From Candidatus Gastranaerophilales bacterium (GTDB taxonomy: Bacteria; Cyanobacteriota; Vampirovibrionia; Gastranaerophilales; Gastranaerophilaceae): a stretch of DNA of 64,000 bases. The position numbers and the translations under genes are program-made. Positions within the stretch are counted from its first letter, which is position 1. Every line of letters starts with the position of its first letter. This document shows positions 1 to 64,000 of the stretch, piece by piece. A model generated the notes under the pieces. That model made no database searches and was not told the origin of the DNA. It saw only the letters and a program-made list of their open reading frames with translations. The stretch is taken from contig CALUPW010000003.1 of assembly GCA_944322785.1 (NCBI GenBank), positions 180,459 to 244,458 of the forward strand. The letters run 5' to 3'.

Positions 1-203
1 AAAAACACATCCGGTTAATTTTTTGCTATAATTTTTACAAAAATTAATATTTTAGTACATTTCACTATTAAGCTGTTATTATTATATAAAATATTAATAT
101 TTGTGTAAAGAAAGTTAAATAAAGTTCACACTTTTGATTTATGAATTTATTTAAATTTCATACATGTGATGTAGTAACAAACATTTAATTTTAAGGAGAG
201 ATT

Positions 204-671
204 ATGAACAAAAATATGAAATTTTTGGCAATCGGGGTAGCGGCATTCGTTATTGGTTTTTCAGTAAATAATTTTGCTATGTCGGATGTACCTGCAAATT
301 ATAAAGTTGCAGTTGTCGACATTCCGCAGGTCGTTGCAAGCTCAACTCAGGTTAAGAATTTGAAAAAGGAACAACAGGCTAAGGCTGATGAACTTGTAAA
401 ATTTGTTGAAAAAGCAAGAAAAGACGTAGCTGCTGTAACGGATGAAACAAAGAAAAAAGAACTTGAAGAAAAATATTCAAAAGAATTGATATCTAAAAAA
501 GACAAAATGGAAAAAGATTATATCAACAAATTGTCTAAAATTGACGAAAGCATTTCAAAAACAGTTAATGAACAGGCAAAAGCAGGAAACTACAATATTG
601 TTCTTTCAAAAGGCGCAGTTTTATACGGCGGCGAAGATATAACTCAAACTGTTATCAAAGCTGTAAAATAA
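204..671 (+). CDS. OmpH/Skp-like periplasmic chaperone
   Basis: A 155-aa protein with an N-terminal hydrophobic signal segment (about residues 5-25), followed by a lysine- and glutamate-rich, coiled-coil-forming middle (about 50-125) and a short C-terminal strand region. This layout and the 'KVAVVDIPQVVASS' opening of the mature part match the OmpH/Skp family, whose members hold outer-membrane proteins soluble in the periplasm. The family assignment is from pattern; the trimeric chaperone role is known for Skp and inferred here. A clear AAGGAGAG ribosome binding site sits at 193-200, just before the ATG. The gene stands alone and ends at a strong terminator shared with the convergent gene. 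Confidence 0.75.
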   Translation: MNKNMKFLAIGVAAFVIGFSVNNFAMSDVPANYKVAVVDIPQVVASSTQVKNLKKEQQAKADELVKFVEKARKDVAAVTDETKKKELEEKYSKELISKKDKMEKDYINKLSKIDESISKTVNEQAKAGNYNIVLSKGAVLYGGEDITQTVIKAVK

Positions 672-690
672 CTTTGTTAAAGTCATAAAA

Positions 691-722
691 AAAAACGGGT
701 AACATTTTATTTACCCGTTTTT
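691..722. terminator. Bidirectional rho-independent terminator
   Basis: Stem AAAAACGGGTAA (691-702) pairs with TTACCCGTTTTT (711-722) around an 8-nt loop, with an A-run on the left and a T-run on the right. It lies between two convergent genes and can serve both. Confidence 0.9.
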
Positions 723-736
723 TTTTTATGACTTAA

Positions 737-1123
737 TTATTGCCCTTGATTTGGAGCTGTTTTGAACGGTCTGCATTCTCCGGTTTCGATTGTTTTTCCT
801 TTATATGTATAGGAAAAACTAATACATTTTTTCCCGGTTACATCAACGATTTTTCCTGCAATCTTTTTTGTCCCACGGAATTTTGCACAAGGCATAAAAT
901 AGTCTACTTTAAAATTTGTAGCTCCAAGCATAGACATTTCATACAGAGTTTGTCGTTCATTCTGTTTATTAGTAAACCAGCCGTCAATATATTTATCTGC
1001 TATATTTTTAAGCTTAACAGTGTTATCAGATGAAGCCTCCGGTATTGAAGCGGCAAATGCTCCTCCAGTAAGTGTAAAAGCTAAAAATAACGTAAATGCC
1101 GCTAAAATACTTTTTTGTTCCAT
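737..1123 (-). CDS. Small secreted protein of unknown function
   Basis: A 128-aa protein with a typical Sec signal peptide (hydrophobic residues 7-23, likely cut after AFA near residue 24). The mature part is about 100 aa with two cysteines near residues 78 and 99 that could form a disulfide. I recognise no domain. GAGGAG lies 7 nt before the ATG. A TATAAT (complement of 1159-1164) upstream is a plausible -10. It is convergent with the OmpH-like gene. Function unknown; periplasmic or outer-membrane location is inferred from the signal peptide. Confidence 0.6.
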   Translation of the reverse strand: MEQKSILAAFTLFLAFTLTGGAFAASIPEASSDNTVKLKNIADKYIDGWFTNKQNERQTLYEMSMLGATNFKVDYFMPCAKFRGTKKIAGKIVDVTGKKCISFSYTYKGKTIETGECRPFKTAPNQGQ

Positions 1124-1167
1124 CTTGATCTCCTCAAATTGATTTTTATTTATTTTTTATTATACCC

Positions 1168-1196
1168 GAAAGCGCCGGTTTTAAACCGGCGCTTTC
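1168..1196 (-). terminator. Strong hairpin after the hydrogenase operon
   Basis: A perfect 13-bp GC-rich stem (1168-1180 with 1184-1196) and a 3-nt loop, 17 nt after the hydA stop. There is no T-run directly after it on the minus strand, so it may act as a transcript-end stabiliser or a weak terminator. Confidence 0.65.
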
Positions 1197-1212
1197 AAAT
1201 TGTTACGCAAAA

Positions 1213-2964
1213 TTAAATATCCTTATAGGAACCCGCAAATCTGTTTGTATAAACAGTATGAAGGATTTCGTGGGCTTTATGAGAATTCGGATGTTCCAGA
1301 TATTCTTGATAAAGCTTTTGAATAGACGGATTCATATGCGACTTTCTCAAAGGAAGTTCAGTGTCCTCTTTATAAAGCCCTTCGGCACGCTCCTGCTTAA
1401 TTTTGCTGTTATCGCAGCTTCTGGGTTGTCCGCCGCCGTTGATACAGCCGCCGGGACAAGCCATAACTTCAAGCATCTGGAATTGCGCTTTGCCGTCTTT
1501 GATTTCCTGAATTGATTTTTCGGCTTCTTTGAGCGTTGAAACTACTCTTACAACAAGTTTTGTTCCTTTTAAATCCAGTTCAATATCACGTGAACGGTTT
1601 GTTGTACCTCTCATTTGTTTGATATCTACATCATTTAGAACTTCGCCCGTTGCAAATTCGTAAGCTGTTCTGACAGCCGCTTCCGCAACACCGCCTGATG
1701 CACCGAAGATTGTGCCGGCTCCTGTGTATTCGCCGAACGGACTGTCTGCGTCTTCGCCTTTAAGCGCATTAAAGTCAATTCCGGCTTCTCTAATCATTCT
1801 GCCGAGTTCCTGAGTGGTCAGGACGTAATCCGTGTCTGGGCGTCCGTTATGCGAAAGTTCAGAGCGCTTGCACTCGTATTTCTTCGCCGTACAAGGCATA
1901 ATCGCAACAACTACAAGATTTTCTCTTTCTATATTAAAGTGTTTCGGCACAATTTCAACAAGAACCGGCGACAACATTGACATCGGAGATTTGCAGCTTG
2001 AAAGATGAGGCAACATATCCGGATGCTGGTCTTCAAGATATTTAACCCACGCAGGACAGCATGAGGTAAACAGCGGAAGATTTTTGCCTGATTTAAGTCT
2101 TTCAAGAAATTCTGTTGCTTCTTCCATAATAGTCAAGTCTGCGGAAAAATTCGTATCAAAAATCAAGTCAAATCCGATTCTTCTTAAAGCTTCGTTCATT
2201 TTTTTGATTGAATTTTCACCCGGTTCAAGCCCGAACATTTCACCTATTGCAACACGAGTTGCAGGCGCCATCTGAACTGCAATTTTTTTATTCGGGTTTG
2301 TAATTTCACCCCAGACTTTTTCAACATCAGATTTTATTGTAAGAGCACCTGTCGGGCAAACAGCCGCACACTGACCGCAGTTTACACAGTCAACCTGTCC
2401 TAAAGGTCTGCCATTCATAGGCTGTACTACGGTTTTGGAACCTCTGTTTGCAAAACCTAGGACAGCATGTCCCTGAAATTCCGAGCAGGCTCTGACACAT
2501 GCACCGCAAAGAATACATTTGTTCGGATCTCTGACAAGAGATGGCGAACTGTCATCTACAGGAAGATAATCTTCAATCTGTTTTTCCGGATATCTGATTG
2601 TTTTAATTCCGTATTCTTCTGCGTATTTTTGAAGTTCGCAATTGCCTGATTTGTCGCAGGTCAGGCATTCTTTGTCATGGTTTGCAAGAAGAAGTTCAAG
2701 AACAGTTTTTCTGATTCTTCTTGTTCTTTCTGTGTTAAGATGAATTTTCAAACCAGCTTCCGGCGGCATTGTGCAGGAGGATTGAATTCCTCTGCCTTCG
2801 ATTTCCACAACGCACATACGGCAGGCGCCGAATGAAGTTAAATCAGGACGGTAGCAGAAAGTCGGAACATTCATGCCGGCTTTTCTGATTACTTCCAGAA
2901 TGTTTGGCTCGTCTGTGAATTCAACTTCCCTGCCGTCTATAAATAATGTTTTTTTATCTGTCAT
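1213..2964 (-). CDS. hydA: [FeFe] hydrogenase catalytic subunit (HydA/HndD type)
   Basis: Reversible H2 production and oxidation at an H-cluster. The order of domains is fully visible: N-terminal 2Fe-2S domain (C37, C48, C51, C64), His-ligated 4Fe-4S site (H96, C100, C103, C109), two 4Fe-4S sites (C150/153/156/160 and C193/196/199/203), then the H-cluster domain with TSCCPAW (C302, C303), MPCTAKKYE (C358) and MACPGGCINGGGQ (C503, C507). The 583-aa length fits the M3-type catalytic subunit of trimeric enzymes. With the NuoF- and NuoE-like genes just upstream it should form an electron-bifurcating HydABC complex using NADH and reduced ferredoxin; bifurcation is inferred from composition. The first H-cluster motif has Ala where CpI-type enzymes have Gly. 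AAAGGAA precedes the ATG. Cytoplasmic, with no signal peptide. Confidence 0.95.
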   Translation of the reverse strand: MTDKKTLFIDGREVEFTDEPNILEVIRKAGMNVPTFCYRPDLTSFGACRMCVVEIEGRGIQSSCTMPPEAGLKIHLNTERTRRIRKTVLELLLANHDKECLTCDKSGNCELQKYAEEYGIKTIRYPEKQIEDYLPVDDSSPSLVRDPNKCILCGACVRACSEFQGHAVLGFANRGSKTVVQPMNGRPLGQVDCVNCGQCAAVCPTGALTIKSDVEKVWGEITNPNKKIAVQMAPATRVAIGEMFGLEPGENSIKKMNEALRRIGFDLIFDTNFSADLTIMEEATEFLERLKSGKNLPLFTSCCPAWVKYLEDQHPDMLPHLSSCKSPMSMLSPVLVEIVPKHFNIERENLVVVAIMPCTAKKYECKRSELSHNGRPDTDYVLTTQELGRMIREAGIDFNALKGEDADSPFGEYTGAGTIFGASGGVAEAAVRTAYEFATGEVLNDVDIKQMRGTTNRSRDIELDLKGTKLVVRVVSTLKEAEKSIQEIKDGKAQFQMLEVMACPGGCINGGGQPRSCDNSKIKQERAEGLYKEDTELPLRKSHMNPSIQKLYQEYLEHPNSHKAHEILHTVYTNRFAGSYKDI

Positions 2965-3002
2965 TTTGTTATTCCTTTATGGTTCCGGTTGATTGGCTGT
3001 AA

Positions 3003-3060
3003 GTTGAACGGTGATGAACAGCTGTTTAAACCAAACCCTTCAACACTTCAACCGTTCAAC
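3003..3060. repeat. Inverted repeat between hydB and hydA
   Basis: In the 104-nt gap between the two genes GTTGAACGGT (3003-3012) is repeated inverted as ACCGTTCAAC (3051-3060), with further TTCAAC copies nearby (3041-3070). The mRNA can form a hairpin with a 38-nt loop. It could tune the hydA:hydB ratio or mark an intercistronic repeat element. Confidence 0.6.
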
Positions 3061-3068
3061 CTTTCAAC

Positions 3069-4931
3069 TTACTCTAATACTATTGCTCTGAACGGACAGC
3101 TTGCAAAACATGCTTCGCACTTGATACATTTTGACTGATCAATATGGTGCGGCTGCTTAACTGTTCCTGAAATTGCGCCGACAGGGCAGATTCTTGCACA
3201 TTTTGTACAACCTTTGCAAAGGTCTTCGTTGATTTTGACCTTTTTCATAGCCGTACAAACGCCTGCAGGACATTTTTTATCCTTGATGTGAGCAATATAT
3301 TCATCTCTAAAATATTTTAGTGTTGAAAGAACAGGATTCGGAGCTGTTTTCCCTAGTCCGCAGAGCGATCCGTCTTTAACTGCGTGAGCAAGTTCTTCAA
3401 GTGTATCCAAATCCTTCATTTCGCCTTTGCCTGCAACGATTTTTTCAAGGATTTTGAGCATATTTTTTGTACCTTCACGGCATGGAACGCACTTTCCGCA
3501 GCTTTCGTTCTGTGTAAAGTTCATAAAGAATCTTGCAACTTCAACGATACAAGTTTTGTCGCTCATAACAACAAGTCCGCCTGATCCGACCATTGCGCCG
3601 GCTTTAATCAGGTTGTCATAATCCATCGGAATATCAAGGTGTTCTTCCGTTAAACATCCGCCTGAAGGCCCGCCGATTTGAACAGCTTTGAATTTCTTGC
3701 CGTCACGCATGCCGCCGCCGATATCGAATACGATTTCACGGAGGGTTGTGCCCATCGGAACTTCAATAAGACCTGTGTTATTAACTTCGCCTGTGAGAGC
3801 AAAGGTTTTTGTGCCTTTTGAAGTTTCTGTTCCCATTTGAGAGAACCAGTCGGCACCTTTAAGAAGAATTACCGGAACGTTTGCTAAAGTTTCAACGTTG
3901 TTGATAAGGGTTGGTCTGCCAAACAGTCCTTTATTTGCCGGAAACGGCGGTTTTGGTCTTGGCATACCACGTTCACCTTCAATTGATGCCATAAGAGCGG
4001 TTTCTTCGCCGCAAACAAATGCGCCGGCGCCTTCTTTGATATGAATTTCAAGTGAGAAGTTACTTCCCATTATATTTTTGCCTAAGAAGTTTCTTTCTTC
4101 AGCGTCTGCAATTGCTTTTCTTAAACGTTTGATTGCAAGCGGGTATTCGGCACGTACATAGATGTAAGCTTCGTCAGCTCCGATTGCGAATGCTGCAATT
4201 GCAATACCTTCAAGAAGTTTGTGCGGGTCGCCTTCCATAACTGATCTGTCCATGAATGCGCCCGGGTCGCCTTCATCACCGTTACATACAACATAAGATT
4301 TGCCGCCTCTGTTGGCTGCCGTAAATCTCCATTTTCTTCCGGTCGGGAAGCCGCCGCCGCCTCTGCCTCTTAAGCCAGATTTTTCGATAGTATCAATTAC
4401 TGCATCAGGATTGTTTTCTTCGAGAACTTTTGCTAATGCTTCATAACCTCTTACTGCAATTGCTTCGTCAATTGATTCTGCGTTAATGTTTCCGCAGTTT
4501 GCAAGAGCAGTACGGGTTTGCTTTGCGTAGAAGTTTATGTGTTCGTCATCCTGAACGTGCTGGTGGGTTTTCGGATCGACATATAGAAGTCTTTCTACGG
4601 GTTTGTTGTTTTTGATGTGGCTTTCGTAGATTTCTTCAACGTCTTTTTCCTTAACTTTTACGTAAGTTACGTGTTTATCCGGAATTACGACCAGAACGCC
4701 CTGTTCACAAAAGCCGTGGCAGCCGGTCGGAACAATTGTCATTTTGTCGTAATCCGTCAAAACTGAAACATCGGCTCCGAGTTCTTTAAATTTTTCAATA
4801 ACTTTTAAAGAACCGTTTGCAACACAGCCTGTTCCAGCACAAACCAGAACTCTTAAACCTTGAGTTTTAATATTTTCCTGCGCTCTTTTCTGTTCGTCAA
4901 GTATATTAATATTCAATGCTGTTTTCTCCAT
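3069..4931 (-). CDS. hydB: Bifurcating hydrogenase NADH/FMN subunit (HydB, NuoF-like)
   Basis: 620 aa. An N-terminal thioredoxin-like 2Fe-2S domain (C31, C36, C71, C75) is followed by a NuoF module with the FMN/NADH-binding glycine-rich loop GRGGGGFPTG (about 189-198) and the ESCGKCVPCREG iron-sulfur site (C478, C481, C484, C524). Two C-terminal 4Fe-4S ferredoxin sites follow (C572/575/578/582 and C602/605/608/612). This is the usual HydB layout: it takes NADH electrons and passes them to HydA and ferredoxin. The start overlaps the hydC stop by one base (TAATG) with AAGGAGGG upstream, so the two are translationally coupled. Cytoplasmic. Bifurcating activity is inferred from the subunit set. 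Confidence 0.95.
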   Translation of the reverse strand: MEKTALNINILDEQKRAQENIKTQGLRVLVCAGTGCVANGSLKVIEKFKELGADVSVLTDYDKMTIVPTGCHGFCEQGVLVVIPDKHVTYVKVKEKDVEEIYESHIKNNKPVERLLYVDPKTHQHVQDDEHINFYAKQTRTALANCGNINAESIDEAIAVRGYEALAKVLEENNPDAVIDTIEKSGLRGRGGGGFPTGRKWRFTAANRGGKSYVVCNGDEGDPGAFMDRSVMEGDPHKLLEGIAIAAFAIGADEAYIYVRAEYPLAIKRLRKAIADAEERNFLGKNIMGSNFSLEIHIKEGAGAFVCGEETALMASIEGERGMPRPKPPFPANKGLFGRPTLINNVETLANVPVILLKGADWFSQMGTETSKGTKTFALTGEVNNTGLIEVPMGTTLREIVFDIGGGMRDGKKFKAVQIGGPSGGCLTEEHLDIPMDYDNLIKAGAMVGSGGLVVMSDKTCIVEVARFFMNFTQNESCGKCVPCREGTKNMLKILEKIVAGKGEMKDLDTLEELAHAVKDGSLCGLGKTAPNPVLSTLKYFRDEYIAHIKDKKCPAGVCTAMKKVKINEDLCKGCTKCARICPVGAISGTVKQPHHIDQSKCIKCEACFASCPFRAIVLE

Positions 4932-5425
4932 TAGTTGCCCTCCTTAATCAATGTGTCCAGAACAATTGTGATGGCATCGGAGGTCATCTGCGGATAAACT
5001 TTGTCGTTGATTACGACAACAGGTGCTAGTCCACATGCACCCAGACAGCTTACGGTTTCCAGAGAGAACAGTCCGTTTTCGCTTGTAAGCTGCCCTGCCT
5101 GCATATTTAATTTTGCTCTGATTGCATTAAGAACAGGCATTGAGCCTCTTACGTGGCAGGCAGTTCCGTCGCAGACTTTGATTTCAAATTTGCCTTTCGG
5201 CTCAAGTGAAAATTGCGCATAAAATGTCGCAACTCCGAAAACTGTTGCGGGGGATAACCCTTCCACTTTTGTACCGATATAAATCATAGCTTCTTCCGGA
5301 AGATACCGGTAAACTTCCTGAACTTTTTGAAGCATCGCAATCAAATTAGACTTTTTACCGCCGCAATCTGCGATAATAGCATCTAATTTGGATGTGTCAA
5401 CACCATGAGGATTTCCTACACTCAT
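4931..5425 (-). CDS. hydC: Bifurcating hydrogenase 2Fe-2S subunit (HydC, NuoE-like)
   Basis: A 164-aa NuoE-like protein: helical N-terminus, then a thioredoxin-fold domain with a 2Fe-2S site made by C85 and C90 (CDGTAC) and C127 and C131 (CLGAC). It is the small electron-transfer subunit of the HydABC complex and the first gene of the operon hydC-hydB-hydA. CAGGAG lies 7 nt before the ATG. The upstream 140 nt hold a short dyad (5482-5498) that may be regulatory. No hydrogenase maturation genes (hydE, hydF, hydG) are in the window, so these must lie elsewhere. Confidence 0.93.
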   Translation of the reverse strand: MSVGNPHGVDTSKLDAIIADCGGKKSNLIAMLQKVQEVYRYLPEEAMIYIGTKVEGLSPATVFGVATFYAQFSLEPKGKFEIKVCDGTACHVRGSMPVLNAIRAKLNMQAGQLTSENGLFSLETVSCLGACGLAPVVVINDKVYPQMTSDAITIVLDTLIKEGN

Positions 5426-5481
5426 TTTCGACTCCTGTTTTTGATTTACTATTAACCCAGATTAGTGTAATTTTTACAACT

Positions 5482-5498
5482 TAATCTTATAAAGATTA
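5482..5498. promoter_or_regulatory. Short dyad upstream of hydC
   Basis: TAATCTT-ATA-AAGATTA, a perfect 7-bp inverted repeat with a 3-nt spacer, about 57 nt upstream of the hydC start. It has operator-like size. It does not match the Rex consensus (TTGTTAA-N4-TTAACAA). Function is speculative. Confidence 0.35.
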
Positions 5499-5567
5499 TC
5501 GCACAACGGTATTTAAAAAGCAAGTTTTTAAATGCGACTGAGCTTTGTCCTAAGCTCAAATTCTGAA

Positions 5568-7697
5568 TTATTTTGAGGATTTTTTATTGTAAAGGTATGA
5601 GAGAATCATCAAAATTATACCAAGTGTAATTATTGCGATAAATTTATACAAGATATCAATATTTGCAAGGTCGTATATGAAAATTCTGATTATTGAAAGG
5701 ATACAGAAACCGATACCGCAAATTTTAAGCCAGCTTTTGTTTTTCAAAATTCCGATTGTAGTTATGATTCCGGAATACAGTATCCATGCAACGGAAATCA
5801 AATATTCACCGTCAGTTATTGAATATTTTGATATAACATCTACTATTTCGTAATGTACAAGTATAAATCCAAAAATCATCGCAAGATATTTATAGAAGTC
5901 TTTTTCGGAAAATTTGTTATAAACAATGCATGCGGCAATTCCCAATAAAAATGCTGCTGCTCTTATATTTATAACAGGAATGAATGCTTTAATCGGACTG
6001 TAATGGACGCCAGTAAAAATAAGGAATAATGCAGAGAAAATTCCGGCAATCGCAGCTAAGATTGAAACAAACGGTTTTAAGTCAGAGTCAATCGTATTAA
6101 GCCGTTTTAAGCTTATTGTATATGCAAATCCGAGAATTGCGTTTGTCATGTTGTTAATAAAATGAGCAGACGTATTTTCACCGACAAAGCGCTGTGTGAT
6201 TATATTGTTCAATTCAAGCCCCATATAAAAATAAATTGACGTTATACATGCAAATTTAAAGGATTCGGCAAGGTTGATGAATTTCTTATCATCCGATTTT
6301 GACAGCAGATAATATGAAGCCGCAGATGATAATATGACCGGCATAAACATCAATAGTCTTACATTCCATACAGGTGTAAAGTTCTTGATACTTTTTATTG
6401 CAAAAACTCCGTCAACAGGAATAATTGAAAATGCTGCGGCTGCCCAGATTAAGACAGTCCATTTTGCTATGTTTTGCATTTTATATCTGTAAGCGTAATA
6501 TGCAAGAACAACAGATTCAACTGCCCATACATAACATTTTGTTGTCGGGGATTCATCGCAGATGAAAAATACCATTAAAAATGCTGCCGCAAGACTCAAA
6601 TTCAGATAGTTTTTGAAAGTTTCCGGCGCAGATTTTTTAAGGTATGTAATTATTGAATAAACAAATGCGACAGCAAGCTCCGTGTAACCTATAATTCTAA
6701 AATCATGAGTAAATGTTTTCAGTAAAAGGCAGGTTAAAACTGCAAGATTAATATAGTTTAAAGCTTTGTTATCCGATTTATCAGCAGATATAAATAAATC
6801 ATAAATCAAATAAAGCGCCCACAAAATGAGCGGCAAAACAAGGTTTATATCATAACAAAGTATTAAGGCTGCTGCAAGAGTAATGCAAAGGTTAACCGTA
6901 TTTACAATTTCACGGCTTTTGTTTCTGCAGGTATAGGCCAGTGAAAGAATGTTTATAAATATCAGGTATCCGAACAGAAAGTTTGACGGAACGTCAAATT
7001 CCGAATTTAGGAAAATCGGAGTAAGGTATGAAGCAACAAGACTTATTACAAGCATTGAAATTGTTTTTAGCTTATCTGCGAGGTAGAAAGCTGCAAGCAA
7101 AAGCAATGTCGCTATGATAATGGTATGCGTAAAATTAAAGAATTTAAAAAGAGCGGATGCACAGTATGTTGAAATAAACATTGCTCCAAATCCTGTTCCC
7201 AGCAAAACTTCTGCATAATTTTGCATATTTTCTTTAGAATGAAGCTTTAAGCCTCCTGCAATAAGCCCGAGTCCCGCCAGATATCCGAGAATGATTTTTA
7301 ATTGCGGAGTAAATACAATAAACGGCGACACAATTTTTATCAGAATAATAAGTCCCACAAGAATTGCAAGGGCACCGATTTTGTTAAAAATATTCCCTAA
7401 AAACAGATTTTCAAAAGACTTTTTGCATGTTTCAGGTTTTATTACGGATTCGGCTGCTTGTTGAATTTTATCAATCTTTTTATTGAATACAACGTCATCT
7501 GGGATATCAGAAATAGACAAAGGTTCATCTGACTGTGGTAATTTTTCGGATAGTTCAGGAGTGCCCTCCTGTTCATCTGCATTACTTTTTAAAAGTGCAG
7601 ATTTTAATTCTTTTATTGAATCCGATAAATCAGACAAATTTCTTTGCAGAATACAAAGCCATATAATCATTAAAACAATTACTACCGCAGTCATCAT
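5568..7697 (-). CDS. DUF2339 polytopic membrane protein
   Basis: 709 aa. One N-terminal transmembrane segment (2-17), a short coiled coil (about 20-40), an acidic linker to about residue 90, then some twenty hydrophobic segments running to the C-terminus. The 'GNIFNKIGALAILVGLIILIK' region and the long all-membrane architecture match DUF2339 (PF10101), a family of unknown function common in diderm gut bacteria. GAGGGG precedes the ATGATG start. Transcribed alone on the minus strand. The molecular function is not known. Confidence 0.75.
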   Translation of the reverse strand: MMTAVVIVLMIIWLCILQRNLSDLSDSIKELKSALLKSNADEQEGTPELSEKLPQSDEPLSISDIPDDVVFNKKIDKIQQAAESVIKPETCKKSFENLFLGNIFNKIGALAILVGLIILIKIVSPFIVFTPQLKIILGYLAGLGLIAGGLKLHSKENMQNYAEVLLGTGFGAMFISTYCASALFKFFNFTHTIIIATLLLLAAFYLADKLKTISMLVISLVASYLTPIFLNSEFDVPSNFLFGYLIFINILSLAYTCRNKSREIVNTVNLCITLAAALILCYDINLVLPLILWALYLIYDLFISADKSDNKALNYINLAVLTCLLLKTFTHDFRIIGYTELAVAFVYSIITYLKKSAPETFKNYLNLSLAAAFLMVFFICDESPTTKCYVWAVESVVLAYYAYRYKMQNIAKWTVLIWAAAAFSIIPVDGVFAIKSIKNFTPVWNVRLLMFMPVILSSAASYYLLSKSDDKKFINLAESFKFACITSIYFYMGLELNNIITQRFVGENTSAHFINNMTNAILGFAYTISLKRLNTIDSDLKPFVSILAAIAGIFSALFLIFTGVHYSPIKAFIPVINIRAAAFLLGIAACIVYNKFSEKDFYKYLAMIFGFILVHYEIVDVISKYSITDGEYLISVAWILYSGIITTIGILKNKSWLKICGIGFCILSIIRIFIYDLANIDILYKFIAIITLGIILMILSYLYNKKSSK

Positions 7698-7756
7698 ATC
7701 CCCTCTTTAGTTTATAAAATTTATTTTAGCTCTTTAAAATGCATGCTGTCAATCTG

Positions 7757-8380
7757 TTAAATATTTTGAGCACAAAAATCTTTTATAGGACAGATATTAC
7801 ATTGTGGATTAATTGGTTTGCATACGTTCTGCCCGTGGGTTACGAGGAGGGTGTTTATATCAATCCAGTATTTAACCGGCAGTTTTTCTCTTAAAGCAAA
7901 TTCTGTTTCCTCTGGCGTTTTGGTTTTGACATATCCGAGACGATTAAAAATTCTATGAACATGAACATCAACGCATATTGCAGGTTCATGAAAGCCCTGA
8001 CTCATAACTAAATTTGCGGTTTTTCTGCCGACACCTTTAAATTTAGTCATTTCCTCAATTGATTTCGGAACTTTTGAGTTATATTTTTCAACAAGTTCTT
8101 TGGACAGTTCAACAATCTGTTTTGCTTTGTTTGCATAAAATCCGACTGGATAAATTGCTTTTTCAAGTTTTTTGACATCACATTTTGCAAAGTCCTCAGG
8201 TGTTCGCCCGAGTTCCAGCATTCTGAGCGTTGCCGGATATGTGGTTTTGTCGTTTGTTCTGAGGCTCAAAATACAGGCAATCAAAACAAGATAAGGGTCA
8301 TTAAAACTGTCCATCAAGTGTACAAAATCACTTTTGGGCTGGTCGGCCGCTTTCAACTTCTCAACTACTTCATCAATCAT
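7757..8380 (-). CDS. nth: Endonuclease III (DNA glycosylase/AP lyase)
   Basis: A bifunctional base-excision-repair enzyme removing oxidised pyrimidines. At 207 aa it is full length. Visible are the helix-hairpin-helix FKGVGRKTAN (114-123) with catalytic Lys120, catalytic Asp138 in CVDVHVHR, and the C-terminal 4Fe-4S cluster with exact C-x6-C-x2-C-x5-C spacing (C187, C194, C197, C203). The N-terminal motif reads LSLRTND rather than the enterobacterial LSAQATD. There is no ribosome binding site; instead TACAAT ends 6 nt before the ATG, so the mRNA may be leaderless. Confidence 0.93.
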   Translation of the reverse strand: MIDEVVEKLKAADQPKSDFVHLMDSFNDPYLVLIACILSLRTNDKTTYPATLRMLELGRTPEDFAKCDVKKLEKAIYPVGFYANKAKQIVELSKELVEKYNSKVPKSIEEMTKFKGVGRKTANLVMSQGFHEPAICVDVHVHRIFNRLGYVKTKTPEETEFALREKLPVKYWIDINTLLVTHGQNVCKPINPQCNICPIKDFCAQNI

Positions 8381-8386
8381 AAAAGA

Positions 8387-8392
8387 ATTGTA
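8387..8392 (-). promoter_or_regulatory. -10 element of a possible leaderless promoter (nth)
   Basis: TACAAT on the minus strand, followed by exactly 6 nt (TCTTTT) and then the nth ATG. No ribosome binding site is present. One of a recurring set in this window. Confidence 0.5.
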
Positions 8393-8497
8393 TAATTAAA
8401 AACAACAGGTTTCAAGCATTTGAGAATGGGACTTATCTTGAAAAAATTTCAAATAAATGTTAAACTATAAAAGTAATAAATATAGGAGCTTTACAAC

Positions 8498-8557
8498 ATG
8501 AAAACAACCAAAACCATTGATATGACTGAATTTCAGGGGGGGGGGGGGCACCCGTAG
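8498..8557 (+). pseudogene. Short or broken ORF running into a 13-G tract
   Basis: A start with a good ribosome binding site (TAGGAG, 8483-8488) opens a frame MKTTKTIDMTEFQ, which enters an uninterrupted run of 13 G (8536-8548) and stops at 8555-8557 after 19 codons. Reading in a second frame after the tract also stops at once. The third frame stays open to about 8678 but through palindromic repeat sequence, so it probably encodes nothing real. This looks like the 5' end of a gene that was cut off by repeat insertion, a slippage-controlled gene, or an assembly artefact. A 13-G run is very unusual in DNA this AT-rich. Confidence 0.4.
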
Positions 8558-8586
8558 CCTAGCTCCTGATTGCGATTCGGCATTAC

Positions 8587-8914
8587 GTCATTCTGAACTC
8601 GTTTCAGAATCTCTTAATAAAGGGAATGATTTCGGCTCGGAGGCCGGAATTACAAAGCCGTCACATGTGCATCCGTAATGTCATTCTGAGCTTGACTCAG
8701 AATCTATCAATGAGCACTCCAAACTTTTGTCCCCGAGTGTCATTCTGAATTTATTTCAGAATCCAGTTGAGATGCTGAATCAAGTTCAGCATGACAAAAG
8801 TTTGGAGTTAAGTCCAACAATAAAACAGAACAACCTCCGCCCCGCCGGCCGTAGTGACGAAAGCAGCCGGATGCCACTCACCCCGTCCCGTCACTCTGAC
8901 GAAAATCAGAGTCT
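8587..8914. repeat. Cluster of nested palindromic repeats
   Basis: At least five related palindromic units of the form GTCATTCTGA-n-TCAGAATC: 8587-8612, 8680-8705, 8739-8764, the variant GATGCTGAA-n-TTCAGCATGAC at 8771-8795, and 8890-8914. Two of them sit inside a larger perfect 16-bp inverted repeat (8716-8731 with 8793-8808). Such units resemble dispersed REP/MITE-like elements. The long upstream part of the reading frame running into the prepilin gene (8727-8948) is translated from these repeats and is very likely not protein. The stretch 8393-8948 holds no convincing gene apart from the short broken frame at 8498. Confidence 0.8.
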
Positions 8915-8948
8915 ATCAATGCCGATTAATTTAGTCTGGCACTCATGT

Positions 8949-9626
8949 ATGCAAAAGTCCAGAAAAGCCGCATTCACCATGGCAGAAGTGTTGATAACCC
9001 TCGGCATAATCGGAATAATAGCTGCAATGACTTTGCCGAATTTAATCGGAAATTATAAAATGTTAACTTACGAAGTCGCCTTTAAAAAACAGTATGCACT
9101 TCTTCAAAATACGATGAACCTTTTAACTGTTGATAACGGTACGAACAGGTGTTATACGTATTTCCGTCAAGGAGATACTTCATATCAGTTTTTAACTGAT
9201 GACTGTAGTTTTTTTGAAAAAGAACTTATTAAAAAATTAAAGCTTCTTGAATATGATACCGACTTAAAAAATAAATACCTCAAAAAAGATGAAATCTTAA
9301 GTTCTGGAGGTGAAGCGGTAAATACCTATTGCGGATATGATGAATATGTTAATAACGCCGAACCATATATTTCAAATGACGGAACTGTTTTTATGTTTTA
9401 CAAACAATTTATAATAATAGATATTAACGGGGAAAAAAGTCCGAACAAATGGGGATATGATGTGTTTTTTCTTGGCTGGTCCACCCATAACAAATATATA
9501 GACGCATCAAGCAATCTGATGTTGACAGATGAGTTTTGCTCTCTGATTGAAAAAGGCGGAAAATTTCCGAGAACTATTTTAAGAAACCAAAAATTGAATA
9601 CTGAGAAAAGCTGGTATTGGCAATGA
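8949..9626 (+). CDS. Prepilin-like protein (type IV pilin/pseudopilin N-terminus)
   Basis: 225 aa from the ATG at 8949. Residues 1-8 are a short basic leader. F9 and E13 occupy the +1 and +5 positions of a prepilin site (KAA|FTMAEV), with Ala instead of Gly at -1, and a hydrophobic helix (14-32) follows. The rest is a globular, cysteine-containing domain without a family I can name. Such proteins are cleaved by a prepilin peptidase and assembled by a type IV pilus or type II secretion machine; a PilC/GspF gene lies at 44.4 kb. I reject the longer frame from 8727 because it is translated from palindromic repeats. No ribosome binding site is evident, so the start is uncertain. Confidence 0.75.
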   Translation: MQKSRKAAFTMAEVLITLGIIGIIAAMTLPNLIGNYKMLTYEVAFKKQYALLQNTMNLLTVDNGTNRCYTYFRQGDTSYQFLTDDCSFFEKELIKKLKLLEYDTDLKNKYLKKDEILSSGGEAVNTYCGYDEYVNNAEPYISNDGTVFMFYKQFIIIDINGEKSPNKWGYDVFFLGWSTHNKYIDASSNLMLTDEFCSLIEKGGKFPRTILRNQKLNTEKSWYWQ

Positions 9627-9645
9627 TTATTAGATTAGAGCAAGG

Positions 9646-10677
9646 CTAATTAGCTGTAGTTTGCTGATTTTCCAGAAGTTTATCAATATCAATATTTGTT
9701 CTTAATTTGAGTGCATAAATATCTGTGCGGTTAAAATCTTTTAATTTAACCGCATCTTTTTCCGTTGTAACGATTATGCCTTCCGGCAAATCATCTTCAT
9801 TATATCTGTGGTGATCATCAAATGTAACTGTCTTTTTGATTTTAAAATTTGTCAAAAATTTATAAAATTGTTCGGGTTGACCGATTGCGGAAACCGCAGT
9901 TATTTGAGCGCCGTTATCAAGAATTTCGCCGTTTTTAATATTATAAACATAATCAGGCTCTGTATAACAGACAGTTGTCGGAATATTCATTTTTTTTGCA
10001 GTAAGTTTTGCCAGTTTTTTGGCTCTTTCATGATTTACGTTTTTGCTTACGACAACAATTCTGTCAACTCTTTTAAAGGCTTCTTTGCCTTCACGCAGAG
10101 GCCCTGCAGGCAAAAGTTGTTCATTTCCGCATAATTTTTCGCTGTCAACCAGAACAACATCAAGGTCACGGTAGAGTTTTCTGTGCTGAAAACCATCGTC
10201 TAATATGATTTTTGCTGCGTCATATTTCTTAACTGCATATTTTGCCGCTTCAACTCGATTTTTTGAAGTTATGACAACAGCGCCTTTTGTATTTTCCGCA
10301 AGCCAGAAAGGTTCATCTCCCGCAAGCCTTGCATTACAAAATATGTCTTTGCCGTCCGAAATGACGTTAATTTGTTTGTTTGACAGTTTGCCGCCATAGC
10401 CGCGGGAAATTATTGCAACCTTTTCACCTTTTTGAATAAAATATTTTGCGAGTTTTGAAACAACCGGAGTTTTGCCCACACCGCCTGTTGTCAAATTCCC
10501 GACAGAAATAACATACGCATTGACTTTTTCGGGCTTTAAAATGCTTTTGTCATAAAGCAGATTTTTAAATCCGCTTCCAAGTCCGTAAAAAATCGAACAA
10601 AATTTTAAAAACCCGAAAAATAAGCCTTTTGCGTTTTTGTCATAATGAAGCTTTGTTATTTTTGATTTAAAGTTCAT
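9646..10677 (-). CDS. lpxK: Tetraacyldisaccharide 4'-kinase (lipid A synthesis)
   Basis: Phosphorylates the 4' position of the lipid A disaccharide at the inner face of the cytoplasmic membrane. 343 aa with a membrane-associated N-terminus, the Walker A GNLTTGGVGKT (60-70), the ISRGYGGK motif that follows it and the LDDGFQHR motif typical of LpxK. The start overlaps the previous gene by 4 nt (ATGA). It is the last gene of a group starting with the MCE protein. Together with waaA and the MsbA-like gene in this window it shows an LPS-bearing outer membrane. Confidence 0.93.
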   Translation of the reverse strand: MNFKSKITKLHYDKNAKGLFFGFLKFCSIFYGLGSGFKNLLYDKSILKPEKVNAYVISVGNLTTGGVGKTPVVSKLAKYFIQKGEKVAIISRGYGGKLSNKQINVISDGKDIFCNARLAGDEPFWLAENTKGAVVITSKNRVEAAKYAVKKYDAAKIILDDGFQHRKLYRDLDVVLVDSEKLCGNEQLLPAGPLREGKEAFKRVDRIVVVSKNVNHERAKKLAKLTAKKMNIPTTVCYTEPDYVYNIKNGEILDNGAQITAVSAIGQPEQFYKFLTNFKIKKTVTFDDHHRYNEDDLPEGIIVTTEKDAVKLKDFNRTDIYALKLRTNIDIDKLLENQQTTAN

Positions 10678-10988
10678 CCAAGCGTGATTTTTCCTTTTTG
10701 TTTCATTAATTCAATTAAAGCTTTGTCAGCTTCGATTTTTTGAGCGAGAGTTTTTGTTTCGGGAATAAAATACGGCTGCAAAGACTTATCTGCACTCCAG
10801 TTTTGAAGCGCACGATCTACTTTTATTTTTCCCGTCTCTACAAAGCTGCTAATCAATTCGGTTGAAAATCTTTTGTTCAAATCATAGAATGCACCTTTTT
10901 GTTTTGTGGCTGCATAATTTGTCAATTGTTGAATTTCTTTTGGACCGTATCCGTTAAAATTTGTTCTGCTGATAGGGGTGATTTTCAT
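10674..10988 (-). CDS. Small hypothetical protein with N-terminal NFNG motif
   Basis: 104 aa starting at the ATG at 10988, which has AAAGGA 9 nt upstream; a longer frame from 11045 would lie inside the MCE gene and lacks a ribosome binding site. The N-terminus MKITPISRTNFNGYG is followed by a helical domain ending near residue 100. I recognise no family. A similar short (S/T/N)F-x-G motif occurs in other hypotheticals of this window. It is coupled to lpxK by a 4-nt overlap. Confidence 0.6.
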   Translation of the reverse strand: MKITPISRTNFNGYGPKEIQQLTNYAATKQKGAFYDLNKRFSTELISSFVETGKIKVDRALQNWSADKSLQPYFIPETKTLAQKIEADKALIELMKQKGKITLG

Positions 10989-11026
10989 AGTGTTTAATCC
11001 TTTCTGTTTTTCCTTCTGTCTGGTTT

Positions 11027-12388
11027 TTAGAACATCAATCTCCATAGTAAAAATCTCTTATTGAGTTTTTCGGAGAATTTTCTTAAGTTGCATGTAGTAA
11101 CTTTTGTATCTTCTATTATTGTTTGTAATTCGGTTTTCTTTTCCGGTGTCATCTGATTTACGGATGAAAGCGCAGTGTTAAGATTAATCATTGCAAGATT
11201 AGCATTTTTAACCGCACTTGTAAAATCATTCTTCAACTGTTCATTTTGAGTCATACCGCTGACGTAACCGCTGATTTCATTTACGTTTTGAACAATTTCA
11301 CGTATATCCTGAGCCATTTTTTCCGCTTCTTGGTCATTACCGATTATCTTGTTGATATTCTGAGCAAGTTTGTCTAACGAATCGGCTGTTGAAAGCATTG
11401 ATTTTTTAAATTCCGGATCGCCTATAATCATATTTATATTTTCAGACATTTTGTTGAAATCTTTTGAAGTTTGATCAAGCATAGCAAGCAATTGATCAAT
11501 ATCTTCACGAGATGACTCAACAAGTGCATCAATTTTGGTCATTGTAGAAGCTGTCTGATTTGTCAATTCATTTATGTTTTTGACTGATGACTTCAATTCG
11601 GCAATAACTTCATCTGATAAAAGTTCGTTAACTTTCTGGTTTGTTTCAGTCAAAGATTCCGCCGCTCTGTACTGCCATTCCATAAAATCCGAAATTCGCA
11701 TGGGTTCAACTATTGTATAAGGTGAAGTTTGCGTCGGGTAAGGAAGGGTCACATTGTCAAGAGTTGAAATAAAAAGTTTCTTTTTGCCGTTGTCAGAAAT
11801 CGCTTTTCCTTTCAAAAATTCCGGCAGGATAAGTCCCGGAAGATCGACTATATAATCAACTTTATAAGCATTTTTAGTTTTAATGGTGTCTTTTATGTTG
11901 TACGGCAGAACTTCTTTTGACACAATTTCTATATTTTTGATTTTGCCGACATCATAAAATTTATCATCAAGTTTCATTTGAACGGAATCATCTTTGTAGA
12001 GGACGTTTCTGTTTTCCATCGGAATATAAATCGTACGGGTTCTCGGCGGTGTTATCTCAAGAAAAAGTTCGCCGATTAATCCTGATTGCTGGATTGAAAA
12101 AACTGAGGCTTTCGGAATTTCAATATTAGGTTCCGTTATAACGAATTTTACTTTTACATAGCTGTTTTCGCTGTCAATAACAGGTGTAATTTCCTCAACC
12201 TGCCCAACTTTAAGCCCCATCATCTGAACTCCTGAGCCGGGCCGCATTCCGTTTACGTCTTTAAATGAAATTTCTATTCTTTTTGCGGAACTTAAAGCAC
12301 GTCCTTTTACTTTCAGCACAATCCCGACTAAAAGTATCAGCGCCAGAAGGGTTAGAAGTCCGACTTTAAAAGATGATGAAAATTTCAT
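11027..12388 (-). CDS. MCE/MlaD-family lipid-transport protein
   Basis: 453 aa. A single N-terminal transmembrane anchor (about 8-27) is followed by an MCE domain (about 36-120, with the MGLKVGQVEEI segment), a second region to about 240 and a long coiled-coil C-terminus (about 250-440). MCE proteins bind phospholipid in the periplasm and work with an ABC transporter to move lipids between the membranes. No MlaE/MlaF partner is next to it here. AAAGG lies before the ATG. The gene is probably transcribed with the following small gene and lpxK. Family assignment is firm, substrate unknown. Confidence 0.88.
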   Translation of the reverse strand: MKFSSSFKVGLLTLLALILLVGIVLKVKGRALSSAKRIEISFKDVNGMRPGSGVQMMGLKVGQVEEITPVIDSENSYVKVKFVITEPNIEIPKASVFSIQQSGLIGELFLEITPPRTRTIYIPMENRNVLYKDDSVQMKLDDKFYDVGKIKNIEIVSKEVLPYNIKDTIKTKNAYKVDYIVDLPGLILPEFLKGKAISDNGKKKLFISTLDNVTLPYPTQTSPYTIVEPMRISDFMEWQYRAAESLTETNQKVNELLSDEVIAELKSSVKNINELTNQTASTMTKIDALVESSREDIDQLLAMLDQTSKDFNKMSENINMIIGDPEFKKSMLSTADSLDKLAQNINKIIGNDQEAEKMAQDIREIVQNVNEISGYVSGMTQNEQLKNDFTSAVKNANLAMINLNTALSSVNQMTPEKKTELQTIIEDTKVTTCNLRKFSEKLNKRFLLWRLMF

Positions 12389-12461
12389 TAATAACCTTTC
12401 TTATCTCTACAATAGATAAAGTTATTGTAGCAGAAAAATTATTTAATGCAAAAAATTAAGA

Positions 12462-13214
12462 TTATTGAAGATAATTTGCAAGAACATTCCGGACATAATT
12501 TTGTGTTTCTTTGTAAGGCGGCACACCGTCATATTTGTCAACTGCTCCGGGGCCTGCATTGTATGCGGCTAGAGCAAGGATAACATTTCCGTTATATTTA
12601 TTGAGCATTGATTTAAGATACCTTACGCCGCCTTCCACATTTTGAACTGGATTAAACGGATCTTTTACTCCAAGGCTTGCAGCAGTTCCCGGCATAAGCT
12701 GCATCAATCCCATTGCGCCGGCTTTGGATTTTGCTCTTGTATTAAATCCGGATTCCTGTTTTATCAAAGCATTTACAAGTTTTTCGTCTACACCGTGTTT
12801 TTGAGAAATTTGTGTAATCATTCCGAGAAGCTGATTTTTACTTGCGTTTGGTGCAGGCGTAAAATCATTTTGAATTTGAATATTTTGAAGTTCCTGTATT
12901 GCATTATTTAATGTCGTTTGAGGCGTTGTATTACGTACAATGTTTGCATTTACATTCATCGACTGTGGACCTAAAAGGAGTGAGCCGAAATCTTTTGTTG
13001 AAGCTTTTAAAACATTATCAAACGATTGAACGTTTTGTCTTGTTGAAGGGTAAATCGTATCAATCGGGTTTTGATTTTGCGGAATTTCAGGGCCGTTAAT
13101 CTGGTTTCTAAAGTTTGCTACACGATTTTGAAGCTGTGCATATCTTTGCATAGCCTGAGCTTTTCCGCCTGAATTTAATAATCCCTGTATCATTTCCGAA
13201 AACATGATTTTCAT
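12462..13214 (-). CDS. Lytic transglycosylase (SLT domain)
   Basis: 250 aa. Residues 1-120 are a low-complexity Q/N-rich N-terminus with no clear signal peptide. Residues 127-245 form an SLT/goose-lysozyme-like domain with catalytic Glu154 (KQESGF), [10 protein letters not shown] (166-175) and [12 protein letters not shown] (214-225). It should cleave the glycan strands of peptidoglycan with formation of 1,6-anhydro-MurNAc. The start may instead be the ATG at 13205, which is better spaced from AAGGGG. The N-terminus without a signal peptide is unusual for an enzyme acting on the wall and suggests another export route or a mis-set start. Confidence 0.88.
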
Positions 13215-13383
13215 CCCCTTGTCTTTTTTGGAAGATAAGCATGCTATCTCCAGTTTTCATAACTATTTTATCCGTTAAGAAATCGTTTGTTATCCTCTAT
13301 TTGAATTAATGATTTTTTATCGGATGTCAAAAAAGTTTACAAAAAGTCAATTTAAAAAGTCTGCAAGTTTCTGTTTTAAAATA

Positions 13384-14454
13384 TCATTTAATAAACATAC
13401 AATCGCCGTATGAGAAAAATCTGTATTTATTTTCGATTGCTTCTTTGTAAGCCTCAAAAATAAAATCCTTGCCGGCAAAAGCAGACACAAGCATTAAAAG
13501 CGTAGATTTTGGCAGGTGAAAATTTGTAATCAATTCATCAATCACTTTAAACTCATAAGGCGGATAGATAAAAAGTTCTGAATCATCATGACAGGCTTTT
13601 ATACACCCGAATTTTTGATATGCGGTTTCAAGAGTTCTGACAGTTGTTGTTCCGACTGCAACCAGTTTTTTGCCGTTTTCTTTTGCCGTATTTATTTTTT
13701 TTGCGGTTTCCTCACTTATTTCAAAAGTTTCAGAATGCATTTTATGCTCAAGAATATTTTCGCATTTGACCGGACGAAAGGTTCCTAAACCGACATTAAG
13801 AGTAACATAAGCTATTTCAACTCCTTTGTTTTTCAGTTTTTCAAAAATTTCATCCGTAAAATGCAGCCCCGCAGTCGGTGCAGCAACAGAGCCTTCATCT
13901 TTTGCATAAACCGTCTGGTATCTTTCAAAATCCAGTTTTTTTATATCATCCGTTTCAAGTTTTCGTTCTATATAAGGCGGAAGCGGAATATGTCCGTTGC
14001 GGTGAAGAACCTCCATTAGACTGCCGTTATATGAAAGCTCCACAATCCAGCCGCCGTCTTCTTCTGTCCTTTCAATTGCCTTTACGGAAAGTTCATCACT
14101 GATTTTGATTATCGTATCCGGTTTAATCCGTTTTGAGGGTTTGATTAAAACTTCCCAGAGAGATTTGTTATGTCCGCATTCAGATTGTATAGTGCGGATA
14201 TTTTTTAACAAAAAGACTTCAATTTTTGCACCGGTTTCTTTGTAGCCAAAAAGCCGTGCCGGCATGACTTTCGTGTTGTTTAGAACAAGAATTGAATTTT
14301 CATCAATTAAATCAACAATATCGTAAAAATGTTTGTGAAAAATGGTTTCTGTTTTGCGTTCAAGAACCATCATTCTTGAGTTGTCCCGCCTGTCTGCAGG
14401 AAACTGTGCTATCAAATTTTCGGGTAAATTATAATCAAATTCCGATAAAAGCAT
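13384..14454 (-). CDS. queA: tRNA preQ1(34) S-adenosylmethionine ribosyltransferase-isomerase
   Basis: Adds the epoxycyclopentanediol ring from SAM to preQ1 at tRNA position 34 in queuosine synthesis. 356 aa, the full family length, with the N-terminal FDYNLPENLIAQFPADRRDNSR signature region, HIPLPPYI, APTAGLHFT and GTTTVRTLE. It begins 2 nt after the stop of the small upstream gene, with CAGGAAA as ribosome binding site. Confidence 0.95.
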   Translation of the reverse strand: MLLSEFDYNLPENLIAQFPADRRDNSRMMVLERKTETIFHKHFYDIVDLIDENSILVLNNTKVMPARLFGYKETGAKIEVFLLKNIRTIQSECGHNKSLWEVLIKPSKRIKPDTIIKISDELSVKAIERTEEDGGWIVELSYNGSLMEVLHRNGHIPLPPYIERKLETDDIKKLDFERYQTVYAKDEGSVAAPTAGLHFTDEIFEKLKNKGVEIAYVTLNVGLGTFRPVKCENILEHKMHSETFEISEETAKKINTAKENGKKLVAVGTTTVRTLETAYQKFGCIKACHDDSELFIYPPYEFKVIDELITNFHLPKSTLLMLVSAFAGKDFIFEAYKEAIENKYRFFSYGDCMFIK

Positions 14455-14456
14455 TT

Positions 14457-14750
14457 TTAAAATTTCCTGAGTATTTTTTGAAAAAATCCGATTATTCTGG
14501 TTTTATAGTATTCTGATTTTCCGAAAACAGATTTATAAAACTCATCGCCTTTTTCCGTAATTTTGTAGGTATTCAATCCTTTTTGACCGGCGGTATCGGT
14601 TATAAATCCCTGATTTACGAATTCATCCAGAACATTTTTTCCGCATTTTGCTCTCAGATGGTTTGTAATTCCGCTTCGATTTTTCACTGCGTAATTAAGC
14701 CCTTTTATCTGCTGAGCGTTTAAGTTGTGCGAAACCTCCGGTATTTTCAT
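14457..14750 (-). CDS. Small hypothetical protein, possibly winged-helix
   Basis: 97 aa from the ATG at 14750 (an in-frame TTG lies just before it); AAGGAT is 9 nt upstream. It is tightly packed between yidC (4 nt upstream) and queA (2 nt downstream), so it is co-transcribed. The pattern of helices followed by 'GLNTYKITEKGDEFYKSVF' looks like a small winged-helix or MarR-like fold, but this is only a structural impression. Function unknown. Confidence 0.55.
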   Translation of the reverse strand: MKIPEVSHNLNAQQIKGLNYAVKNRSGITNHLRAKCGKNVLDEFVNQGFITDTAGQKGLNTYKITEKGDEFYKSVFGKSEYYKTRIIGFFQKILRKF

Positions 14751-14754
14751 CAAA

Positions 14755-15903
14755 TTAAATATCCTTTTTATTAAACATTTCTTTCATTTTGTCTATCAAA
14801 GAGCCGTTAACTTCAGACTTTTTATCGTCAACGATTTCAGCTTCAATAACTTTGTTTCCGTCTGTTGCATGAACCTTTTTGGCGGCTTCTTCGGCGTCAA
14901 TCTGTTTGTTGACAATTACGGTTTGAAGAACCTGAATAACATTTGAAACTATAAGATAAATCAAAACACCTGCAGGAATCGGGATTATTACAAATGTTGC
15001 AATAATCATAACCGGCATAAATGTACCCATTGATTTTTGAATAGCCTGCTGGGTCGGATCATCGGACATCTGGGTTTTGGTTTGTGCCATCATCAGTTTT
15101 TGAGAAAGCCACATTGTTAATCCAAAGAGTGCAATCAAAACAAGTACATCCCAGTGGAATGAATGCTCAACAGCTTTTGACGGATAAGATGCTGTTAAAA
15201 GACCGCCGTTTCTGACAAACGTTACATTTTCGGTTTCTTTTGTGTTTGCATCGGTTATTGTCATTTCAGCTTTTTGAATTTTATCAAGCTGGCTGAATTT
15301 TAAATCAAGCTGGTCAAGACTTACTTTAAAGTCAATAGGTTCGCCGGGGGTTAGTTCCCCTTGAATTTCAAGGGCTTTGTTGGGTTTGTCCACTTTTACG
15401 TTTTCAAGAGTTTCATCCGGCAGATAAACTTTTGCGGTTTTTCCGAGAATAAATGTGTCATATTTTGACGCCCCCATAACTCCGTCGTATGAAATTCCGG
15501 CAGTTGCACGCAGGGTTGTTGCAAGGCTGTTTATGAACAGGAATTTGGAGCTTCCGGCAATTTGTATAAACTGCGGACTCATTAAAGCAGAATATAACAG
15601 AATGAATACAGGCATTTGAATAAGCAGCGGCAGACATCCGCCCATCGGGTTAAACTTATGTTCTTTGTAAAACTCCATCATTTTCATCTGCATTTTTTGC
15701 GGGTCATTTTTGTATCTGTCCTGAATTGCTTTAAGTTTTGGCTGCAGTGTCTGCATCTGACGCATTGAGCGCTGCTGAGAAACGTTCAACGGCCACAAAC
15801 ACATTCTGACGATTATTGTCAAAACAATGATTGCTATTCCGTAGCTTCCGACAAATTGTGCAAGCATTTTTAATGCTTCAATAGTTAAAGTTGTAAAATC
15901 CAA
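14755..15903 (-). CDS. yidC: YidC/Oxa1 membrane protein insertase
   Basis: 382 aa. N-terminal transmembrane helix (about 15-38), the YidC/Oxa1 core with LWPLNVSQQRSMRQMQ and the cytoplasmic hairpin, the conserved MGGCLPLLIQMPVFILLYSAL region, a periplasmic insert of about 110 aa (about 130-240), then three more helices and a charged C-terminal tail. Inserts membrane proteins alone or with Sec. The start is TTG at 15903 with GGATTAGGGAAA upstream; the next ATG would cut into the first helix. The large insert sits between core helices rather than at the N-terminus, unlike proteobacterial YidC. Confidence 0.93.
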   Translation of the reverse strand: MDFTTLTIEALKMLAQFVGSYGIAIIVLTIIVRMCLWPLNVSQQRSMRQMQTLQPKLKAIQDRYKNDPQKMQMKMMEFYKEHKFNPMGGCLPLLIQMPVFILLYSALMSPQFIQIAGSSKFLFINSLATTLRATAGISYDGVMGASKYDTFILGKTAKVYLPDETLENVKVDKPNKALEIQGELTPGEPIDFKVSLDQLDLKFSQLDKIQKAEMTITDANTKETENVTFVRNGGLLTASYPSKAVEHSFHWDVLVLIALFGLTMWLSQKLMMAQTKTQMSDDPTQQAIQKSMGTFMPVMIIATFVIIPIPAGVLIYLIVSNVIQVLQTVIVNKQIDAEEAAKKVHATDGNKVIEAEIVDDKKSEVNGSLIDKMKEMFNKKDI

Positions 15904-16039
15904 TTTCCCTAATCCTCATTTAATTTCTAATCAAGTGTTACTGCTTATCAGGGCTAGTATCCCCGTTCACAGCTCCCTTTCCAAACGCCTTAATATTTTT
16001 CAGGCATCTATAAAAGTTACAAGAATATTCTATTATAAA

Positions 16040-16072
16040 AAAAGAGAGCGTCAATCTTTTTGGCTCTCTTTT
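16040..16072 (-). terminator. Rho-independent terminator of the XRE gene
   Basis: A 10-bp stem (16040-16049 with 16063-16072) followed on the minus strand by a run of T. It overlaps the stop codon of the upstream XRE gene. Confidence 0.8.
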
Positions 16073-16397
16073 ACTTAACGTTTGTAAATGTTGATACAAT
16101 CTTCTCAATATGCTTGAGCTGTTTGGTGTCAAGTGAATTAAGGTATATCAAAATCCGACGTATTACGTCCGATTTTGTATTCGAACTATCTGCAGGCAGA
16201 CACAACATGTCCGGAGTAATATCAAATTCTTCGCATATTTTGTTTATAGTCGCAGCTGAGGGCATATATTTGTTGCGTTCAATATTGCTTATGGCTTTTG
16301 AAGATAAACCAACTTTTTCAGCAAATTCTTCTTGGGTTATACCAAGTTTTGTACGTAACTTTCTAATATTTGAAGTTATCAGTTTCTGAAAATCCAT
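16071..16397 (-). CDS. XRE-family transcriptional regulator
   Basis: 108 aa. Residues 8-62 are a classical Cro/CI-type helix-turn-helix (IRKLRTKLGITQEEFAEKVG, then SSKAISNIERNKYMPS). The C-terminal 40 residues are helical and may dimerise. There is no ribosome binding site; TATTAT lies 7 nt before the ATG, fitting a leaderless mRNA. Target genes unknown; small XRE proteins often regulate themselves and neighbours. Confidence 0.85.
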   Translation of the reverse strand: MDFQKLITSNIRKLRTKLGITQEEFAEKVGLSSKAISNIERNKYMPSAATINKICEEFDITPDMLCLPADSSNTKSDVIRRILIYLNSLDTKQLKHIEKIVSTFTNVK

Positions 16398-16409
16398 TTG
16401 TTTTATAAT

Positions 16410-16780
16410 ATTGAATTTTTACAACAATTTAAATGGAATAGTTACTGATAAACTGGAACTATTTAATGACTTTTTTGCCGTCCGCCCACACACACAACAA
16501 CAACAACACGAACCCCACAGGGTATTTTATAAAGCAAAAATAACTTTGTCTCCATGAAAGTTTAATGATATTTCCTTTTGTTATAAAAATTTAGAATTTA
16601 AATAAAAAAACAAAAACTACAAGCTGAAGTAAAGAGTCTTAAAAATAGTCAGAATGACAGGCTCTCCGTTGGCGAAACGTAATGAGCCTTACGGAAGCGG
16701 ATGCTGCTAGCCGCCATTCTTATAAAATTAGAATGGTGTGCTCGGTGCCTCGATTTAATCGGGCCATCTGACAACAAAAA
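16410..16780. other. Intergenic stretch with low-complexity and repeat-like DNA
   Basis: No gene seen. It holds a CA/AAC low-complexity stretch (about 16486-16506), a fragment AGTCAGAATGACAGG (16646-16660) resembling one arm of the palindromic repeats at 8.6-8.9 kb, and a more GC-rich segment (16660-16770) unlike its surroundings. Probably decayed repeat DNA. Confidence 0.5.
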
Positions 16781-16804
16781 AAAACTTGACGAATGTCAAG
16801 TTTT
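16781..16804. terminator. Terminator downstream of tRNA-Pro
   Basis: AAAACTTGAC (16781-16790) pairs with GTCAAGTTTT (16795-16804) around a 4-nt loop, with further T on either strand. It ends the minus-strand tRNA-Pro transcript. Confidence 0.8.
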
Positions 16805-16809
16805 TTAAA

Positions 16810-16886
16810 TGGTCGGGATGACACGATTTGAACGTGCGACCCCCTCGTCCCAAGCGAGGTGCGCTACCAAGCTGCGCTACATCCCG
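16810..16886 (-). tRNA. tRNA-Pro (anticodon TGG)
   Basis: 77 nt including an encoded 3' CCA. The acceptor stem CGGGATG/CATCCCG closes fully, the anticodon loop reads CTTGGGA and the T-arm GTTCAAATC is normal. Confidence 0.95.
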
Positions 16887-16918
16887 ATGATGAAATGGAT
16901 GGCGCTCCCAACCTCTCA

Positions 16919-16965
16919 CAAAACAATACTTAATTGTTTTGTTCGGCAGAGTGCTACATCCCGAT
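16919..16965. repeat. Hairpin plus partial copy of the tRNA-Pro 5' end
   Basis: AAAACAAT (16919-16926) and ATTGTTTT form a hairpin. It is followed by GTGCTACATCCCGAT (16951-16965), a 14/15 match to the 5' end of tRNA-Pro (complement strand). This may be the remnant of a second tRNA or of a recombination at the tRNA. Confidence 0.5.
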
Positions 16966-17020
16966 ATTTTGTTGTCAAGAACACTTCCACTCTATGATAA
17001 ACAAAAATTTAAGTCAATAA

Positions 17021-17875
17021 TTACTTCTTATTCTCAAGTAAACTTAATTTTGTACCTATTCCAAACACAATTCCCGAAATCAGATACGTCATCCACGCAA
17101 ATGCATAGTTCCGTTTCAGGGGTTTTAAATTGATTGAGCCGGCCGTATTTTTAAGTTGTTTAGCTGCATTAATTCCTCTTATTGAAGCGATTCCTTCCTC
17201 AATTATTGTCGGAAGAAACGCCAGAAATCCTATTGTTCCTGCGTTCTTTTCAATGAATGTTTTTTCTCCGTCCTGCTTTTGCGTAAACTGGTTTAAATAT
17301 ACAAGAAGCGGCGGTATTATTGTGATTTTTGCTCTTGTTTTCTGCAAAAATTTTAAAAATTTGCCTTTGTTGGCATTGATTGCATGACCGAGTTCATGAA
17401 GAATTAAGGAAGGTTTGCTTTTCGGCGCAACCGCAAGATTCAACTTATCCGTAAAAAATGCGTTTTCGCCACGGGCAACAGGACCTAACTCGTTTGAAAG
17501 GTCTATTCCGCTTGAAAGATATCTGCCCGCAATCTGCCGCACATTGTTTTTGTCAATATATTCAACGGCTATTTTGTCCTGAAGTTTGTTGTCTTTAAGC
17601 ATCTTTGCGGCAATATTTTTAACGGTATTTGAATCCGCAAATTCTTTTCCCTGCATAAGCTTTGTCCCGCACCACTGAGAAGCTTTTTGAAGAAGAATTG
17701 ATGCTCCCTGCAAAATTCCGGCCGTAACAAGAGTTTTTAATTCGTTTGGCGGCTCTTGTTTAGGAGGTTTTTCAGCATAATGATATCCATTATACGGTGA
17801 ACTCGTATAATATCGCTGTTGAATATATGGATTTATGCCGTTTAAACCTTCCACGGTTTTTATAAAACCACTCAA
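17021..17875 (-). CDS. Membrane protein with a zinc-protease HELGH motif
   Basis: 284 aa. H160-E161-L-G-H164, preceded by a hydrophobic strand (PSLIL), is the zinc-binding and catalytic motif of gluzincin-type metalloproteases. Hydrophobic segments occur around 48-62, 183-195, 212-225 and 258-275. This is a membrane-bound HExxH protein whose family I cannot name. No ATG is available at the start: TTG at 17875 or GTG at 17854 are both possible and neither has a clear ribosome binding site. Proteolytic activity is inferred from the motif only. Confidence 0.6.
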   Translation of the reverse strand: MSGFIKTVEGLNGINPYIQQRYYTSSPYNGYHYAEKPPKQEPPNELKTLVTAGILQGASILLQKASQWCGTKLMQGKEFADSNTVKNIAAKMLKDNKLQDKIAVEYIDKNNVRQIAGRYLSSGIDLSNELGPVARGENAFFTDKLNLAVAPKSKPSLILHELGHAINANKGKFLKFLQKTRAKITIIPPLLVYLNQFTQKQDGEKTFIEKNAGTIGFLAFLPTIIEEGIASIRGINAAKQLKNTAGSINLKPLKRNYAFAWMTYLISGIVFGIGTKLSLLENKK

Positions 17876-17905
17876 ACGAATAAATTGCTAATTTTTAATG
17901 AAATT

Positions 17906-18037
17906 TTACATTTTTTCAAATTCATCCTTCGACGCTCCGCAAACAGGACAGGTCCAATCAGAAGGCAAATCTTCAAACTTTGTCCCTTCTTTTTCTTCGT
18001 CATAAATATAACCGCATAATTTACATAAATATTTCAT
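17906..18037 (-). CDS. Short rubredoxin
   Basis: 43 aa, read directly from the sequence. C5-x2-C8-G-Y and C30-P-V-C33-G give the four cysteines of a single Fe(SCys)4 site, and the FEDLP-DW segment and the GASKDEFE tail are typical. The usual loop between the two cysteine pairs is about eight residues shorter than in the common 52-aa form. AAGGAG lies before the ATG. A small cytoplasmic electron carrier, likely for oxygen or peroxide detoxification in an anaerobe, though no partner is adjacent. Confidence 0.92.
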
Positions 18038-18070
18038 TTTCTTAATCTCCTTTCCCTAATCGCTGATTTA

Positions 18071-18079
18071 TGCTAAAAT
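18071..18079 (+). promoter_or_regulatory. Extended -10 of a possible leaderless promoter
   Basis: TGCTAAAAT (an extended -10 with TG one base upstream) followed by exactly 6 nt and the thioesterase ATG at 18086. No ribosome binding site. Confidence 0.55.
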
Positions 18080-18085
18080 TTTTGT

Positions 18086-18523
18086 ATGTCAACTGGTAAT
18101 TGTGCTAAATTTTATCAAAGAGTTTATTATTCGGATACAGATTCCTACGGCGTTGTCTGGCACGGTTCCTATTTAAGATGGCTTGAAATGGGACGTGTCG
18201 ACTGGTGTGAACAAAAAGGACATAACCTGATTGAACTTGAAAATCAGAATATTGTACTGCCTGTTGTTAATTTGAATGTACGCTACAAGGCTTCTGCAAG
18301 ACTGAATGATAATTTAATTATTGAAACCGGAATCGCAAAATTCAACGGTTTGTCGGTTACATTCACTCAGACAATAAAGTCTGCCGAAACGAATAAAACT
18401 TTTATTGAAGCGGAAGTTGAAGTTGTTGCGATACATAAAGATTCCGGCAAATTATACAGACGAATGCCGGAAATTCTTGCAACCGTATTTGACATGGAGG
18501 TTAAATGCCTCAAACCCGTTTAA
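18086..18523 (+). CDS. YbgC-like acyl-CoA thioesterase (hot-dog fold)
   Basis: 145 aa. The YSDTDSYGVVWHGSYLRWLE stretch (15-34) is the 4HBT/YbgC signature, with catalytic Asp19 and His26 in the right register. Hydrolyses short acyl-CoA or acyl-ACP thioesters in the cytoplasm; substrate unknown. It is the first gene of a run with the pseudouridine synthase (19-nt overlap) and coaE. Translation probably starts on a leaderless mRNA. Confidence 0.85.
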   Translation: MSTGNCAKFYQRVYYSDTDSYGVVWHGSYLRWLEMGRVDWCEQKGHNLIELENQNIVLPVVNLNVRYKASARLNDNLIIETGIAKFNGLSVTFTQTIKSAETNKTFIEAEVEVVAIHKDSGKLYRRMPEILATVFDMEVKCLKPV

Positions 18524-19239
18524 ATAAATATATTGCATCATCCGGTTTGTGTTCAAGACGAAAAGCTGATGAACTGATTGAAAACGGCGAAGTTTTTGTT
18601 AACGGGAAAAAAGTTACTGAACTCGGATTTTTGGTTGGCGACAAAGACAAGGTTGTAGTAAATCAAAAACTCATTCGTCCGGTAAAACATGAATATTACA
18701 GGTTTTATAAACCGGCGGGCTATATAACGACTGCAGATGATGAAAAAGGCAGAAAAACCATTTATGATTTGCTTCCCGAAAGCATGTATCACTTAAAACC
18801 TGTCGGACGGCTTGACAAAGATTCAACCGGGTTGCTGATTTTGACGAATGACGGAGATTTGATAAATGAACTTACGCATCCTTCTGTTAAGGTGCCGAAA
18901 GTTTATCTTGTATCGGTGGAGTCAGTCGTACATCTTCATGAACTCGAGCAGATGGCAAACGGTATTGAAATTGAACCAGGCAAAATTGCCTATGCTGACA
19001 TCACGGTTCTTGAAGCCGATAAAAAATATACATTGATGCAGATTACACTTTATCAGGGAATGAACAGACAGATAAGAAAAATGTTTGAACATTTCGGATA
19101 TGAAGTTAAAACATTAAAACGCATTCAGCATGCTATAATTAATCTTGACGGCATGAAGCGGGGAGAATTTAAACCCATAAAACCAAAACAAATAAAGGAA
19201 TTAAAAAATTTTTTAAACAGGGTAAAGAAAAATGATTAA
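18505..19239 (+). CDS. RsuA/RluB/RluE-family pseudouridine synthase
   Basis: 244 aa. An S4 RNA-binding domain (about 3-50) is followed by the catalytic domain with GRLDKDSTGLLILTNDG; Asp104 is the catalytic aspartate. Converts a uridine in rRNA to pseudouridine. The family includes rRNA-specific RsuA, RluB, RluE and RluF, and the exact target cannot be told from the sequence. A GGAGG site lies inside the end of the upstream gene, which it overlaps by 19 nt, and it overlaps coaE by 8 nt. Confidence 0.9.
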   Translation: MPQTRLNKYIASSGLCSRRKADELIENGEVFVNGKKVTELGFLVGDKDKVVVNQKLIRPVKHEYYRFYKPAGYITTADDEKGRKTIYDLLPESMYHLKPVGRLDKDSTGLLILTNDGDLINELTHPSVKVPKVYLVSVESVVHLHELEQMANGIEIEPGKIAYADITVLEADKKYTLMQITLYQGMNRQIRKMFEHFGYEVKTLKRIQHAIINLDGMKRGEFKPIKPKQIKELKNFLNRVKKND

Positions 19240-19876
19240 AGTAGCTATTACGGGAAATATTGCAGCAGGAAAGTCTACGGTTGAAAAGATTTTGACGTCA
19301 TGGAACTATTCGGTTTTGAATACCGATAATGTTGCTCATGACTTGCTGGAGGGCAAAAAAAATATTTTAACGGATTTTAAAGGCGGAGAATTCCTTGATG
19401 CTAAACAGGAAGTTATAAAAGCCTTTAAAGGTTATGATATCCTTGACGACGGCAATATTTCACGTGCAAAGCTGGGTAAAATAGTTTTTCATGATCCTAA
19501 AATGCTAAAAAAACTGGAGGCTATAATTCACCCTGTTGTCCGGCTTAAGATATATGAGTTTTTTGCGGAACACAAGGATGAAACCGTTGTGTTTGTATCT
19601 GTTCCGCAGCTTTATGAAGCTGAGATGCAATATATGTTTGATAAAGTCATTCTTGTATTTTCGGAGGATAAATACCGTTATAAACGACTTTTGAAACGTG
19701 ACGGTTATACTGAGGAATATGCCTCCGCAAGAATAAGCGCTCAAATGCCGCAGGTTGAAAAACTCCTTCTCTGTGACGACTGTCTGGAAAATGACGGGAC
19801 AATCGGTGAATTAAAGGTAAGAATATCTTATCTTATGAAAGAGTACGAACGGATTAAACAGGCACGAAAACGCTGA
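19232..19876 (+). CDS. coaE: Dephospho-CoA kinase
   Basis: Last step of coenzyme A synthesis: phosphorylates the 3'-OH of dephospho-CoA. 214 aa with the P-loop GNIAAGKST (8-16), the TDNVAHDLL substrate segment and a C-terminal lid region (RLLKRDG...YASARISAQMP). The P-loop has Ala-Ala where many CoaE proteins read SG. It overlaps the upstream gene by 8 nt and the convergent hydrolase gene by 23 nt at its end. Confidence 0.9.
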   Translation: MIKVAITGNIAAGKSTVEKILTSWNYSVLNTDNVAHDLLEGKKNILTDFKGGEFLDAKQEVIKAFKGYDILDDGNISRAKLGKIVFHDPKMLKKLEAIIHPVVRLKIYEFFAEHKDETVVFVSVPQLYEAEMQYMFDKVILVFSEDKYRYKRLLKRDGYTEEYASARISAQMPQVEKLLLCDDCLENDGTIGELKVRISYLMKEYERIKQARKR

Positions 19877-20627
19877 CATTATCGGACGGTTTGATATTGT
19901 TGTTTACAAAGAAGCTAATTGCCTGATTTCCGTCACCTTTAATTTCAACATGCCCGTATCTGCTGCTGTAGCCGGCTGCTCCTCTGTCGTATGCAATAAC
20001 ACATCCGGCAGGAAGTTTTGCAAGGTCAGTACCTTTTACTTTAACTTCTTTAAAGTTGCTGTTCCGTCTTAAGATTTCCGGCATATCATCAGCATTGCCG
20101 GATTCATAGGCACCGAGTCCTGCATCACTGATTGCTGATTTGACAGCACGTGCGCAGTAGCCTTTTTGTGCGGTACTTAGGCCTTCAATAGCTTCATTAG
20201 CGAGTTTTATACCTTTTTCTTTGTTGTAAATTTGTGCGACATTTTTAAGAGAAGTGTTTTGCGTAAGGGAAACTTTGGCAGGCTTTTGAGAAAGCACTTT
20301 TGAATTTTTTGTAAAATCCATAAAGTTAAAATTAAAAGCAGGCGTATAATCCGGAACATAAGATACCGGATTATAACTGTTAAAACTTATATCCGGAAGT
20401 TTATATCCGTCAAAAATACTGCCGGAATAGTTTTTTGGAGTGTATGTATCGTTGAATTTCGGCATGAAATTAAATAAACTAAACATGTCAAAAAGCGGAG
20501 CGAAGGGTTTAAAATTAAATAAAGGTGCGGGAGTAAATGCCGGCACTGCAAAAGTTGTTGGATATGCAGGCAAAAGACCAAATCCGCCTAAATTTAAACT
20601 GTTAAAATTAAATACTCCAAACGTCAC
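19854..20627 (-). CDS. CHAP-like amidase/peptidase candidate with F/P-rich N-terminus
   Basis: 257 aa. Residues 1-105 are a low-complexity, phenylalanine- and proline-rich region (repeated FNF, PAF, PLF). Residues 125-257 contain C158 (KGYCARAV) and H226 (RYGHVEI), spaced as in papain-like CHAP/NlpC-type peptidoglycan hydrolases. The start is GTG at 20627 with AGGGAAA upstream. No classical signal peptide is present, although the hydrophobic N-terminus might serve another export route. Hydrolase activity is inferred from motif spacing only. Confidence 0.6.
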   Translation of the reverse strand: MTFGVFNFNSLNLGGFGLLPAYPTTFAVPAFTPAPLFNFKPFAPLFDMFSLFNFMPKFNDTYTPKNYSGSIFDGYKLPDISFNSYNPVSYVPDYTPAFNFNFMDFTKNSKVLSQKPAKVSLTQNTSLKNVAQIYNKEKGIKLANEAIEGLSTAQKGYCARAVKSAISDAGLGAYESGNADDMPEILRRNSNFKEVKVKGTDLAKLPAGCVIAYDRGAAGYSSRYGHVEIKGDGNQAISFFVNNNIKPSDNVSVFVPV

Positions 20628-20697
20628 AATTATTTCCCTTATTTATACTCGTATTTATATAAAAAATTTTTAGAGGGAAAAATTGCTTAATTATTAA

Positions 20698-21972
20698 TTA
20701 TTGTAACGGATTTATTACAATTCCTGATAACAGCTTAGGGTAAAAATAAGTTGATTTCTGCGGCATTCTGTATCCGGCCTGAGAAATACGTTTTATATCT
20801 GAAATTTTCGGGTATGCCATAATAAAAGAGGCTTCCGCTTTGCCCATATCAATCATATCAAAGGCTTCATTTTCAACTTTAATGTATTTTATACCGTTCT
20901 GTGACATTTGTTCATCTTCGGTGAAGCCGAGTTCTTTTGTAAGTATAACTTTATGAAGAACTGTTAAATCAAGGTCTTTTAGAACGTCTGGCACATCATA
21001 TTCATCCAGTATTGAACTTACATCTTCCCGCAAAGTTAAAAGATAGAACTTATTTACGTTTTTCATATACAATCCCATTGAAATCTGCTCTTTTGCTGAT
21101 TTTTCAATAGCATTTAAAAATTCCTTTTTAACTTCAGTTTTATTAATGCCGGTAAATGTATAATCTTTTATATCAAAATATTTTTTGACTTTTTCCAGCA
21201 AAACATAGGGTTCAACCCATCTGGTGATTATTCTGTGGGTAGGATAAATCAGTAAATCATCATCCATATTGGTAAAATAACTCATTACAAAATCCGCTTC
21301 GCCAGCGTTTTTACCGACAAAATTTCTGTAATTCAGCGCAGTTTCATATCTATGATGACCGTCTGCAATTAAAAGAGTCTTGTCCTTTAAAACATCTTCA
21401 ATCAGTTGAATTGTTTTTTCATCTTCGATTTTATAAACAATATTTTCCACCCCGTTGTCATCGGTTACATCAATAAACGGCATGCCAGACAAATCTACGG
21501 CTTTTTCAATTTGTTTTTCAGGATCTGAATATACCATAAAAATCTGTGAGAAATTCGCTTGGCAGGCTTTTGTGAGTTTCAGTCTGTCCTCTTTTGGTCC
21601 GCTCATTGTAAATTCATGCGGAAGAATATTTTTTGAAGAAAAATCTTCAACTCTGTTTCTGGCAATAAAACCTTTTCGTATAACTTCTTTTCCGTTAAGA
21701 TTATATTTTTGAATAAGATAAAAAATTACAGGTTTTTCACATTTTACAAGAATTTCACCCTTCAGCCAGTTGTTAAAGCTTTCACAAGCATCCGAATAGG
21801 GATTTTCAGCCTTTGAAAGAATTAGTCTTGTGATGTTGTAGGGGCTTCTTGTATAAAGTTCATCCCTGTATTTTTCATCTATTACATCATAAGGCGGTGC
21901 AATAACGTCTTTTATATCGACTTTATTTTGATTGTAAACGATTGCATTTAACGGTTTAATTTCTATTGTCAT
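20698..21972 (-). CDS. DUF1015-family protein
   Basis: 424 aa. It matches the DUF1015 pattern: the APPYDVI segment near residue 25, the LPHEFTMSGPKEDRL stretch, and the central LIADGHHRYETALNYR motif. The family is widespread in anaerobes, cytoplasmic, and its role is not firmly settled; it is often near amino-acid genes. The gene starts 2 nt after the stop of the ABC transporter gene with GGGAG before the ATG, so the two are co-transcribed. Confidence 0.8.
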   Translation of the reverse strand: MTIEIKPLNAIVYNQNKVDIKDVIAPPYDVIDEKYRDELYTRSPYNITRLILSKAENPYSDACESFNNWLKGEILVKCEKPVIFYLIQKYNLNGKEVIRKGFIARNRVEDFSSKNILPHEFTMSGPKEDRLKLTKACQANFSQIFMVYSDPEKQIEKAVDLSGMPFIDVTDDNGVENIVYKIEDEKTIQLIEDVLKDKTLLIADGHHRYETALNYRNFVGKNAGEADFVMSYFTNMDDDLLIYPTHRIITRWVEPYVLLEKVKKYFDIKDYTFTGINKTEVKKEFLNAIEKSAKEQISMGLYMKNVNKFYLLTLREDVSSILDEYDVPDVLKDLDLTVLHKVILTKELGFTEDEQMSQNGIKYIKVENEAFDMIDMGKAEASFIMAYPKISDIKRISQAGYRMPQKSTYFYPKLLSGIVINPLQ

Positions 21973-21974
21973 TT

Positions 21975-23816
21975 TTAAACTCCCTGAGGTTCAGTATCCT
22001 GTTGTGATTTAAACTGCATTTCATACAGATTTCTGTAAACGCCGTCCGGCAGCATCATCAACTGATCATGTGTGCCCAGTTCCACAAGTTCACCCTCATT
22101 AATAACGGCAATTCTGTCTGCGTTCTTGATTGTGGAAAGCCGGTGTGCAATTACAAAAACCGTTTTGTTTTTAATCAGATTGTCCAGCGCTCTTTGAACA
22201 ATAGCTTCGGACTTATTGTCCAGCGCAGACGTTGCCTCATCCAAAATTACAATCGGCGCATCTTTTAAAATCGCACGGGCAATCGCAACACGTTGTCTTT
22301 GTCCGCCGGATAATGTTGCCCCTCTTTCCCCTACTTTTGTATCCAGCCCGTTGTCAAGAGCATCAATAAATTCATCAAGATGCGCCATTTCAACAGCTTT
22401 TTCCAGTTGTTCGGGAGTTGCATTTTCGTTACCCATCATTATGTTATCCCGAATTGTGCCGGAAAACATAAAATTATCCTGAAAAACAAATGAAATATTG
22501 TCACGTAAAGATTTAAGGTCAAAATTTCTTATGTCAACTCCGTCAAATTCAATAGAGCCGGATTTGACATCATAAAATCTGGGCAGAAGATTTACTACAG
22601 TACTTTTGCCGCCTCCGGAATTTCCGACCAGCGCAATAGTTTCATTTTTGCCGACAGAAAGATTAAAGTTCTTTAATACTGGAACGTCCTTTTCATATTC
22701 AAAATAAACGTTTTTAAATTCGATTGATTTTTCAAGAGTATGCATTGCAAATGGTTTTTCGGGTGATTTTATCTGCGGAACAAGATCAAACAGTTCGAAT
22801 GTTCTTCCCATTGCAACAAAGGTATTTTGAAGGGAGGTAAGAGTATTTCCGAGGTTTTTTGTCGGCTTGTAAAGCAAAAGCAGCGAAGTTACAAATGCCG
22901 CAAAACTGCCTGCAGAAAGTTCGCCTGATAAAATAAGGTGGTTCCCGTAAGCCATAACAAGTGCAATTCCGACAGAACAAACAGTGTACATAATAGGCGA
23001 CATCCAGCCGACACGTTTGCTTAAAGACATTGCAAGATGAAATTGTTCATTAATCTGTTCTTCAAACTTATGGTTTTGCATTTCCTGAAGGTTGTAGGCT
23101 GTCATAATTTTGTTGCCCGCAAAGGTTTCATTAAAGTTTGTCGTCATATTTCCGCTTACAACCATTGTTTCGTTAGAAACTTTTTTAATACGTTTTCTTA
23201 TAAACACAACAGGCGTAACCGCAATAGCCATAATAGTAACCCCGATTATCGCAAGTTTCCATGATGTATATAAAAGCACTCCTACAAGCCCTACAAGTCC
23301 GAAAATAGTTGCAATAAAAGCTTTTAAACTTTCAATAATAGTTTTTGATGCGGTTTCGGGATCAGTTAAAAAACGAGTTAGTATAATTCCGGAAGAATTC
23401 ACATCATAAAACTGAGGGTCTAGTCCTGTCAATTTTTTGAACAAATCGACTTTCAAAGAGTTCGAAATTTTGTTTCCTGTCCAATCAGTAAAATAATTGC
23501 TCAGATATTTCAAAATTCCCTGAAAAGCAGCAAAAGCAACAATACCAAACGGAATTATGCTTGCAAGAAACACCTGCGAGTGGACGGTAAAACCTAAAAA
23601 TGTCCAGGTATCTTCCGGACTTCCGTTTACTACATAATCAAGATAAGGCTTTAGAGCAAGCGCCATAACTCCGTCCAGAAGCCCCAGCGGAATTGCGATT
23701 GCAAGGTTTATTAAAGCTCTGCCCAGAACCGGCTTAATATACGGGTAAATTCTTTTTAGAAGATAACCATAATTAAATGCATCTTTTGAAGTTGTATCTT
23801 TAAGTTTATAATCCAT
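21975..23816 (-). CDS. MsbA-like ABC exporter (lipid flippase family)
   Basis: 613 aa, a fused transmembrane and nucleotide-binding half-transporter. Six hydrophobic helices lie between residues 30 and 320. The ATPase has Walker A GNSGGGKST (398-406), the signature LSGGQ (502-506), Walker B IVILDE (522-527) and an IAHRLST switch histidine. This is the MsbA/LmrA class; with lpxK and waaA in the same genome a role in flipping lipid A-core is likely but the substrate is inferred. GAGGG precedes the ATG. It overlaps no neighbour and drives the DUF1015 gene. Confidence 0.88.
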   Translation of the reverse strand: MDYKLKDTTSKDAFNYGYLLKRIYPYIKPVLGRALINLAIAIPLGLLDGVMALALKPYLDYVVNGSPEDTWTFLGFTVHSQVFLASIIPFGIVAFAAFQGILKYLSNYFTDWTGNKISNSLKVDLFKKLTGLDPQFYDVNSSGIILTRFLTDPETASKTIIESLKAFIATIFGLVGLVGVLLYTSWKLAIIGVTIMAIAVTPVVFIRKRIKKVSNETMVVSGNMTTNFNETFAGNKIMTAYNLQEMQNHKFEEQINEQFHLAMSLSKRVGWMSPIMYTVCSVGIALVMAYGNHLILSGELSAGSFAAFVTSLLLLYKPTKNLGNTLTSLQNTFVAMGRTFELFDLVPQIKSPEKPFAMHTLEKSIEFKNVYFEYEKDVPVLKNFNLSVGKNETIALVGNSGGGKSTVVNLLPRFYDVKSGSIEFDGVDIRNFDLKSLRDNISFVFQDNFMFSGTIRDNIMMGNENATPEQLEKAVEMAHLDEFIDALDNGLDTKVGERGATLSGGQRQRVAIARAILKDAPIVILDEATSALDNKSEAIVQRALDNLIKNKTVFVIAHRLSTIKNADRIAVINEGELVELGTHDQLMMLPDGVYRNLYEMQFKSQQDTEPQGV

Positions 23817-23910
23817 TTAAAAATCCCTCAATCAAATAATCCCATGATTAAATATTATTTCATAAAGAACATAATTTTTCATAAAATTTAAACTTTTGTA
23901 ATGTATGCAA

Positions 23911-23916
23911 TATAAT
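23911..23916 (+). promoter_or_regulatory. -10 element upstream of the ADP-ribosyltransferase-like gene
   Basis: A consensus TATAAT. Transcription from it would start near 23923, downstream of the in-frame ATG at 23905, which supports 23971 as the real start. Confidence 0.55.
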
Positions 23917-23970
23917 AACGCAATAAAAATAAACAAAAATTTTTATTATTATCAGGGGAAAATAAAATCT

Positions 23971-24633
23971 ATGATAAAACCGCTAGTAAAGCTGTCAAAT
24001 TTTTGTATAAAAAAATTGTCAGGACAGGTTAAAAACACAAAAACAACTGCAAATAAAAAACTATTTTGCGAGGAATTTTGGGAAAATGCAGCAAAATCAG
24101 GAAAAATATCTGCATCAAATAACACACAGGTCAGCAATCACGGATATTTGAATTCAATAAATCATCATTTTCATATAAGTCCGTATCCGGATCAAATGGA
24201 TGAAGTTTCACATTTTACAAAGATGACTCCACGGGAAATGATTACAGAAACTGATTGTGAATTTAAAGAGTTAAGACCGCTGGAATTTGATTTGCATGTA
24301 TTCAGATGTGTCGGAGAAAAGCCGGATTTCTTTTCGACATACAAGCTTTATCAAAAGGCTTTGGATGTAAAAAAAGGTGAAACTATAAGAATGAATGAAT
24401 ATGCTTATGCAACGTCAGATATAGATTATGCAAAAAATTACATTCCTAACGGGCGGGGGATTCTTTATGAAATTGACGTTCCAAAGGGTTCAAAAGTATC
24501 CCGCATAGGCGACATAGGAAAATGTGACGAAATCGTTTTTCCGAGATGTTCAAAATTTAAATGTCTTGATGTGCAGGATGTAACTGATTTTGAAAACAGT
24601 TTGAAAGTTATTAAGCTCAAATATTTACAGTAA
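23971..24633 (+). CDS. Candidate ADP-ribosyltransferase-like protein
   Basis: 220 aa. The C-terminal half has the strand order of the R-S-E class of bacterial ADP-ribosyltransferases: LHVFRCVGE with Arg112, EYAYATSDIDYAKNY with the A-T-S (147-149) in place of S-T-S, GRGILYEIDVPKGSKV, and CDEIVFPRCSKFKCLDV where the catalytic Glu is E187. The residue two before it, which in arginine-specific enzymes is Glu and in asparagine/glutamine-type ones Gln, is Cys185. The N-terminal 90 residues are basic and of unknown role; no signal peptide. AGGGG lies 13 nt before the ATG. This could be an effector, a toxin or a degenerate relative; activity is inference. Confidence 0.5.
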   Translation: MIKPLVKLSNFCIKKLSGQVKNTKTTANKKLFCEEFWENAAKSGKISASNNTQVSNHGYLNSINHHFHISPYPDQMDEVSHFTKMTPREMITETDCEFKELRPLEFDLHVFRCVGEKPDFFSTYKLYQKALDVKKGETIRMNEYAYATSDIDYAKNYIPNGRGILYEIDVPKGSKVSRIGDIGKCDEIVFPRCSKFKCLDVQDVTDFENSLKVIKLKYLQ

Positions 24634-24637
24634 AAAA

Positions 24638-24660
24638 AAAAGAGCCTTAAAGGCTCTTTT
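24638..24660 (+). terminator. Rho-independent terminator
   Basis: AAAAGAGCC (24638-24646) pairs with GGCTCTTTT (24652-24660), flanked by A and T runs, 4 nt after the stop of the ADP-ribosyltransferase-like gene. It can also end the convergent tRNA-Val transcript. Confidence 0.85.
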
Positions 24661-24665
24661 TAAAA

Positions 24666-24741
24666 TGGTGGGCGTTAAAAGACTCGAACTTTTGACCCTC
24701 TCCTTGTAAGGGAGACGCTCTACCAACTGAGCTAAACGCCC
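24666..24741 (-). tRNA. tRNA-Val (anticodon TAC)
   Basis: 76 nt including encoded CCA. Acceptor stem GGGCGTT/AACGCCC, anticodon loop CTTACAA and T-loop TTCGAGT are all in place. Confidence 0.95.
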
Positions 24742-24842
24742 TTTTTTTCTTATCATCCGCAAAACCGATACCTTTTATGTTTCTGCCTTGCGACATTTAT
24801 TATCGTATCAAAAAAACTTTTGCTGTCAAGAACTTTTTATTT

Positions 24843-25127
24843 TCAGTCATCAATAAGTTTGAAATCATCAGGCAGACGGCTTTCAACCTCTTTTATAAAT
24901 TCGGAAAAAGTCATGCCTAATGCATTTGCGAGTTTCCATAATGTTGTAATCTGCACATCCCGTTTGCCTTTTTCTAACATGGCAATTGAACTGTTTGAAA
25001 TATCGTATTCGTAACTAAACAATAAAATACCCTTCTTTTGCGCAATACGTTTTTCATGAATAAGTTCGCCGATAATTTTTAACAAACAGTCCTTTTGAGG
25101 GTCAGAATTTTTTCTTACATATTGCAT
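24843..25127 (-). CDS. XRE-family regulator, divergent from a prepilin gene
   Basis: 94 aa with a helix-turn-helix between residues 15 and 78 (LIHEKRIAQKKGILLFSYEYDIS, NSSIAMLEKGKRDVQITTLWKLA). The recognition part is a little longer than standard XRE. TAAAAT ends 7 nt before the ATG and there is no ribosome binding site, so the mRNA may be leaderless. It is divergent from the frameshifted prepilin gene, and the 85-nt space between them holds direct repeats that may be its operator. Confidence 0.8.
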   Translation of the reverse strand: MQYVRKNSDPQKDCLLKIIGELIHEKRIAQKKGILLFSYEYDISNSSIAMLEKGKRDVQITTLWKLANALGMTFSEFIKEVESRLPDDFKLIDD

Positions 25128-25161
25128 GTTTACAATTTTAATTAGATATGATAAATTAATT

Positions 25162-25184
25162 ATAGTTAATTTAATATAGTTAAT
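25162..25184. promoter_or_regulatory. Direct repeats in a divergent promoter region
   Basis: ATAGTTAAT occurs at 25162-25170 and again at 25176-25184 (14 nt apart, start to start) between the XRE regulator and the prepilin gene. The arrangement suits an autoregulated operator; binding is not shown. Confidence 0.4.
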
Positions 25185-25212
25185 TAAGTATATTTGTAAT
25201 AAGGAGATAGAT

Positions 25213-25928
25213 ATGAAAGTAGGAGCATTTACAATAGCTGAGGTTTTAATAACTCTCGGAATAATCGGGGTTGTTGCTGCTATGACCTTGCCTGCGTTGA
25301 TTACAAGAAATCAAAACAAAGCTCTGGAGGCGTCATTAAAGAAGAATTATTCAATAATTCTTCAGGCATTTGATATGTATCAGGCAGATAATGGCTATAG
25401 ATTAAAGGCCTCTGATGTTAATACTATAGGCTGCAAAAACACTAAAATGTGTCTTAAAACTAGAATTCCCTCATACTTTAAAATATTAAGAGATTGTGTA
25501 TATGGGGGAAATGTTTCAACCGCCTGCATTCCGTATAAAGGTAATGATAATATAGATGATGAGAGTAATTCAAAGATTTACAAATCCTTTAATAATACCA
25601 AAATATCAAATTTAAGTTATTTTGATGATGGACAATTTGTACTGTCTGATGGAAGTCTAATTCTAATAGAAAACCAACAGGTTTAGAACGTGTTTATATA
25701 ACAGTAGATGTAAACGGTTATTTAAAAAATCCCAACCGCTGGGGACATGATCTATTTACATTTCAGCTTATGAACGACGGCAGAATTCTTCCAATGGGAG
25801 CACCTGATACAACGTTTACTGATAAAAATACTTACTGTTCCGCAACTTCATCTGATCAGTACAACGGTATCGCTTGTACTTATTATGCTTTGAGCGACAA
25901 AAACTATTTTAACAATCTCCCCCGTTGA
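25213..25928 (+). pseudogene. Prepilin-like gene interrupted by a one-base frameshift
   Basis: The frame from 25213 (strong AAGGAG site) begins MKVGA|FTIAEVLITLGIIG, a prepilin site with F6 at +1 and E10 at +5, and stops at 25686 after 157 aa. Directly after, another frame continues the protein, from PTGLERVYITVDVNG through NPNRWGHDLFTF to a stop at 25926-25928. One base added in the A4 run near 25667 would restore a single protein of about 238 aa. So the gene has lost one base, or the sequence has a homopolymer error. No slippery heptamer suited to programmed shifting is seen. Confidence 0.75.
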
Positions 25929-25932
25929 TTTG

Positions 25933-25941
25933 TGATAAAAT
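25933..25941 (+). promoter_or_regulatory. Extended -10 of a possible leaderless promoter
   Basis: TGATAAAAT followed by exactly 6 nt (CAGTTT) and the ATG of the RlmD-like gene at 25948. No ribosome binding site. Confidence 0.55.
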
Positions 25942-25947
25942 CAGTTT

Positions 25948-27297
25948 ATGCAGGAAAATGAATTTATTGAATTTAAGATTGAAAAACTTTCAAACCTTGG
26001 GCTTGGCATTGCAAAAGTTGACGGTTATGTGATTTTTGTTGAAGGTGCCTGCCCTCTTGATACAGTAAAAGCCAAAATCACAAAAGTACGCAAAAATTTT
26101 GCAGAGGCTAAAGTTGTTGAAATCATAAAATCGTCGCCTTATAGAGTTGAACCGTTTTGTAAAATGCAAAAAGTCTGCGGAGCATGCCAGCTTCAATTTA
26201 TTGATTATGATTATCAACTGGAGTTGAAAAGAGAGATTGTAGAAGATGCAATACAGAAAATCGGCGGACTTGATATAAAAATTCCCCTACCGATAAAAAG
26301 CCCCGAAATTAAAAACTACCGCCACAAAATTCAATATCCGGTTTCGCAGACAAAAGTATCCAAAAGAATACTTTCTGGATATTTTAAACCCCGTACACAT
26401 GAAATCGTAAACATAAAACACTGCCCGATTCAGCCCGAAATTTGTGATGAAATAATTGAACTTGTGCGAGAACAGGCAAAGAATTTTGAAATTTCAGGAT
26501 TTGACGAAAAAACAAATACAGGTGATTTGCGACATATTGTAATCCGTTCATCAGTATCAAGCGGCAAAATTCTTGTTACGTTAGTCGTTAATTCAACAAA
26601 AGTTTTTGACAGATTGAAAAAATTTGCAAAACTGATTTATGACTCATTTAACGACGTTTCCAGTGTTTGTATAAATTTTAATACAAAATGTACTAACGTA
26701 ATTTTAGGGGAAAAAAACGAATGTATAATCGGGGAAGATTTTATTGAAGAAAAACTTCTTGATAAAACTTTTAAAATAGGCGCCTCAACTTTTTTTCAAG
26801 TTAATCCATTGAGCGCAAATAATATTTTTTTATATGTCAAAGACTTTATCAAAAATAATTACCAAAATCCGACGGTTTTAGATGCCTATGCAGGTATTGC
26901 AACTTTCGGAATCTGCGTTTCGGATATTTCAAAAAATGTAGTTTCGGTTGAAGAAAATAAAGATTCCTGCAGCCGGGCAATTGAAAGTTTAAAAATAAAT
27001 AATATAAACAATGTTGAAATTTATAACTCTGATGCAGCAGAATTTTTTAAAACCGAGAAACGCAGATTTGATATATCAATTATTGACCCGCCGAGAAAAG
27101 GCTGTACAAAAGAATCTCTTGACGGTATTTTAAAACTCACAAAAGGACATATAATTTATGTAAGCTGCAATCCCGCAACCCTTGCCCGTGATTTAAAATA
27201 TCTTGTTGAAAAAGGCTGTAAAGTCGAAACCATACAGCCCTTTGACATGTTTTGCCACACCTACCATGTGGAAAATGCGGCGATTATAAAAATTTAA
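25948..27297 (+). CDS. RlmD/RumA-family 23S rRNA (uracil-5-)-methyltransferase
   Basis: 449 aa. A TRAM domain (about 1-60), a 4Fe-4S site (C71, C77, C80 and C159) and a SAM-dependent methyltransferase domain with LDAYAGIATFGI, IDPPRKGC and the YVSCNPATLARDL motif, whose Cys407 is the nucleophile that attacks uracil C6. It methylates uridines in 23S rRNA; whether it is the RlmD or RlmCD type cannot be decided. The gene ends with a 4-nt overlap with the convergent hypothetical. Confidence 0.9.
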   Translation: MQENEFIEFKIEKLSNLGLGIAKVDGYVIFVEGACPLDTVKAKITKVRKNFAEAKVVEIIKSSPYRVEPFCKMQKVCGACQLQFIDYDYQLELKREIVEDAIQKIGGLDIKIPLPIKSPEIKNYRHKIQYPVSQTKVSKRILSGYFKPRTHEIVNIKHCPIQPEICDEIIELVREQAKNFEISGFDEKTNTGDLRHIVIRSSVSSGKILVTLVVNSTKVFDRLKKFAKLIYDSFNDVSSVCINFNTKCTNVILGEKNECIIGEDFIEEKLLDKTFKIGASTFFQVNPLSANNIFLYVKDFIKNNYQNPTVLDAYAGIATFGICVSDISKNVVSVEENKDSCSRAIESLKINNINNVEIYNSDAAEFFKTEKRRFDISIIDPPRKGCTKESLDGILKLTKGHIIYVSCNPATLARDLKYLVEKGCKVETIQPFDMFCHTYHVENAAIIKI

Positions 27298-28544
27298 CTT
27301 TTTTGTCCGTATTTTTTGATAGTTTCCGCAAGACGATCCTGAACTTTTTGAATCAATTCCAAATCTTCCTGAAGATTTGTTTTTAATTGTCTAATCAATT
27401 CATTTCTCATTTTTCTTATATCTTGCACAAAAACGGTTTTGTCTGTACGCTCCTTAAACTCCGGAGATTCTTCCACAAGACGTTGAAGTTCAGTTTCATA
27501 TTCCTTAGTGTTTACTTTTTTTAATTCTTCTTTGTAATAAAGCGGAATTTTGTTTCTTATACCTTCAACAAGTCCTGGCATTGAAATACAATAAGGTTTT
27601 CCTATTTCGACCGGAAGCTGAGCTTCTTCATGATAAAAATCCAGATTTTTAGCGTTTATGAACAACGGTTTGGAAATAAATGTATTTAATTGTTCACGCA
27701 GAATTTTGATATTATCTGCAATACGTTTTGCCGGAGAATACATTGCCGGATTTTCAACCTGTGCTGCATGAAGAGCTTTTTGCAGAACACGGGTGATATC
27801 ATAGACATAATAAGATTCGTTATATTTAGCAGATGCATAATTTTTTCCGAAGATAATCAAAAGTTCATGCGGCGGCTTGTTTTTTCCTGAGGAAAGTGTA
27901 TCAATCAGCCTCATTTGAATATCCTCATATCCGGATAATTGCGGATGAGTTAATCTTCGCAATTCAGGAGGCAATCCTGTTAAATCATCCTCTGTTAATC
28001 CGTCAAGCCTTAATTCAAAATCAGGTTTTTTACTTTTAACTTTTTTACCCTGTACAACATCCGGAATCATTTGAATTGCATATCCCCTGCTTTTTAATTC
28101 GGGAAGAATTTTATCACCTACAATGGACAAATCATAAAGATTTTCCAGATATAAAGTTGCACGAATTTGATCTGAAGGAGTAGCGCCGCTTCTTATAAAT
28201 TTAGACAGACATGACTCGGCGTCTTTTACAGGATGGAGTTCACAATACTCCCGATCAAACTGGACTCCGTATTGTCTTAATTTATTTGCAACAGCTTCAA
28301 GTGTATCCATAAATTTTGCGGAAAGAATCATATTAGCAGGTATCTTATTTTCATAAGAATTTCTGAAAACCTCTTTTAAAGTATTGGCAGCTAAATTCTG
28401 GACAGTTTTATTTCGTCCGGTAAACGAAACCGTATCCTGACTTAATCCGTTATAATATTTAGATGAAAAATCATACCGAGAATCAGATTTTTTTTGTGCC
28501 GGTTTTAATGCAGTTTGAAAATTGGGGTTGATTGTTAAATTCAT
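27294..28544 (-). CDS. Hypothetical protein with N-terminal VSFTGR motif
   Basis: 416 aa, no signal peptide and no transmembrane segment. A flexible N-terminus (1-45) includes V39-S-F-T-G43, followed by a mostly helical protein with a central mixed region (about 105-230) and a long helical C-terminus (about 330-416). I recognise no family. CAGGAG lies before the ATG. The F-T-G motif recurs in other hypotheticals of this window. Confidence 0.6.
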   Translation of the reverse strand: MNLTINPNFQTALKPAQKKSDSRYDFSSKYYNGLSQDTVSFTGRNKTVQNLAANTLKEVFRNSYENKIPANMILSAKFMDTLEAVANKLRQYGVQFDREYCELHPVKDAESCLSKFIRSGATPSDQIRATLYLENLYDLSIVGDKILPELKSRGYAIQMIPDVVQGKKVKSKKPDFELRLDGLTEDDLTGLPPELRRLTHPQLSGYEDIQMRLIDTLSSGKNKPPHELLIIFGKNYASAKYNESYYVYDITRVLQKALHAAQVENPAMYSPAKRIADNIKILREQLNTFISKPLFINAKNLDFYHEEAQLPVEIGKPYCISMPGLVEGIRNKIPLYYKEELKKVNTKEYETELQRLVEESPEFKERTDKTVFVQDIRKMRNELIRQLKTNLQEDLELIQKVQDRLAETIKKYGQKS

Positions 28545-28696
28545 TTTTATTCTCCTGAAAGTTCTTTTTTAATAATACTCCTGAATTTAAAAAATTACCG
28601 TTATAGCAAAAAAATCAAACTAAATCTTAACAATAATTTACAAAGAAGTTCTTTTGTTAAAAAGTTATGTTTGTATTATGATTTAAGATAAGAGCG

Positions 28697-28702
28697 TATA
28701 AT
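28697..28702 (+). promoter_or_regulatory. -10 element upstream of the PFOR gene
   Basis: TATAAT 44 nt before the ATG of the PFOR gene; the -35 is not clear. Confidence 0.4.
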
Positions 28703-28745
28703 TAATAATTAAGAAATAGTAAATCAATAAGGAGGTTATTTAATT

Positions 28746-31700
28746 ATGCCAGGAAAAACAATAACGGTTGACGGCAACTACGCCGCAGCGCATGTTGCGT
28801 ATGCATTGAGCGAAGTATCCGCAATCTATCCGATTACACCTTCTTCTACTATGGGAGAATGGATTGATGAATGGGCATCTCAGGGCAAGAAAAACATCTG
28901 GGGCAAAACCGTAAAAGTAGCGGAAATGCAATCAGAAGCAGGTGCAGCAGGCGCTGTTCACGGATCACTTGCAGCAGGTGCTTTAACTTCAACTTACACG
29001 GCATCACAGGGCTTGCTTTTGATGATTCCTGTAATGCACAAGGCAGCAGGTGAAATGCTTCCGCACGTAATTCACGTTTCAGCACGTGCACTTGCAGCGC
29101 AATCATTAGCAATTTTCGGCGACCATACAGACGTTATGGGATGCCGCAACACAGGTTATGCAATGTTAGCCGCAAACTCTGTTCAGGAAGAAATGGATAT
29201 GGCTTTAGTTGCACACCTTGCAACTTACAAATCTAAAGTTCCGTTCCTTCAATTCTTCGACGGATTTAGAACATCACATGAAGTTCACAAAATCGAAGAA
29301 ATTTCATACGAAGACATTGCAAGCCTCGTTGAACCTAAATATATTGAAGAGTTCCGTAACAGAGCATTAAGACCGGAAGCTCCGGTTTGCAAAGTCGGCG
29401 CTCAGAACACTGACGTTTACTTCCAGGGACGTGAAACCGTCAACAAATACTATGATGCTGTTCCGGATATTGTTCAGGAATATATGGACAAAGTTGCAAA
29501 AGTTACGGGAAGACAATATCATCCGTTTGATTATGTCGGTGCACCCGATGCTACAGACGTAATCGTTGCAATCGGTTCAGGCTGCGAAACTATCGAAGAA
29601 ACTATTGAATACCTGAACGCAAAACGGGGCACTAAATATGGTCTTGTTAAAGTAAGACTTTACAGACCGTTTGACGTAAAACGCTTTAACGCAGCATTGC
29701 CTTCAACAGTAAAACGTGTAACTGTTCTTGACAGAACAAAAGAACCGGGTTCAATCGGCGAACCTTTGTATATGGATGTTGTTACAGCTATCGAAAACAA
29801 AGACATCAGAGTAATCGGCGGCCGCTATGGTCTAGCTTCAAAAGAATTCACTCCGTCAATGGTTTACGCTGTTTACAAACACGCTGAAAACAACGGATTC
29901 CACGGTTTCACCGTAGGTATTGAAGACGATGTAACCCACAAATCTTTGAAAGTTACCGAACACATCGTAACAGAACCCGAAGGAACTACAAACTGCATGT
30001 TCTGGGGCTTAGGTTCTGACGGTACAGTCGGCGCTAACAAAAACTCAATCAAAATCATCGGTCAATACACAAACAAAGATGCTCAAGCATACTTTGCTTA
30101 TGACTCTAAAAAATCTTTCGGCGTAACCGTTTCTCACTTGAGATTTGGCGACAAACCGATTAAATCTACATATCTAATTACGGCACCTGACTTTGTATCA
30201 TGCTCTGCTCACGCTTACATCGGCAGATATGATATTTTGAAAGGCATCAAAGAAGGCGGAACATTCCTTCTTAACAGCCCGTGGTCAAAAGAAGAAGCAT
30301 TCTCACATTTGACTAAAGATATGCAGGAAACAATTATCAACAAGAAAATCAAATTCTACAACGTTGACGCTGAAAAACTTATCGAACAGCAGCCCGGCTT
30401 GAGAGGTAAAGGTGCAAACACAGTTATGATGGTTGCATACTTCAAAGTTTCAGGCATTATTCCGTTCGATCAGGCTCTTGAAGGAATGAGAGAAATGACC
30501 AAGAAAACCTTCAAGAAAAAAGGCGACGATGTTGTAAATATGAACCTTGCACTTATTGATGCTGCGGTTAATGCAACTGAAGAAGTTGTTGTACCGGCTT
30601 CATTGAGCGGAGTTGAACATGCAGATGACATCAAACTTATTCCGGACAACGCATCTGACTTTGCGAAGAAAATCATTGAACCTTCAATGAGACAGAAAGG
30701 CGACGATATTCCGGTATCAGCTATGTCAAATGACGGTGTAATTCCGACAGGAACTGCTTGTCTTGAAAAACGCGGCATCGCACCGAGAGTTCCTAAGTGG
30801 AATCCTGAAAATTGTATCCAGTGCGGAATCTGCGCTTCAGCATGCCCGCACGCTGCAATCAGAACTAAATTGATTGAAGAAAAAGACCTAGCAAACGCAC
30901 CGGCTTCTTTCAAAACAATCCCTGCCAAACCTGCTCTTGCTGATGAAAAATTCAAAGTTCAGGTTTACTGCAAAGATTGTACAGGCTGCGGTGTTTGTAT
31001 CGACCAGTGCCCGATGGCTAAAAATCCTGAAAAAGCAGCACTTACATGGTCTACAATCGAGGATGAAGAAGCTGTCGGAGAAGTTGTCAATGAAAAATTC
31101 TTTGATGAACTTCCGGACAACGTAATGGGCAAAAACACAACAAAAACAATCAAAGGTGCAATGCTCAGAAAACCGTTGTTTGAATTTTCAGGCGCATGCG
31201 CAGGCTGCGGTGAAACACCTTATGTTAAACTTGTTTCACAGTTGTTCGGCGAAAACGCAATCGTTGCAAACGCAACAGGATGTTCATCCATTTACTCCGG
31301 AACCTTCCCGACAATTCCGTACACTACAAACAAAGACGGAAGAGGACCGGCATGGGCTAACTCCCTGTTTGAAGACAACGCTGAATTCGGCTTCGGTATG
31401 AGATTGGCAGTTGACCAGAACAGAGATACTTTGAAAACTTACGTTGAAAAAGTTCTTGAAAATGAAAAATCACCGGCTGACTTAAAAGAAGCTTTGACAG
31501 AAGCAATGTCACACTGGGATAACTCAAAAACAGAAGAAGCTGTTGCTGCTCAGGAAAACGCTAAGAAAGTTATTGCAAAATACGCTGAGTGCGGATGTCC
31601 TGATTTAGCAAAAGTCAGAGAACTTGAGGACTACTTCACAGATAAATCCATCTGGATAATCGGCGGTGACGGCTGGGCAAACGATATCGGCTACGGCGGT

Positions 31701-32279
31701 ATTGACCACGTAATCGCTCAAAATCAAAACGTAAACATCCTTGTACTTGATACAGAAGTTTACTCAAATACCGGCGGTCAGGCTTCTAAGTCAACTCCTA
31801 CCGGTGCGGTTGCAAAATTTGCTACAGGCGGTAAGAAAACTTACAAGAAAAACATGGGCTTGATGAGTATGTCATACGGCTATGTTTATGTAGCATCAGT
31901 TGCACTTGGTGCTGACAGAGCGCAAACTCTTAAAGCATTCCAGGAAGCTGAAGCTTACAACGGCCCGTCAATCATCTTTGCTTATGCTCCTTGTATCGCT
32001 CACGGTATTGATATGTCTAAGACTCAGACAGAACAAAAACGTGCTGTTGAAGCAGGATACTTCCCGCTTTACAGATACAATCCTGCAAACGAAGTACCGT
32101 TCAGCTGGGATGCAAAAGAACCAAAAGAAAGCTATCAGGAATTCATTAAATCAGAAGGTCGTTACAAATCTTTGATGAAAACAAATCCTGAACATGCTGC
32201 GGAACTTTACGCTCAGGCTGAAGAAGATGCTTCAAAGCGTATGTCTGTTTACAAAGCAGTCGGCGAATTGATGAAGTAA
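28746..32279 (+). CDS. nifJ: Pyruvate:ferredoxin (flavodoxin) oxidoreductase
   Basis: 1177 aa, the full length of the single-chain enzyme. It oxidises pyruvate and CoA to acetyl-CoA and CO2 and reduces ferredoxin, feeding the HydABC hydrogenase. Visible in order: the pyrimidine-binding domain I (YPITPSSTMGEWIDEW), the gamma/CoA domain, two 4Fe-4S motifs (CIQCGICASACPHAAI and CKDCTGCGVCIDQCPMA), the proximal cluster cysteines (CAGCGETPY) and the TPP-binding GDGWANDIGYGG with the NTGGQASKSTPTGA stretch. A strong AAGGAGG site precedes the ATG. Monocistronic, closed by a terminator. Codon choice looks highly biased, fitting a highly expressed gene. Confidence 0.97.
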   Translation: MPGKTITVDGNYAAAHVAYALSEVSAIYPITPSSTMGEWIDEWASQGKKNIWGKTVKVAEMQSEAGAAGAVHGSLAAGALTSTYTASQGLLLMIPVMHKAAGEMLPHVIHVSARALAAQSLAIFGDHTDVMGCRNTGYAMLAANSVQEEMDMALVAHLATYKSKVPFLQFFDGFRTSHEVHKIEEISYEDIASLVEPKYIEEFRNRALRPEAPVCKVGAQNTDVYFQGRETVNKYYDAVPDIVQEYMDKVAKVTGRQYHPFDYVGAPDATDVIVAIGSGCETIEETIEYLNAKRGTKYGLVKVRLYRPFDVKRFNAALPSTVKRVTVLDRTKEPGSIGEPLYMDVVTAIENKDIRVIGGRYGLASKEFTPSMVYAVYKHAENNGFHGFTVGIEDDVTHKSLKVTEHIVTEPEGTTNCMFWGLGSDGTVGANKNSIKIIGQYTNKDAQAYFAYDSKKSFGVTVSHLRFGDKPIKSTYLITAPDFVSCSAHAYIGRYDILKGIKEGGTFLLNSPWSKEEAFSHLTKDMQETIINKKIKFYNVDAEKLIEQQPGLRGKGANTVMMVAYFKVSGIIPFDQALEGMREMTKKTFKKKGDDVVNMNLALIDAAVNATEEVVVPASLSGVEHADDIKLIPDNASDFAKKIIEPSMRQKGDDIPVSAMSNDGVIPTGTACLEKRGIAPRVPKWNPENCIQCGICASACPHAAIRTKLIEEKDLANAPASFKTIPAKPALADEKFKVQVYCKDCTGCGVCIDQCPMAKNPEKAALTWSTIEDEEAVGEVVNEKFFDELPDNVMGKNTTKTIKGAMLRKPLFEFSGACAGCGETPYVKLVSQLFGENAIVANATGCSSIYSGTFPTIPYTTNKDGRGPAWANSLFEDNAEFGFGMRLAVDQNRDTLKTYVEKVLENEKSPADLKEALTEAMSHWDNSKTEEAVAAQENAKKVIAKYAECGCPDLAKVRELEDYFTDKSIWIIGGDGWANDIGYGGIDHVIAQNQNVNILVLDTEVYSNTGGQASKSTPTGAVAKFATGGKKTYKKNMGLMSMSYGYVYVASVALGADRAQTLKAFQEAEAYNGPSIIFAYAPCIAHGIDMSKTQTEQKRAVEAGYFPLYRYNPANEVPFSWDAKEPKESYQEFIKSEGRYKSLMKTNPEHAAELYAQAEEDASKRMSVYKAVGELMK

Positions 32280-32296
32280 AAAACTTCATATTGACC

Positions 32297-32333
32297 AAAA
32301 AGAGTCCGAAATTTTTCGGGCTCTTTTTTTTTT
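32297..32333 (+). terminator. Rho-independent terminator of the PFOR gene
   Basis: AAAAGAGTCCGAA (32297-32309) pairs with TTCGGGCTCTTTT, one G-T pair, followed by a run of nine or more T. Confidence 0.9.
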
Positions 32334-32412
32334 AATAGGAAATAAAATTTGGTATATTACTGCAATTGACCGGCGAATTTTTTAGTGATAACATAACTTA
32401 AAAGGAGTTTTT

Positions 32413-32769
32413 ATGAAAATATCAGCCTTGAGCAAAAGTCAATTTGATCGTTTGCCGCTTCAAATGAACAAAAATCCCAATATTAATTGTTCAAACGAAT
32501 TGAGAAAACATTTTTACACAATTTTTAATGAAGATAATATTTCAGCATTGAATCATTTTGCAGAAAAAGAAAATGCAAATATTTATTTTACATATTTGCC
32601 TGATGATATGTTTAACAATATAATAATGACTGTTTTTAAAAAACACGAATTAACCTCAAAAGAAGCCGCTCTTAATATAAATACAGAAACAAAAGATGAT
32701 TTTGTAAACTCTTTAAGAAGTATATATACAAAGGCTGCGGATTTAATAAAACAATTAGCGAAAGAATAA
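32413..32769 (+). CDS. Small hypothetical protein
   Basis: 118 aa, soluble, mostly helical, with AAAAGGAG before the ATG and its own terminator just after the stop. No signal peptide, no transmembrane segment and no recognised domain. Function unknown. Confidence 0.6.
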   Translation: MKISALSKSQFDRLPLQMNKNPNINCSNELRKHFYTIFNEDNISALNHFAEKENANIYFTYLPDDMFNNIIMTVFKKHELTSKEAALNINTETKDDFVNSLRSIYTKAADLIKQLAKE

Positions 32770-32771
32770 AT

Positions 32772-32801
32772 AAAGCGCCTCAAATCATTTGAGACGCTTT
32801 T
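32772..32801. terminator. Rho-independent terminator
   Basis: AAAGCGCCTCAAAT pairs with ATTTGAGACGCTTT with one mismatch, followed by TTTAATTT. It lies between two convergent genes. Confidence 0.8.
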
Positions 32802-32825
32802 AATTTATAATCTTAATATTTACAT

Positions 32826-33791
32826 TTAAACTTGTGCTCGTTCTTCACGAACATTGTTGATTTTTTCCAGAACTTCCTGCGGTAAATCAGCAAGCGGTCG
32901 TTTTAAAAATTTTGCATCCTCACGATTTTTAGCATCCTGCATCAAAAAATCATTTTGGAGTGAAAGTTCCCGAATTCTTGCTTTTGCAAGTTTATGCTGA
33001 AACTCTTTTATATCTGAATAATTTTTAACAAACTCAGCATCTTTAGTGTTTCTATAGTGAACAGCGCTGAGTACACCGCCGAATAATAAAGTCACCGGAC
33101 TCCAGCTGATTAACATTTCGGCAAAACCGCCAAGCGGAGCAAGATATTTATTTTGTTTTATAGATTTTGCCATATTTGATAAGGATTTAACAACGCTGTT
33201 GTTATTAAATTTTTCTGACTTTTTAACTAAACGATTTTCTAATTTGATAACAGCCTTTTCATCAACATATTTTCCTATTATGTCAAGAGCTTTTGGTACT
33301 GCCTTAAATCCTAAAGCCAGTACTCCCGCAAATGCAGCAACTGAACCCGCAAATGTTAATAGAGGATTTTGACTTGTTAATTTATCAAATTCAGGAAATT
33401 TTTTCTCTAAGGATTTTCGACCTTCAACGATAGCAGCCGAAAGTCCGAAAATACCTCCCCAAACTGCGGTGCTTTTTGCTCCGTTTAATAGTCTTGCTGC
33501 TGTTCCTTTGATTTCTTTTTGCAATAAGGAACTTTGAGCCGGTTTTAAAATTGCAGACGCAAGACCTGCGGCAAAAGGAACAGCTATCAACATAGCCTTT
33601 GTTAAATTTTTATGTTTTTTATCTTCTGAAGGTTTTACTGTTTTAAGATATGCAAGTTCTTTTACGCCTTCATCACTTAAATTTATAACATTATCTATAT
33701 TATAACGGGGATTACGTCTGGAACTGTATTCACCGGCATAACGTTTCTGATTTGATGTAAATCCTTGATTATCAACAGAATGAATGTTCAT
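32826..33791 (-). CDS. Hypothetical membrane protein
   Basis: 321 aa. A polar N-terminus (1-62, several Arg/Asn), then hydrophobic, glycine- and alanine-rich segments near 67-85, 108-122, 145-165 and 225-242, and a basic helical C-terminus. The pattern (polar N-terminus, several weak membrane segments, long helical tail) is similar to the 480-aa protein at 58.3 kb. AAAGGTAG precedes the ATG. No known family and no function can be given. Confidence 0.55.
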   Translation of the reverse strand: MNIHSVDNQGFTSNQKRYAGEYSSRRNPRYNIDNVINLSDEGVKELAYLKTVKPSEDKKHKNLTKAMLIAVPFAAGLASAILKPAQSSLLQKEIKGTAARLLNGAKSTAVWGGIFGLSAAIVEGRKSLEKKFPEFDKLTSQNPLLTFAGSVAAFAGVLALGFKAVPKALDIIGKYVDEKAVIKLENRLVKKSEKFNNNSVVKSLSNMAKSIKQNKYLAPLGGFAEMLISWSPVTLLFGGVLSAVHYRNTKDAEFVKNYSDIKEFQHKLAKARIRELSLQNDFLMQDAKNREDAKFLKRPLADLPQEVLEKINNVREERAQV

Positions 33792-33908
33792 AACACACTA
33801 CCTTTCCATCTTACATTATTATTATACAACTATAAAACCCGAAAGTAAATTTTTTTGCTATAAACGTAACATTTATTAATTTTTATTTACATAAATGTTG
33901 TTTTTTTA

Positions 33909-33914
33909 TAAGAT
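33909..33914 (+). promoter_or_regulatory. -10 element of a possible leaderless promoter (mtaB)
   Basis: TAAGAT followed by exactly 6 nt (TTAATA) and the mtaB ATG at 33921. No ribosome binding site. Confidence 0.45.
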
Positions 33915-33920
33915 TTAATA

Positions 33921-35213
33921 ATGGCAAAGTTTTATATTCACACAATGGGTTGCAAATCAAACCAATTTGAAAGCGCAATCATTAGAGAAAATTTAAAAAA
34001 GAATAATTTTGCGGAAACCAACTCTATTGAGGATGCTGATTATTATATTCTAAATTCCTGCACAGTCACCGGCAAAAGTGATAAGGAAGCTTTTTACCTT
34101 TTACGCAGCGCTAAGCATAAAAAAAATACCATAAAAACAGTTTTGACCGGCTGCATCGCTCAAATTGAAAAAGAACAGCTTTTACAAAGCGAATATATTG
34201 ATATTGTTATAGGAAACGATGAAAAATTAGATTTTTATGATGCACTTTTAAAGGCCGAAACAGAAAGTTTCTGTATGACCGGTGACATTATGCAGTTGTC
34301 ATATTTTCATAAAGCAGTTTTAGAAAATACAACAAAAACACGAGCGAGTCTGAAAATTCAAGACGGATGCGATAACAGATGTTCTTATTGTATAATTCCA
34401 TACGCACGTGGAAAAAGCAGAAGCGCTGATATAGAATTTTTAATTGAACAAATAAACAGATTTTCAAAGCAAGGTTTTAAGGAGGTTGTTTTTACAGGAA
34501 TTCATATAGGGCAGTGGGGAAAGGATATCGGTCTGCAATTATTGGATTTGTTAAAAGCAGTCGAAATTGAAACTAAAATTTCAAGATACCGTCTGGGCTC
34601 TCTTAATCCGCTTGAAATAACAGACGATTTGCTAAATTTTTTAAAAGACTCAGAAAAATTTTGTCCTCATTTTCATCTTTCGCTTCAATCCGCATGCAAC
34701 AAAACTCTAAAATCAATGAACAGATTTTATACGGTTGAACAATACTTAGAACAAATTGACAAAATAAATGAAATTTTTGACAAACCTTTTCTTGGAAGCG
34801 ACATTATAACAGGTTTTGCAGGTGAAACAGACGAAGATTTTGAAATTACAAAACAAAACCTTCTAAAATCAGGATTAAGTCAAATTCATACCTTTCCGTA
34901 TTCAATCAGGCAAGGAACATTAGGAGCCGGACTGCCAAATCAGGTTGATGAAAAAACGAAAGAAAAGCGTGCGGATATTATTAAACAAATTTCAAAAGAA
35001 AAGTACAACGAATTCATTCAAAAAAACATCGGTACAAAACATGAAATCCTGATTGAAAAACAGCCTGATAAAAAAACTGGATTGTTAAAGGGGGTTACAA
35101 GAAATTACATAACTGTGATTACAAATTCTGATGATAAAGCCCGTTTAAACAGTCTGGCTGACGTAAAAATTTTAAAATATGAAAACAACAAAATATATGG
35201 AGAATTATTATAA
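33921..35213 (+). CDS. mtaB: tRNA t6A37 methylthiotransferase (MtaB)
   Basis: A radical-SAM enzyme that converts t6A to ms2t6A at tRNA position 37. 430 aa: N-terminal UPF0004 domain with three cluster cysteines (C11, C47, C78), the radical-SAM CxxxCxxC (C150, C154, C157 in DGCDNRCSYCIIPYARG), and a C-terminal TRAM domain (about 370-430). The short N-terminus and the sequence MGCKSNQFES favour MtaB over MiaB or RimO. Cytoplasmic and monocistronic. Confidence 0.9.
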   Translation: MAKFYIHTMGCKSNQFESAIIRENLKKNNFAETNSIEDADYYILNSCTVTGKSDKEAFYLLRSAKHKKNTIKTVLTGCIAQIEKEQLLQSEYIDIVIGNDEKLDFYDALLKAETESFCMTGDIMQLSYFHKAVLENTTKTRASLKIQDGCDNRCSYCIIPYARGKSRSADIEFLIEQINRFSKQGFKEVVFTGIHIGQWGKDIGLQLLDLLKAVEIETKISRYRLGSLNPLEITDDLLNFLKDSEKFCPHFHLSLQSACNKTLKSMNRFYTVEQYLEQIDKINEIFDKPFLGSDIITGFAGETDEDFEITKQNLLKSGLSQIHTFPYSIRQGTLGAGLPNQVDEKTKEKRADIIKQISKEKYNEFIQKNIGTKHEILIEKQPDKKTGLLKGVTRNYITVITNSDDKARLNSLADVKILKYENNKIYGELL

Positions 35214-35245
35214 AAAATGCCTGAATCAAAAAATTCAGGCATTTT
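35214..35245. terminator. Bidirectional rho-independent terminator
   Basis: AAAATGCCTGAAT (35214-35226) pairs perfectly with ATTCAGGCATTTT (35233-35245). It lies between mtaB and the convergent membrane protein gene. Confidence 0.9.
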
Positions 35246-35267
35246 AATAATTATGTGATTTTTTATT

Positions 35268-36005
35268 CTAATCTCTGCTGCTTAATTTAGCAAGAAGCTG
35301 AAGCATTTCAATATACAGCCAAACAATAGTAAGCATCAAAGCAAATCCGCCGTACCACTCATAATCTTTAGGCTGCATATTTTCGGCATACTTTTCAATA
35401 ATATCAAAATCTATTATAAGATTTGTTGCAGCAATCAAAATTACAATAGCACTAAAACCTATTCCAATCGGGCTTGCGGTAAATATTTGCGGGATTGAAC
35501 GCCCGAAGAATGATGCAATAAATTGGATTAAATAAATCGCAACAATTGACGTCGTTGCTGTAAATACAACAGATTTAAATTTTTCGGTTGCTCTGATAAC
35601 ACCAGTTCTGTAAAGAGCAAGCATGGTGAGGATTACTGCAAATGTACAAATTACAGCCTGCAAAATTATACCTGTCCATGTTGCTTCAAAAAAGGCTGAA
35701 ATTCCGCCGACAAAGCAGCCTTCTGCAAGTGCATATAAGGGAGTTAAAAATTTAAAAAGATTTTTATTCCGGCTAAAACATATAATAAGCGCCAGAACAA
35801 ACCCGACAATAGCACCGCCGGTTGTCAGCATCTGCGCATGATCGATATATCCTGAGAAAACCAGTGAAAACGTATAACCGGCTGAAATTAGCAAAATAGC
35901 AAACAGAAGTAATGTTTTATTAATGGTTCCGTTAATTGTCATTGGCGATTCATCTAAAACATTTTCATTTGCAAAAAATTTATCATTTAACACAGGATTT
36001 GGCAT
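35268..36005 (-). CDS. Bax inhibitor-1-like membrane protein (YccA/YbhL class)
   Basis: 245 aa with seven hydrophobic segments between residue 28 and the C-terminus. The N-terminal 'NPVLNDKFF...MTINGTINKT' pattern and the overall layout match the bacterial Bax1-I-like family (PF12811). Distant eukaryotic relatives are calcium leak channels; the bacterial role is unclear. The ribosome binding site AAAGGAGGATATC is close to ideal. Inner membrane. Confidence 0.8.
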   Translation of the reverse strand: MPNPVLNDKFFANENVLDESPMTINGTINKTLLLFAILLISAGYTFSLVFSGYIDHAQMLTTGGAIVGFVLALIICFSRNKNLFKFLTPLYALAEGCFVGGISAFFEATWTGIILQAVICTFAVILTMLALYRTGVIRATEKFKSVVFTATTSIVAIYLIQFIASFFGRSIPQIFTASPIGIGFSAIVILIAATNLIIDFDIIEKYAENMQPKDYEWYGGFALMLTIVWLYIEMLQLLAKLSSRD

Positions 36006-36287
36006 GATATCCTCCTTTTACACACATAATTATCAACATAATTAATTATAGCATATATTTTTAACAAAAAAGCATGAATTAATATTTATTTAATTTTCTA
36101 GCCCACTTTATTTGACGAATTTTTGGAAATAATTGTTCCAGCTAATAAAAAGTCGACAAACTTATAATGAGTAAGAGCAGGATATTAGTAGATAAATACT
36201 TTACAGCACTAAAAAATGTAATTTTAATAAAAAATAAAAAAAGTACTTTACAATATATTTTTTTTATTTTATACTTAGAAAGTAAAC
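36006..36287. other. AT-rich intergenic region before tRNA-Asn
   Basis: No gene seen. It contains the upstream region of the Bax-like gene and, at 36120-36140, a 14/21 match to the inverse of the 21-bp repeats found beyond the tRNA; this weak match may be chance. Confidence 0.4.
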
Positions 36288-36316
36288 TTGATAGGAAAAA
36301 CTACAGGTTTTAAATT
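36288..36316 (+). promoter_or_regulatory. Promoter of tRNA-Asn
   Basis: TTGATA (36288-36293), a 17-nt spacer and TAAATT (36311-36316), ending 16 nt before the mature 5' end. Confidence 0.6.
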
Positions 36317-36332
36317 TATACAAATACATTAT

Positions 36333-36404
36333 TCCTCAGTAGCTCAATGGCGGAGCAACCGGCTGTTAACCGGTAGGCTGTTGGTTCGAGTCCAACCTGG
36401 GGAG
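36333..36404 (+). tRNA. tRNA-Asn (anticodon GTT)
   Basis: 72 nt without encoded CCA. Acceptor stem TCCTCAG/CTGGGGA with one G-T pair, anticodon loop CTGTTAA, T-loop TTCGAGT. It marks the left edge of the accessory region. Confidence 0.93.
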
Positions 36405-36444
36405 TTTTTTCGTACATTAGGGCTGAAATCACCTTCAAGCCCTT

Positions 36445-36560
36445 TGTATTTATTTGAGTGGGGTGAGTAGCTCAACTGGTGTGATTATTTTGGGTAATCG
36501 GCTGTATTTGTTTGAGTGGGGTGAGTAGCTCAACTGGTGTGATTATTTTGGGCAATCGGC
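36445..36560. repeat. Tandem duplication of a 58-bp unit
   Basis: Two copies, 36445-36502 and 36503-36560, differ at only two positions. Each contains GAGTAGCTCAACTGG, which resembles the D-arm region of tRNAs including the tRNA-Asn 40 nt upstream, and one copy of the 21-bp repeat described next. Neither copy folds into a tRNA. Confidence 0.9.
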
Positions 36561-36734
36561 ATTTGGCGTGGGTTTGAGGGGTAGGAAGCAAGCAGACCAT
36601 TTGACCCAGCAACCGGTCAAATTACTCTTTTGCTGGTCAGGGCAGATGGTGTGATTATTTTGGGCAAATGATTTCAAGACAAGGCTTTTAACCTATTTTT
36701 GTACTAGTTCAAATGGTATGATTATTTCGGGCAA
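36477..36734. repeat. Four 21-bp direct repeats upstream of the transposase
   Basis: TGGTGTGATTATTTTGGGCAA or a close variant occurs at 36477-36497, 36535-36555, 36647-36667 and 36714-36734, all in the same orientation. Start-to-start distances are 58, 112 and 67 nt. The position, 110-360 nt before a MuA-like transposase gene, fits transposase or repressor binding sites at an element end, as in phage Mu attL; this role is inferred. The rest of 36405-36840 holds no gene. Confidence 0.8.
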
Positions 36735-36803
36735 AACAAAATATAAAATTAAACATATAAAAAAATATTGATACGAAAAAGACACAATGGTCGGAAGTGG
36801 TGT

Positions 36804-36823
36804 TCTAATTTTTTGCAATTAGA
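36804..36823. promoter_or_regulatory. Dyad directly upstream of the transposase gene
   Basis: TCTAATT-TTTTGC-AATTAGA, a perfect 7-bp inverted repeat 17 nt before the transposase ATG. A half-site GTTCTAATT recurs at 38420. Possible operator. Confidence 0.4.
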
Positions 36824-36840
36824 GTTAATGTGTTTCTGAC

Positions 36841-38352
36841 ATGGAAGATAGATATATTAATATAAAAGAAATAGCAAAGATAAAAGGTTTAAGCAGCACA
36901 CGCTCACTTCGCTTGGAAATAAACAAAACGGAAAGTAAATATATTGCAAAAGAAGTTAAAGTCAATGGTGGCACATCATATGAAATTTTATTCTCAAGCC
37001 TTGAACCTGAAATTCAGCAAAAACTTAGAAATGCCGAGAATAAAACAACGGCATTAGTCCCTTTAAATAATAACAAGCAAGCTGGATTTATCTCAGATAA
37101 AACAAAAATGACAGCAAATTATCGGGCTAATATTATCGTTGCATTACAAAAACTTCGTAAAAAGTATTCAACTAAAAAAGAAGCAGATACAGTTTTTTTA
37201 GATTTATATAATTCAGGATTATATCTTCCTAAAGCATATAATTTTATAGGAAGTATCTCGATTGGAACTCTGCATCGATGGGTTAGAGCTTTTGAAAAAC
37301 ACGAGTCAACAGAGTGTTTACAACCAAAATATAAATGGTCAAAACAAGGTGAATATAATTCTATTTTAAATGATGAAATGAAGAATATTCTATTAACACT
37401 TCTACTTCATCCCAGTAAGTATAATTATGGAAAAGCTATAAAACTAACAAAAGAGATATTAATAAAAAGAGGATATGAAAATCTCCCAAGCGATATAAGT
37501 TTTAAAAGGTTTGTGGAACACTTTAGAAAAAATAATTATGCCGAATGGGTTTTAAAAAGAGAGGGTATGAAAGCATATCACGATAAAGTTGAACCGTATA
37601 TTGAAAGAGATATTTCAAAAATAGAAGTTGGGGATATTCTCGTGGCTGACGGACACATTCTAAACTTTCAAGTTATTAATCCATTTACAGGTAAGCCGAC
37701 CAGAGCAACTTTGGTCGGCTTTTTAGATTGGAAATCAACAGCACTTGTTGGTTACGAGATTATGATGACAGAAAATACACAATGCATAGCTTCAGCCCTA
37801 AGAAATGCAATTATTAATTTAGGTATGATTCCGAAGGTAGTTTATCAAGATAATGGCAAGGCTTTTAAATCAAGATTCTTTCAGAATGTTGACTTTGAAG
37901 AAGAAGGGTTTAATGGTGTATATGCAAATCTAAATATTCACTCTGTCTTTGCAAAACCGTATAATGCAAGAGCAAAAGTTATTGAAAGATTTTTTAAAGA
38001 ATTTCAAGAAGAGTTTGAGAAAATGATGCCAAGCTATATCGGAACAAGTATTGAAAATAAACCTGCTTGGCTAAAACGAGGAGAATTATTGCACCAGGAA
38101 TGGCATAAAAATTTAACTAATAATCATATTCCGACATTACAAGAAACAATAAAATATATTAATGCTTGGATAGAATTTCATAACAAAAATATTTGCCCCA
38201 ATAACCGTTCAAAAACTATTCAAGAAGTATTAAATGAAGTTCCAAAACAGAAAATTAATGTTCAAATCTTAGACGATTTAATGATGAAAACAGAGTGCAG
38301 AACAATAAATAAGTTTGGATTTGTAACAAATTGTGCAATAATAAGCTTTTAA
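36841..38352 (+). CDS. MuA-like DDE transposase, short at the C-terminus
   Basis: 503 aa. N-terminal Mu-type winged-helix DNA-binding domain (about 1-65), a middle DNA-binding region (90-230), then an rve/RNase H-fold core with D270 (LVADGH), D337 (YQDNGK) and E382 (KVIERFF), close to MuA D269, D336 and E392. The C-terminal Mu beta-barrel domain appears to start near residue 475 but ends after about 25 residues, so it is probably truncated. No MuB/TnsC-type ATPase follows. The gene is preceded by repeat sites and a dyad. No good ribosome binding site is seen. Activity is therefore doubtful. Confidence 0.85.
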   Translation: MEDRYINIKEIAKIKGLSSTRSLRLEINKTESKYIAKEVKVNGGTSYEILFSSLEPEIQQKLRNAENKTTALVPLNNNKQAGFISDKTKMTANYRANIIVALQKLRKKYSTKKEADTVFLDLYNSGLYLPKAYNFIGSISIGTLHRWVRAFEKHESTECLQPKYKWSKQGEYNSILNDEMKNILLTLLLHPSKYNYGKAIKLTKEILIKRGYENLPSDISFKRFVEHFRKNNYAEWVLKREGMKAYHDKVEPYIERDISKIEVGDILVADGHILNFQVINPFTGKPTRATLVGFLDWKSTALVGYEIMMTENTQCIASALRNAIINLGMIPKVVYQDNGKAFKSRFFQNVDFEEEGFNGVYANLNIHSVFAKPYNARAKVIERFFKEFQEEFEKMMPSYIGTSIENKPAWLKRGELLHQEWHKNLTNNHIPTLQETIKYINAWIEFHNKNICPNNRSKTIQEVLNEVPKQKINVQILDDLMMKTECRTINKFGFVTNCAIISF

Positions 38353-38539
38353 AATCTTTACAAAATTTTTGTAAAAATATATACAGTAAATTGTTACTTG
38401 ACGATTTTTACAATCATATGTTCTAATTAAGTTACTGCACCGCTCATTTTATTTTACTCTGAATATTTTTAACTCTTGTTATATAAACAAGGGTTGTTTT
38501 GAGTATGTTTATTATTTCAAAAATGAAAGGACAGAACAA

Positions 38540-39829
38540 ATGAAAGAAATTCATGTAAATGCTTACACCAAAAAAGATGGTACTTATGTTAGAGAACATT
38601 ACAGAACTATAGATTCTAACGATTTTACTGTTGCTACAGAAAGTTACAATCAAACTTCCGCCTCTACACCTGTGCTGACAGGCGGAGTTAGTATGGATGT
38701 TAATCTTAATCAGGTTAATAATGGAATTGACTGGGATAATGTTGGTTCAATAATAAGACAAGTTATAAATACTACTGCAAATGTAGCACTCTCCGCCCTA
38801 CCAATTGCGTCTCAAATATATCAAGCCGCTAGTTTGTCAGATAAAAATATGGTTAATGATTTAATGCCCCATTTAAATAATGCAGTTAATTCTCTTACAG
38901 ACAATCAAAAAATTATGAAACAAAATTTGGAAAATAACTTAAAAAAATTAACCTCTACTAAAAACCAAGATGAATATGCCGCTTTATACAGATCATTTGT
39001 AAATGAAAATGAGATATACAAAAAGAATGCGGATGCACTAAATAAAATAAAATATGCAACACAAAATAAGGATTACGAAATGGTTGTAAAAGAACTAGAT
39101 AATTATATGAACCTGCAAAATAATATAATCAGAAATATTGCTGCAAATAATCCCATAAATTCACAGCCGGGAATAGAGCGTAACACACCTGCACAATACA
39201 AAACAAACCTTAATAGTATGAATTTTGCACCGTATCCGTCTCCATATATCGATTCGTACACACAGCCGGATGTGATAAAAATAAATCCCTTAAGATTTAT
39301 AAATGATACAATGAACCAAGATCGTCCGGATGCAAAGAAATTTATGGATATGGCATTAGCATTTCCAGATGCATATTCAAGGACTCCTGAATATATGATA
39401 ATTCCTAAAAAATTTAATAAAGCAGTTAGTAAACATTTAAATGTAGATATTCCTCGAGACTGGAACGGAGTTGCGTTTGAGGATAACAGCCCTACCTCTC
39501 AAAATCTGTCTAATTCGTCTCAGCTTCAACAACAAGTTGTATCATTATACAGAAACGGAAAATTTTTATCTGACAAAATTCCTATTGAATTAAATCAGGA
39601 CAAAAACTTACATTACTCTGTCGGGCATGGCACTATAATAAGACCCAACGTTGATAAAAACGGGTATTTTAAAGGAATACTGTTTGATTGGTATGACTTC
39701 GATTGGTTACCAATAGATCGTCAAAATTTACAAACAAATATCATAAATGATGCTGCATTTATACTACAAAAAATAAAAATGCTTAAAAACTACTACATTC
39801 TTATCCCTATTAAATTTAAATGGGAATAG
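38540..39829 (+). CDS. Candidate bacteriocin-like toxin with DxYDF C-terminus
   Basis: 429 aa, AAAGGAC before the ATG. The N-terminus 'VNAYTKKDGTYVREHYRT' is a short basic motif often found at the start of phage- and element-encoded proteins. The middle (about 80-200) is helical, then a Pro/Asn-rich linker leads to a C-terminal domain. The last 75 residues read as beta strands with D383-W-Y385-D386-F387 and, seven residues on, R394. This resembles the D-x-Y-D-F(N/D)...HR centre of colicin M-type lipid II phosphatases, but the His is missing and the spacing to Arg is one longer. Toxin function is a hypothesis. The genes downstream encode small membrane or membrane-anchored proteins that could give immunity. 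Confidence 0.4.
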   Translation: MKEIHVNAYTKKDGTYVREHYRTIDSNDFTVATESYNQTSASTPVLTGGVSMDVNLNQVNNGIDWDNVGSIIRQVINTTANVALSALPIASQIYQAASLSDKNMVNDLMPHLNNAVNSLTDNQKIMKQNLENNLKKLTSTKNQDEYAALYRSFVNENEIYKKNADALNKIKYATQNKDYEMVVKELDNYMNLQNNIIRNIAANNPINSQPGIERNTPAQYKTNLNSMNFAPYPSPYIDSYTQPDVIKINPLRFINDTMNQDRPDAKKFMDMALAFPDAYSRTPEYMIIPKKFNKAVSKHLNVDIPRDWNGVAFEDNSPTSQNLSNSSQLQQQVVSLYRNGKFLSDKIPIELNQDKNLHYSVGHGTIIRPNVDKNGYFKGILFDWYDFDWLPIDRQNLQTNIINDAAFILQKIKMLKNYYILIPIKFKWE

Positions 39830-39832
39830 TTA

Positions 39833-39864
39833 AAAGAAGGGGAACTTGTTCCCCTCTTTGTTTT
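39833..39864 (+). terminator. Rho-independent terminator
   Basis: AAAGAAGGGGAAC pairs with GTTCCCCTCTTT with one bulged A, followed by GTTTTTG. It separates the toxin-like gene from the next gene. Confidence 0.8.
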
Positions 39865-39873
39865 TGATAAAAT
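39865..39873 (+). promoter_or_regulatory. Extended -10 of a possible leaderless promoter
   Basis: TGATAAAAT followed by exactly 6 nt (ACATTT) and the ATG at 39880. Confidence 0.55.
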
Positions 39874-39879
39874 ACATTT

Positions 39880-40320
39880 ATGAATATTTTAAAATATTAT
39901 TGGAATGACGTAATTATAGTCTTGGCTGTTAATTATTTTTTAATTGATTATAAAACCACTCTTTTGTTTTTTACGATTTTTGCTTTACTTAGTGAATCTA
40001 CACCTGATTATATTTTATATTTTCTTTTATTATTGATGTTATTAGCTACTATTATTCGAATTGTAGCATTACCGATATTATACGGATATATGGAAAAACA
40101 TAGCAAAGAAACTATACTGTTAAAGTTTATACATAATCTAAAGCACAGCTGGAAATGGAAAATCGGAATTTTGTTAATTACAATGATATCCCCAATTATC
40201 TTTGATTTTAAATATCCGGAACGATTTCCGTTTAATATAATTTGCCTGACCGGTTTTACAAGTTATGTTATTTTGTATGTTTGGTGGTGGATTAAAGATA
40301 AATTCTTAAGTGACAGATAA
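39880..40320 (+). CDS. Small polytopic membrane protein in accessory DNA
   Basis: 146 aa with four hydrophobic segments (about 11-32, 40-68, 86-106 and 115-138). No recognised family. It follows the toxin-like gene but has its own promoter, which would suit an immunity protein made independently of the toxin; this is inference only. Confidence 0.55.
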   Translation: MNILKYYWNDVIIVLAVNYFLIDYKTTLLFFTIFALLSESTPDYILYFLLLLMLLATIIRIVALPILYGYMEKHSKETILLKFIHNLKHSWKWKIGILLITMISPIIFDFKYPERFPFNIICLTGFTSYVILYVWWWIKDKFLSDR

Positions 40321-40369
40321 AGAATTTATCTGAATTTTATTCCTGCAAAACGGAACATCTTTTTTATTT

Positions 40370-40870
40370 TTAATCCGGAGAACTGTAATAATATAATATT
40401 TCATTTATCTCATTGTTTACTGCAATTCCGTATGAATAACATCTCTTTCGTTCATTACAGCCTTTTTTAATTATATAAAGATTATAAGCATATAAACTTA
40501 TATTTCCGGGAGATAAGGACAAAAATTCCAGATTTCGATTTCTTTCTTCCGGTTTTTCAACTTCCACAAAATCATATTTTGATAATTCATTCTGAATATA
40601 TTGTTTATTTGTTATGAATTTAAGATAAATTTTCTCACTTCCAAAATAACCGGCATCTTTATATATTTTTATATTTCTGGCATCTTCAGGTATTTTTTCA
40701 GGAAAATGTTTAATTCTTGATTGATTTGTTATATATTTCAATGATTTTTGATAGTCTTTCTCAACCTCAGATATATTTGAGTTATTAGTAACTTTTATAA
40801 CAATAAACACTAAAAACAGAATGGAAAGAATGATTATAACTAAGCCGATTCGTAACCAATTTTGTTTCAT
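40370..40870 (-). CDS. Membrane-anchored protein with a periplasmic domain
   Basis: 166 aa from the ATG at 40870. One N-terminal transmembrane segment (about 7-26) and an exported domain of about 130 residues with two cysteines near the end (C-N-E-R-K-R-C) that may bond. The longer frame from 41002 is rejected because it runs through the divergent promoter and start of the neighbouring gene. TGCTATAAT ends 6 nt before the ATG. Size and topology are like immunity proteins of colicin M-type toxins, but no homology is claimed. Confidence 0.55.
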   Translation of the reverse strand: MKQNWLRIGLVIIILSILFLVFIVIKVTNNSNISEVEKDYQKSLKYITNQSRIKHFPEKIPEDARNIKIYKDAGYFGSEKIYLKFITNKQYIQNELSKYDFVEVEKPEERNRNLEFLSLSPGNISLYAYNLYIIKKGCNERKRCYSYGIAVNNEINEILYYYSSPD

Positions 40871-40876
40871 TTTTCT

Positions 40877-40885
40877 ATTATAGCA
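40877..40885 (-). promoter_or_regulatory. Consensus extended -10, possible leaderless promoter
   Basis: TGCTATAAT on the minus strand followed by exactly 6 nt (AGAAAA) and the ATG at 40870. Confidence 0.6.
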
Positions 40886-40919
40886 CAATATGCACAAATT
40901 TTCTACTAAACAATTTTTC

Positions 40920-40928
40920 TGGTATATA
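40920..40928 (+). promoter_or_regulatory. Extended -10, possible leaderless promoter
   Basis: TGGTATATA followed by exactly 6 nt (TTAATT) and the ATG at 40935; divergent from the promoter at 40877-40885. Confidence 0.5.
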
Positions 40929-40934
40929 TTAATT

Positions 40935-41450
40935 ATGAAAAAATCTATTAACTTGTTATCTATTATATTTATTGTGTTAATTAATACTTTATTATATTTC
41001 AATATTTCGTTTATTTTATTTGCTGTGATCTTTTTTTATGCTGTAGTTTTTCTACTATATTCAGAAGATGCTTTTTTTATATTACTAATCTTTCTATTTG
41101 TATATATACCATTGTTTTTATTTTTGTTTATAGTCCATTGGCAAATTAAAATGAAAGGTTTAATTAAACTTTATAATTGTATTCTTGATAAATATTCAGA
41201 GTTGACTATTGCCAAAATAATAGATGAATTTAAAACTAACAAAAAATGGCAGAAAATAACTTTGTTGATTGCATGTTTATTGGATATTACCGGAGTCATT
41301 TTATTATTTAATTTTTATCACACTAACAACAATGAACAAAATATTTTAAGCATTTTTATAATGGTGATGATGGTATACCTGATGGCTTGCGGTGGCTTAT
41401 TGCCAAGCTATATTAATTTGTTTAAAAATTGGAATTCTAAATATATATAA
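40935..41450 (+). CDS. Small polytopic membrane protein in accessory DNA
   Basis: 171 aa from the ATG at 40935; the frame from 40890 is rejected because its start lies upstream of the -10. Hydrophobic segments near 5-25, 28-50, 53-75, 113-130 and 140-158. No recognised family. Very AT-rich. It is divergent from the membrane-anchored protein at 40370-40870. Confidence 0.55.
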   Translation: MKKSINLLSIIFIVLINTLLYFNISFILFAVIFFYAVVFLLYSEDAFFILLIFLFVYIPLFLFLFIVHWQIKMKGLIKLYNCILDKYSELTIAKIIDEFKTNKKWQKITLLIACLLDITGVILLFNFYHTNNNEQNILSIFIMVMMVYLMACGGLLPSYINLFKNWNSKYI

Positions 41451-41478
41451 TAAGATAAGATATAGTAGCAGTATTATA

Positions 41479-41715
41479 TTAATCAATTTTTGCCAAATCC
41501 GCTTGAGCTTTAGCATTAGCTTTTTTGATTAAATCACTGATTTTTGTAAGATTATTGTATTCTGTATCCTCTTGTACAGGCTGCCTGACTAAACTCTTAA
41601 AGTACGTTAGTGTCTTAATTATTCCGATAGCCTGACTTACACTGTTTGCGGATACTTTAACTTCAATATTACCTCCGCTTATAGTCGGTGTAATTACTGC
41701 TTTATATGTTCTCAT
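41479..41715 (-). CDS. Small hypothetical protein
   Basis: 78 aa with AAAGGAA before the ATG. The first 35 residues (TYKAVITPTISGGNIEVKVSANSVSQAIGIIKTL) look like two beta strands and a helix, a layout common in small plasmid- or element-encoded proteins; the C-terminus is a helix. Probably in the same transcription unit as the methylase-like gene upstream. Function unknown. Confidence 0.6.
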   Translation of the reverse strand: MRTYKAVITPTISGGNIEVKVSANSVSQAIGIIKTLTYFKSLVRQPVQEDTEYNNLTKISDLIKKANAKAQADLAKID

Positions 41716-41819
41716 TGAAATATTCCTTTCTATTAAAATTAAACAAAGTCAGCTGTTGATTCTTGACATTGTTTGAAGATTTTAAATCATTAAATTGGCA
41801 TTGTTTTTCCAGTTTTTGT

Positions 41820-42470
41820 TCAATCCCGTTCAAAAAAATAAAACGGAGTAAAAAGCACCTGTTGAAATTTCAATGTCAAAGTATCACCCTGTATTACTTT
41901 TGCAGGTATTCCAAGCAGTGTTAATTGAATGTATGCCATCATAAAGCTCATTTCATCTATATCAATTGCCTCAAAATACAAGTGTTTTTGATAATTAAAA
42001 TTATGTTCTTTCATGGTTTCAGCAAATGCAATAATCATTCCACCGCTTCCGCAACAAGGTTCGGAAAGTGTTATCAGGTGATTATTCGCAATCTTTTGAG
42101 AAACTTCGAGTTCTGAAAAATTTATTTCTGCCATGAATTTACTTACTGTGTACGGCGTCTCGAACTGACCAATAGCAGAGTTGCCTAAATTCAATCGCAT
42201 AAATACTTCACCTAAAAAGTCTTGATACTTTTCTTCTAGTGCCATAACTAAAAAAGCAAGCAGTTTTGAAAGTTCTTCTGCTTGCTCTTTTGTATATTGT
42301 TTTACTGTTTGTAAGTATTTTTGCTCTAATTCATCACTTCTGTAAATAGTCTGTGCTAGTGAACAGGTACATAGTGTCAAAAAGTCTTTAAACACTATCG
42401 TTAAACTTCTTGAACGATCTAAAGATTGTAGTTTTGTCATAAATTCTTTTAAATAATCTATCTTTTCCAT
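41820..42470 (-). CDS. N-6 DNA methylase-like protein without a visible NPPY motif
   Basis: 216 aa. A helical N-terminus followed by a class I methyltransferase fold of the HsdM type: FETPYTVSKFMAEI and the SAM-binding motif SEPCCGSGGMII (about 133-144), then AIDIDEMSFMMA and QGDTL. The catalytic motif IV (N/D-P-P-Y/F), expected shortly after QGDTL, is absent: the sequence reads TLKFQQVLFTPFYFF and ends. Similar short versions occur on mobile elements. It probably binds SAM, but methylation is doubtful. There is no specificity or restriction subunit nearby and the ribosome binding site is weak. Confidence 0.7.
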   Translation of the reverse strand: MEKIDYLKEFMTKLQSLDRSRSLTIVFKDFLTLCTCSLAQTIYRSDELEQKYLQTVKQYTKEQAEELSKLLAFLVMALEEKYQDFLGEVFMRLNLGNSAIGQFETPYTVSKFMAEINFSELEVSQKIANNHLITLSEPCCGSGGMIIAFAETMKEHNFNYQKHLYFEAIDIDEMSFMMAYIQLTLLGIPAKVIQGDTLTLKFQQVLFTPFYFFERD

Positions 42471-42738
42471 AAAAATACCTCTGCGAATACGAGATTGACA
42501 CTCATTGAACTTTCTTGAATTTTATATATATTTATATTTAAAATACTGTTTCTGTTTAATCTCGTTTATTCTGGATTCAGCAAGTCTGTTTAAATCTTCA
42601 AAATTACCTGAAATAGCCATTTTTATTATTATATTTGGAATAAAGTACCCTGTACATATTCGTTTTGACTGTATTTTAAGGCTTTTTAACAATCGAATTG
42701 TTTATAAATTTTGCTGTATAATCATAAAAGAGGTGAGT

Positions 42739-42915
42739 ATGATAGACAAAAAACATATAGGCACAAACTTTGATAGTTTTCTTTCAGATGAAAATATTTT
42801 ACAAGAAGCAGAAATCATTGCAAAAAATCGTGTAAATACATACATCATAGAACATCAAGCCCATAAGACTTCTGACGAAAAACTTTCAAATAACGAAAAT
42901 CAACAAATTACATAA
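42739..42915 (+). CDS. 58-aa protein resembling small antitoxin-type proteins
   Basis: 58 aa from the ATG at 42739, with AGAGGTGAG just upstream; the longer frame from 42505 is very AT-rich and lacks a ribosome binding site, so I reject it. The segment IGTNFDSFLSDENILQEAEIIAKNR resembles the 'GSDFDDFLKEEGI' motif of small XRE/antitoxin-like proteins. A possible -10 TATAAT lies at 42717-42722. No toxin partner is recognised next to it. Confidence 0.55.
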   Translation: MIDKKHIGTNFDSFLSDENILQEAEIIAKNRVNTYIIEHQAHKTSDEKLSNNENQQIT

Positions 42916-43230
42916 TTACTTTTTATTACAAAAAAAATTACATTCAAAATGATTGCTCTCATTATCTTTCAGACCACTTTTATTCATTTGTAATTTTGTA
43001 ATACTAAAAATCTTAGAAAAAATAAAAAAATGAATAGATTGCAGAAGAACTTCTGTGAAATTTTTTGCTTTTGAATATATAAAATTATTAAAATAACTTT
43101 GAAAGTTTCATCTTGAATCATCTGGTAATCTCTCGATAAACATCAAGCTAAATGTTTTAAATTTTCTATTTGATTAAATATGCAAGTAGTATTTATGTCA
43201 GTTATTTTGTTGTATAATTCTGATATAAAA
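42916..43230. other. AT-rich junction between accessory DNA and a broken TpsB gene
   Basis: No gene seen. The right boundary of the accessory segment probably lies here, because the outer-membrane gene that follows lacks its first half. No clear terminal repeat is seen. Confidence 0.5.
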
Positions 43231-44221
43231 AGTTCCAATGTCGTACAGTCAGCGGACAGCTTCGGACGGGAATCCACAGGGCTTTTACGTGGCGGCTTAA
43301 TGGTTTCAACAGACTCGCTTTTCGGAGTTCAGGACAGACTTACAGGTGCAGTAAACCTTGCACGTTCCACAACAAATCCGTTCGTTGACTATAACTTTCC
43401 TATTAACAGAAAAGGAACCAGAGTCGGCGGCAGCTATATGTTCGGCAACAGCAAGATTACAAGCGGGGAATATAAAGATTTTGACCTGACTGCAAAAACA
43501 CACATTTTCAGCACATACGTTTCACATCCGCTTGTTGATAATGAAAAAATGCAATTGAAATTAAACACTTCGGCAAACATCAAACTGTCAACATCAGACA
43601 TTTCAAATTTCAGATATACAAACTACAAAGATTACAACCTTGCAGTCGGATTAGGCGGAAGATACAACTTCAATAAAAGCGTCCTCTTTGGTTCTGTTTA
43701 TTCAACAAACGGTATAATTGAAGATGATATCCGTTCATTCTCACAATATTTTACAAAGGTAAATGCTGATGCATATTATATCCACTATCTGCCGAAAGGA
43801 ATTATTGCAACTGTAAGAGCCGGCGGACAGTATTCGCCGCACGATATTTCATACATTGAACAATATCAGATAGGCGGTATTTCAAGTGTAAGAGGGTATT
43901 CAGAGAGTTTACTTCTCGGTGCGAGTTCGTATTTCGTTAGTATGGAAATGCTTTTCCCCATCCCGTTTTTACCGGAAGAAATAAAAGTTCCGTTCAAAAA
44001 AGAAAATACTTTCAGGCTTAGAGATTCCATAAAAGTGGCAGCATTCTTTGATAACGGCGCAAACAACAAACTTCCTCTCCAGTGTTGGCGCCGGTATAAG
44101 ACTTGCAATATCAAAATATTTGACAGCAAGGGCTTATGTCGGTATTCCGCTTATGAACTGCGGAGTTTACGATCAGGCGAGCGCAAGACTTCACTTTGAT
44201 ATAATTGCCTCCCCGTTTTAA
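43231..44221 (+). pseudogene. Remnant of a TpsB/ShlB-type outer-membrane transporter
   Basis: The readable part, from about SNVVQSADSFGRESTG on, is the C-terminal beta-barrel of a two-partner secretion (FhaC/ShlB-like) protein, with the barrel motif GGISSVRGYSES. The N-terminal signal, plug helix and POTRA domains are missing and are not elsewhere in the window. Near 44068 the frame shifts: one extra base in an A-run moves the ending SSVGAGIRLAISKYLTARAY...FDIIASPF into another frame, which stops at 44219-44221. So the gene is both 5'-truncated and frameshifted. No TpsA exoprotein gene is nearby. Confidence 0.75.
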
Positions 44222-44434
44222 AGAGTTAAAGAAAATATACAAAACCTGAATATCCTGAAATACCTCCGAAGATTATTCAATTTTGTATTACAAGTATAAT
44301 ATCTGATTTCTGTTTATGTCTTGCTGGGATGTTTATGCTTTTACGGATGATATTACACGAGCGAAATTGTAGCTGTTTTTTTATTTTTATGCATATTAAC
44401 TTAAGTCATGCATTTAAATGAATTTTAAAAATTT

Positions 44435-45661
44435 TTACACCATTGATTTTATCATTGCAAGATACATTTGTATAAACGCAATTGCAAGAACAAGAACTCC
44501 TGCACCCAAAACAACAATCATTACAGGCTCTATTGCCTTGGTTAATGTTTGCAGAACCATTTCTATCTTTTTGTCAATCACATCAACACAATCATCAAGC
44601 ATTTTTTGAAGATTACCTGCCTTTTCGCCTGCCGCAATCATTGTAACCAGCGCCCCGGGCAAAAGGCAGCTTTTTGCAAACGCATCAGACAGAGTTACAC
44701 CTTTATCCATATATTGATTTGCAAACATAGCACGTTTTTTGATTTCGGTATTTCCCATTGTTTTTTGAGCAAGATTAAGAGTTTGCATAAAAGGAACACC
44801 GCTTGCGTATGAAATACTTAAAATACACATATAGTTTGATAGATTTATATACTCAACAAATTCATTAAGTATTGGGATTTTAAGAACTAATTTATCAAAA
44901 AAACTTCTTGTATTCTGGTTGGAGGCAAGGAAATTTAGAAGTCCGAACGCAGCAAAAATTCCGATTAAACATAGCCACCAGTATTCATTAACAAAATCTA
45001 ACACCCCGATAACGGCTGCGGGAAAAGGCGGGATATCCGTCTGATTTGTGGTAAGAAAACCTATAAATGTCGGGAATACAAATTTAGCAAACAGTACAAG
45101 CAGAGCAAACATGAAGAAAACCAAAATACATGGGTAAAAAAGAGCCTGAATAATATTACCTTTAATATTATCCTGTTTTCTAAGCATGACAAGCAGACGC
45201 TCAAGAGTAGTATCCAGTTCACCTGCGTTTTCACCGGTATGACACAAATAAATAAAAGTTTCGCCAAAAACATCATGGTAAAGATAATTTAAAGATTCCG
45301 AAAAACTTCTTCCGGCAAGAACAAATCTTTGAAGCTCATTTGAAAGTCTGATAATTTTCTTTTTCGGGGAATGCTTTTGAATTGTTTGCAAAGCTTCGGA
45401 CATACTGATACCTGAAGCAAGCATAACCTGAAGCTCCGAAACAAACATTATTTTATCGCTCAAACTTAAAAATTTTATACTACCCTGATTGTCTGCGAAA
45501 TCCGAAAAATCATGAACTATAATCTTTGGTTCATCAATATTTAAAGGCAACAGTCCCAGTTCTCGAATTTTTGCCCGAGCATCTTTAGGCGTAACTGCGT
45601 CTACTTCACCTTCTACAATTTCTTTGTTATCTTTTAAAGCTTTGTAGATATATTTAGTCAT
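44435..45661 (-). CDS. pilC: Type IV pilus/type II secretion inner-membrane platform protein (PilC/GspF)
   Basis: 408 aa with two tandem GspF domains (about 70-190 and 270-395), each ending in hydrophobic segments, three membrane spans in all (about 170-195, 225-245 and 375-400). The N-terminal MTKYIYKALKDNKEIVEGEVDA is typical. It is the membrane platform that the assembly ATPase works on when pilins or pseudopilins are assembled. No other pilus machine genes are adjacent; prepilin-like genes lie at 9 and 25 kb. The ribosome binding site is weak. Confidence 0.9.
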   Translation of the reverse strand: MTKYIYKALKDNKEIVEGEVDAVTPKDARAKIRELGLLPLNIDEPKIIVHDFSDFADNQGSIKFLSLSDKIMFVSELQVMLASGISMSEALQTIQKHSPKKKIIRLSNELQRFVLAGRSFSESLNYLYHDVFGETFIYLCHTGENAGELDTTLERLLVMLRKQDNIKGNIIQALFYPCILVFFMFALLVLFAKFVFPTFIGFLTTNQTDIPPFPAAVIGVLDFVNEYWWLCLIGIFAAFGLLNFLASNQNTRSFFDKLVLKIPILNEFVEYINLSNYMCILSISYASGVPFMQTLNLAQKTMGNTEIKKRAMFANQYMDKGVTLSDAFAKSCLLPGALVTMIAAGEKAGNLQKMLDDCVDVIDKKIEMVLQTLTKAIEPVMIVVLGAGVLVLAIAFIQMYLAMIKSMV

Positions 45662-45685
45662 AAAAATATGCTACCACCATAATTA

Positions 45686-45717
45686 AAAAGATAGACCATA
45701 TAAATGGTCTATCTTTT
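45686..45717 (-). terminator. Rho-independent terminator of clpC
   Basis: AAAAGATAGACCAT (45686-45699) pairs perfectly with ATGGTCTATCTTTT (45704-45717) around a 4-nt loop, 6 nt after the clpC stop. Confidence 0.88.
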
Positions 45718-45722
45718 AATAA

Positions 45723-48224
45723 TTATTGAGTTACTTCTGTTGGTTCTTCTTTAGCCTTTGATTTTTTAGGTTTAGCTTTTTCAAAAGTTATTTTATCATC
45801 AACAAGAGTAAGTTTTATGGTATCACCGGGTGCATATTTGCCTGAGAGAATTTCTTCGGCAAGCATATCCTCGATTTTTCGCTGAATTAATCTTCTTAAA
45901 GGACGTGCCCCATAGGCTTCCGAATATCCGTCTTTTGCAAGATAATCCTTGACTTCATCCGTAACTTCAACAGACAACTCTCTTTCTGCAAGACGTTTGA
46001 ATAAATCTTTCAACATTAAATCAACAATTTGTCTGATTTCTTCCTTGCTTAAATGAGAGAATACGATTGTTTCATCAATACGATTCAAAAATTCAGGACG
46101 GAATGCTTTTTTCATTTCCTCGGTCACTGTTTCTTTAAGCTTTTCGTATTTGTCTTTTGATTCGTCTTCTGCTGTTGAGAATCCCAATTTTGATGTATTT
46201 GTAATCATGCTTGCGCCGACGTTGGATGTCATAATTATAATTGTATTTTTGAAATTGATATGACGTCCTTTGGAATCCGTCAAACGACCGTCATCAAGGA
46301 TTTGAAGCATTATGTTGAATACATCCGGATGAGCTTTTTCTATTTCATCAAACAAAACAACCGAATAAGGTTTCTTACGGATAAGTTCTGTCAAATGCCC
46401 GCCGTCATCATATCCGACATATCCCGGGGGAGAACCTATAAGTTTTGCGGTTGAATGTTTTTCCATAAACTCGGACATATCAACACGAATCATGTTGTCT
46501 TCCGAACCGAATACAGCTTCTGCCAGGGCTTTTGCAAGTTCGGTTTTACCGACACCTGTCGGGCCGCAGAAAATAAAGCTTCCGATTGGCCTGTTCGGAC
46601 TTTTTAACCCTACTCTTGCACGTCTGATTGCTTTTGAAATTGCAACAACCGCATCGTTCTGACCGATTACCCGGGCATGCAGAGTTTCTTCAAGTTTCAG
46701 AAGTCTTTCACTTTCACCTTCCGTAAGTTTTGTAACAGGAACACCCGTCATGGTTGCAATTACCTCTGCTACATTTTCTGCCGTAACGGTTGGTTTGTTA
46801 GCTTCATGTTCTTCCCGCCATTGCTGCGACATTTCACGAATACGGTCTTTCATGTCCGCTTCTTCATCACGAAGCTGGCTTGCACGTTCAAATTCCTGAT
46901 TGCGGATGGCATCTTCTTTTTCCTTTATCAGATTTCTGAGTTCTTTTTCAAGCTCTTTGCCTTCGGGTGAAAGTGTTGAAACTTTCAATCTGACTTTTGA
47001 ACTTGCTTCATCAATTACATCAATCGCCTTGTCAGGCAAAAATCTGTCCGTAATATATTTGCTTGACAATTTAACAGCTGCCTCAATTGCTTCATCAGAA
47101 ATAATAAGTTTGTGGTGATCTTCATATTTTGGTTTCAAACCTTTGATTATCTCAATAGATTCTTCAATTGTCGGTTCTTCAATTATTACGGATTGGAAAC
47201 GTCTTTCAAGAGCAGAATCCTTTTCAACATATTTTCTGTACTCATCAAGAGTTGTTGCACCGATTACCTGAATTTCACCTCTTGATAATGCTGGTTTTAA
47301 AATGTTTGCCGCATCAATTGCACCTTCAGCTGCACCTGCTCCGATAAGGGTATGCATCTCATCGATTACAAGAATAATATTTCCTGCCTGACGGATTTCA
47401 TCCATAATTTTCTTTAATCGTTCTTCAAATTCGCCACGGTATTTAGTGCCGGCAACAAGAAGCCCCATATCAAGCTGAATAACTTTTTTGCCGTCTAAAA
47501 TATCCGGAACTTCTGCATTCACAATTCTTATTGCAAGCCCCTCGGCAACAGCAGTCTTGCCGACTCCGGGTTCCCCGATTAAAACAGGATTGTTTTTGGT
47601 GCGGCGTGCAAGAATCTGAATTACCCGTTCAATTTCTTTTTCACGACCGACGACAGGATCAAGTCTTAATTCCTGAGCAGCAAGAGTTAAATCACGCCCG
47701 AATTCATCAAGACTCGGAGTTTTTGTTTTTCCTCCAGAAGATGATGACGATGATGAACTTGAACTGCCTGATGAAACGCTCTGTGTTTTTGTTTCGCCGA
47801 GCATTTTAACAACGTTGCTTCTTACTTTATTTAAATCCACACCGAGATTTTCCAGAACACGTGCTGCAACCCCTTCACCTTCACGAATCAATCCTAAAAG
47901 AAGGTGTTCTGTTCCTATATAATTGTGTCCGAGCTGTCTTGCCTCATCCCATGAAAGTTCCAGAACTCTTTTTGCACGGGGTGTAAACGGGATTTCAACG
48001 GCAACAAAACCTGAGCCTCTGCCGATAATTTTTTCAACTTCAGCTCTGGCATCTTTTAAGGTGACGCCCATTGATTTAAGAGTTTTTGCAGCGACACCCG
48101 TGCCTTCACCTATCAGTCCGAGCAGAACCTGTTCCGTGCCTACAAAATTGTGTCCTAATCTGCGGGCTTCTTCCTGTGCCAGCATTATAACTTTTATAGC
48201 TTTCTCGGTAAAACGTTCAAACAT
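45723..48224 (-). CDS. clpC: ATP-dependent Clp protease ATPase subunit ClpC
   Basis: 833 aa from the ATG at 48224, which has TAGGAG upstream; the longer frame to 48464 runs through the promoter and minisatellite and is rejected. Two N-terminal Clp repeats (about 1-145), a serine-rich linker with ten consecutive Ser, AAA+ module 1 with GEPGVGKT, a UVR-containing middle domain, AAA+ module 2 with GPTGVGKT, and a ClpB-type small domain, ending in an acidic and basic tail. Unfolds proteins and feeds them to ClpP. The pure poly-Ser linker is longer than usual. Confidence 0.95.
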
Positions 48225-48258
48225 TTTTTCTCCTATCTCTCTCTTTGGATTTATATAT

Positions 48259-48287
48259 ATTTTACATAAAAAATAAAAATCTTTCAA
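48259..48287 (-). promoter_or_regulatory. Promoter of clpC
   Basis: On the minus strand TTGAAA (48287-48282), a 17-nt spacer and TAAAAT (48264-48259). It lies 10 nt downstream of the minisatellite. Confidence 0.65.
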
Positions 48288-48297
48288 GAGATTACAT

Positions 48298-48360
48298 GTT
48301 TTTAATGTTTTTAATGTTTTTAATGTTTTTAATGTTTTTAATATTTTTAATATTTTTAAT
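48298..48360. repeat. Minisatellite, seven 9-bp units
   Basis: Five perfect GTTTTTAAT units followed by two ATTTTTAAT units. On the clpC strand this gives repeated A-tracts just above the -35 box. Such arrays change length by slippage. Confidence 0.95.
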
Positions 48361-48372
48361 AAGATAAAACTG

Positions 48373-48401
48373 TTGACAATAAAATTTGTTTCTTTTAGAA
48401 T
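48373..48401 (+). promoter_or_regulatory. Promoter of tRNA-Glu
   Basis: Consensus -35 TTGACA (48373-48378), a 17-nt spacer and TAGAAT (48396-48401). Confidence 0.8.
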
Positions 48402-48425
48402 AAAAAACGTGAAAGAAATATACAT

Positions 48426-48501
48426 GCTCCCATCGTCTAGAGGCCTAGGACAACACCCTTTCACGGTGTAGACGGGGATTCGAATTCCCCTGGGAGTACC
48501 A
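48426..48501 (+). tRNA. tRNA-Glu (anticodon TTC)
   Basis: 76 nt with encoded CCA. Acceptor stem GCTCCCA/TGGGAGT, anticodon loop CTTTCAC, T-loop TTCGAAT. Confidence 0.95.
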
Positions 48502-48509
48502 TTTTAATC

Positions 48510-48532
48510 AAGCGCCGTTAAGGCGCTTTTTT
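48510..48532 (+). terminator. Rho-independent terminator of tRNA-Glu
   Basis: AAGCGCC (48510-48516) pairs with GGCGCTT (48522-48528), followed by T. Confidence 0.85.
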
Positions 48533-48586
48533 AGTGTAAAATTTAGTTTATTTGAATTTTTTATTTTTTTATAATAATTTTTAGTT

Positions 48587-49216
48587 ATGACAAGATTGAT
48601 AGGAATTTCCGATATACACGGAGAATATGAAAAACTCTGCCGTGTTTTACATAAAATTGCACCGCAAAAAGATGATACCTTGATATTTATGGGCGACTAT
48701 ATCGACCGCGGGGCAAAGTCAAAAGAAGTCGTAAATAAAATTATTGATATGCAAAATATATGTAATTGCATTTATCTAATCGGTTCTCATGAATATGCGC
48801 TTTTGCATGCAAAAACAGATGACTATTATAATTATCTTTTCTGGAATTACGGCGGGGTGCAGACTGTCGAAAGCTATGGAAGTTTTGACAGTATATTAAA
48901 AGTCCACGGTGATTTTTTCAAAAGTCTTAAATTTTACCATTTAACGGACAAATACTTATTTATTCATGCCGGTATCAGAGCCGGAATTCCGCTTGAAAAA
49001 CAGAATGAAGTTGACATGGTTTACATAAGAAAAGAATTTTACAACAACAAAACAGATTTTCCGAAAAAGATTATTTTCGGGCATACCGAATTTGAAAAAC
49101 CACTGATTCAAGATGATAAAATTTGTATTGACACCGGATGCGGCAAATATAAAAATTCGCCGTTGACCGCAATAATCTGTGAAAACGGAAAAGAAACTTT
49201 TGTTAATTCTCTTTAA
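48587..49216 (+). CDS. PPP-family metallophosphatase (serine/threonine phosphatase-like)
   Basis: 209 aa. Motifs in order: SDIHGEY (metal ligands D8 and H10), GDYIDRG (about 36-42), IGSHEYA (the usual GNHE with Asn replaced by Ser), a histidine in IHAGI, and FGHTEF. This is the PrpA/PrpB-like class of two-metal protein phosphatases, also close to diadenosine tetraphosphate hydrolases. The Asn-to-Ser change affects a metal ligand in known relatives, so activity may differ. It runs convergently into the first VWA gene with a 4-nt overlap. A link to the adjacent FHA-like and VWA genes is possible but inferred. Confidence 0.8.
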   Translation: MTRLIGISDIHGEYEKLCRVLHKIAPQKDDTLIFMGDYIDRGAKSKEVVNKIIDMQNICNCIYLIGSHEYALLHAKTDDYYNYLFWNYGGVQTVESYGSFDSILKVHGDFFKSLKFYHLTDKYLFIHAGIRAGIPLEKQNEVDMVYIRKEFYNNKTDFPKKIIFGHTEFEKPLIQDDKICIDTGCGKYKNSPLTAIICENGKETFVNSL

Positions 49217-50046
49217 AAACGGATAAATTTATATCCTCTGTTTCCGTTATTCTGAATATTTACAGGTTTTTGATATTGCTGACGCCCCTGTTGAACGGTT
49301 CCTGCAGGAACATTAAAGGTACTTTCCAGAGCTGATTCAAAATTTTGGCGGTTACCATTGACTTTATAAAACTTCCCGCCGGTTTCATTTGTAAGACACA
49401 TCAAGGTTGTGTCACGGCCTAGTTGAATAACATCAATTTGAATATCTTTGCGTGTTTGCATAAGCTGTTTTATATATGCGCACGGATCACCCCCGCAGCC
49501 TTCACCTCCGTCTGTTACAAGAATTATTTTTTTATTCTGGGAAACCGGAGTATTATCTGAGCTTACTATTTTTAAGTTTTTAAAATCCTTGTTTACGGTT
49601 TCTCGCAAAGCATATTCAAGAGGTGTATTGCCGCCGGGTTTGGCTTCCTGCAAACCTTTAACAATATTTGACTGATTATTTTTCTTAAAATATGAAACCA
49701 GCCGTGTTGCCTGACAGAAATTGTTATATGAATATTTATTTGAAGGTAAATCACCGAATATTCTTAAGGCAACAGCAGAGTTTTGAGGAATTTTCGGCAA
49801 TATATAAATAAGAGTTTCTTTTGCCAGTTCTATCCAGTCAAGCATACTCCCCGAAAAATCTACAAGAAGTTCTATTGCCTCACCATCAATATTTGCACGT
49901 TTCGGACTTTGAACAATTTGAACCTGCTTGTATGTTGTCGGGGTATAAACATTATAACGTGCGGCAAATACACTTTGCGGCACAGTTAAAAGTGCAAACA
50001 ACAAGAAAGTCAAAACATATTTTAGTATCTTTTTCAAATTTTTCAA
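49213..50046 (-). CDS. Secreted VWA-domain protein 1
   Basis: 277 aa. Signal peptide (about 1-28), a short conserved lead (YNVYTPTTYK), then a von Willebrand factor A domain with MIDAS D63-x-S65-G-S67, the threonine in GGNTPLEYAL and the aspartate in LVTDGGEGCGGDPCAYIK. Two cysteines in that last motif, shared with the three paralogues upstream, probably bond. The C-terminal tail ends GYKFIRF. VWA domains bind metal-dependent protein ligands; the location is periplasm or cell surface. It is the last of four tandem paralogues. Confidence 0.85.
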   Translation of the reverse strand: MKNLKKILKYVLTFLLFALLTVPQSVFAARYNVYTPTTYKQVQIVQSPKRANIDGEAIELLVDFSGSMLDWIELAKETLIYILPKIPQNSAVALRIFGDLPSNKYSYNNFCQATRLVSYFKKNNQSNIVKGLQEAKPGGNTPLEYALRETVNKDFKNLKIVSSDNTPVSQNKKIILVTDGGEGCGGDPCAYIKQLMQTRKDIQIDVIQLGRDTTLMCLTNETGGKFYKVNGNRQNFESALESTFNVPAGTVQQGRQQYQKPVNIQNNGNRGYKFIRF

Positions 50047-50062
50047 AACTTACCTCATCAAG

Positions 50063-51073
50063 TTAATATTTATAGAATTTGTAGCCTTTAGGTGACTTTT
50101 TATTTATTTCAAGAACTTTATCCTCAGGACTTCCTTTTTTATTTATTTCCAGTCCTAAAGGTTTTTCTCTGTTTTTTTCAATTTCTATATATTTTTTCTT
50201 TTGTTTTGATTCAAAACCGGTATCTTTTTTGGATTTAACGTCCGCATCCGGATTTGAAATATTTTTATTATTATTTTTTTCATTTTTTAGTTTGTCAATT
50301 GTTCCTTTCGGAAGTCCGATTGATTCTTCCAAGACATTCTCAAACTGATTTTCAAAATCTTTATAATTATCATTTGTATTTGTATCCTGACATGCCCGAC
50401 AAATTAACGGCATATTCTGTTCTTTATATTCGGCTTTTAACATATAATACTTACCACCCGTCACATCCGCAATACATTTTAAATTGCAGCTGCCAAAATT
50501 AATTACATCAATTTTAATATCTTTACGTGTTGTAACCAGATATTTTATATAGCGGCATGGGCTTCCGCCACAGGTATCACAGCCGTCAGTTAAAAGTATT
50601 ATTTTTTTATTTTGGCGTCCGGCAGAAGGAAAATCTTTATTCACGACATCTCTTAATGCGGTTTCAAGCGGGGTCTGCCCGCCGGCTTTTACCTTTGACA
50701 AACCGCTTACGACTTTATCCTGATTGTTATTTGCAAAATATGTTATTAGTGTCGAGGCATTGCAGAAGGTTTCCATATCAAACCCGGTCACCTCAGGAGG
50801 CACGTAACCGAAAATTCTTAAGGCAAGAAGCGTGTCGGATGAAATCGCCGGGATAACAGTTTTAACTGTTTCCAGCACAAGCGGGATTTTGCCGGTCATG
50901 CTTCCCGAATAATCAAGAAGAATTTCCACAACTCTGTCATAAGTATTTAAGGAAGCCAATTGTTTATATCCGCCGGGTGTATAGATTTCCAGCTGTGCAG
51001 CATACGCATTAACCGAATTAATAACCGTTAAAAAAAATGAAAACAAGATTAATTTTACAAAATTCTTTTTCAA
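50063..51073 (-). CDS. Secreted VWA-domain protein 2
   Basis: 336 aa. Signal peptide (1-26), lead LEIYTPGGYKQL, VWA domain with MIDAS D54-Y-S-G-S, GGQTPLETAL and LLTDGCDTCGGSPCRYIK, plus two extra cysteines (ICRACQD near 230). The C-terminal 80 residues are a lysine- and asparagine-rich linker ending GYKFYKY. Paralogue of its neighbours, 20 nt from the next VWA gene and 16 nt from the previous one. Confidence 0.85.
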   Translation of the reverse strand: MKKNFVKLILFSFFLTVINSVNAYAAQLEIYTPGGYKQLASLNTYDRVVEILLDYSGSMTGKIPLVLETVKTVIPAISSDTLLALRIFGYVPPEVTGFDMETFCNASTLITYFANNNQDKVVSGLSKVKAGGQTPLETALRDVVNKDFPSAGRQNKKIILLTDGCDTCGGSPCRYIKYLVTTRKDIKIDVINFGSCNLKCIADVTGGKYYMLKAEYKEQNMPLICRACQDTNTNDNYKDFENQFENVLEESIGLPKGTIDKLKNEKNNNKNISNPDADVKSKKDTGFESKQKKKYIEIEKNREKPLGLEINKKGSPEDKVLEINKKSPKGYKFYKY

Positions 51074-51093
51074 TTAATAACCTCATTTGACTG

Positions 51094-52029
51094 TTAATTA
51101 AAATCCACGAATTTGTATTTACGAACTTTATCAGCCGTTCCTTTTGGTACATCAAATGCTTTTTCAAGCGCATCTATAAGGGTTGCGTCATTAACCTTAT
51201 AATAGTTGCCACCGGTTGAATCAGAAAGACATTTCAAATTGTCATTGTTACCTATTATTATTACATCTATTGTAATGCTTTTATTATTTCTTAGCACCGA
51301 CTTTATGTAGCTGCATGGGTCTCCTCCACAGGATTCATAACCGTCCGTAATCAATACGATTTTCTTCTTTTTATTTCTTATATTATTCAAGTCTTTTACT
51401 GCATCTTTTAGTCCAAGCTCAATCGGCGTAAATCCTCCAATTATACCTCTATTAAAACCGCTTAGAAGTTCACTGCTTGTTGAACCGAAACGGGCAACAA
51501 GCTTTGACTGAAAACAGGATGATGAATATGAAATTGAGGTACACGGGCGTTGTTCTGTTTTGTATGTATATTGCAAAGCAGAGTCACATTCCTTGTAAAG
51601 CGCCCTTATTTTGTTACATTCACGTCTGTTTGACGGATTTTGTGCGCAATCAATACTGTCCAATTTGTTTTTATATGATATACATTTATCGGAATTCGGA
51701 TTTTTAACCGGAACACGCACTTCATACGTACACATTCTCTTTGTCTGCTCAGTCGGACTTACATTCAAATCACCGCCGAATAATCTTAGTGCTGTTTTTG
51801 TATTACCGAGTTTCGGAATTATATATTCCATAGTCTTTTTGGTAATTTCAACTACTCTGGACATACTGACGGAAAAATCCACAAGCAGTTCAATATATTC
51901 TGCCTTATTTGTGCTAAAACTATTAAGATTACTCTGTCCGCCTGTCTGATAACGATTAAACTGTTCGGCGAATACGGGATTTCCAAATAAAAAGCAAAAT
52001 ACTATCAAAATTATAATATTTTTTTTCAT
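51094..52029 (-). CDS. Secreted VWA-domain protein 3 with cysteine-rich insert
   Basis: 311 aa. Signal peptide (1-21), MIDAS D51-F-S-V-S (Val in place of the usual Gly), GGFTPIELGL and LITDGYESCGGDPCSYIK. Unlike the other three it has an insert of about 70 residues (about 85-160) with some seven cysteines. It ends KYKFVDFN, so the conserved aromatic tail is followed by one extra residue. The most divergent paralogue of the set. Confidence 0.8.
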   Translation of the reverse strand: MKKNIIILIVFCFLFGNPVFAEQFNRYQTGGQSNLNSFSTNKAEYIELLVDFSVSMSRVVEITKKTMEYIIPKLGNTKTALRLFGGDLNVSPTEQTKRMCTYEVRVPVKNPNSDKCISYKNKLDSIDCAQNPSNRRECNKIRALYKECDSALQYTYKTEQRPCTSISYSSSCFQSKLVARFGSTSSELLSGFNRGIIGGFTPIELGLKDAVKDLNNIRNKKKKIVLITDGYESCGGDPCSYIKSVLRNNKSITIDVIIIGNNDNLKCLSDSTGGNYYKVNDATLIDALEKAFDVPKGTADKVRKYKFVDFN

Positions 52030-52143
52030 TTTGACCTCCCGAAACCATTATATATTTTTTTAAACGATTCTGCAATTTTCAAAGTTCAAAAATGAACATT
52101 TTCTTTAAATAATCGTTACATACATGTATGATTGAAAGTTTAT

Positions 52144-52980
52144 TTAAAATTTTACATATTTATATTTATCGGCCAGCGGTTTGCTATTGTTATATTTAGG
52201 TGTTTTCTGCCTGTAAGAGGACTCCTCTTTATAACGCTCATTTGCAACCGTACCTTTAGGAACTTCAAATGCCAGTTCAAATGCTGATTCAAACTTTTGA
52301 CGGCTTCCGTCGATTTTGTGGAAAGTGCCGCCTGTAGCTTCTGCAAGACATGCGAGTTTGTTGTCGTTTCCGAGCTGTACAACATCAATTTGAATATCAT
52401 CACGTGTTCTCATAAGCTTTCTTATATATGCACACGGATCTCCCCCGCAATTTTCACCGCCGTCGGTTACAAGAACGATTTTTTTCTTTTTAAATGTCGT
52501 ATTACGGTCAAATACCCTTACATTATCAAAATCTTTTTCAACCGTTTGACGAAGGGCAAGTTCAATCGGAGTGACGCCACCGATTTTTGTTTCACCCAGA
52601 CCATTCAGTATTTCAGCCTGATTCCGCTTGGAAAGAGAAGCAACCTGACGTGTGGCTTCACATGCATGCCGGTAACTTTCCCCTTGCGGGGGGTTATCTC
52701 CAAAAACTCTTAATGACACAGCTGATGATTGCGCAATTTTCGGAAGAATCACTTTTAACGTATCAATTGCTACATTAATCCATCTTCCCATACTGCCGGA
52801 ATAATCCACAAGAAGCTGTACAGCTTCCCCGTTTACGGAAATTCTTCTCGGCGGACTGTTAAGTTTGCTGAGTTCTTTGTAGGCATTGGGCGTATAAACT
52901 TTAAATCCGCCGGCTGATACCGGCAATCCCGCACAATTAAGTAAAAATATAGCCAATACAATTACAAATATTTTTTTCAA
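52144..52980 (-). CDS. Secreted VWA-domain protein 4
   Basis: 278 aa. Signal peptide (1-23, with a cysteine at 16 that does not form a good lipobox), lead FKVYTPNAYKEL, MIDAS D59-Y-S-G-S, GGVTPIELAL and LVTDGGENCGGDPCAYIR; C-terminal tail DKYKYVKF. Closest to VWA protein 1. It is the first gene of the four-gene minus-strand run and is divergent from the VirB10-like operon, 150 nt away. Confidence 0.85.
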   Translation of the reverse strand: MKKIFVIVLAIFLLNCAGLPVSAGGFKVYTPNAYKELSKLNSPPRRISVNGEAVQLLVDYSGSMGRWINVAIDTLKVILPKIAQSSAVSLRVFGDNPPQGESYRHACEATRQVASLSKRNQAEILNGLGETKIGGVTPIELALRQTVEKDFDNVRVFDRNTTFKKKKIVLVTDGGENCGGDPCAYIRKLMRTRDDIQIDVVQLGNDNKLACLAEATGGTFHKIDGSRQKFESAFELAFEVPKGTVANERYKEESSYRQKTPKYNNSKPLADKYKYVKF

Positions 52981-53088
52981 AATGTTCTCCGATTAATCTT
53001 TATTTTCCGTTTTTAAAATTCCCTTATTATAATAAAGTCAAAAATGAACAAATAATTTACAAAATCGTTAATTATATATAAAGTTTTA

Positions 53089-53117
53089 TTGCAAAAGAGA
53101 AACTCTCACTTTATAAT
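53089..53117 (+). promoter_or_regulatory. Promoter of the VirB10-like operon
   Basis: TTGCAA (53089-53094), a 17-nt spacer and TATAAT (53112-53117). Transcription should start close to 53124, just before the chosen ATG at 53134. Confidence 0.65.
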
Positions 53118-53133
53118 GCTGTATAGGATGAAA

Positions 53134-54402
53134 ATGAAAAAGTTTTTTACGATTTTAATTATCTTATTGGTTACGGCAATAGAAGCAAATGCGGCAGACG
53201 TTTCAAAGCTTTACAGAATAAAGAAAGCAAAGCCTGATACGGTTGCAAAAGTTTTGACGCCGTACTTGAAAAGACTTTATCCAAATGCAGTCATAAATCA
53301 AAACTCATATATTCTTGAAGATTCCAATAAAAAACATTTTTATGTGGTCATTCTTTCCGAAAAAGAGGATAACTGCTATTTTTACTATATGTCAAACAAT
53401 GAAGATGAAGATTTGCGCAAAAACATTTTGAAATCGTTAAAAAATAACGATTTTAAACCCAAAAGAGTCTTTGATTCAAGTTTAAAAAGCTATTTTTACG
53501 GTGAAGCCTACACAAACCTTGCTCACAGTAATGTTAATATTAATATGAGAGCCAATATGGAAAATCAGGGTTCATCCTCACATCAGGCTCAAATGCCTGT
53601 TGATGCTCAGAATATAAACTATGATTTCAGCGATGAAGCTCAGGCAAGATTTGACAATATGAATAATCGTATGCCTGAAAATCAACCGGTTACGCTTAAT
53701 CAAAATCCGGCTTATGAACAGCCGATTGAATTGGATAATCCGAAAGTTGTAAAGCTTCCGCAAATAGGCTCACCATATCAGAGCCAGCCATATAATGCAC
53801 CTGTTTACAGCCAGCGGCAAAACAATAATAATCAAACGCCGACTAACGTTTTAACCGGAAGTGTTATATATATTGAAGACGGGGCAACATTTACGGCAAT
53901 GCTGTTATCCGATATAAGCTCAAGCAGTCTTGTAAATAACGACCTGATAAGCGCCGAACTTGATGCGGACTGGATTTATAACGGAAATCTTATTGCTCCT
54001 GCAGGAAGCGTTCTGAACGGACGGGCAATCGACACAAAGCAGGCGGGATTTGCAATGGCAAACGGACAGATAGGATTGCTTTTTGATGAAATTATGACAC
54101 CAGACGGAAATATCATTCCGCTCAAAACAAATAAAGTTTATATTACAGGGAATTCAACAAGAGCGCTCAATATAACCAAACGTATTGCAGGCGGTGCTGC
54201 AACCGGACTGCTTTTATCCGCAATTTCAATGCTGCTCGGAGCTGATCCGACAAGTGCAATTATTGCGGGAACTTCAATAGGTGCCGGAGCGGGTGCGATT
54301 TCTGCTATTTCAACAAAGGGCGAGGAAATTAATTTGATTGAAGGCTCACAGCTTCAAATAATGCTTGTTGAACCATTAACCGTACAGCTTTACAGACAGT
54401 AA
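53134..54402 (+). CDS. VirB10/TrbI-like exported protein
   Basis: 422 aa. Signal peptide (1-20, ending EANA), an N-terminal alpha/beta domain of about 110 residues, a Q/N/P-rich linker (about 130-240), and a C-terminal domain with LTGSVIYIEDGATF, NGNLIAPAGSVLNGRA, MTPDGNIIPL and a glycine-rich hydrophobic stretch (about 345-385). The C-terminal pattern is that of the VirB10/TrbI beta-barrel domain, which in type IV secretion bridges the inner and outer membrane. No other type IV secretion gene is present, so it probably serves another machine. The start is placed after the mapped -10; the frame from 53089 is rejected. Confidence 0.6.
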   Translation: MKKFFTILIILLVTAIEANAADVSKLYRIKKAKPDTVAKVLTPYLKRLYPNAVINQNSYILEDSNKKHFYVVILSEKEDNCYFYYMSNNEDEDLRKNILKSLKNNDFKPKRVFDSSLKSYFYGEAYTNLAHSNVNINMRANMENQGSSSHQAQMPVDAQNINYDFSDEAQARFDNMNNRMPENQPVTLNQNPAYEQPIELDNPKVVKLPQIGSPYQSQPYNAPVYSQRQNNNNQTPTNVLTGSVIYIEDGATFTAMLLSDISSSSLVNNDLISAELDADWIYNGNLIAPAGSVLNGRAIDTKQAGFAMANGQIGLLFDEIMTPDGNIIPLKTNKVYITGNSTRALNITKRIAGGAATGLLLSAISMLLGADPTSAIIAGTSIGAGAGAISAISTKGEEINLIEGSQLQIMLVEPLTVQLYRQ

Positions 54403-54417
54403 TTTGAAAGGAATAAA

Positions 54418-56016
54418 ATGGCCGTTATAATAACATCAAAAAATAACGAAAAAATCTACAGAGAAAAAGATTTTATAATAATCGGTTCAAATTCCGACTG
54501 TGATTATCAAATTGATGCGGGATTTGATTTTTTATTAACGGTCAAATATGACGAAAATACAAACAAATGTACAGTTATAAACAATTTTTCCAACCCGAAG
54601 ATTCTTTTTCGTGGTGAACCTTTTAAAGGAAAAATTCTTTTTGAAAAGTTCTGTAAACTAAAATTTGACGGTTCAGATGAATTTGTGGGAATAAAAATCG
54701 AAAAAAATGAAACGGCTATAAACAGCAGCAACAACTCCGATACAAAACGGCATTCTCTAAATACAGAAAACGAAATTGATTCGGAAGTTAAACAAAAACT
54801 TGAAAACAAAAAATCCGAAATTGAAAAAACAAGAGTCGCTATCGTAAAACAAATAGCGTTTGCTATCAATGATTTAAAAAAGCGAATTTCTTTAAACTTT
54901 AAAGCTTCAATCATTTTAAATATAGCACTGATAATAAGCACAATTGTTATGACGTTCGGAATTACAAATTATTTTATGGGGCTCCCGATAACGGATACGG
55001 TTGCATTTATGAATATGCCGACCAACATAAAAATGCTTTTTCTGTTTTCTGTATTAACTTATGCCGTTTCACTATCCTTAAAACAGGGAATTTTTCTTTA
55101 CCTGCAAAACAAAGATATTGAAAAACCTCTTTACGGTTCAAAATTTGCCCGGAATTTTCTTATAATACTTTCGACGTTTTTTATGATTACCTTTTATGCC
55201 ATAAATCTTATTTATTATATGAACCCGAACGGACGAATTTTTTACGGAACGGCTGTTTCATTATTTTTTGTAACTCTTAATATGTCAATTGCGTTTGCAT
55301 GCGGATATTTTAAATACAGCGGGCACAAACTTTCAATGGAACTTGACAAATACGAATATAGAGAAGATTTTGAAATAGTGCTTTCAAACTATCAAAACTG
55401 GATTGAAATGTTTATAAACAGCCTGAGTTCTGTTAAACTGGATTATATAAAAGAAAAAATATTTATGGTGAGATTAAAAAGTGTAGCTGAAACTATCCTT
55501 GGAATTTTAACAGCACCGTTTCTGGCATACGGAGTTTCAAACACACTTGCAATGTGCTTTCCGGAAGCCGCAGGATGGGTTAGAATTTCAGGTGTAAGAT
55601 TTTCTCCGGTATTCTTAATTCTTGCAACAATGCTTATTATATTTGCATTTTTTATGATTTCCAACGGATTTTTTAATATCAGAAAAATAAGCGGCTCCGA
55701 TATAATTAAACTTGATGGCTTCCGCAACTATCTGATTCATGGCGTTGATATTTTCGGACTTCAAAATATCCGCTCTCTTAATCGGGAAAAAATTCGATTT
55801 TTTGTAATCGGAATTTCAATTATTTTTATTGAATTTACTATGAACACTTCGTTTTTTATGACGGAAATCGGAGCGGATTTAAACGGAATATTTTTAAGTC
55901 TTGTCGCAGCAACTGTTCCGACAGCACTTTTGATTGCGGAAACTTACATTTTAAGCAGAACAAATTATGAATTATTTGTTTGTGACTCGTTAATTTCCAA
56001 AATGGACAGAAAATGA
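54418..56016 (+). CDS. Polytopic membrane protein with FHA-like N-terminus
   Basis: 532 aa, AAAGGAA before the ATG. Residues 1-95 resemble an FHA fold (RxxFIIIGSNSDCDYQI) but lack the Ser and His that contact phosphothreonine, so it may be structural. A coiled coil (about 120-155) leads to about eight transmembrane segments between 160 and 515 with a cytoplasmic or periplasmic helical loop near 300-350. No known family. It overlaps the next gene by 4 nt (ATGA), placing it firmly in the operon. Confidence 0.6.
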   Translation: MAVIITSKNNEKIYREKDFIIIGSNSDCDYQIDAGFDFLLTVKYDENTNKCTVINNFSNPKILFRGEPFKGKILFEKFCKLKFDGSDEFVGIKIEKNETAINSSNNSDTKRHSLNTENEIDSEVKQKLENKKSEIEKTRVAIVKQIAFAINDLKKRISLNFKASIILNIALIISTIVMTFGITNYFMGLPITDTVAFMNMPTNIKMLFLFSVLTYAVSLSLKQGIFLYLQNKDIEKPLYGSKFARNFLIILSTFFMITFYAINLIYYMNPNGRIFYGTAVSLFFVTLNMSIAFACGYFKYSGHKLSMELDKYEYREDFEIVLSNYQNWIEMFINSLSSVKLDYIKEKIFMVRLKSVAETILGILTAPFLAYGVSNTLAMCFPEAAGWVRISGVRFSPVFLILATMLIIFAFFMISNGFFNIRKISGSDIIKLDGFRNYLIHGVDIFGLQNIRSLNREKIRFFVIGISIIFIEFTMNTSFFMTEIGADLNGIFLSLVAATVPTALLIAETYILSRTNYELFVCDSLISKMDRK

Positions 56017-56984
56017 TTAAACTATACTTTATTTCAATAGGAATACTTATTTTAACGATTACGATTGCCGCAGGGATTATAAAACCCGGCATTAACAAAA
56101 CCGTGCGGTTTGCAAACGATAATTTCCAAATAACAACAACCGAACTTGCCGGAAATCCCGAGGCTACTCATGAAATTCCCGAAAATGACGTCAAAATTGT
56201 AAATACTGAATTTACTGAAAACAAAACTATTGAAAAACAAATTGAAACAAAATCTCCTGCCGCAAAAGAAATCACAAAAATTATAGAAAACAAACAGCCT
56301 GCAACTGTAAAAAATATTGAAATAAAAAAAACAGAAACCAAAATCAAAACAACAAACAAAAATATAAATACAACTCCGCCTAAAACAGAAACTAAAACCA
56401 ATAAAAAAGAACAAACGGAAACACAAAAACAGAAAAAAGAAATTGCTGTTGAAATGCCGCAGTCTGTAAAAGATATTTTAAATAACAAACCCTCCGAGCC
56501 TGAACCAAAACAGGAAACAATCGAAAATAAAATTGTAAAACTTCCGCAGATAAATCCGACTCCAAAACCGGCAGAAACCGTAAAACAAATTGAACAAACT
56601 CAAGACAATGACAGACCTTTAACCGAACAGGAAGAAATAATCGTTTGGAACATCTGGCGGAGCAATCTTCAAAATCAGATTATGAAAGATACACAAATTG
56701 CAGCACCGCTTGGAACAGCCTTCAAATTTTCATTTACTGTTGACAAACGAGGACGGATATCCAATCTGAAAACCTGGGCTGTCCCGTCAAATTACAATCC
56801 TATAGCAGTCAACTACCTAAAGCCGTTGATTTTAAGCTATCAGGGTCAATCCATTTTGAACTTTCCGGCAAGGACAAAACGTGTTATAACTAATGTAACC
56901 GGAGGATTTGTAATCTCTACTCAGGACAGATTCAGCACACCTAACGACTTTCAGGATATCGAAAAAATTAAAACTTTAAGGTAA
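56013..56984 (+). CDS. TonB-like periplasm-spanning protein
   Basis: 323 aa. N-terminal transmembrane anchor (about 4-24), a long Lys/Thr/Pro-rich spacer (about 60-205) and a C-terminal domain (about 215-300) with the LQNQIMKDT...GTAFKFSFTVDKRGRISNL pattern of TonB/TolA C-terminal domains. Proteins of this kind carry force or contact from the inner membrane to the outer membrane. The middle of the gene is low in complexity. Confidence 0.65.
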   Translation: MIKLYFISIGILILTITIAAGIIKPGINKTVRFANDNFQITTTELAGNPEATHEIPENDVKIVNTEFTENKTIEKQIETKSPAAKEITKIIENKQPATVKNIEIKKTETKIKTTNKNINTTPPKTETKTNKKEQTETQKQKKEIAVEMPQSVKDILNNKPSEPEPKQETIENKIVKLPQINPTPKPAETVKQIEQTQDNDRPLTEQEEIIVWNIWRSNLQNQIMKDTQIAAPLGTAFKFSFTVDKRGRISNLKTWAVPSNYNPIAVNYLKPLILSYQGQSILNFPARTKRVITNVTGGFVISTQDRFSTPNDFQDIEKIKTLR

Positions 56985-56987
56985 AAA

Positions 56988-57941
56988 ATGTATAAATGTA
57001 CGGAATGTAACGAAAAATATAAAGTAAAACCCGAATATTGCAAATGCGGGAACGATGAATTTGAAGAAATTAAAGAGATTGAAAAAACTTTAATGCCAGA
57101 CATTGAAAATTCATCACAAAAAACTTTTGAAAAATCAATATCGAAAATTTCAAAAGGATTAATTTTTCAAATAAGTTATATAGTATTTTGTATTATTCTT
57201 GCAATCATCCCCTGGCTTTTTAAAACGGAAAAAGCGGCTCCAACAACAGAGCAAACCGTTCAAAAACCTGTTCAAAATATTCCGGATATTGAAACAATTT
57301 GGAGCGATGAAATTGCAACACCTGTACAAAAGCCGGCAGATGAACCTGAAATCGTAAAAGCTGTCGAAAAGGTAATAAACAAAGTAATTTCACCAAAGCC
57401 GGTACAAAAATCTTCCACTGTCAAAACTCAACCCGAAACACAGACAACCCGACAGATTAAAAAGCCTGTTCAAAATAAACAGCAAACCTCAAAACCTGTA
57501 CCCAAAACGACACAGCCTGTAAATACCTCAGCAAAACAACAAAAAACGACAGATGCAAAACCAAAACTTCCGCAGTCTGTTCTAAATCCGAAAAAGGTTG
57601 AAACCCAAAAACCAAAACCAAAGCCGGAACCGCCGCAAATGAACCAGCAGGAATTTTTACAATACAAAGCCGAAATCCGCTCCGCTCTGCTAGCCAAACT
57701 GAATATAACGGCAGTAAGCGGCACCGGCGACTGTGCGGTTGAATTTTCTATTGACAACTCCGGCAAACTCATTAATCGAAATTTTATCTACAAATCCTCA
57801 AACAAAAGTCTTAATGATGAAGTTTATCTGATGCTGATGCGGCTTCCGTATTTTAAACAGCCGCCAAAATATTATAACGGTGAAAAAATCCGTCTGAAAT
57901 TCTATATTAACAACGGATATTATGAAATTACGTTTTTATAA
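56988..57941 (+). CDS. Zinc-ribbon, transmembrane, TonB-like protein
   Basis: 317 aa. A cytoplasmic N-terminal zinc ribbon (C4, C7, C18, C20), an acidic stretch, a transmembrane segment (about 60-77), a Pro/Lys/Gln-rich periplasmic spacer (about 85-220) and a C-terminal TonB/TolA-like domain (about 225-317) with the VEFSIDNSGKLIN strand pair. The fusion of a zinc ribbon to a TonB-like protein is unusual. AAGG precedes the ATG, 3 nt after the previous stop. Last gene of the operon. Confidence 0.65.
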   Translation: MYKCTECNEKYKVKPEYCKCGNDEFEEIKEIEKTLMPDIENSSQKTFEKSISKISKGLIFQISYIVFCIILAIIPWLFKTEKAAPTTEQTVQKPVQNIPDIETIWSDEIATPVQKPADEPEIVKAVEKVINKVISPKPVQKSSTVKTQPETQTTRQIKKPVQNKQQTSKPVPKTTQPVNTSAKQQKTTDAKPKLPQSVLNPKKVETQKPKPKPEPPQMNQQEFLQYKAEIRSALLAKLNITAVSGTGDCAVEFSIDNSGKLINRNFIYKSSNKSLNDEVYLMLMRLPYFKQPPKYYNGEKIRLKFYINNGYYEITFL

Positions 57942-58085
57942 TCCGCCACTCTTTACAAATATTTTTTCTCATGTAATATAAAAATATGATTAACATTCAA
58001 ATCCGACGTAGAATATTTAATAATGAGGTTTTGTTGAGAAATAAAACGTTTTAATTCTATGCGGATAAAATAAAAGTTCAAAACA

Positions 58086-58118
58086 AGACCTTGAAAAATA
58101 TTCAGGGTCTTATTTTTT
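58086..58118 (+). terminator. Terminator of the VirB10-like operon
   Basis: AAGACCTTGAA (58086-58096) pairs with TTCAGGGTCTT (58102-58112) with one T-G pair, followed by a T-rich run. The rest of 57942-58291 shows no gene. Confidence 0.8.
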
Positions 58119-58291
58119 TGTAAAAATTCTTAAACAAACAATTAAATTAACGCAATAAAAATTTTTACGGTACTTAAATCAAAATGTGAAAGGTGAAATA
58201 TGCAATTAACACTCCGACGAAACTCTATTACAAAAGTTAATGCCCCGATTGTAAGATTGATGAACTTAATCTGGGGTTTGTGATAGACAGA

Positions 58292-58319
58292 GTACAAATC
58301 GGTATCATTCGATTTGTAC
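58292..58319. promoter_or_regulatory. Perfect dyad upstream of a hypothetical gene
   Basis: GTACAAATCG (58292-58301) and CGATTTGTAC (58310-58319) form a perfect 10-bp inverted repeat with an 8-nt spacer, 24 nt before the ATG at 58344. Operator or leader hairpin. Confidence 0.6.
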
Positions 58320-58343
58320 ACAAGAGTAAAGGAAACAAAATAC

Positions 58344-59786
58344 ATGATACCCGGTATTACGGCAGGACAAATATATTCAACACTAGGCAACAACAATTCA
58401 TTAATTCCGCTTGCGATAAAAGACATGGCAAACAGCACAGGATTAACCGTCGGTTCATACATAACCGGCGATATGGCGGAAGGAAGAGACAGATTTATAG
58501 ATGAATTCGGAACTCAGGCAATATGGCTTTTAGGAATTCCCGCATACAAAAAGCTGCTTGACCTTTCACTTTTTAAAGCACTCGGATATGATCCGAAAAT
58601 TGATGTAAGAATTCTTAAAAACCCCGAAATTTTTGAAAAGGCAAAACAGTATGCCGCAAATGATGAGATAAAATCAGCATTTGAAAAAATAGGCAAATCC
58701 CCAAAATCTTTAAAAACCTTTAAAGGTTTAACCTTCGGGAAATTTGTAGCCTCAACATTTTTGACTATTCTTTCATACTACGGGCTGACAAAATACAGAC
58801 ATCATGCGACCAAAGAACATATCAAAGAAAATTTTATTAAAAAACACAAAGCCGAATTAGAAAATTCAAAAAAATCTTCTAATCATTCGATTTTTGCAAA
58901 GAACAAAAACGGCGACACTTTTACTGCAAATTTGAAAACGCCCTCAGCATTTAATTCAGTTCACAAAGACAAAAATAAGACAAACAATTCCAAAAATCTG
59001 ACATTCACCGGACTTCAGGATTTTATGTTCAGTCCGACCAAAAACCTTATGATTGTTGATGGTGCAATAACTGCCGAAAGATTTTACGAATCAAGAAATC
59101 CGCAGGATTTAATCGGTTATATAATAAAAGAAGGCAGTTTCTGGGCATTTATGTATTTTCTGGGCGAAAAAATACAGCATTATGTTGAAAATTCAACGGA
59201 AAAGAAACATGGAATGAATATTCAGCTTGATGCAAGAGTAATTGAAAGTGCGGAACTCAAAAATGCCTTAAACGACAAAAATCTTCAGACAACACTTAAA
59301 GCTTTCTCCAACATAACAAAAGATGTTGATATATACGATTTTGTCGTAAATCCGCACAACAAAGACAATATAATCGTTAAAATGGCAAAAATGTCCGATA
59401 TAGTTGAAGTCACGGACAAAAAAGATTTGTTTAACAGCAAAGTCGATACAAGAAAATACATTGACATTGACGAAGTAAAAGGAATTAACGAAAAACTCGG
59501 CAAACTTTACAATCAATTTAAAACATACAAAGATAATGTCAAAACAAAATTCGCAGATAAATCCGAGGATGAAATTCTTGCGGATTTTCTGAAAAATTTA
59601 AGAAAATACAAAAGAGGCTCAATTCTTAAAAACATCGGAACCTGTATAGGCGTTCTCGGCGTAATTGCACCGGCTGTAATGGTAGGAATAAGATTTGCCG
59701 ACAAAAAGAATAAAGGTTTTAAAGTTAAAGAAGAGCTTGAAAAAGAACTTGAACAGCAGCTTAAAAACGGAACATTAAAAGCCTAA
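58344..59786 (+). CDS. Hypothetical membrane protein of lineage type
   Basis: 480 aa from the ATG at 58344 (AAAGGAA upstream; the frame from 58314 overlaps the dyad and has no ribosome binding site). Hydrophobic segments lie near 135-155, 265-280 and 440-465 of the protein, with long soluble parts between. Motifs include 'IKDMANSTGLTVGSYITGDMAEGRDRF' near the N-terminus and 'LTFTGLQDF' near residue 220. No known family. Similar in style to the membrane protein at 32.8 kb. It ends with a 4-nt overlap with the convergent flavoprotein gene. Confidence 0.55.
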   Translation: MIPGITAGQIYSTLGNNNSLIPLAIKDMANSTGLTVGSYITGDMAEGRDRFIDEFGTQAIWLLGIPAYKKLLDLSLFKALGYDPKIDVRILKNPEIFEKAKQYAANDEIKSAFEKIGKSPKSLKTFKGLTFGKFVASTFLTILSYYGLTKYRHHATKEHIKENFIKKHKAELENSKKSSNHSIFAKNKNGDTFTANLKTPSAFNSVHKDKNKTNNSKNLTFTGLQDFMFSPTKNLMIVDGAITAERFYESRNPQDLIGYIIKEGSFWAFMYFLGEKIQHYVENSTEKKHGMNIQLDARVIESAELKNALNDKNLQTTLKAFSNITKDVDIYDFVVNPHNKDNIIVKMAKMSDIVEVTDKKDLFNSKVDTRKYIDIDEVKGINEKLGKLYNQFKTYKDNVKTKFADKSEDEILADFLKNLRKYKRGSILKNIGTCIGVLGVIAPAVMVGIRFADKKNKGFKVKEELEKELEQQLKNGTLKA

Positions 59787-60946
59787 CCGGTTGCGGCTGC
59801 ACCTTCAGCCGCAACAAAAGCGGTTGACCAGCAGTTCTGCAGATTAAACCCGCCGCAAAAACCGTCAATATCAAGAACTTCACCGCAGAAAAACAGATTC
59901 GGCACGATTTTGGATTGCATTGTTTTTGAATTAACTTCATCAAGCGAAACCCCGCCGCATGTAACAACTTCACCACCGTTTGCCGCAGATACGACATTTA
60001 TTTCAAATTCATTCAGATATTTTAGAATTTTATCCCGCATCTTGCCGTCAATTTGCGCACATTTCGAATTTCCGTCAATATGTGCGGATTTTAAAATATA
60101 TCCGCCTAAAGACTTCGGAACAAAATCTGAAATTATATTTTTAACTGATTTTTGAGAATTTTCATTTAAAACATTCTGTAAATCAACTTGACCTGCGAAA
60201 TCAAAAGATATTTTGTACGGAAAATCTTTACGTGCCATCAATGAAGAAATTTTGTAAATCAACGGACCTGATACACCATTGTGGGTAAAGAGCAAATCTC
60301 CGCCAAGAATCGCCCCTGCAAATTTCGCTTTTATATTTTTTAGAGAAACTCCAGCAAGCTCTGATAAATCTTCGGAAGTTTTTAATGCTGTTAAAGACGG
60401 AACCGGCGCAGCAATCGTATGTCCTAGATTTTTGATAAGCTTAAGCGCAGAATGTCCTCCGATTGCAATAATTACTTTTTCAAAAAAATATGCAGCTTTG
60501 TCGGTTTTAATTTCAAATCCGCCTCTGCAGGTATTTATTGAATTAACATTTTCATTCTTAACTTTTACACCTTGTATTGCATCAATAATATGACGTCTTA
60601 CATCCGCAGCACTGTTTGAAACAGGAAAGAACCTGCCATCTTCCTGCATATATGTTTTTACACCGATGTCCTCAAAAAATGCAAGAGTTTCTGCGGTTGA
60701 GAACCTTGAAAAGACCGAATATAAAAACTTTTCGCCTCTCGGGTAATTAGATGCAAGAGATTTTATATCAAAATCCCCGTATGCAAGATTACAGCGCCCA
60801 CCTCCTGTCGGAAGCAAAGTTTTAAGGATGGAATTTTTCTCAAAAATAACGGGATAAATTCCTTTTTGTTTCAAAAAATAAGCACATGCACATCCCGCCG
60901 GCCCACCGCCGATTACGGCAATTTTAGATTTCAACACGGGTTCCAT
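59783..60946 (-). CDS. BaiN/HI0933-family flavoprotein
   Basis: 387 aa. N-terminal FAD-binding GGGPAGCACA (about 13-22), the family motif PTGGGRCNL, a middle substrate domain, and the C-terminal TCGGVSLDEVNSKTMQSK and GEVLDIDGFCGGFNLQ segments. These are aminoacetone/NAD(P)-type oxidoreductases of poorly known substrate; BaiN of gut clostridia has been linked to bile-acid dehydroxylation, which cannot be assumed here. It overlaps folK by 23 nt and is co-transcribed with it. Confidence 0.85.
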   Translation of the reverse strand: MEPVLKSKIAVIGGGPAGCACAYFLKQKGIYPVIFEKNSILKTLLPTGGGRCNLAYGDFDIKSLASNYPRGEKFLYSVFSRFSTAETLAFFEDIGVKTYMQEDGRFFPVSNSAADVRRHIIDAIQGVKVKNENVNSINTCRGGFEIKTDKAAYFFEKVIIAIGGHSALKLIKNLGHTIAAPVPSLTALKTSEDLSELAGVSLKNIKAKFAGAILGGDLLFTHNGVSGPLIYKISSLMARKDFPYKISFDFAGQVDLQNVLNENSQKSVKNIISDFVPKSLGGYILKSAHIDGNSKCAQIDGKMRDKILKYLNEFEINVVSAANGGEVVTCGGVSLDEVNSKTMQSKIVPNLFFCGEVLDIDGFCGGFNLQNCWSTAFVAAEGAAATG

Positions 60947-61430
60947 ACAAAAACACCATTTCAGGATTTTCTAAATCGCTGTGAAGATCTATTATAGATT
61001 TGTGTAAAACAGGATGGATAAAATCAGGAATCAATTCCAGAAGCGGAACAAGCGTAAATGCACGCAAATGCAGATACTTATGCGGAATTGTCAAATCGGC
61101 ATCTTGAATTATTTCGTTCCCGTAAAACAAAATATCAATGTCAATCGTTCTGTCTTCATAATTACTCCCTGATACGGGCTTTCTGCCAAGTTGAGTTTCA
61201 ATTCTTCTACATTCGTTTAAAAGTTCATGCGGAGAAAGAGTCGTTTTGATTTCTACAACAGCATTCACAAACCATGTTTCAGATGCCATATTCCACGGCT
61301 CTGTTTCATAAAAAGCGGAAGTTCTGATTATACTGATATTTTCGCAGGCGCCGAGAAGACTTGTTGCCTGTTGAACATATCCGATTCTGTCGCCTTTATT
61401 TGACCCTAAACTTAAGTAAACGATTGCCAT
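60924..61430 (-). CDS. folK: Hydroxymethyl-dihydropterin pyrophosphokinase
   Basis: Transfers pyrophosphate from ATP to 6-hydroxymethyl-7,8-dihydropterin in folate synthesis. 168 aa with LSLGSNKGDR at the N-terminus, the central DRTIDIDILFY motif with the metal-binding aspartates, and IPHKYLHLRAFTLVPL. No ribosome binding site; TAAAAT ends 6 nt before the ATG, so the mRNA may be leaderless. Confidence 0.93.
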   Translation of the reverse strand: MAIVYLSLGSNKGDRIGYVQQATSLLGACENISIIRTSAFYETEPWNMASETWFVNAVVEIKTTLSPHELLNECRRIETQLGRKPVSGSNYEDRTIDIDILFYGNEIIQDADLTIPHKYLHLRAFTLVPLLELIPDFIHPVLHKSIIDLHSDLENPEMVFLYGTRVEI

Positions 61431-61436
61431 ACCAAT

Positions 61437-61442
61437 ATTTTA
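61437..61442 (-). promoter_or_regulatory. -10 element of a possible leaderless promoter (folK)
   Basis: TAAAAT on the minus strand followed by exactly 6 nt (ATTGGT) and the folK ATG at 61430. Confidence 0.5.
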
Positions 61443-61496
61443 TAGATTTTCAACTATAATGTCAATAAAAATTTGAGGAATATTTAAACGTCAAAA

Positions 61497-62597
61497 TTAC
61501 CTTTTCAATTTATTTATTGCTGCATTAAGAGCAGAAACAACCGTCAAAATATCTCTTTCTGATACAAACCCTAGAGTTCCTATTCTGAAAATTTTGTCTT
61601 TTAAGTCATTTTGCCCGTTTGCGACAATAATATCGTAATCATTTTTTAAAGAATTTCGTATATCACCGACAGAAACACCTTCCGGCGGATAAACGGATGT
61701 TACTGCATAACTTGCTTTTTTATCGTCATCAACAAAAAGTTTTAAGCCCATATTCCGCAAAGAATTTCTTAAAAGGATTGCGTTTGACCTGTGGCGTGCA
61801 AAAATATTTTCCAAACCTTCCCGTTTCAACATTTTTAAGGCTGTATGAAGTGCAATAATAAGGTTTACGGCAGGCGTATATGGCGTTGTATGCTGAGCAA
61901 GAGATTTTTTATAACTGCTCCAGTTAAAATAAAATCCCGGATATTTACATTGTTTATGAACTTCAAACGCTTTTTCATCAGCCGTTAAAAAAGCAAGCCC
62001 CGGAGGTATCATAAAACCTTTTTGCGACCCTGAAACAAGAACATCAATTCCCCACAAATCAGGTTTTATATCCATTGCACCGACACTTGTAACTCCGTCA
62101 ACAACGGACAATGCACCGTGTTTCTTTATAATTTCACAAAGGGTTTTAACATCATTGACCGCACCGGTTGAGGTTTCGGAATGTGTCATTGTAACGATTT
62201 TAATTTCTTTATTTACATCTTCATTTAAACGTTTTTCCAAATCCGCAGGATTTATTACTTCTCCGTAGGGAACAGTCATTCTTTCTGCAATTGCACCGTG
62301 GGATTCTGCAATTTTAGCCCACCGTTCGCCAAAATTTCCGATTACAAGAGATAACACTTTGTCGCCGGGATTTAAAAGATTTGAAAGCGCTGCATCCATT
62401 GCGCCGGTTCCGCTTGATGCAAAAATAAAAACATCATTCTTTGTCTGAAAAAGCCATTTTAAATCTTCGTTAACTTCATCAAAAATTGCCGAAAATTCCG
62501 AACTCCTGTGCGGGACAGGTGATTTTGCCATAGCAAGAAGCACATTTTCCGGAACAGGCGTCGGCCCGGGTATCATTAACAAAGTTTTATCTTTCAT
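61497..62597 (-). CDS. Class V aminotransferase (alanine/serine-glyoxylate type)
   Basis: 366 aa. IPGPTPVPENVL at the N-terminus, SSGTGAMDAAL (about 61-71), and the PLP lysine in SGSQKGFMIPPG (Lys near residue 190). This is the soluble PLP enzyme family of alanine:glyoxylate and serine:pyruvate aminotransferases; the same type is misnamed in cyanobacteria as a 42-kDa soluble hydrogenase subunit. The reaction here cannot be fixed from sequence. AGGGGG precedes the ATG. Divergent from waaA. Confidence 0.88.
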   Translation of the reverse strand: MKDKTLLMIPGPTPVPENVLLAMAKSPVPHRSSEFSAIFDEVNEDLKWLFQTKNDVFIFASSGTGAMDAALSNLLNPGDKVLSLVIGNFGERWAKIAESHGAIAERMTVPYGEVINPADLEKRLNEDVNKEIKIVTMTHSETSTGAVNDVKTLCEIIKKHGALSVVDGVTSVGAMDIKPDLWGIDVLVSGSQKGFMIPPGLAFLTADEKAFEVHKQCKYPGFYFNWSSYKKSLAQHTTPYTPAVNLIIALHTALKMLKREGLENIFARHRSNAILLRNSLRNMGLKLFVDDDKKASYAVTSVYPPEGVSVGDIRNSLKNDYDIIVANGQNDLKDKIFRIGTLGFVSERDILTVVSALNAAINKLKR

Positions 62598-62663
62598 TTT
62601 TACCCCCTTTTCAACTGTTTTAATATTAACATATTTTCAGATTTCATGTATAATATTAACGAA

Positions 62664-63905
62664 ATGTTTATATACGGAATTTTATCAACAATAATATTTC
62701 TGACACTTCTTCCGTTTTATTATATAGTGAGAGTGTTTCAGAAAAAATATCTTTACGGCTGGCGGGAAAAACTCGGATTTTTAAAGGCTCCGCAGCTGGC
62801 GGGAAAAACAATAATGCTTCACGGAGTTTCTGTGGGCGAAATTATAGCGCTCGAAAACCTTACAAAAAAGATTAAAGAAACTTTTCCTGATTACAAAATT
62901 GTCATCACAACAGGAACAAAAACAGGACAGGACATTGCACACAAAAAATATAACGGAATTGCGGATTTTATAACATATTTTCCGTTTGATATTCCTTTTG
63001 CTGTTAATTCGTTTTTAAACAAAATAAACCCGTCAGTTGTTTTGATTGCAGAAACCGAACTCTGGCCGAATTTTGCATATTATTGCAACAAAAAAAATAT
63101 TCCGCTTCTTGTAATCAACGGACGAATAAGCGACAGCACCTTTAATGCATACAAAAGGTTAAAATTCTTTTTTAAACACATTTTAAAAAATTATACGGGA
63201 ATTTATACCCAGAGTAACGAAGACCGTGAAAAACTTGTTGCAATCGGTGCAAATCCGGATAAAACAGAATTTATGGGCAACCTTAAGTTTGATATCAAAA
63301 AGCAGGATGTAAATATTGATATAGGCAAAGGTTCTAATAAGCTCATTATTGCAGGCAGCACACACAAAGGCGAAGATGAAATTGTTTTAAATGCATTTAA
63401 AAATATAAAATCAAAAGTATCAGATACAAAATTGCTTCTTGCATCCCGCCATCTTGAAAGGATTCCGGAGATTACGGAACTTGTAAAAGCCACCGGACTT
63501 TCATACGGTTTCCGCTCAAAAGGTGACACCTTCAATGATAAAGATATAATTCTGCTTGATACACTCGGTGAACTGGGCAAAATGTATGCATTGTGCGATA
63601 TTGCATTCATCGGGGGAAGCTTTAACAAAACAGGCGGACACAACCCGCTTGAAGCCTCCGTTTTCAACAAACCAGTAATCACAGGGCCATGCATACACAA
63701 CTTTAAAGATATTTACGGTATTTTAACTCATACGAATGCAGGAAAATTAGTCAAAACTCCTAAAGAACTTGAAGATCACATGCTAAAACTTTTGACTGAT
63801 GAAAATTTCTACAAACTGGCTCAAAATGACTGTTTGAAAGTTTTTGAAAGCCAGAAAGGTGCACTTGAATTTGTTATAAACAAACTTAAACAAATTCTGG
63901 CTTAA
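62664..63905 (+). CDS. waaA: 3-deoxy-D-manno-octulosonic acid (KDO) transferase
   Basis: Attaches KDO to lipid IVA at the cytoplasmic face of the inner membrane. About 413 aa with an N-terminal membrane anchor (about 1-22), the LHGVSVGEI motif with the catalytic glutamate, IAETELWPNF, INGRISDSTF, and the C-terminal GGSFNKTGGHNPLEAS sugar-nucleotide site. An in-frame ATG at 62646 is also possible, but a TGTATAAT promoter element overlaps it, so I prefer 62664. This completes the evidence, with lpxK and the MsbA-like gene, for LPS. Confidence 0.92.
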   Translation: MFIYGILSTIIFLTLLPFYYIVRVFQKKYLYGWREKLGFLKAPQLAGKTIMLHGVSVGEIIALENLTKKIKETFPDYKIVITTGTKTGQDIAHKKYNGIADFITYFPFDIPFAVNSFLNKINPSVVLIAETELWPNFAYYCNKKNIPLLVINGRISDSTFNAYKRLKFFFKHILKNYTGIYTQSNEDREKLVAIGANPDKTEFMGNLKFDIKKQDVNIDIGKGSNKLIIAGSTHKGEDEIVLNAFKNIKSKVSDTKLLLASRHLERIPEITELVKATGLSYGFRSKGDTFNDKDIILLDTLGELGKMYALCDIAFIGGSFNKTGGHNPLEASVFNKPVITGPCIHNFKDIYGILTHTNAGKLVKTPKELEDHMLKLLTDENFYKLAQNDCLKVFESQKGALEFVINKLKQILA

Positions 63906-64000
63906 CATTCCTATACAAACTACAAACCTCACACCACAAGGCAATTACGGCAGACCTCCCCACAATATGTAACGAAATGTTAAGATTTCCGGAAAGAATA
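63906..64000. other. Window end, no gene seen
   Basis: The last 95 nt after waaA show no open frame with a start signal and no clear terminator. Confidence 0.5.

Follow-up and report, generated by a model that had tools for sequence, protein, structure and literature searches.

The original prediction placed nine genes between positions 48587 and 57941 of the window, by which we mean the whole stretch of 64,000 nucleotides analysed here, and the list of open reading frames contains all nine at those places. Four of them form a tight operon on the plus strand, encoding an exported VirB10-like protein (VB10; 53089..54402, +; 437 aa as listed), a polytopic protein with an FHA head (54418..56016, +; 532 aa) and two TonB-like proteins, TonB-1 (56013..56984, +; 323 aa) and TonB-2 (56988..57941, +; 317 aa). 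The gap between the VB10 and FHA genes is 15 nt, the FHA and TonB-1 genes overlap by 4 nt, and TonB-2 follows TonB-1 after 3 nt. Four genes for secreted VWA proteins make up a row on the minus strand: VWA 1 (49213..50046, -), VWA 2 (50063..51073, -), VWA 3 (51094..52029, -) and VWA 4 (52144..52980, -). The gaps inside this row are 16, 20 and 114 nt, and hence the overlaps and 3-20 nt gaps said to tie the cluster together are there in every case but the last. The row was also thought to face the operon, which is wrong: the two blocks are divergent, back to back, with starts about 108-153 nt apart. The intergenic region between them (52981..53133, no strand assigned) is an upper bound that applies if VB10 starts at the ATG at 53134, which is likelier than the listed TTG at 53089. 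A terminator-like stem 3' of the operon (58085..58111, +) is a pattern match only, in a region where 14 such stems were found versus 7.5 expected in shuffled sequences.

All four VWA proteins end in a similar tail. VWA 1 (277 aa, tail GYKFIRF) has a signal peptide-like start, a MIDAS and conserved cysteines, and Pfam VWA models score below their cut-offs; VWA 2 (336 aa, GYKFYKY) matches both VWA_3 and VWA above cut-off; VWA 3 (311 aa, KYKFVDFN) has an insertion within the VWA domain; VWA 4 (278 aa, KYKYVKF) was assigned from the ORF list, domain matches and alignment. The proposed metal site is borne out, since the MIDAS residues D-x-S-x-S...T...D are invariant among 18 aligned secreted VWAs. 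An exported VWA protein with a MIDAS, which is a Glt-type feature, is present, with export judged from the signal-peptide-like start only. The C-terminal pattern Y-[KEQR]-[FY] is found in 54 of 56 local secreted VWAs and in 119 of the 120 database relatives listed, versus only 12 of 1773 other mechanically called ORFs. Elsewhere in the window's genome, the sole further match to the secreted-VWA profile lacks this tail. A conserved lipobox was considered and rejected: a loose pattern matched just 9/55 local and 34/120 database sequences, and we do not call it conserved because in the examples shown it lies mostly before a likely signal-peptidase I site.

VB10 starts with a signal-like helix and comprises an N-domain (residues ~36-130), a low-confidence linker and a C-domain (~257-437) with a two-helix antenna. 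The structure model has a mean pLDDT of 72.6 overall and mostly 78-95 across the C-domain blocks once the antenna is set aside; in it the C-domain is of the VirB10/ComB10/CagY type, in agreement with the original assignment. All 15 PDB matches at E<0.001 in the fold search are type IV secretion outer-membrane complexes. VB10 differs from the VirB10/TrbI/ComB10/CagY proteins of type IV secretion by its signal-peptide-like start and extra N-domain. The search for missing type IV secretion genes suggested earlier gave no match to the VirB4-type ATPase (PF03135) in the window's genome, which is 99.75% complete, with a positive control in Caulobacter. Type IV secretion was rejected on this absence, despite the fold of the C-domain.

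For the FHA-headed protein, structure prediction gives an FHA beta-sandwich at residues 1-98, confirming the proposed head. The rows from the Foldseek and VIA searches, which cover these residues only, contain no convincing match for its membrane part. Eight transmembrane (TM) helices are predicted, with both ends cytoplasmic. The family is large, with more than 1000 database relatives, and the 120 listed have no Pfam domain. The head had been described as lacking its phosphopeptide residues, and this extends throughout 44 homologues. On the alignment, where we placed by eye what we take to be the canonical binding residues (Gly-Arg, Ser, His), position 24, an Arg in FHA domains, is never Arg. 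As the phospho-binding residues are gone, the head may rather be a structural protein contact. A phospho-signalling module of FHA, phosphatase and VWA proteins, the genes of which do share one cluster in the window, is accordingly very improbable; none of the nine genes encodes a kinase, and the phosphatase is not conserved. The latter, taken for a PPP-type enzyme, is a calcineurin-like phosphoesterase (48587..49216, +; PF00149), and it occurs near only 12 of 41 subtype-A loci, all within the window's own clade. It is probably a lineage-specific neighbour and not part of the system.

Both TonB-like proteins have a TM helix and a linker. The prediction of two such proteins holds for TonB-2, in which the zinc-ribbon cysteines C4, C7, C18 and C20 are invariant among 25 aligned homologues and the TonB C-domain is recognized by PF13103 in 22 of the 25. 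TonB-1, with an N-terminal TM helix and a Lys/Pro/Thr-rich linker, has a C-domain that is only remotely TonB-like. No TonB model is among the Pfam matches of 36 TonB-1 members, a sequence search of the PDB with TonB-1 gave a single weak unrelated match, and the profile of its C-domain aligns with that of TonB-2 at an hhalign E of 2e-5 (probability 77%); its TonB identity is weak. The module resembles Ton and Tol-Pal in its TonB_2/TonB_C domain, TM helix and proline/lysine-rich linker, but has no TonB-dependent receptor, no dedicated ExbB/TolQ and no TM-helix histidine. The best TM segment contains His in only 2/36 TonB-1 and 1/25 TonB-2 sequences, which does not point to the motor-coupling (SHLS) histidine; many relatives of TonB-1 do carry a His directly past the helix, which the window copy lacks. 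TonB-dependent uptake was discarded, as the receptor plug domain (PF07715) has no match in the organism's own genome, with positive controls in E. coli, Caulobacter and Bacteroides. The genome has one MotA_ExbB match (PF01618), located in a separate TolA operon, and no second ExbB/TolQ. Given no dedicated motor and TM helices without a motor-coupling-like histidine, active pulling is unsupported.

Relatives of the module come from gut Candidatus Gastranaerophilales and are almost confined to one gut-associated family related to cyanobacteria. The full-length FHA protein and an inner-membrane-anchored VWA protein are found in identical sets of 94 of the 146 genomes searched. These two are the strict genome-level core. 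The anchored VWA, for which no PDB match was obtained at 0.001, is absent from the window's copy of the locus. We compared 83 well-flanked distinct loci, all selected for holding an FHA gene and taken from 36 regions picked across genera, 4 own-genome regions and the best 80 of 350, so that the set leans to closer relatives. All 83 have a VWA of some kind (anchored in 63, secreted within 9 kb in 32), TonB-1 is present in 81, TonB-2 in 67 and a VirB10-like gene in 65, with none near the FHA gene in the remaining 18. In G057, G096, G106 and G113, where the locus lacks TonB-2, a full-length TonB-2 is encoded elsewhere in each genome; across the 94 core genomes, a TonB-2 match is missing in 3 and weak (E above 1e-20) in 7. 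G059 and G062 have a locus of VirB10, TonB-1, TonB-2 and secreted VWA without its own FHA gene; the only FHA gene in each genome lies on a different contig.

The window's subtype adds the long VirB10-like protein and the secreted VWAs to this core. A secreted VWA is present in 45/46 genomes with a long VB10, nine of these unlinked, under cuts that were both set after seeing the tables (E ~1e-45 for secreted versus other VWAs and E<1e-110 for long VB10). The latter cut had left out G132, the exception, which carries a near-full-length VB10 gene alone, without secreted VWA, and its inclusion changes the count from 45/45. In 8 of 10 mixed genera, long VB10 and secreted VWA appear and disappear jointly with no exception. 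Three genomes (G049, G060, G134) have a secreted VWA and no full-length VB10; in two more, G104 and G122, the only VWA relatives are doubtful. The original prediction was to fall if the VWA genes and the operon were apart in most relatives. To the letter they are, 51 of 83 loci having no secreted VWA within 9 kb. We do not consider this separation substantive, since the loci in question carry an anchored VWA and the long VB10 is accompanied by secreted VWA at the genome level. Because the secreted VWA is missing from at least 44 of the 94 core genomes, surface adhesion by this protein cannot be the only job of the module.

The tail, near-universal in these VWAs and specific to them, and the pairing of secreted VWA with long VB10 would also be expected if the machine were a dedicated exporter, secreting the VWAs across the outer membrane with the tail read as a C-terminal signal by a VirB10-like ring. 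Such a role would be favoured by the type IV systems, where the outer-membrane channel is lined by VirB10, and there are other secretion systems that rely on C-terminal signals. We nevertheless hold export to be unlikely, given the missing VirB4 ATPase, the many core genomes with no secreted VWA to export, and three loci (L078, L079, L085) that keep a tailed VWA beside a short VB10 lacking the N-domain.

The TolA operon of the same genome brings in another candidate function. Besides TolQ-like and TolA-like genes, it contains two VirB10-like genes and two genes that we named TolR/ExbD-like by eye. VirB10-like matches, counted at any location, occur in 146/146 genomes, and at many loci the anchored VWA is the sole VWA. 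Together with the lack of the receptor plug domain, these features would agree with a Tol-Pal-like maintenance or tethering device, in which the TonB-like struts, the VirB10-like ring and the VWAs brace or position the outer membrane from the periplasm without adhesion. Absence of the module from 52/146 genomes of the order, including at least 20 of the same family, indicates that it is not housekeeping. The TolA operon could already provide this function, and a MIDAS combined with a signal peptide is what an exported protein with a binding role would have. We consider tethering rather unlikely.

The identical distribution of the FHA protein and the anchored VWA recalls tethered vWA proteins predicted in 2025 to be closely paired with TolQ-like genes and no TolR (PMC12204202). 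The module shares with these force transducers the close pairing of a TM-anchored VWA and a polytopic membrane protein; the FHA protein might be a motor and the anchored VWA its axle. The FHA protein has conserved membrane carboxylates (E472 in 44/44 homologues, E508 in 43/44) and invariant T365, T502 and T509, in line with such a role. However, no MotA_ExbB model is among the Pfam matches of its 44 members, the partner is not TolQ-like by sequence, and there is neither an SHLS-type histidine nor a TM aspartate. An acidic residue in the TM segment of the anchored VWA was seen in 0/30 sequences, at odds with the predicted TPH-vWA family, and the FHA gene is lost from two subtype-A loci. A motor pair is thus quite improbable. 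Signs of an internal repeat within the FHA protein's TM region are weak (hhalign P 0.0013, probability 19%).

Anti-phage defence was set aside, since PADLOC assigned 0 families to eight proteins (VWA 2 and VWA 3 not among them). The view that no described system has this set of parts stands as far as the tested secretion systems go, none of which fits. By analogy, the parts list most resembles the Glt focal-adhesion complex of Myxococcus, minus its motor. We know of no VirB10-like protein in Glt, which sets the module apart, and GltJ carries a zinc ribbon. Shared features of the module and the Myxococcus xanthus Agl-Glt complex are an FHA head, TM-anchored TonB-like periplasmic domains and a VWA surface protein: GltG contains FHA plus TonB domains (PMC3169522), the C-terminus of GltJ is TonB-like (PMC8262864), and the VWA surface protein CglB is recruited by the Glt complex (PMC13104615). 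Unlike the fusion in GltG, FHA in the module is on a separate polytopic protein, and the module has no AglRQS-type motor of its own, the genome's single MotA_ExbB gene being elsewhere. The 2011 report states that the Myxococcus machinery is not conserved in cyanobacteria (PMC3169522). Open-licence PubMed Central returned no article with three or more of FHA, VWA, TonB-like, VirB10 and TolA-like together, and for Gastranaerophilales with von Willebrand it returned only a paper on Vampirovibrio.

We favour, with a probability of about 40%, an envelope-spanning machine that docks, and possibly pulls, VWA adhesins at the outer surface. The original proposal of a periplasm-bridging machine anticipated this in part: the genes travel together across the family, but the real core, the role of the phosphatase and the gene orientation had been missed. 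The FHA protein would be the inner-membrane platform, and its partner the anchored VWA, which in this organism presumably comes from another locus of the genome. Both TonB-like proteins may cross the periplasm as struts or transducers, the zinc ribbon of TonB-2 making a cytoplasmic contact, and the VirB10-like protein would sit at or beneath the outer membrane. Secreted VWAs would dock by the Y-[KEQR]-[FY] tail, plausibly as a beta-strand added to a domain of TonB-like or VirB10-like type, so that the MIDAS face stays available for ligand. The VWA domain may instead bind proteins in the periplasm and not at the surface. A bolder, and improbable, reading is an ion-driven inner-membrane engine in which the 8-helix FHA protein and the tethered VWA replace TolQ/TolR. 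It would drive the two TonB-like struts through an outer-membrane ring of VirB10-like protein and so shift the tail-tagged MIDAS adhesins along the cell surface, as a bacterial focal adhesion that evolved independently of that of Myxococcus.

The envelope-spanning machine that these products likely form would be one not described before, and the module suggests that VirB10-like proteins are at work outside type IV secretion. To our knowledge, there is no account of how Gastranaerophilales attach or move in animal guts, and an unannotated module present in 94/146 genomes of the order is a concrete candidate for either. Should the module transmit force, it would act as a trans-envelope transducer that lacks its own TolQ/ExbB-type motor; if it serves display only, it would be a new adhesin-docking device with a readable C-terminal tag.

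The module formed by the VirB10-like protein, the FHA protein, TonB-1, TonB-2 and the secreted VWAs is real and conserved. All nine genes that the original prediction assigned to the cluster were found as described, and the four on the plus strand form a tight operon (a 15-nt gap, a 4-nt overlap and a 3-nt gap); downstream of it, a pattern match indicates a terminator-like stem. The four secreted VWA proteins, which share 41–51% identity with one another, have signal-peptide-like starts and MIDAS residues. The operon and the VWA row had been said to face each other; the blocks are in fact divergent, since the minus-strand row runs away from the plus-strand operon. A 490-aa protein encoded beside the operon (58314–59786) is also its neighbour in the same-genus loci L049 and L050. 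Three further features of the window were noted by eye. A low-GC segment (36841–39829), in which an integrase/transposase-like ORF of 503 aa precedes one of 429 aa, is likely a mobile element. A short ORF (41820–42470) containing PYTVSKFMAE...EPCCGSGGM resembles a truncated N6-adenine methyltransferase, and an FhaC/ShlB-like outer-membrane barrel-like ORF (43180–44199), whose C-terminal end is seemingly out of frame, is possibly a decayed gene.

Most relatives of the locus contain an additional gene between those for the VirB10-like and FHA proteins. The encoded protein, the anchored VWA, is ~222 aa long and has a TM helix at its N-terminus; its MIDAS starts with D-x-S-x-S in 79 of 80 distinct sequences; the C-terminus is [IL]GR in 71 of the 80 (alignment A2). 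Across 146 genomes searched, the anchored VWA and the full-length FHA protein occur in exactly the same 94. The anchored VWA is absent from the window's locus, and the genome containing the window (1.95 Mb) encodes it in a second locus, L045, together with FHA, TonB-1 and TonB-2. We compared 121 loci including the window, 104 of them with distinct full-length FHA genes, of which 83 were sufficiently flanked; FHA is present in these by selection. A VWA of either type is found in all 83, TonB-1 in 81, TonB-2 in 67, the VirB10-like gene in 65, the anchored VWA in 63 and a secreted VWA at most 9 kb away in 32, including all 20 loci that lack the anchored VWA. TonB-2 is missing from the FHA locus of G057, G113, G096 and G106, but is encoded at full length elsewhere in these genomes; among the 94 FHA genomes searched, G079, G119 and G141 yielded no TonB-2 match and seven others a weak one. 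Genomes G059 and G062 carry a locus with secreted VWA, VirB10-like, TonB-1 and TonB-2 genes but no FHA gene, the single FHA gene of each lying on a separate contig. A gene for a 77–106 aa TM-helix protein precedes the VirB10-like gene in L031, L032, L039, L040, L053, L056 and L060, and several copies share a P-x-M-H-K-like motif with the TonB-1 N-terminus.

A profile search recovered at least 1167 database relatives of the FHA protein, with no Pfam domain in the 120 matches listed. Among the best 80 of 350 relatives, 49 are on public contigs titled Gastranaerophilales, and the remaining contigs are mostly gut or rumen bins. The protein is present in 128 of 386 genomes sampled from the phylum, all 128 listed being from the window's own family. 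In the order-level sample, 100 of 146 genomes have a match, which is full length in 94 (a few with an in-frame stop), a 100-aa FHA-head gene only in five and weak and partial in one. G020 (66% complete), one of the 94, belongs to a different family. The full-length protein is missing from five of the six genomes of genus g6 in this sample, where stand-alone 100-aa FHA-head genes were seen in L043 (6863–7162) and L059 (9021–9320).

Loci that encode a secreted VWA or a VirB10-like protein 320 aa or longer, as the window does, were assigned to subtype A and all others to subtype B. In a 104-row FHA tree, built by a quick method and containing several long branches, the labels cluster (10 changes against a shuffled mean of 32.4 for A, 14 against 33.0 for B); L103, an A label inside a B group, is borderline in length. 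The phosphatase gene (48587), which had been counted into the cluster, falls outside the conserved unit: of 41 subtype-A loci, 12 have a relative close by, and these 12 all belong to the window's clade. At cut-offs of E<1e-110 for the long VirB10 and E below about 1e-45 for the secreted VWA (other VWAs score 1e-36 to 1e-40 against its profile, and a few second copies near 1e-45), the former is found in 45 and the latter in 50 of the 146 genomes: both in 45, VWA only in 5 and neither in 96 (Fisher p 2e-32, uncorrected for kinship). Eight of the ten genera mixed for the long VirB10 are fully concordant, g4 and g20 having two exceptions each. Since G132 has a near full-length VirB10-like gene (E 7e-92) and no secreted VWA, a fair count of long-VirB10 genomes with the secreted VWA is 45 of 46. 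Neither VWA nor TonB-like genes flank this lone gene (392 aa; L161 2208–3386, contig C12). G104 and G122 each have three VWA relatives in tandem (L164 5312–7928, L165 3435–5885), away from the module's operon; the C-terminal tail is mostly missing from them, their C-termini being only partly tail-like. The long VirB10 and secreted VWA are unlinked in 9 of 45 genomes, some uncertain given the draft contigs.

The tail itself, Y-[KEQR]-[FY]-x at most 15 residues from the C-terminus, is found in 54 of 56 distinct secreted VWAs; of the two exceptions, one is cut by a contig end and one carries the motif a little farther from its C-terminus. It occurs in 119 of 120 listed database relatives and in 12 of 1773 other mechanically called ORFs (≥150 aa), and is missing from a 237-aa VWA on contig C9, which is the one further protein in the window's genome to match the secreted-VWA profile. 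The tail resembles a tag for docking or sorting.

We propose that the FHA protein and anchored VWA would form an inner-membrane platform, with TonB-1 and TonB-2 crossing the periplasm and the zinc ribbon providing a contact on the cytoplasmic side. The VirB10-like protein would be placed at the outer membrane, where VWAs docked by their tail might present the MIDAS outward. Force generation by the module is uncertain. The window's genome has a single MotA_ExbB gene, which lies in another operon together with two VirB10-like, one TolA/TonB-like and two TolR/ExbD-like genes (G000:C2, L046 6081–10507, the VirB10-like genes being upstream of the TolA-like, TolQ-like and TolR/ExbD-like genes). VirB10-like matches are found in all 146 genomes of the order sample, and Tol systems of the order may include such proteins as a regular component. 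TonB-1 and TonB-2 lack a TM-helix histidine, whereas one was seen by eye where the TM helix of the TolA-like protein in the MotA_ExbB operon begins. The machine may be passive, it may borrow the motor of that operon, or the FHA protein itself may be an engine.

Type IV secretion and Ton import were both rejected as identities of the module, as was a Tol system with its own motor, given the separate location of the one MotA_ExbB gene. By its parts list, the nearest known system is the Myxococcus Glt complex, in which GltG combines FHA and TonB (PMC3169522), GltJ has a TonB-like C-terminus (PMC8262864) and CglB is a VWA recruited by Glt (PMC13104615). The module is not a Glt member, because the AglRQS motor and the FHA–TonB fusion are lacking. 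A prediction published in 2025 pairs TolQ-like proteins with tethered vWA force transducers (PMC12204202); the module has the pairing in common with these but lacks their sequence hallmarks. A targeted search of open-licence PubMed Central papers found no description of this gene set. Adhesion is disfavoured as the basic job of the module, since the secreted VWA is absent from at least 44 of the 94 core-bearing genomes. The module appears to be a new form of trans-envelope TonB/TolA-like machinery, its mechanism being a proposal, with a credible but minor chance that it is a new kind of engine.
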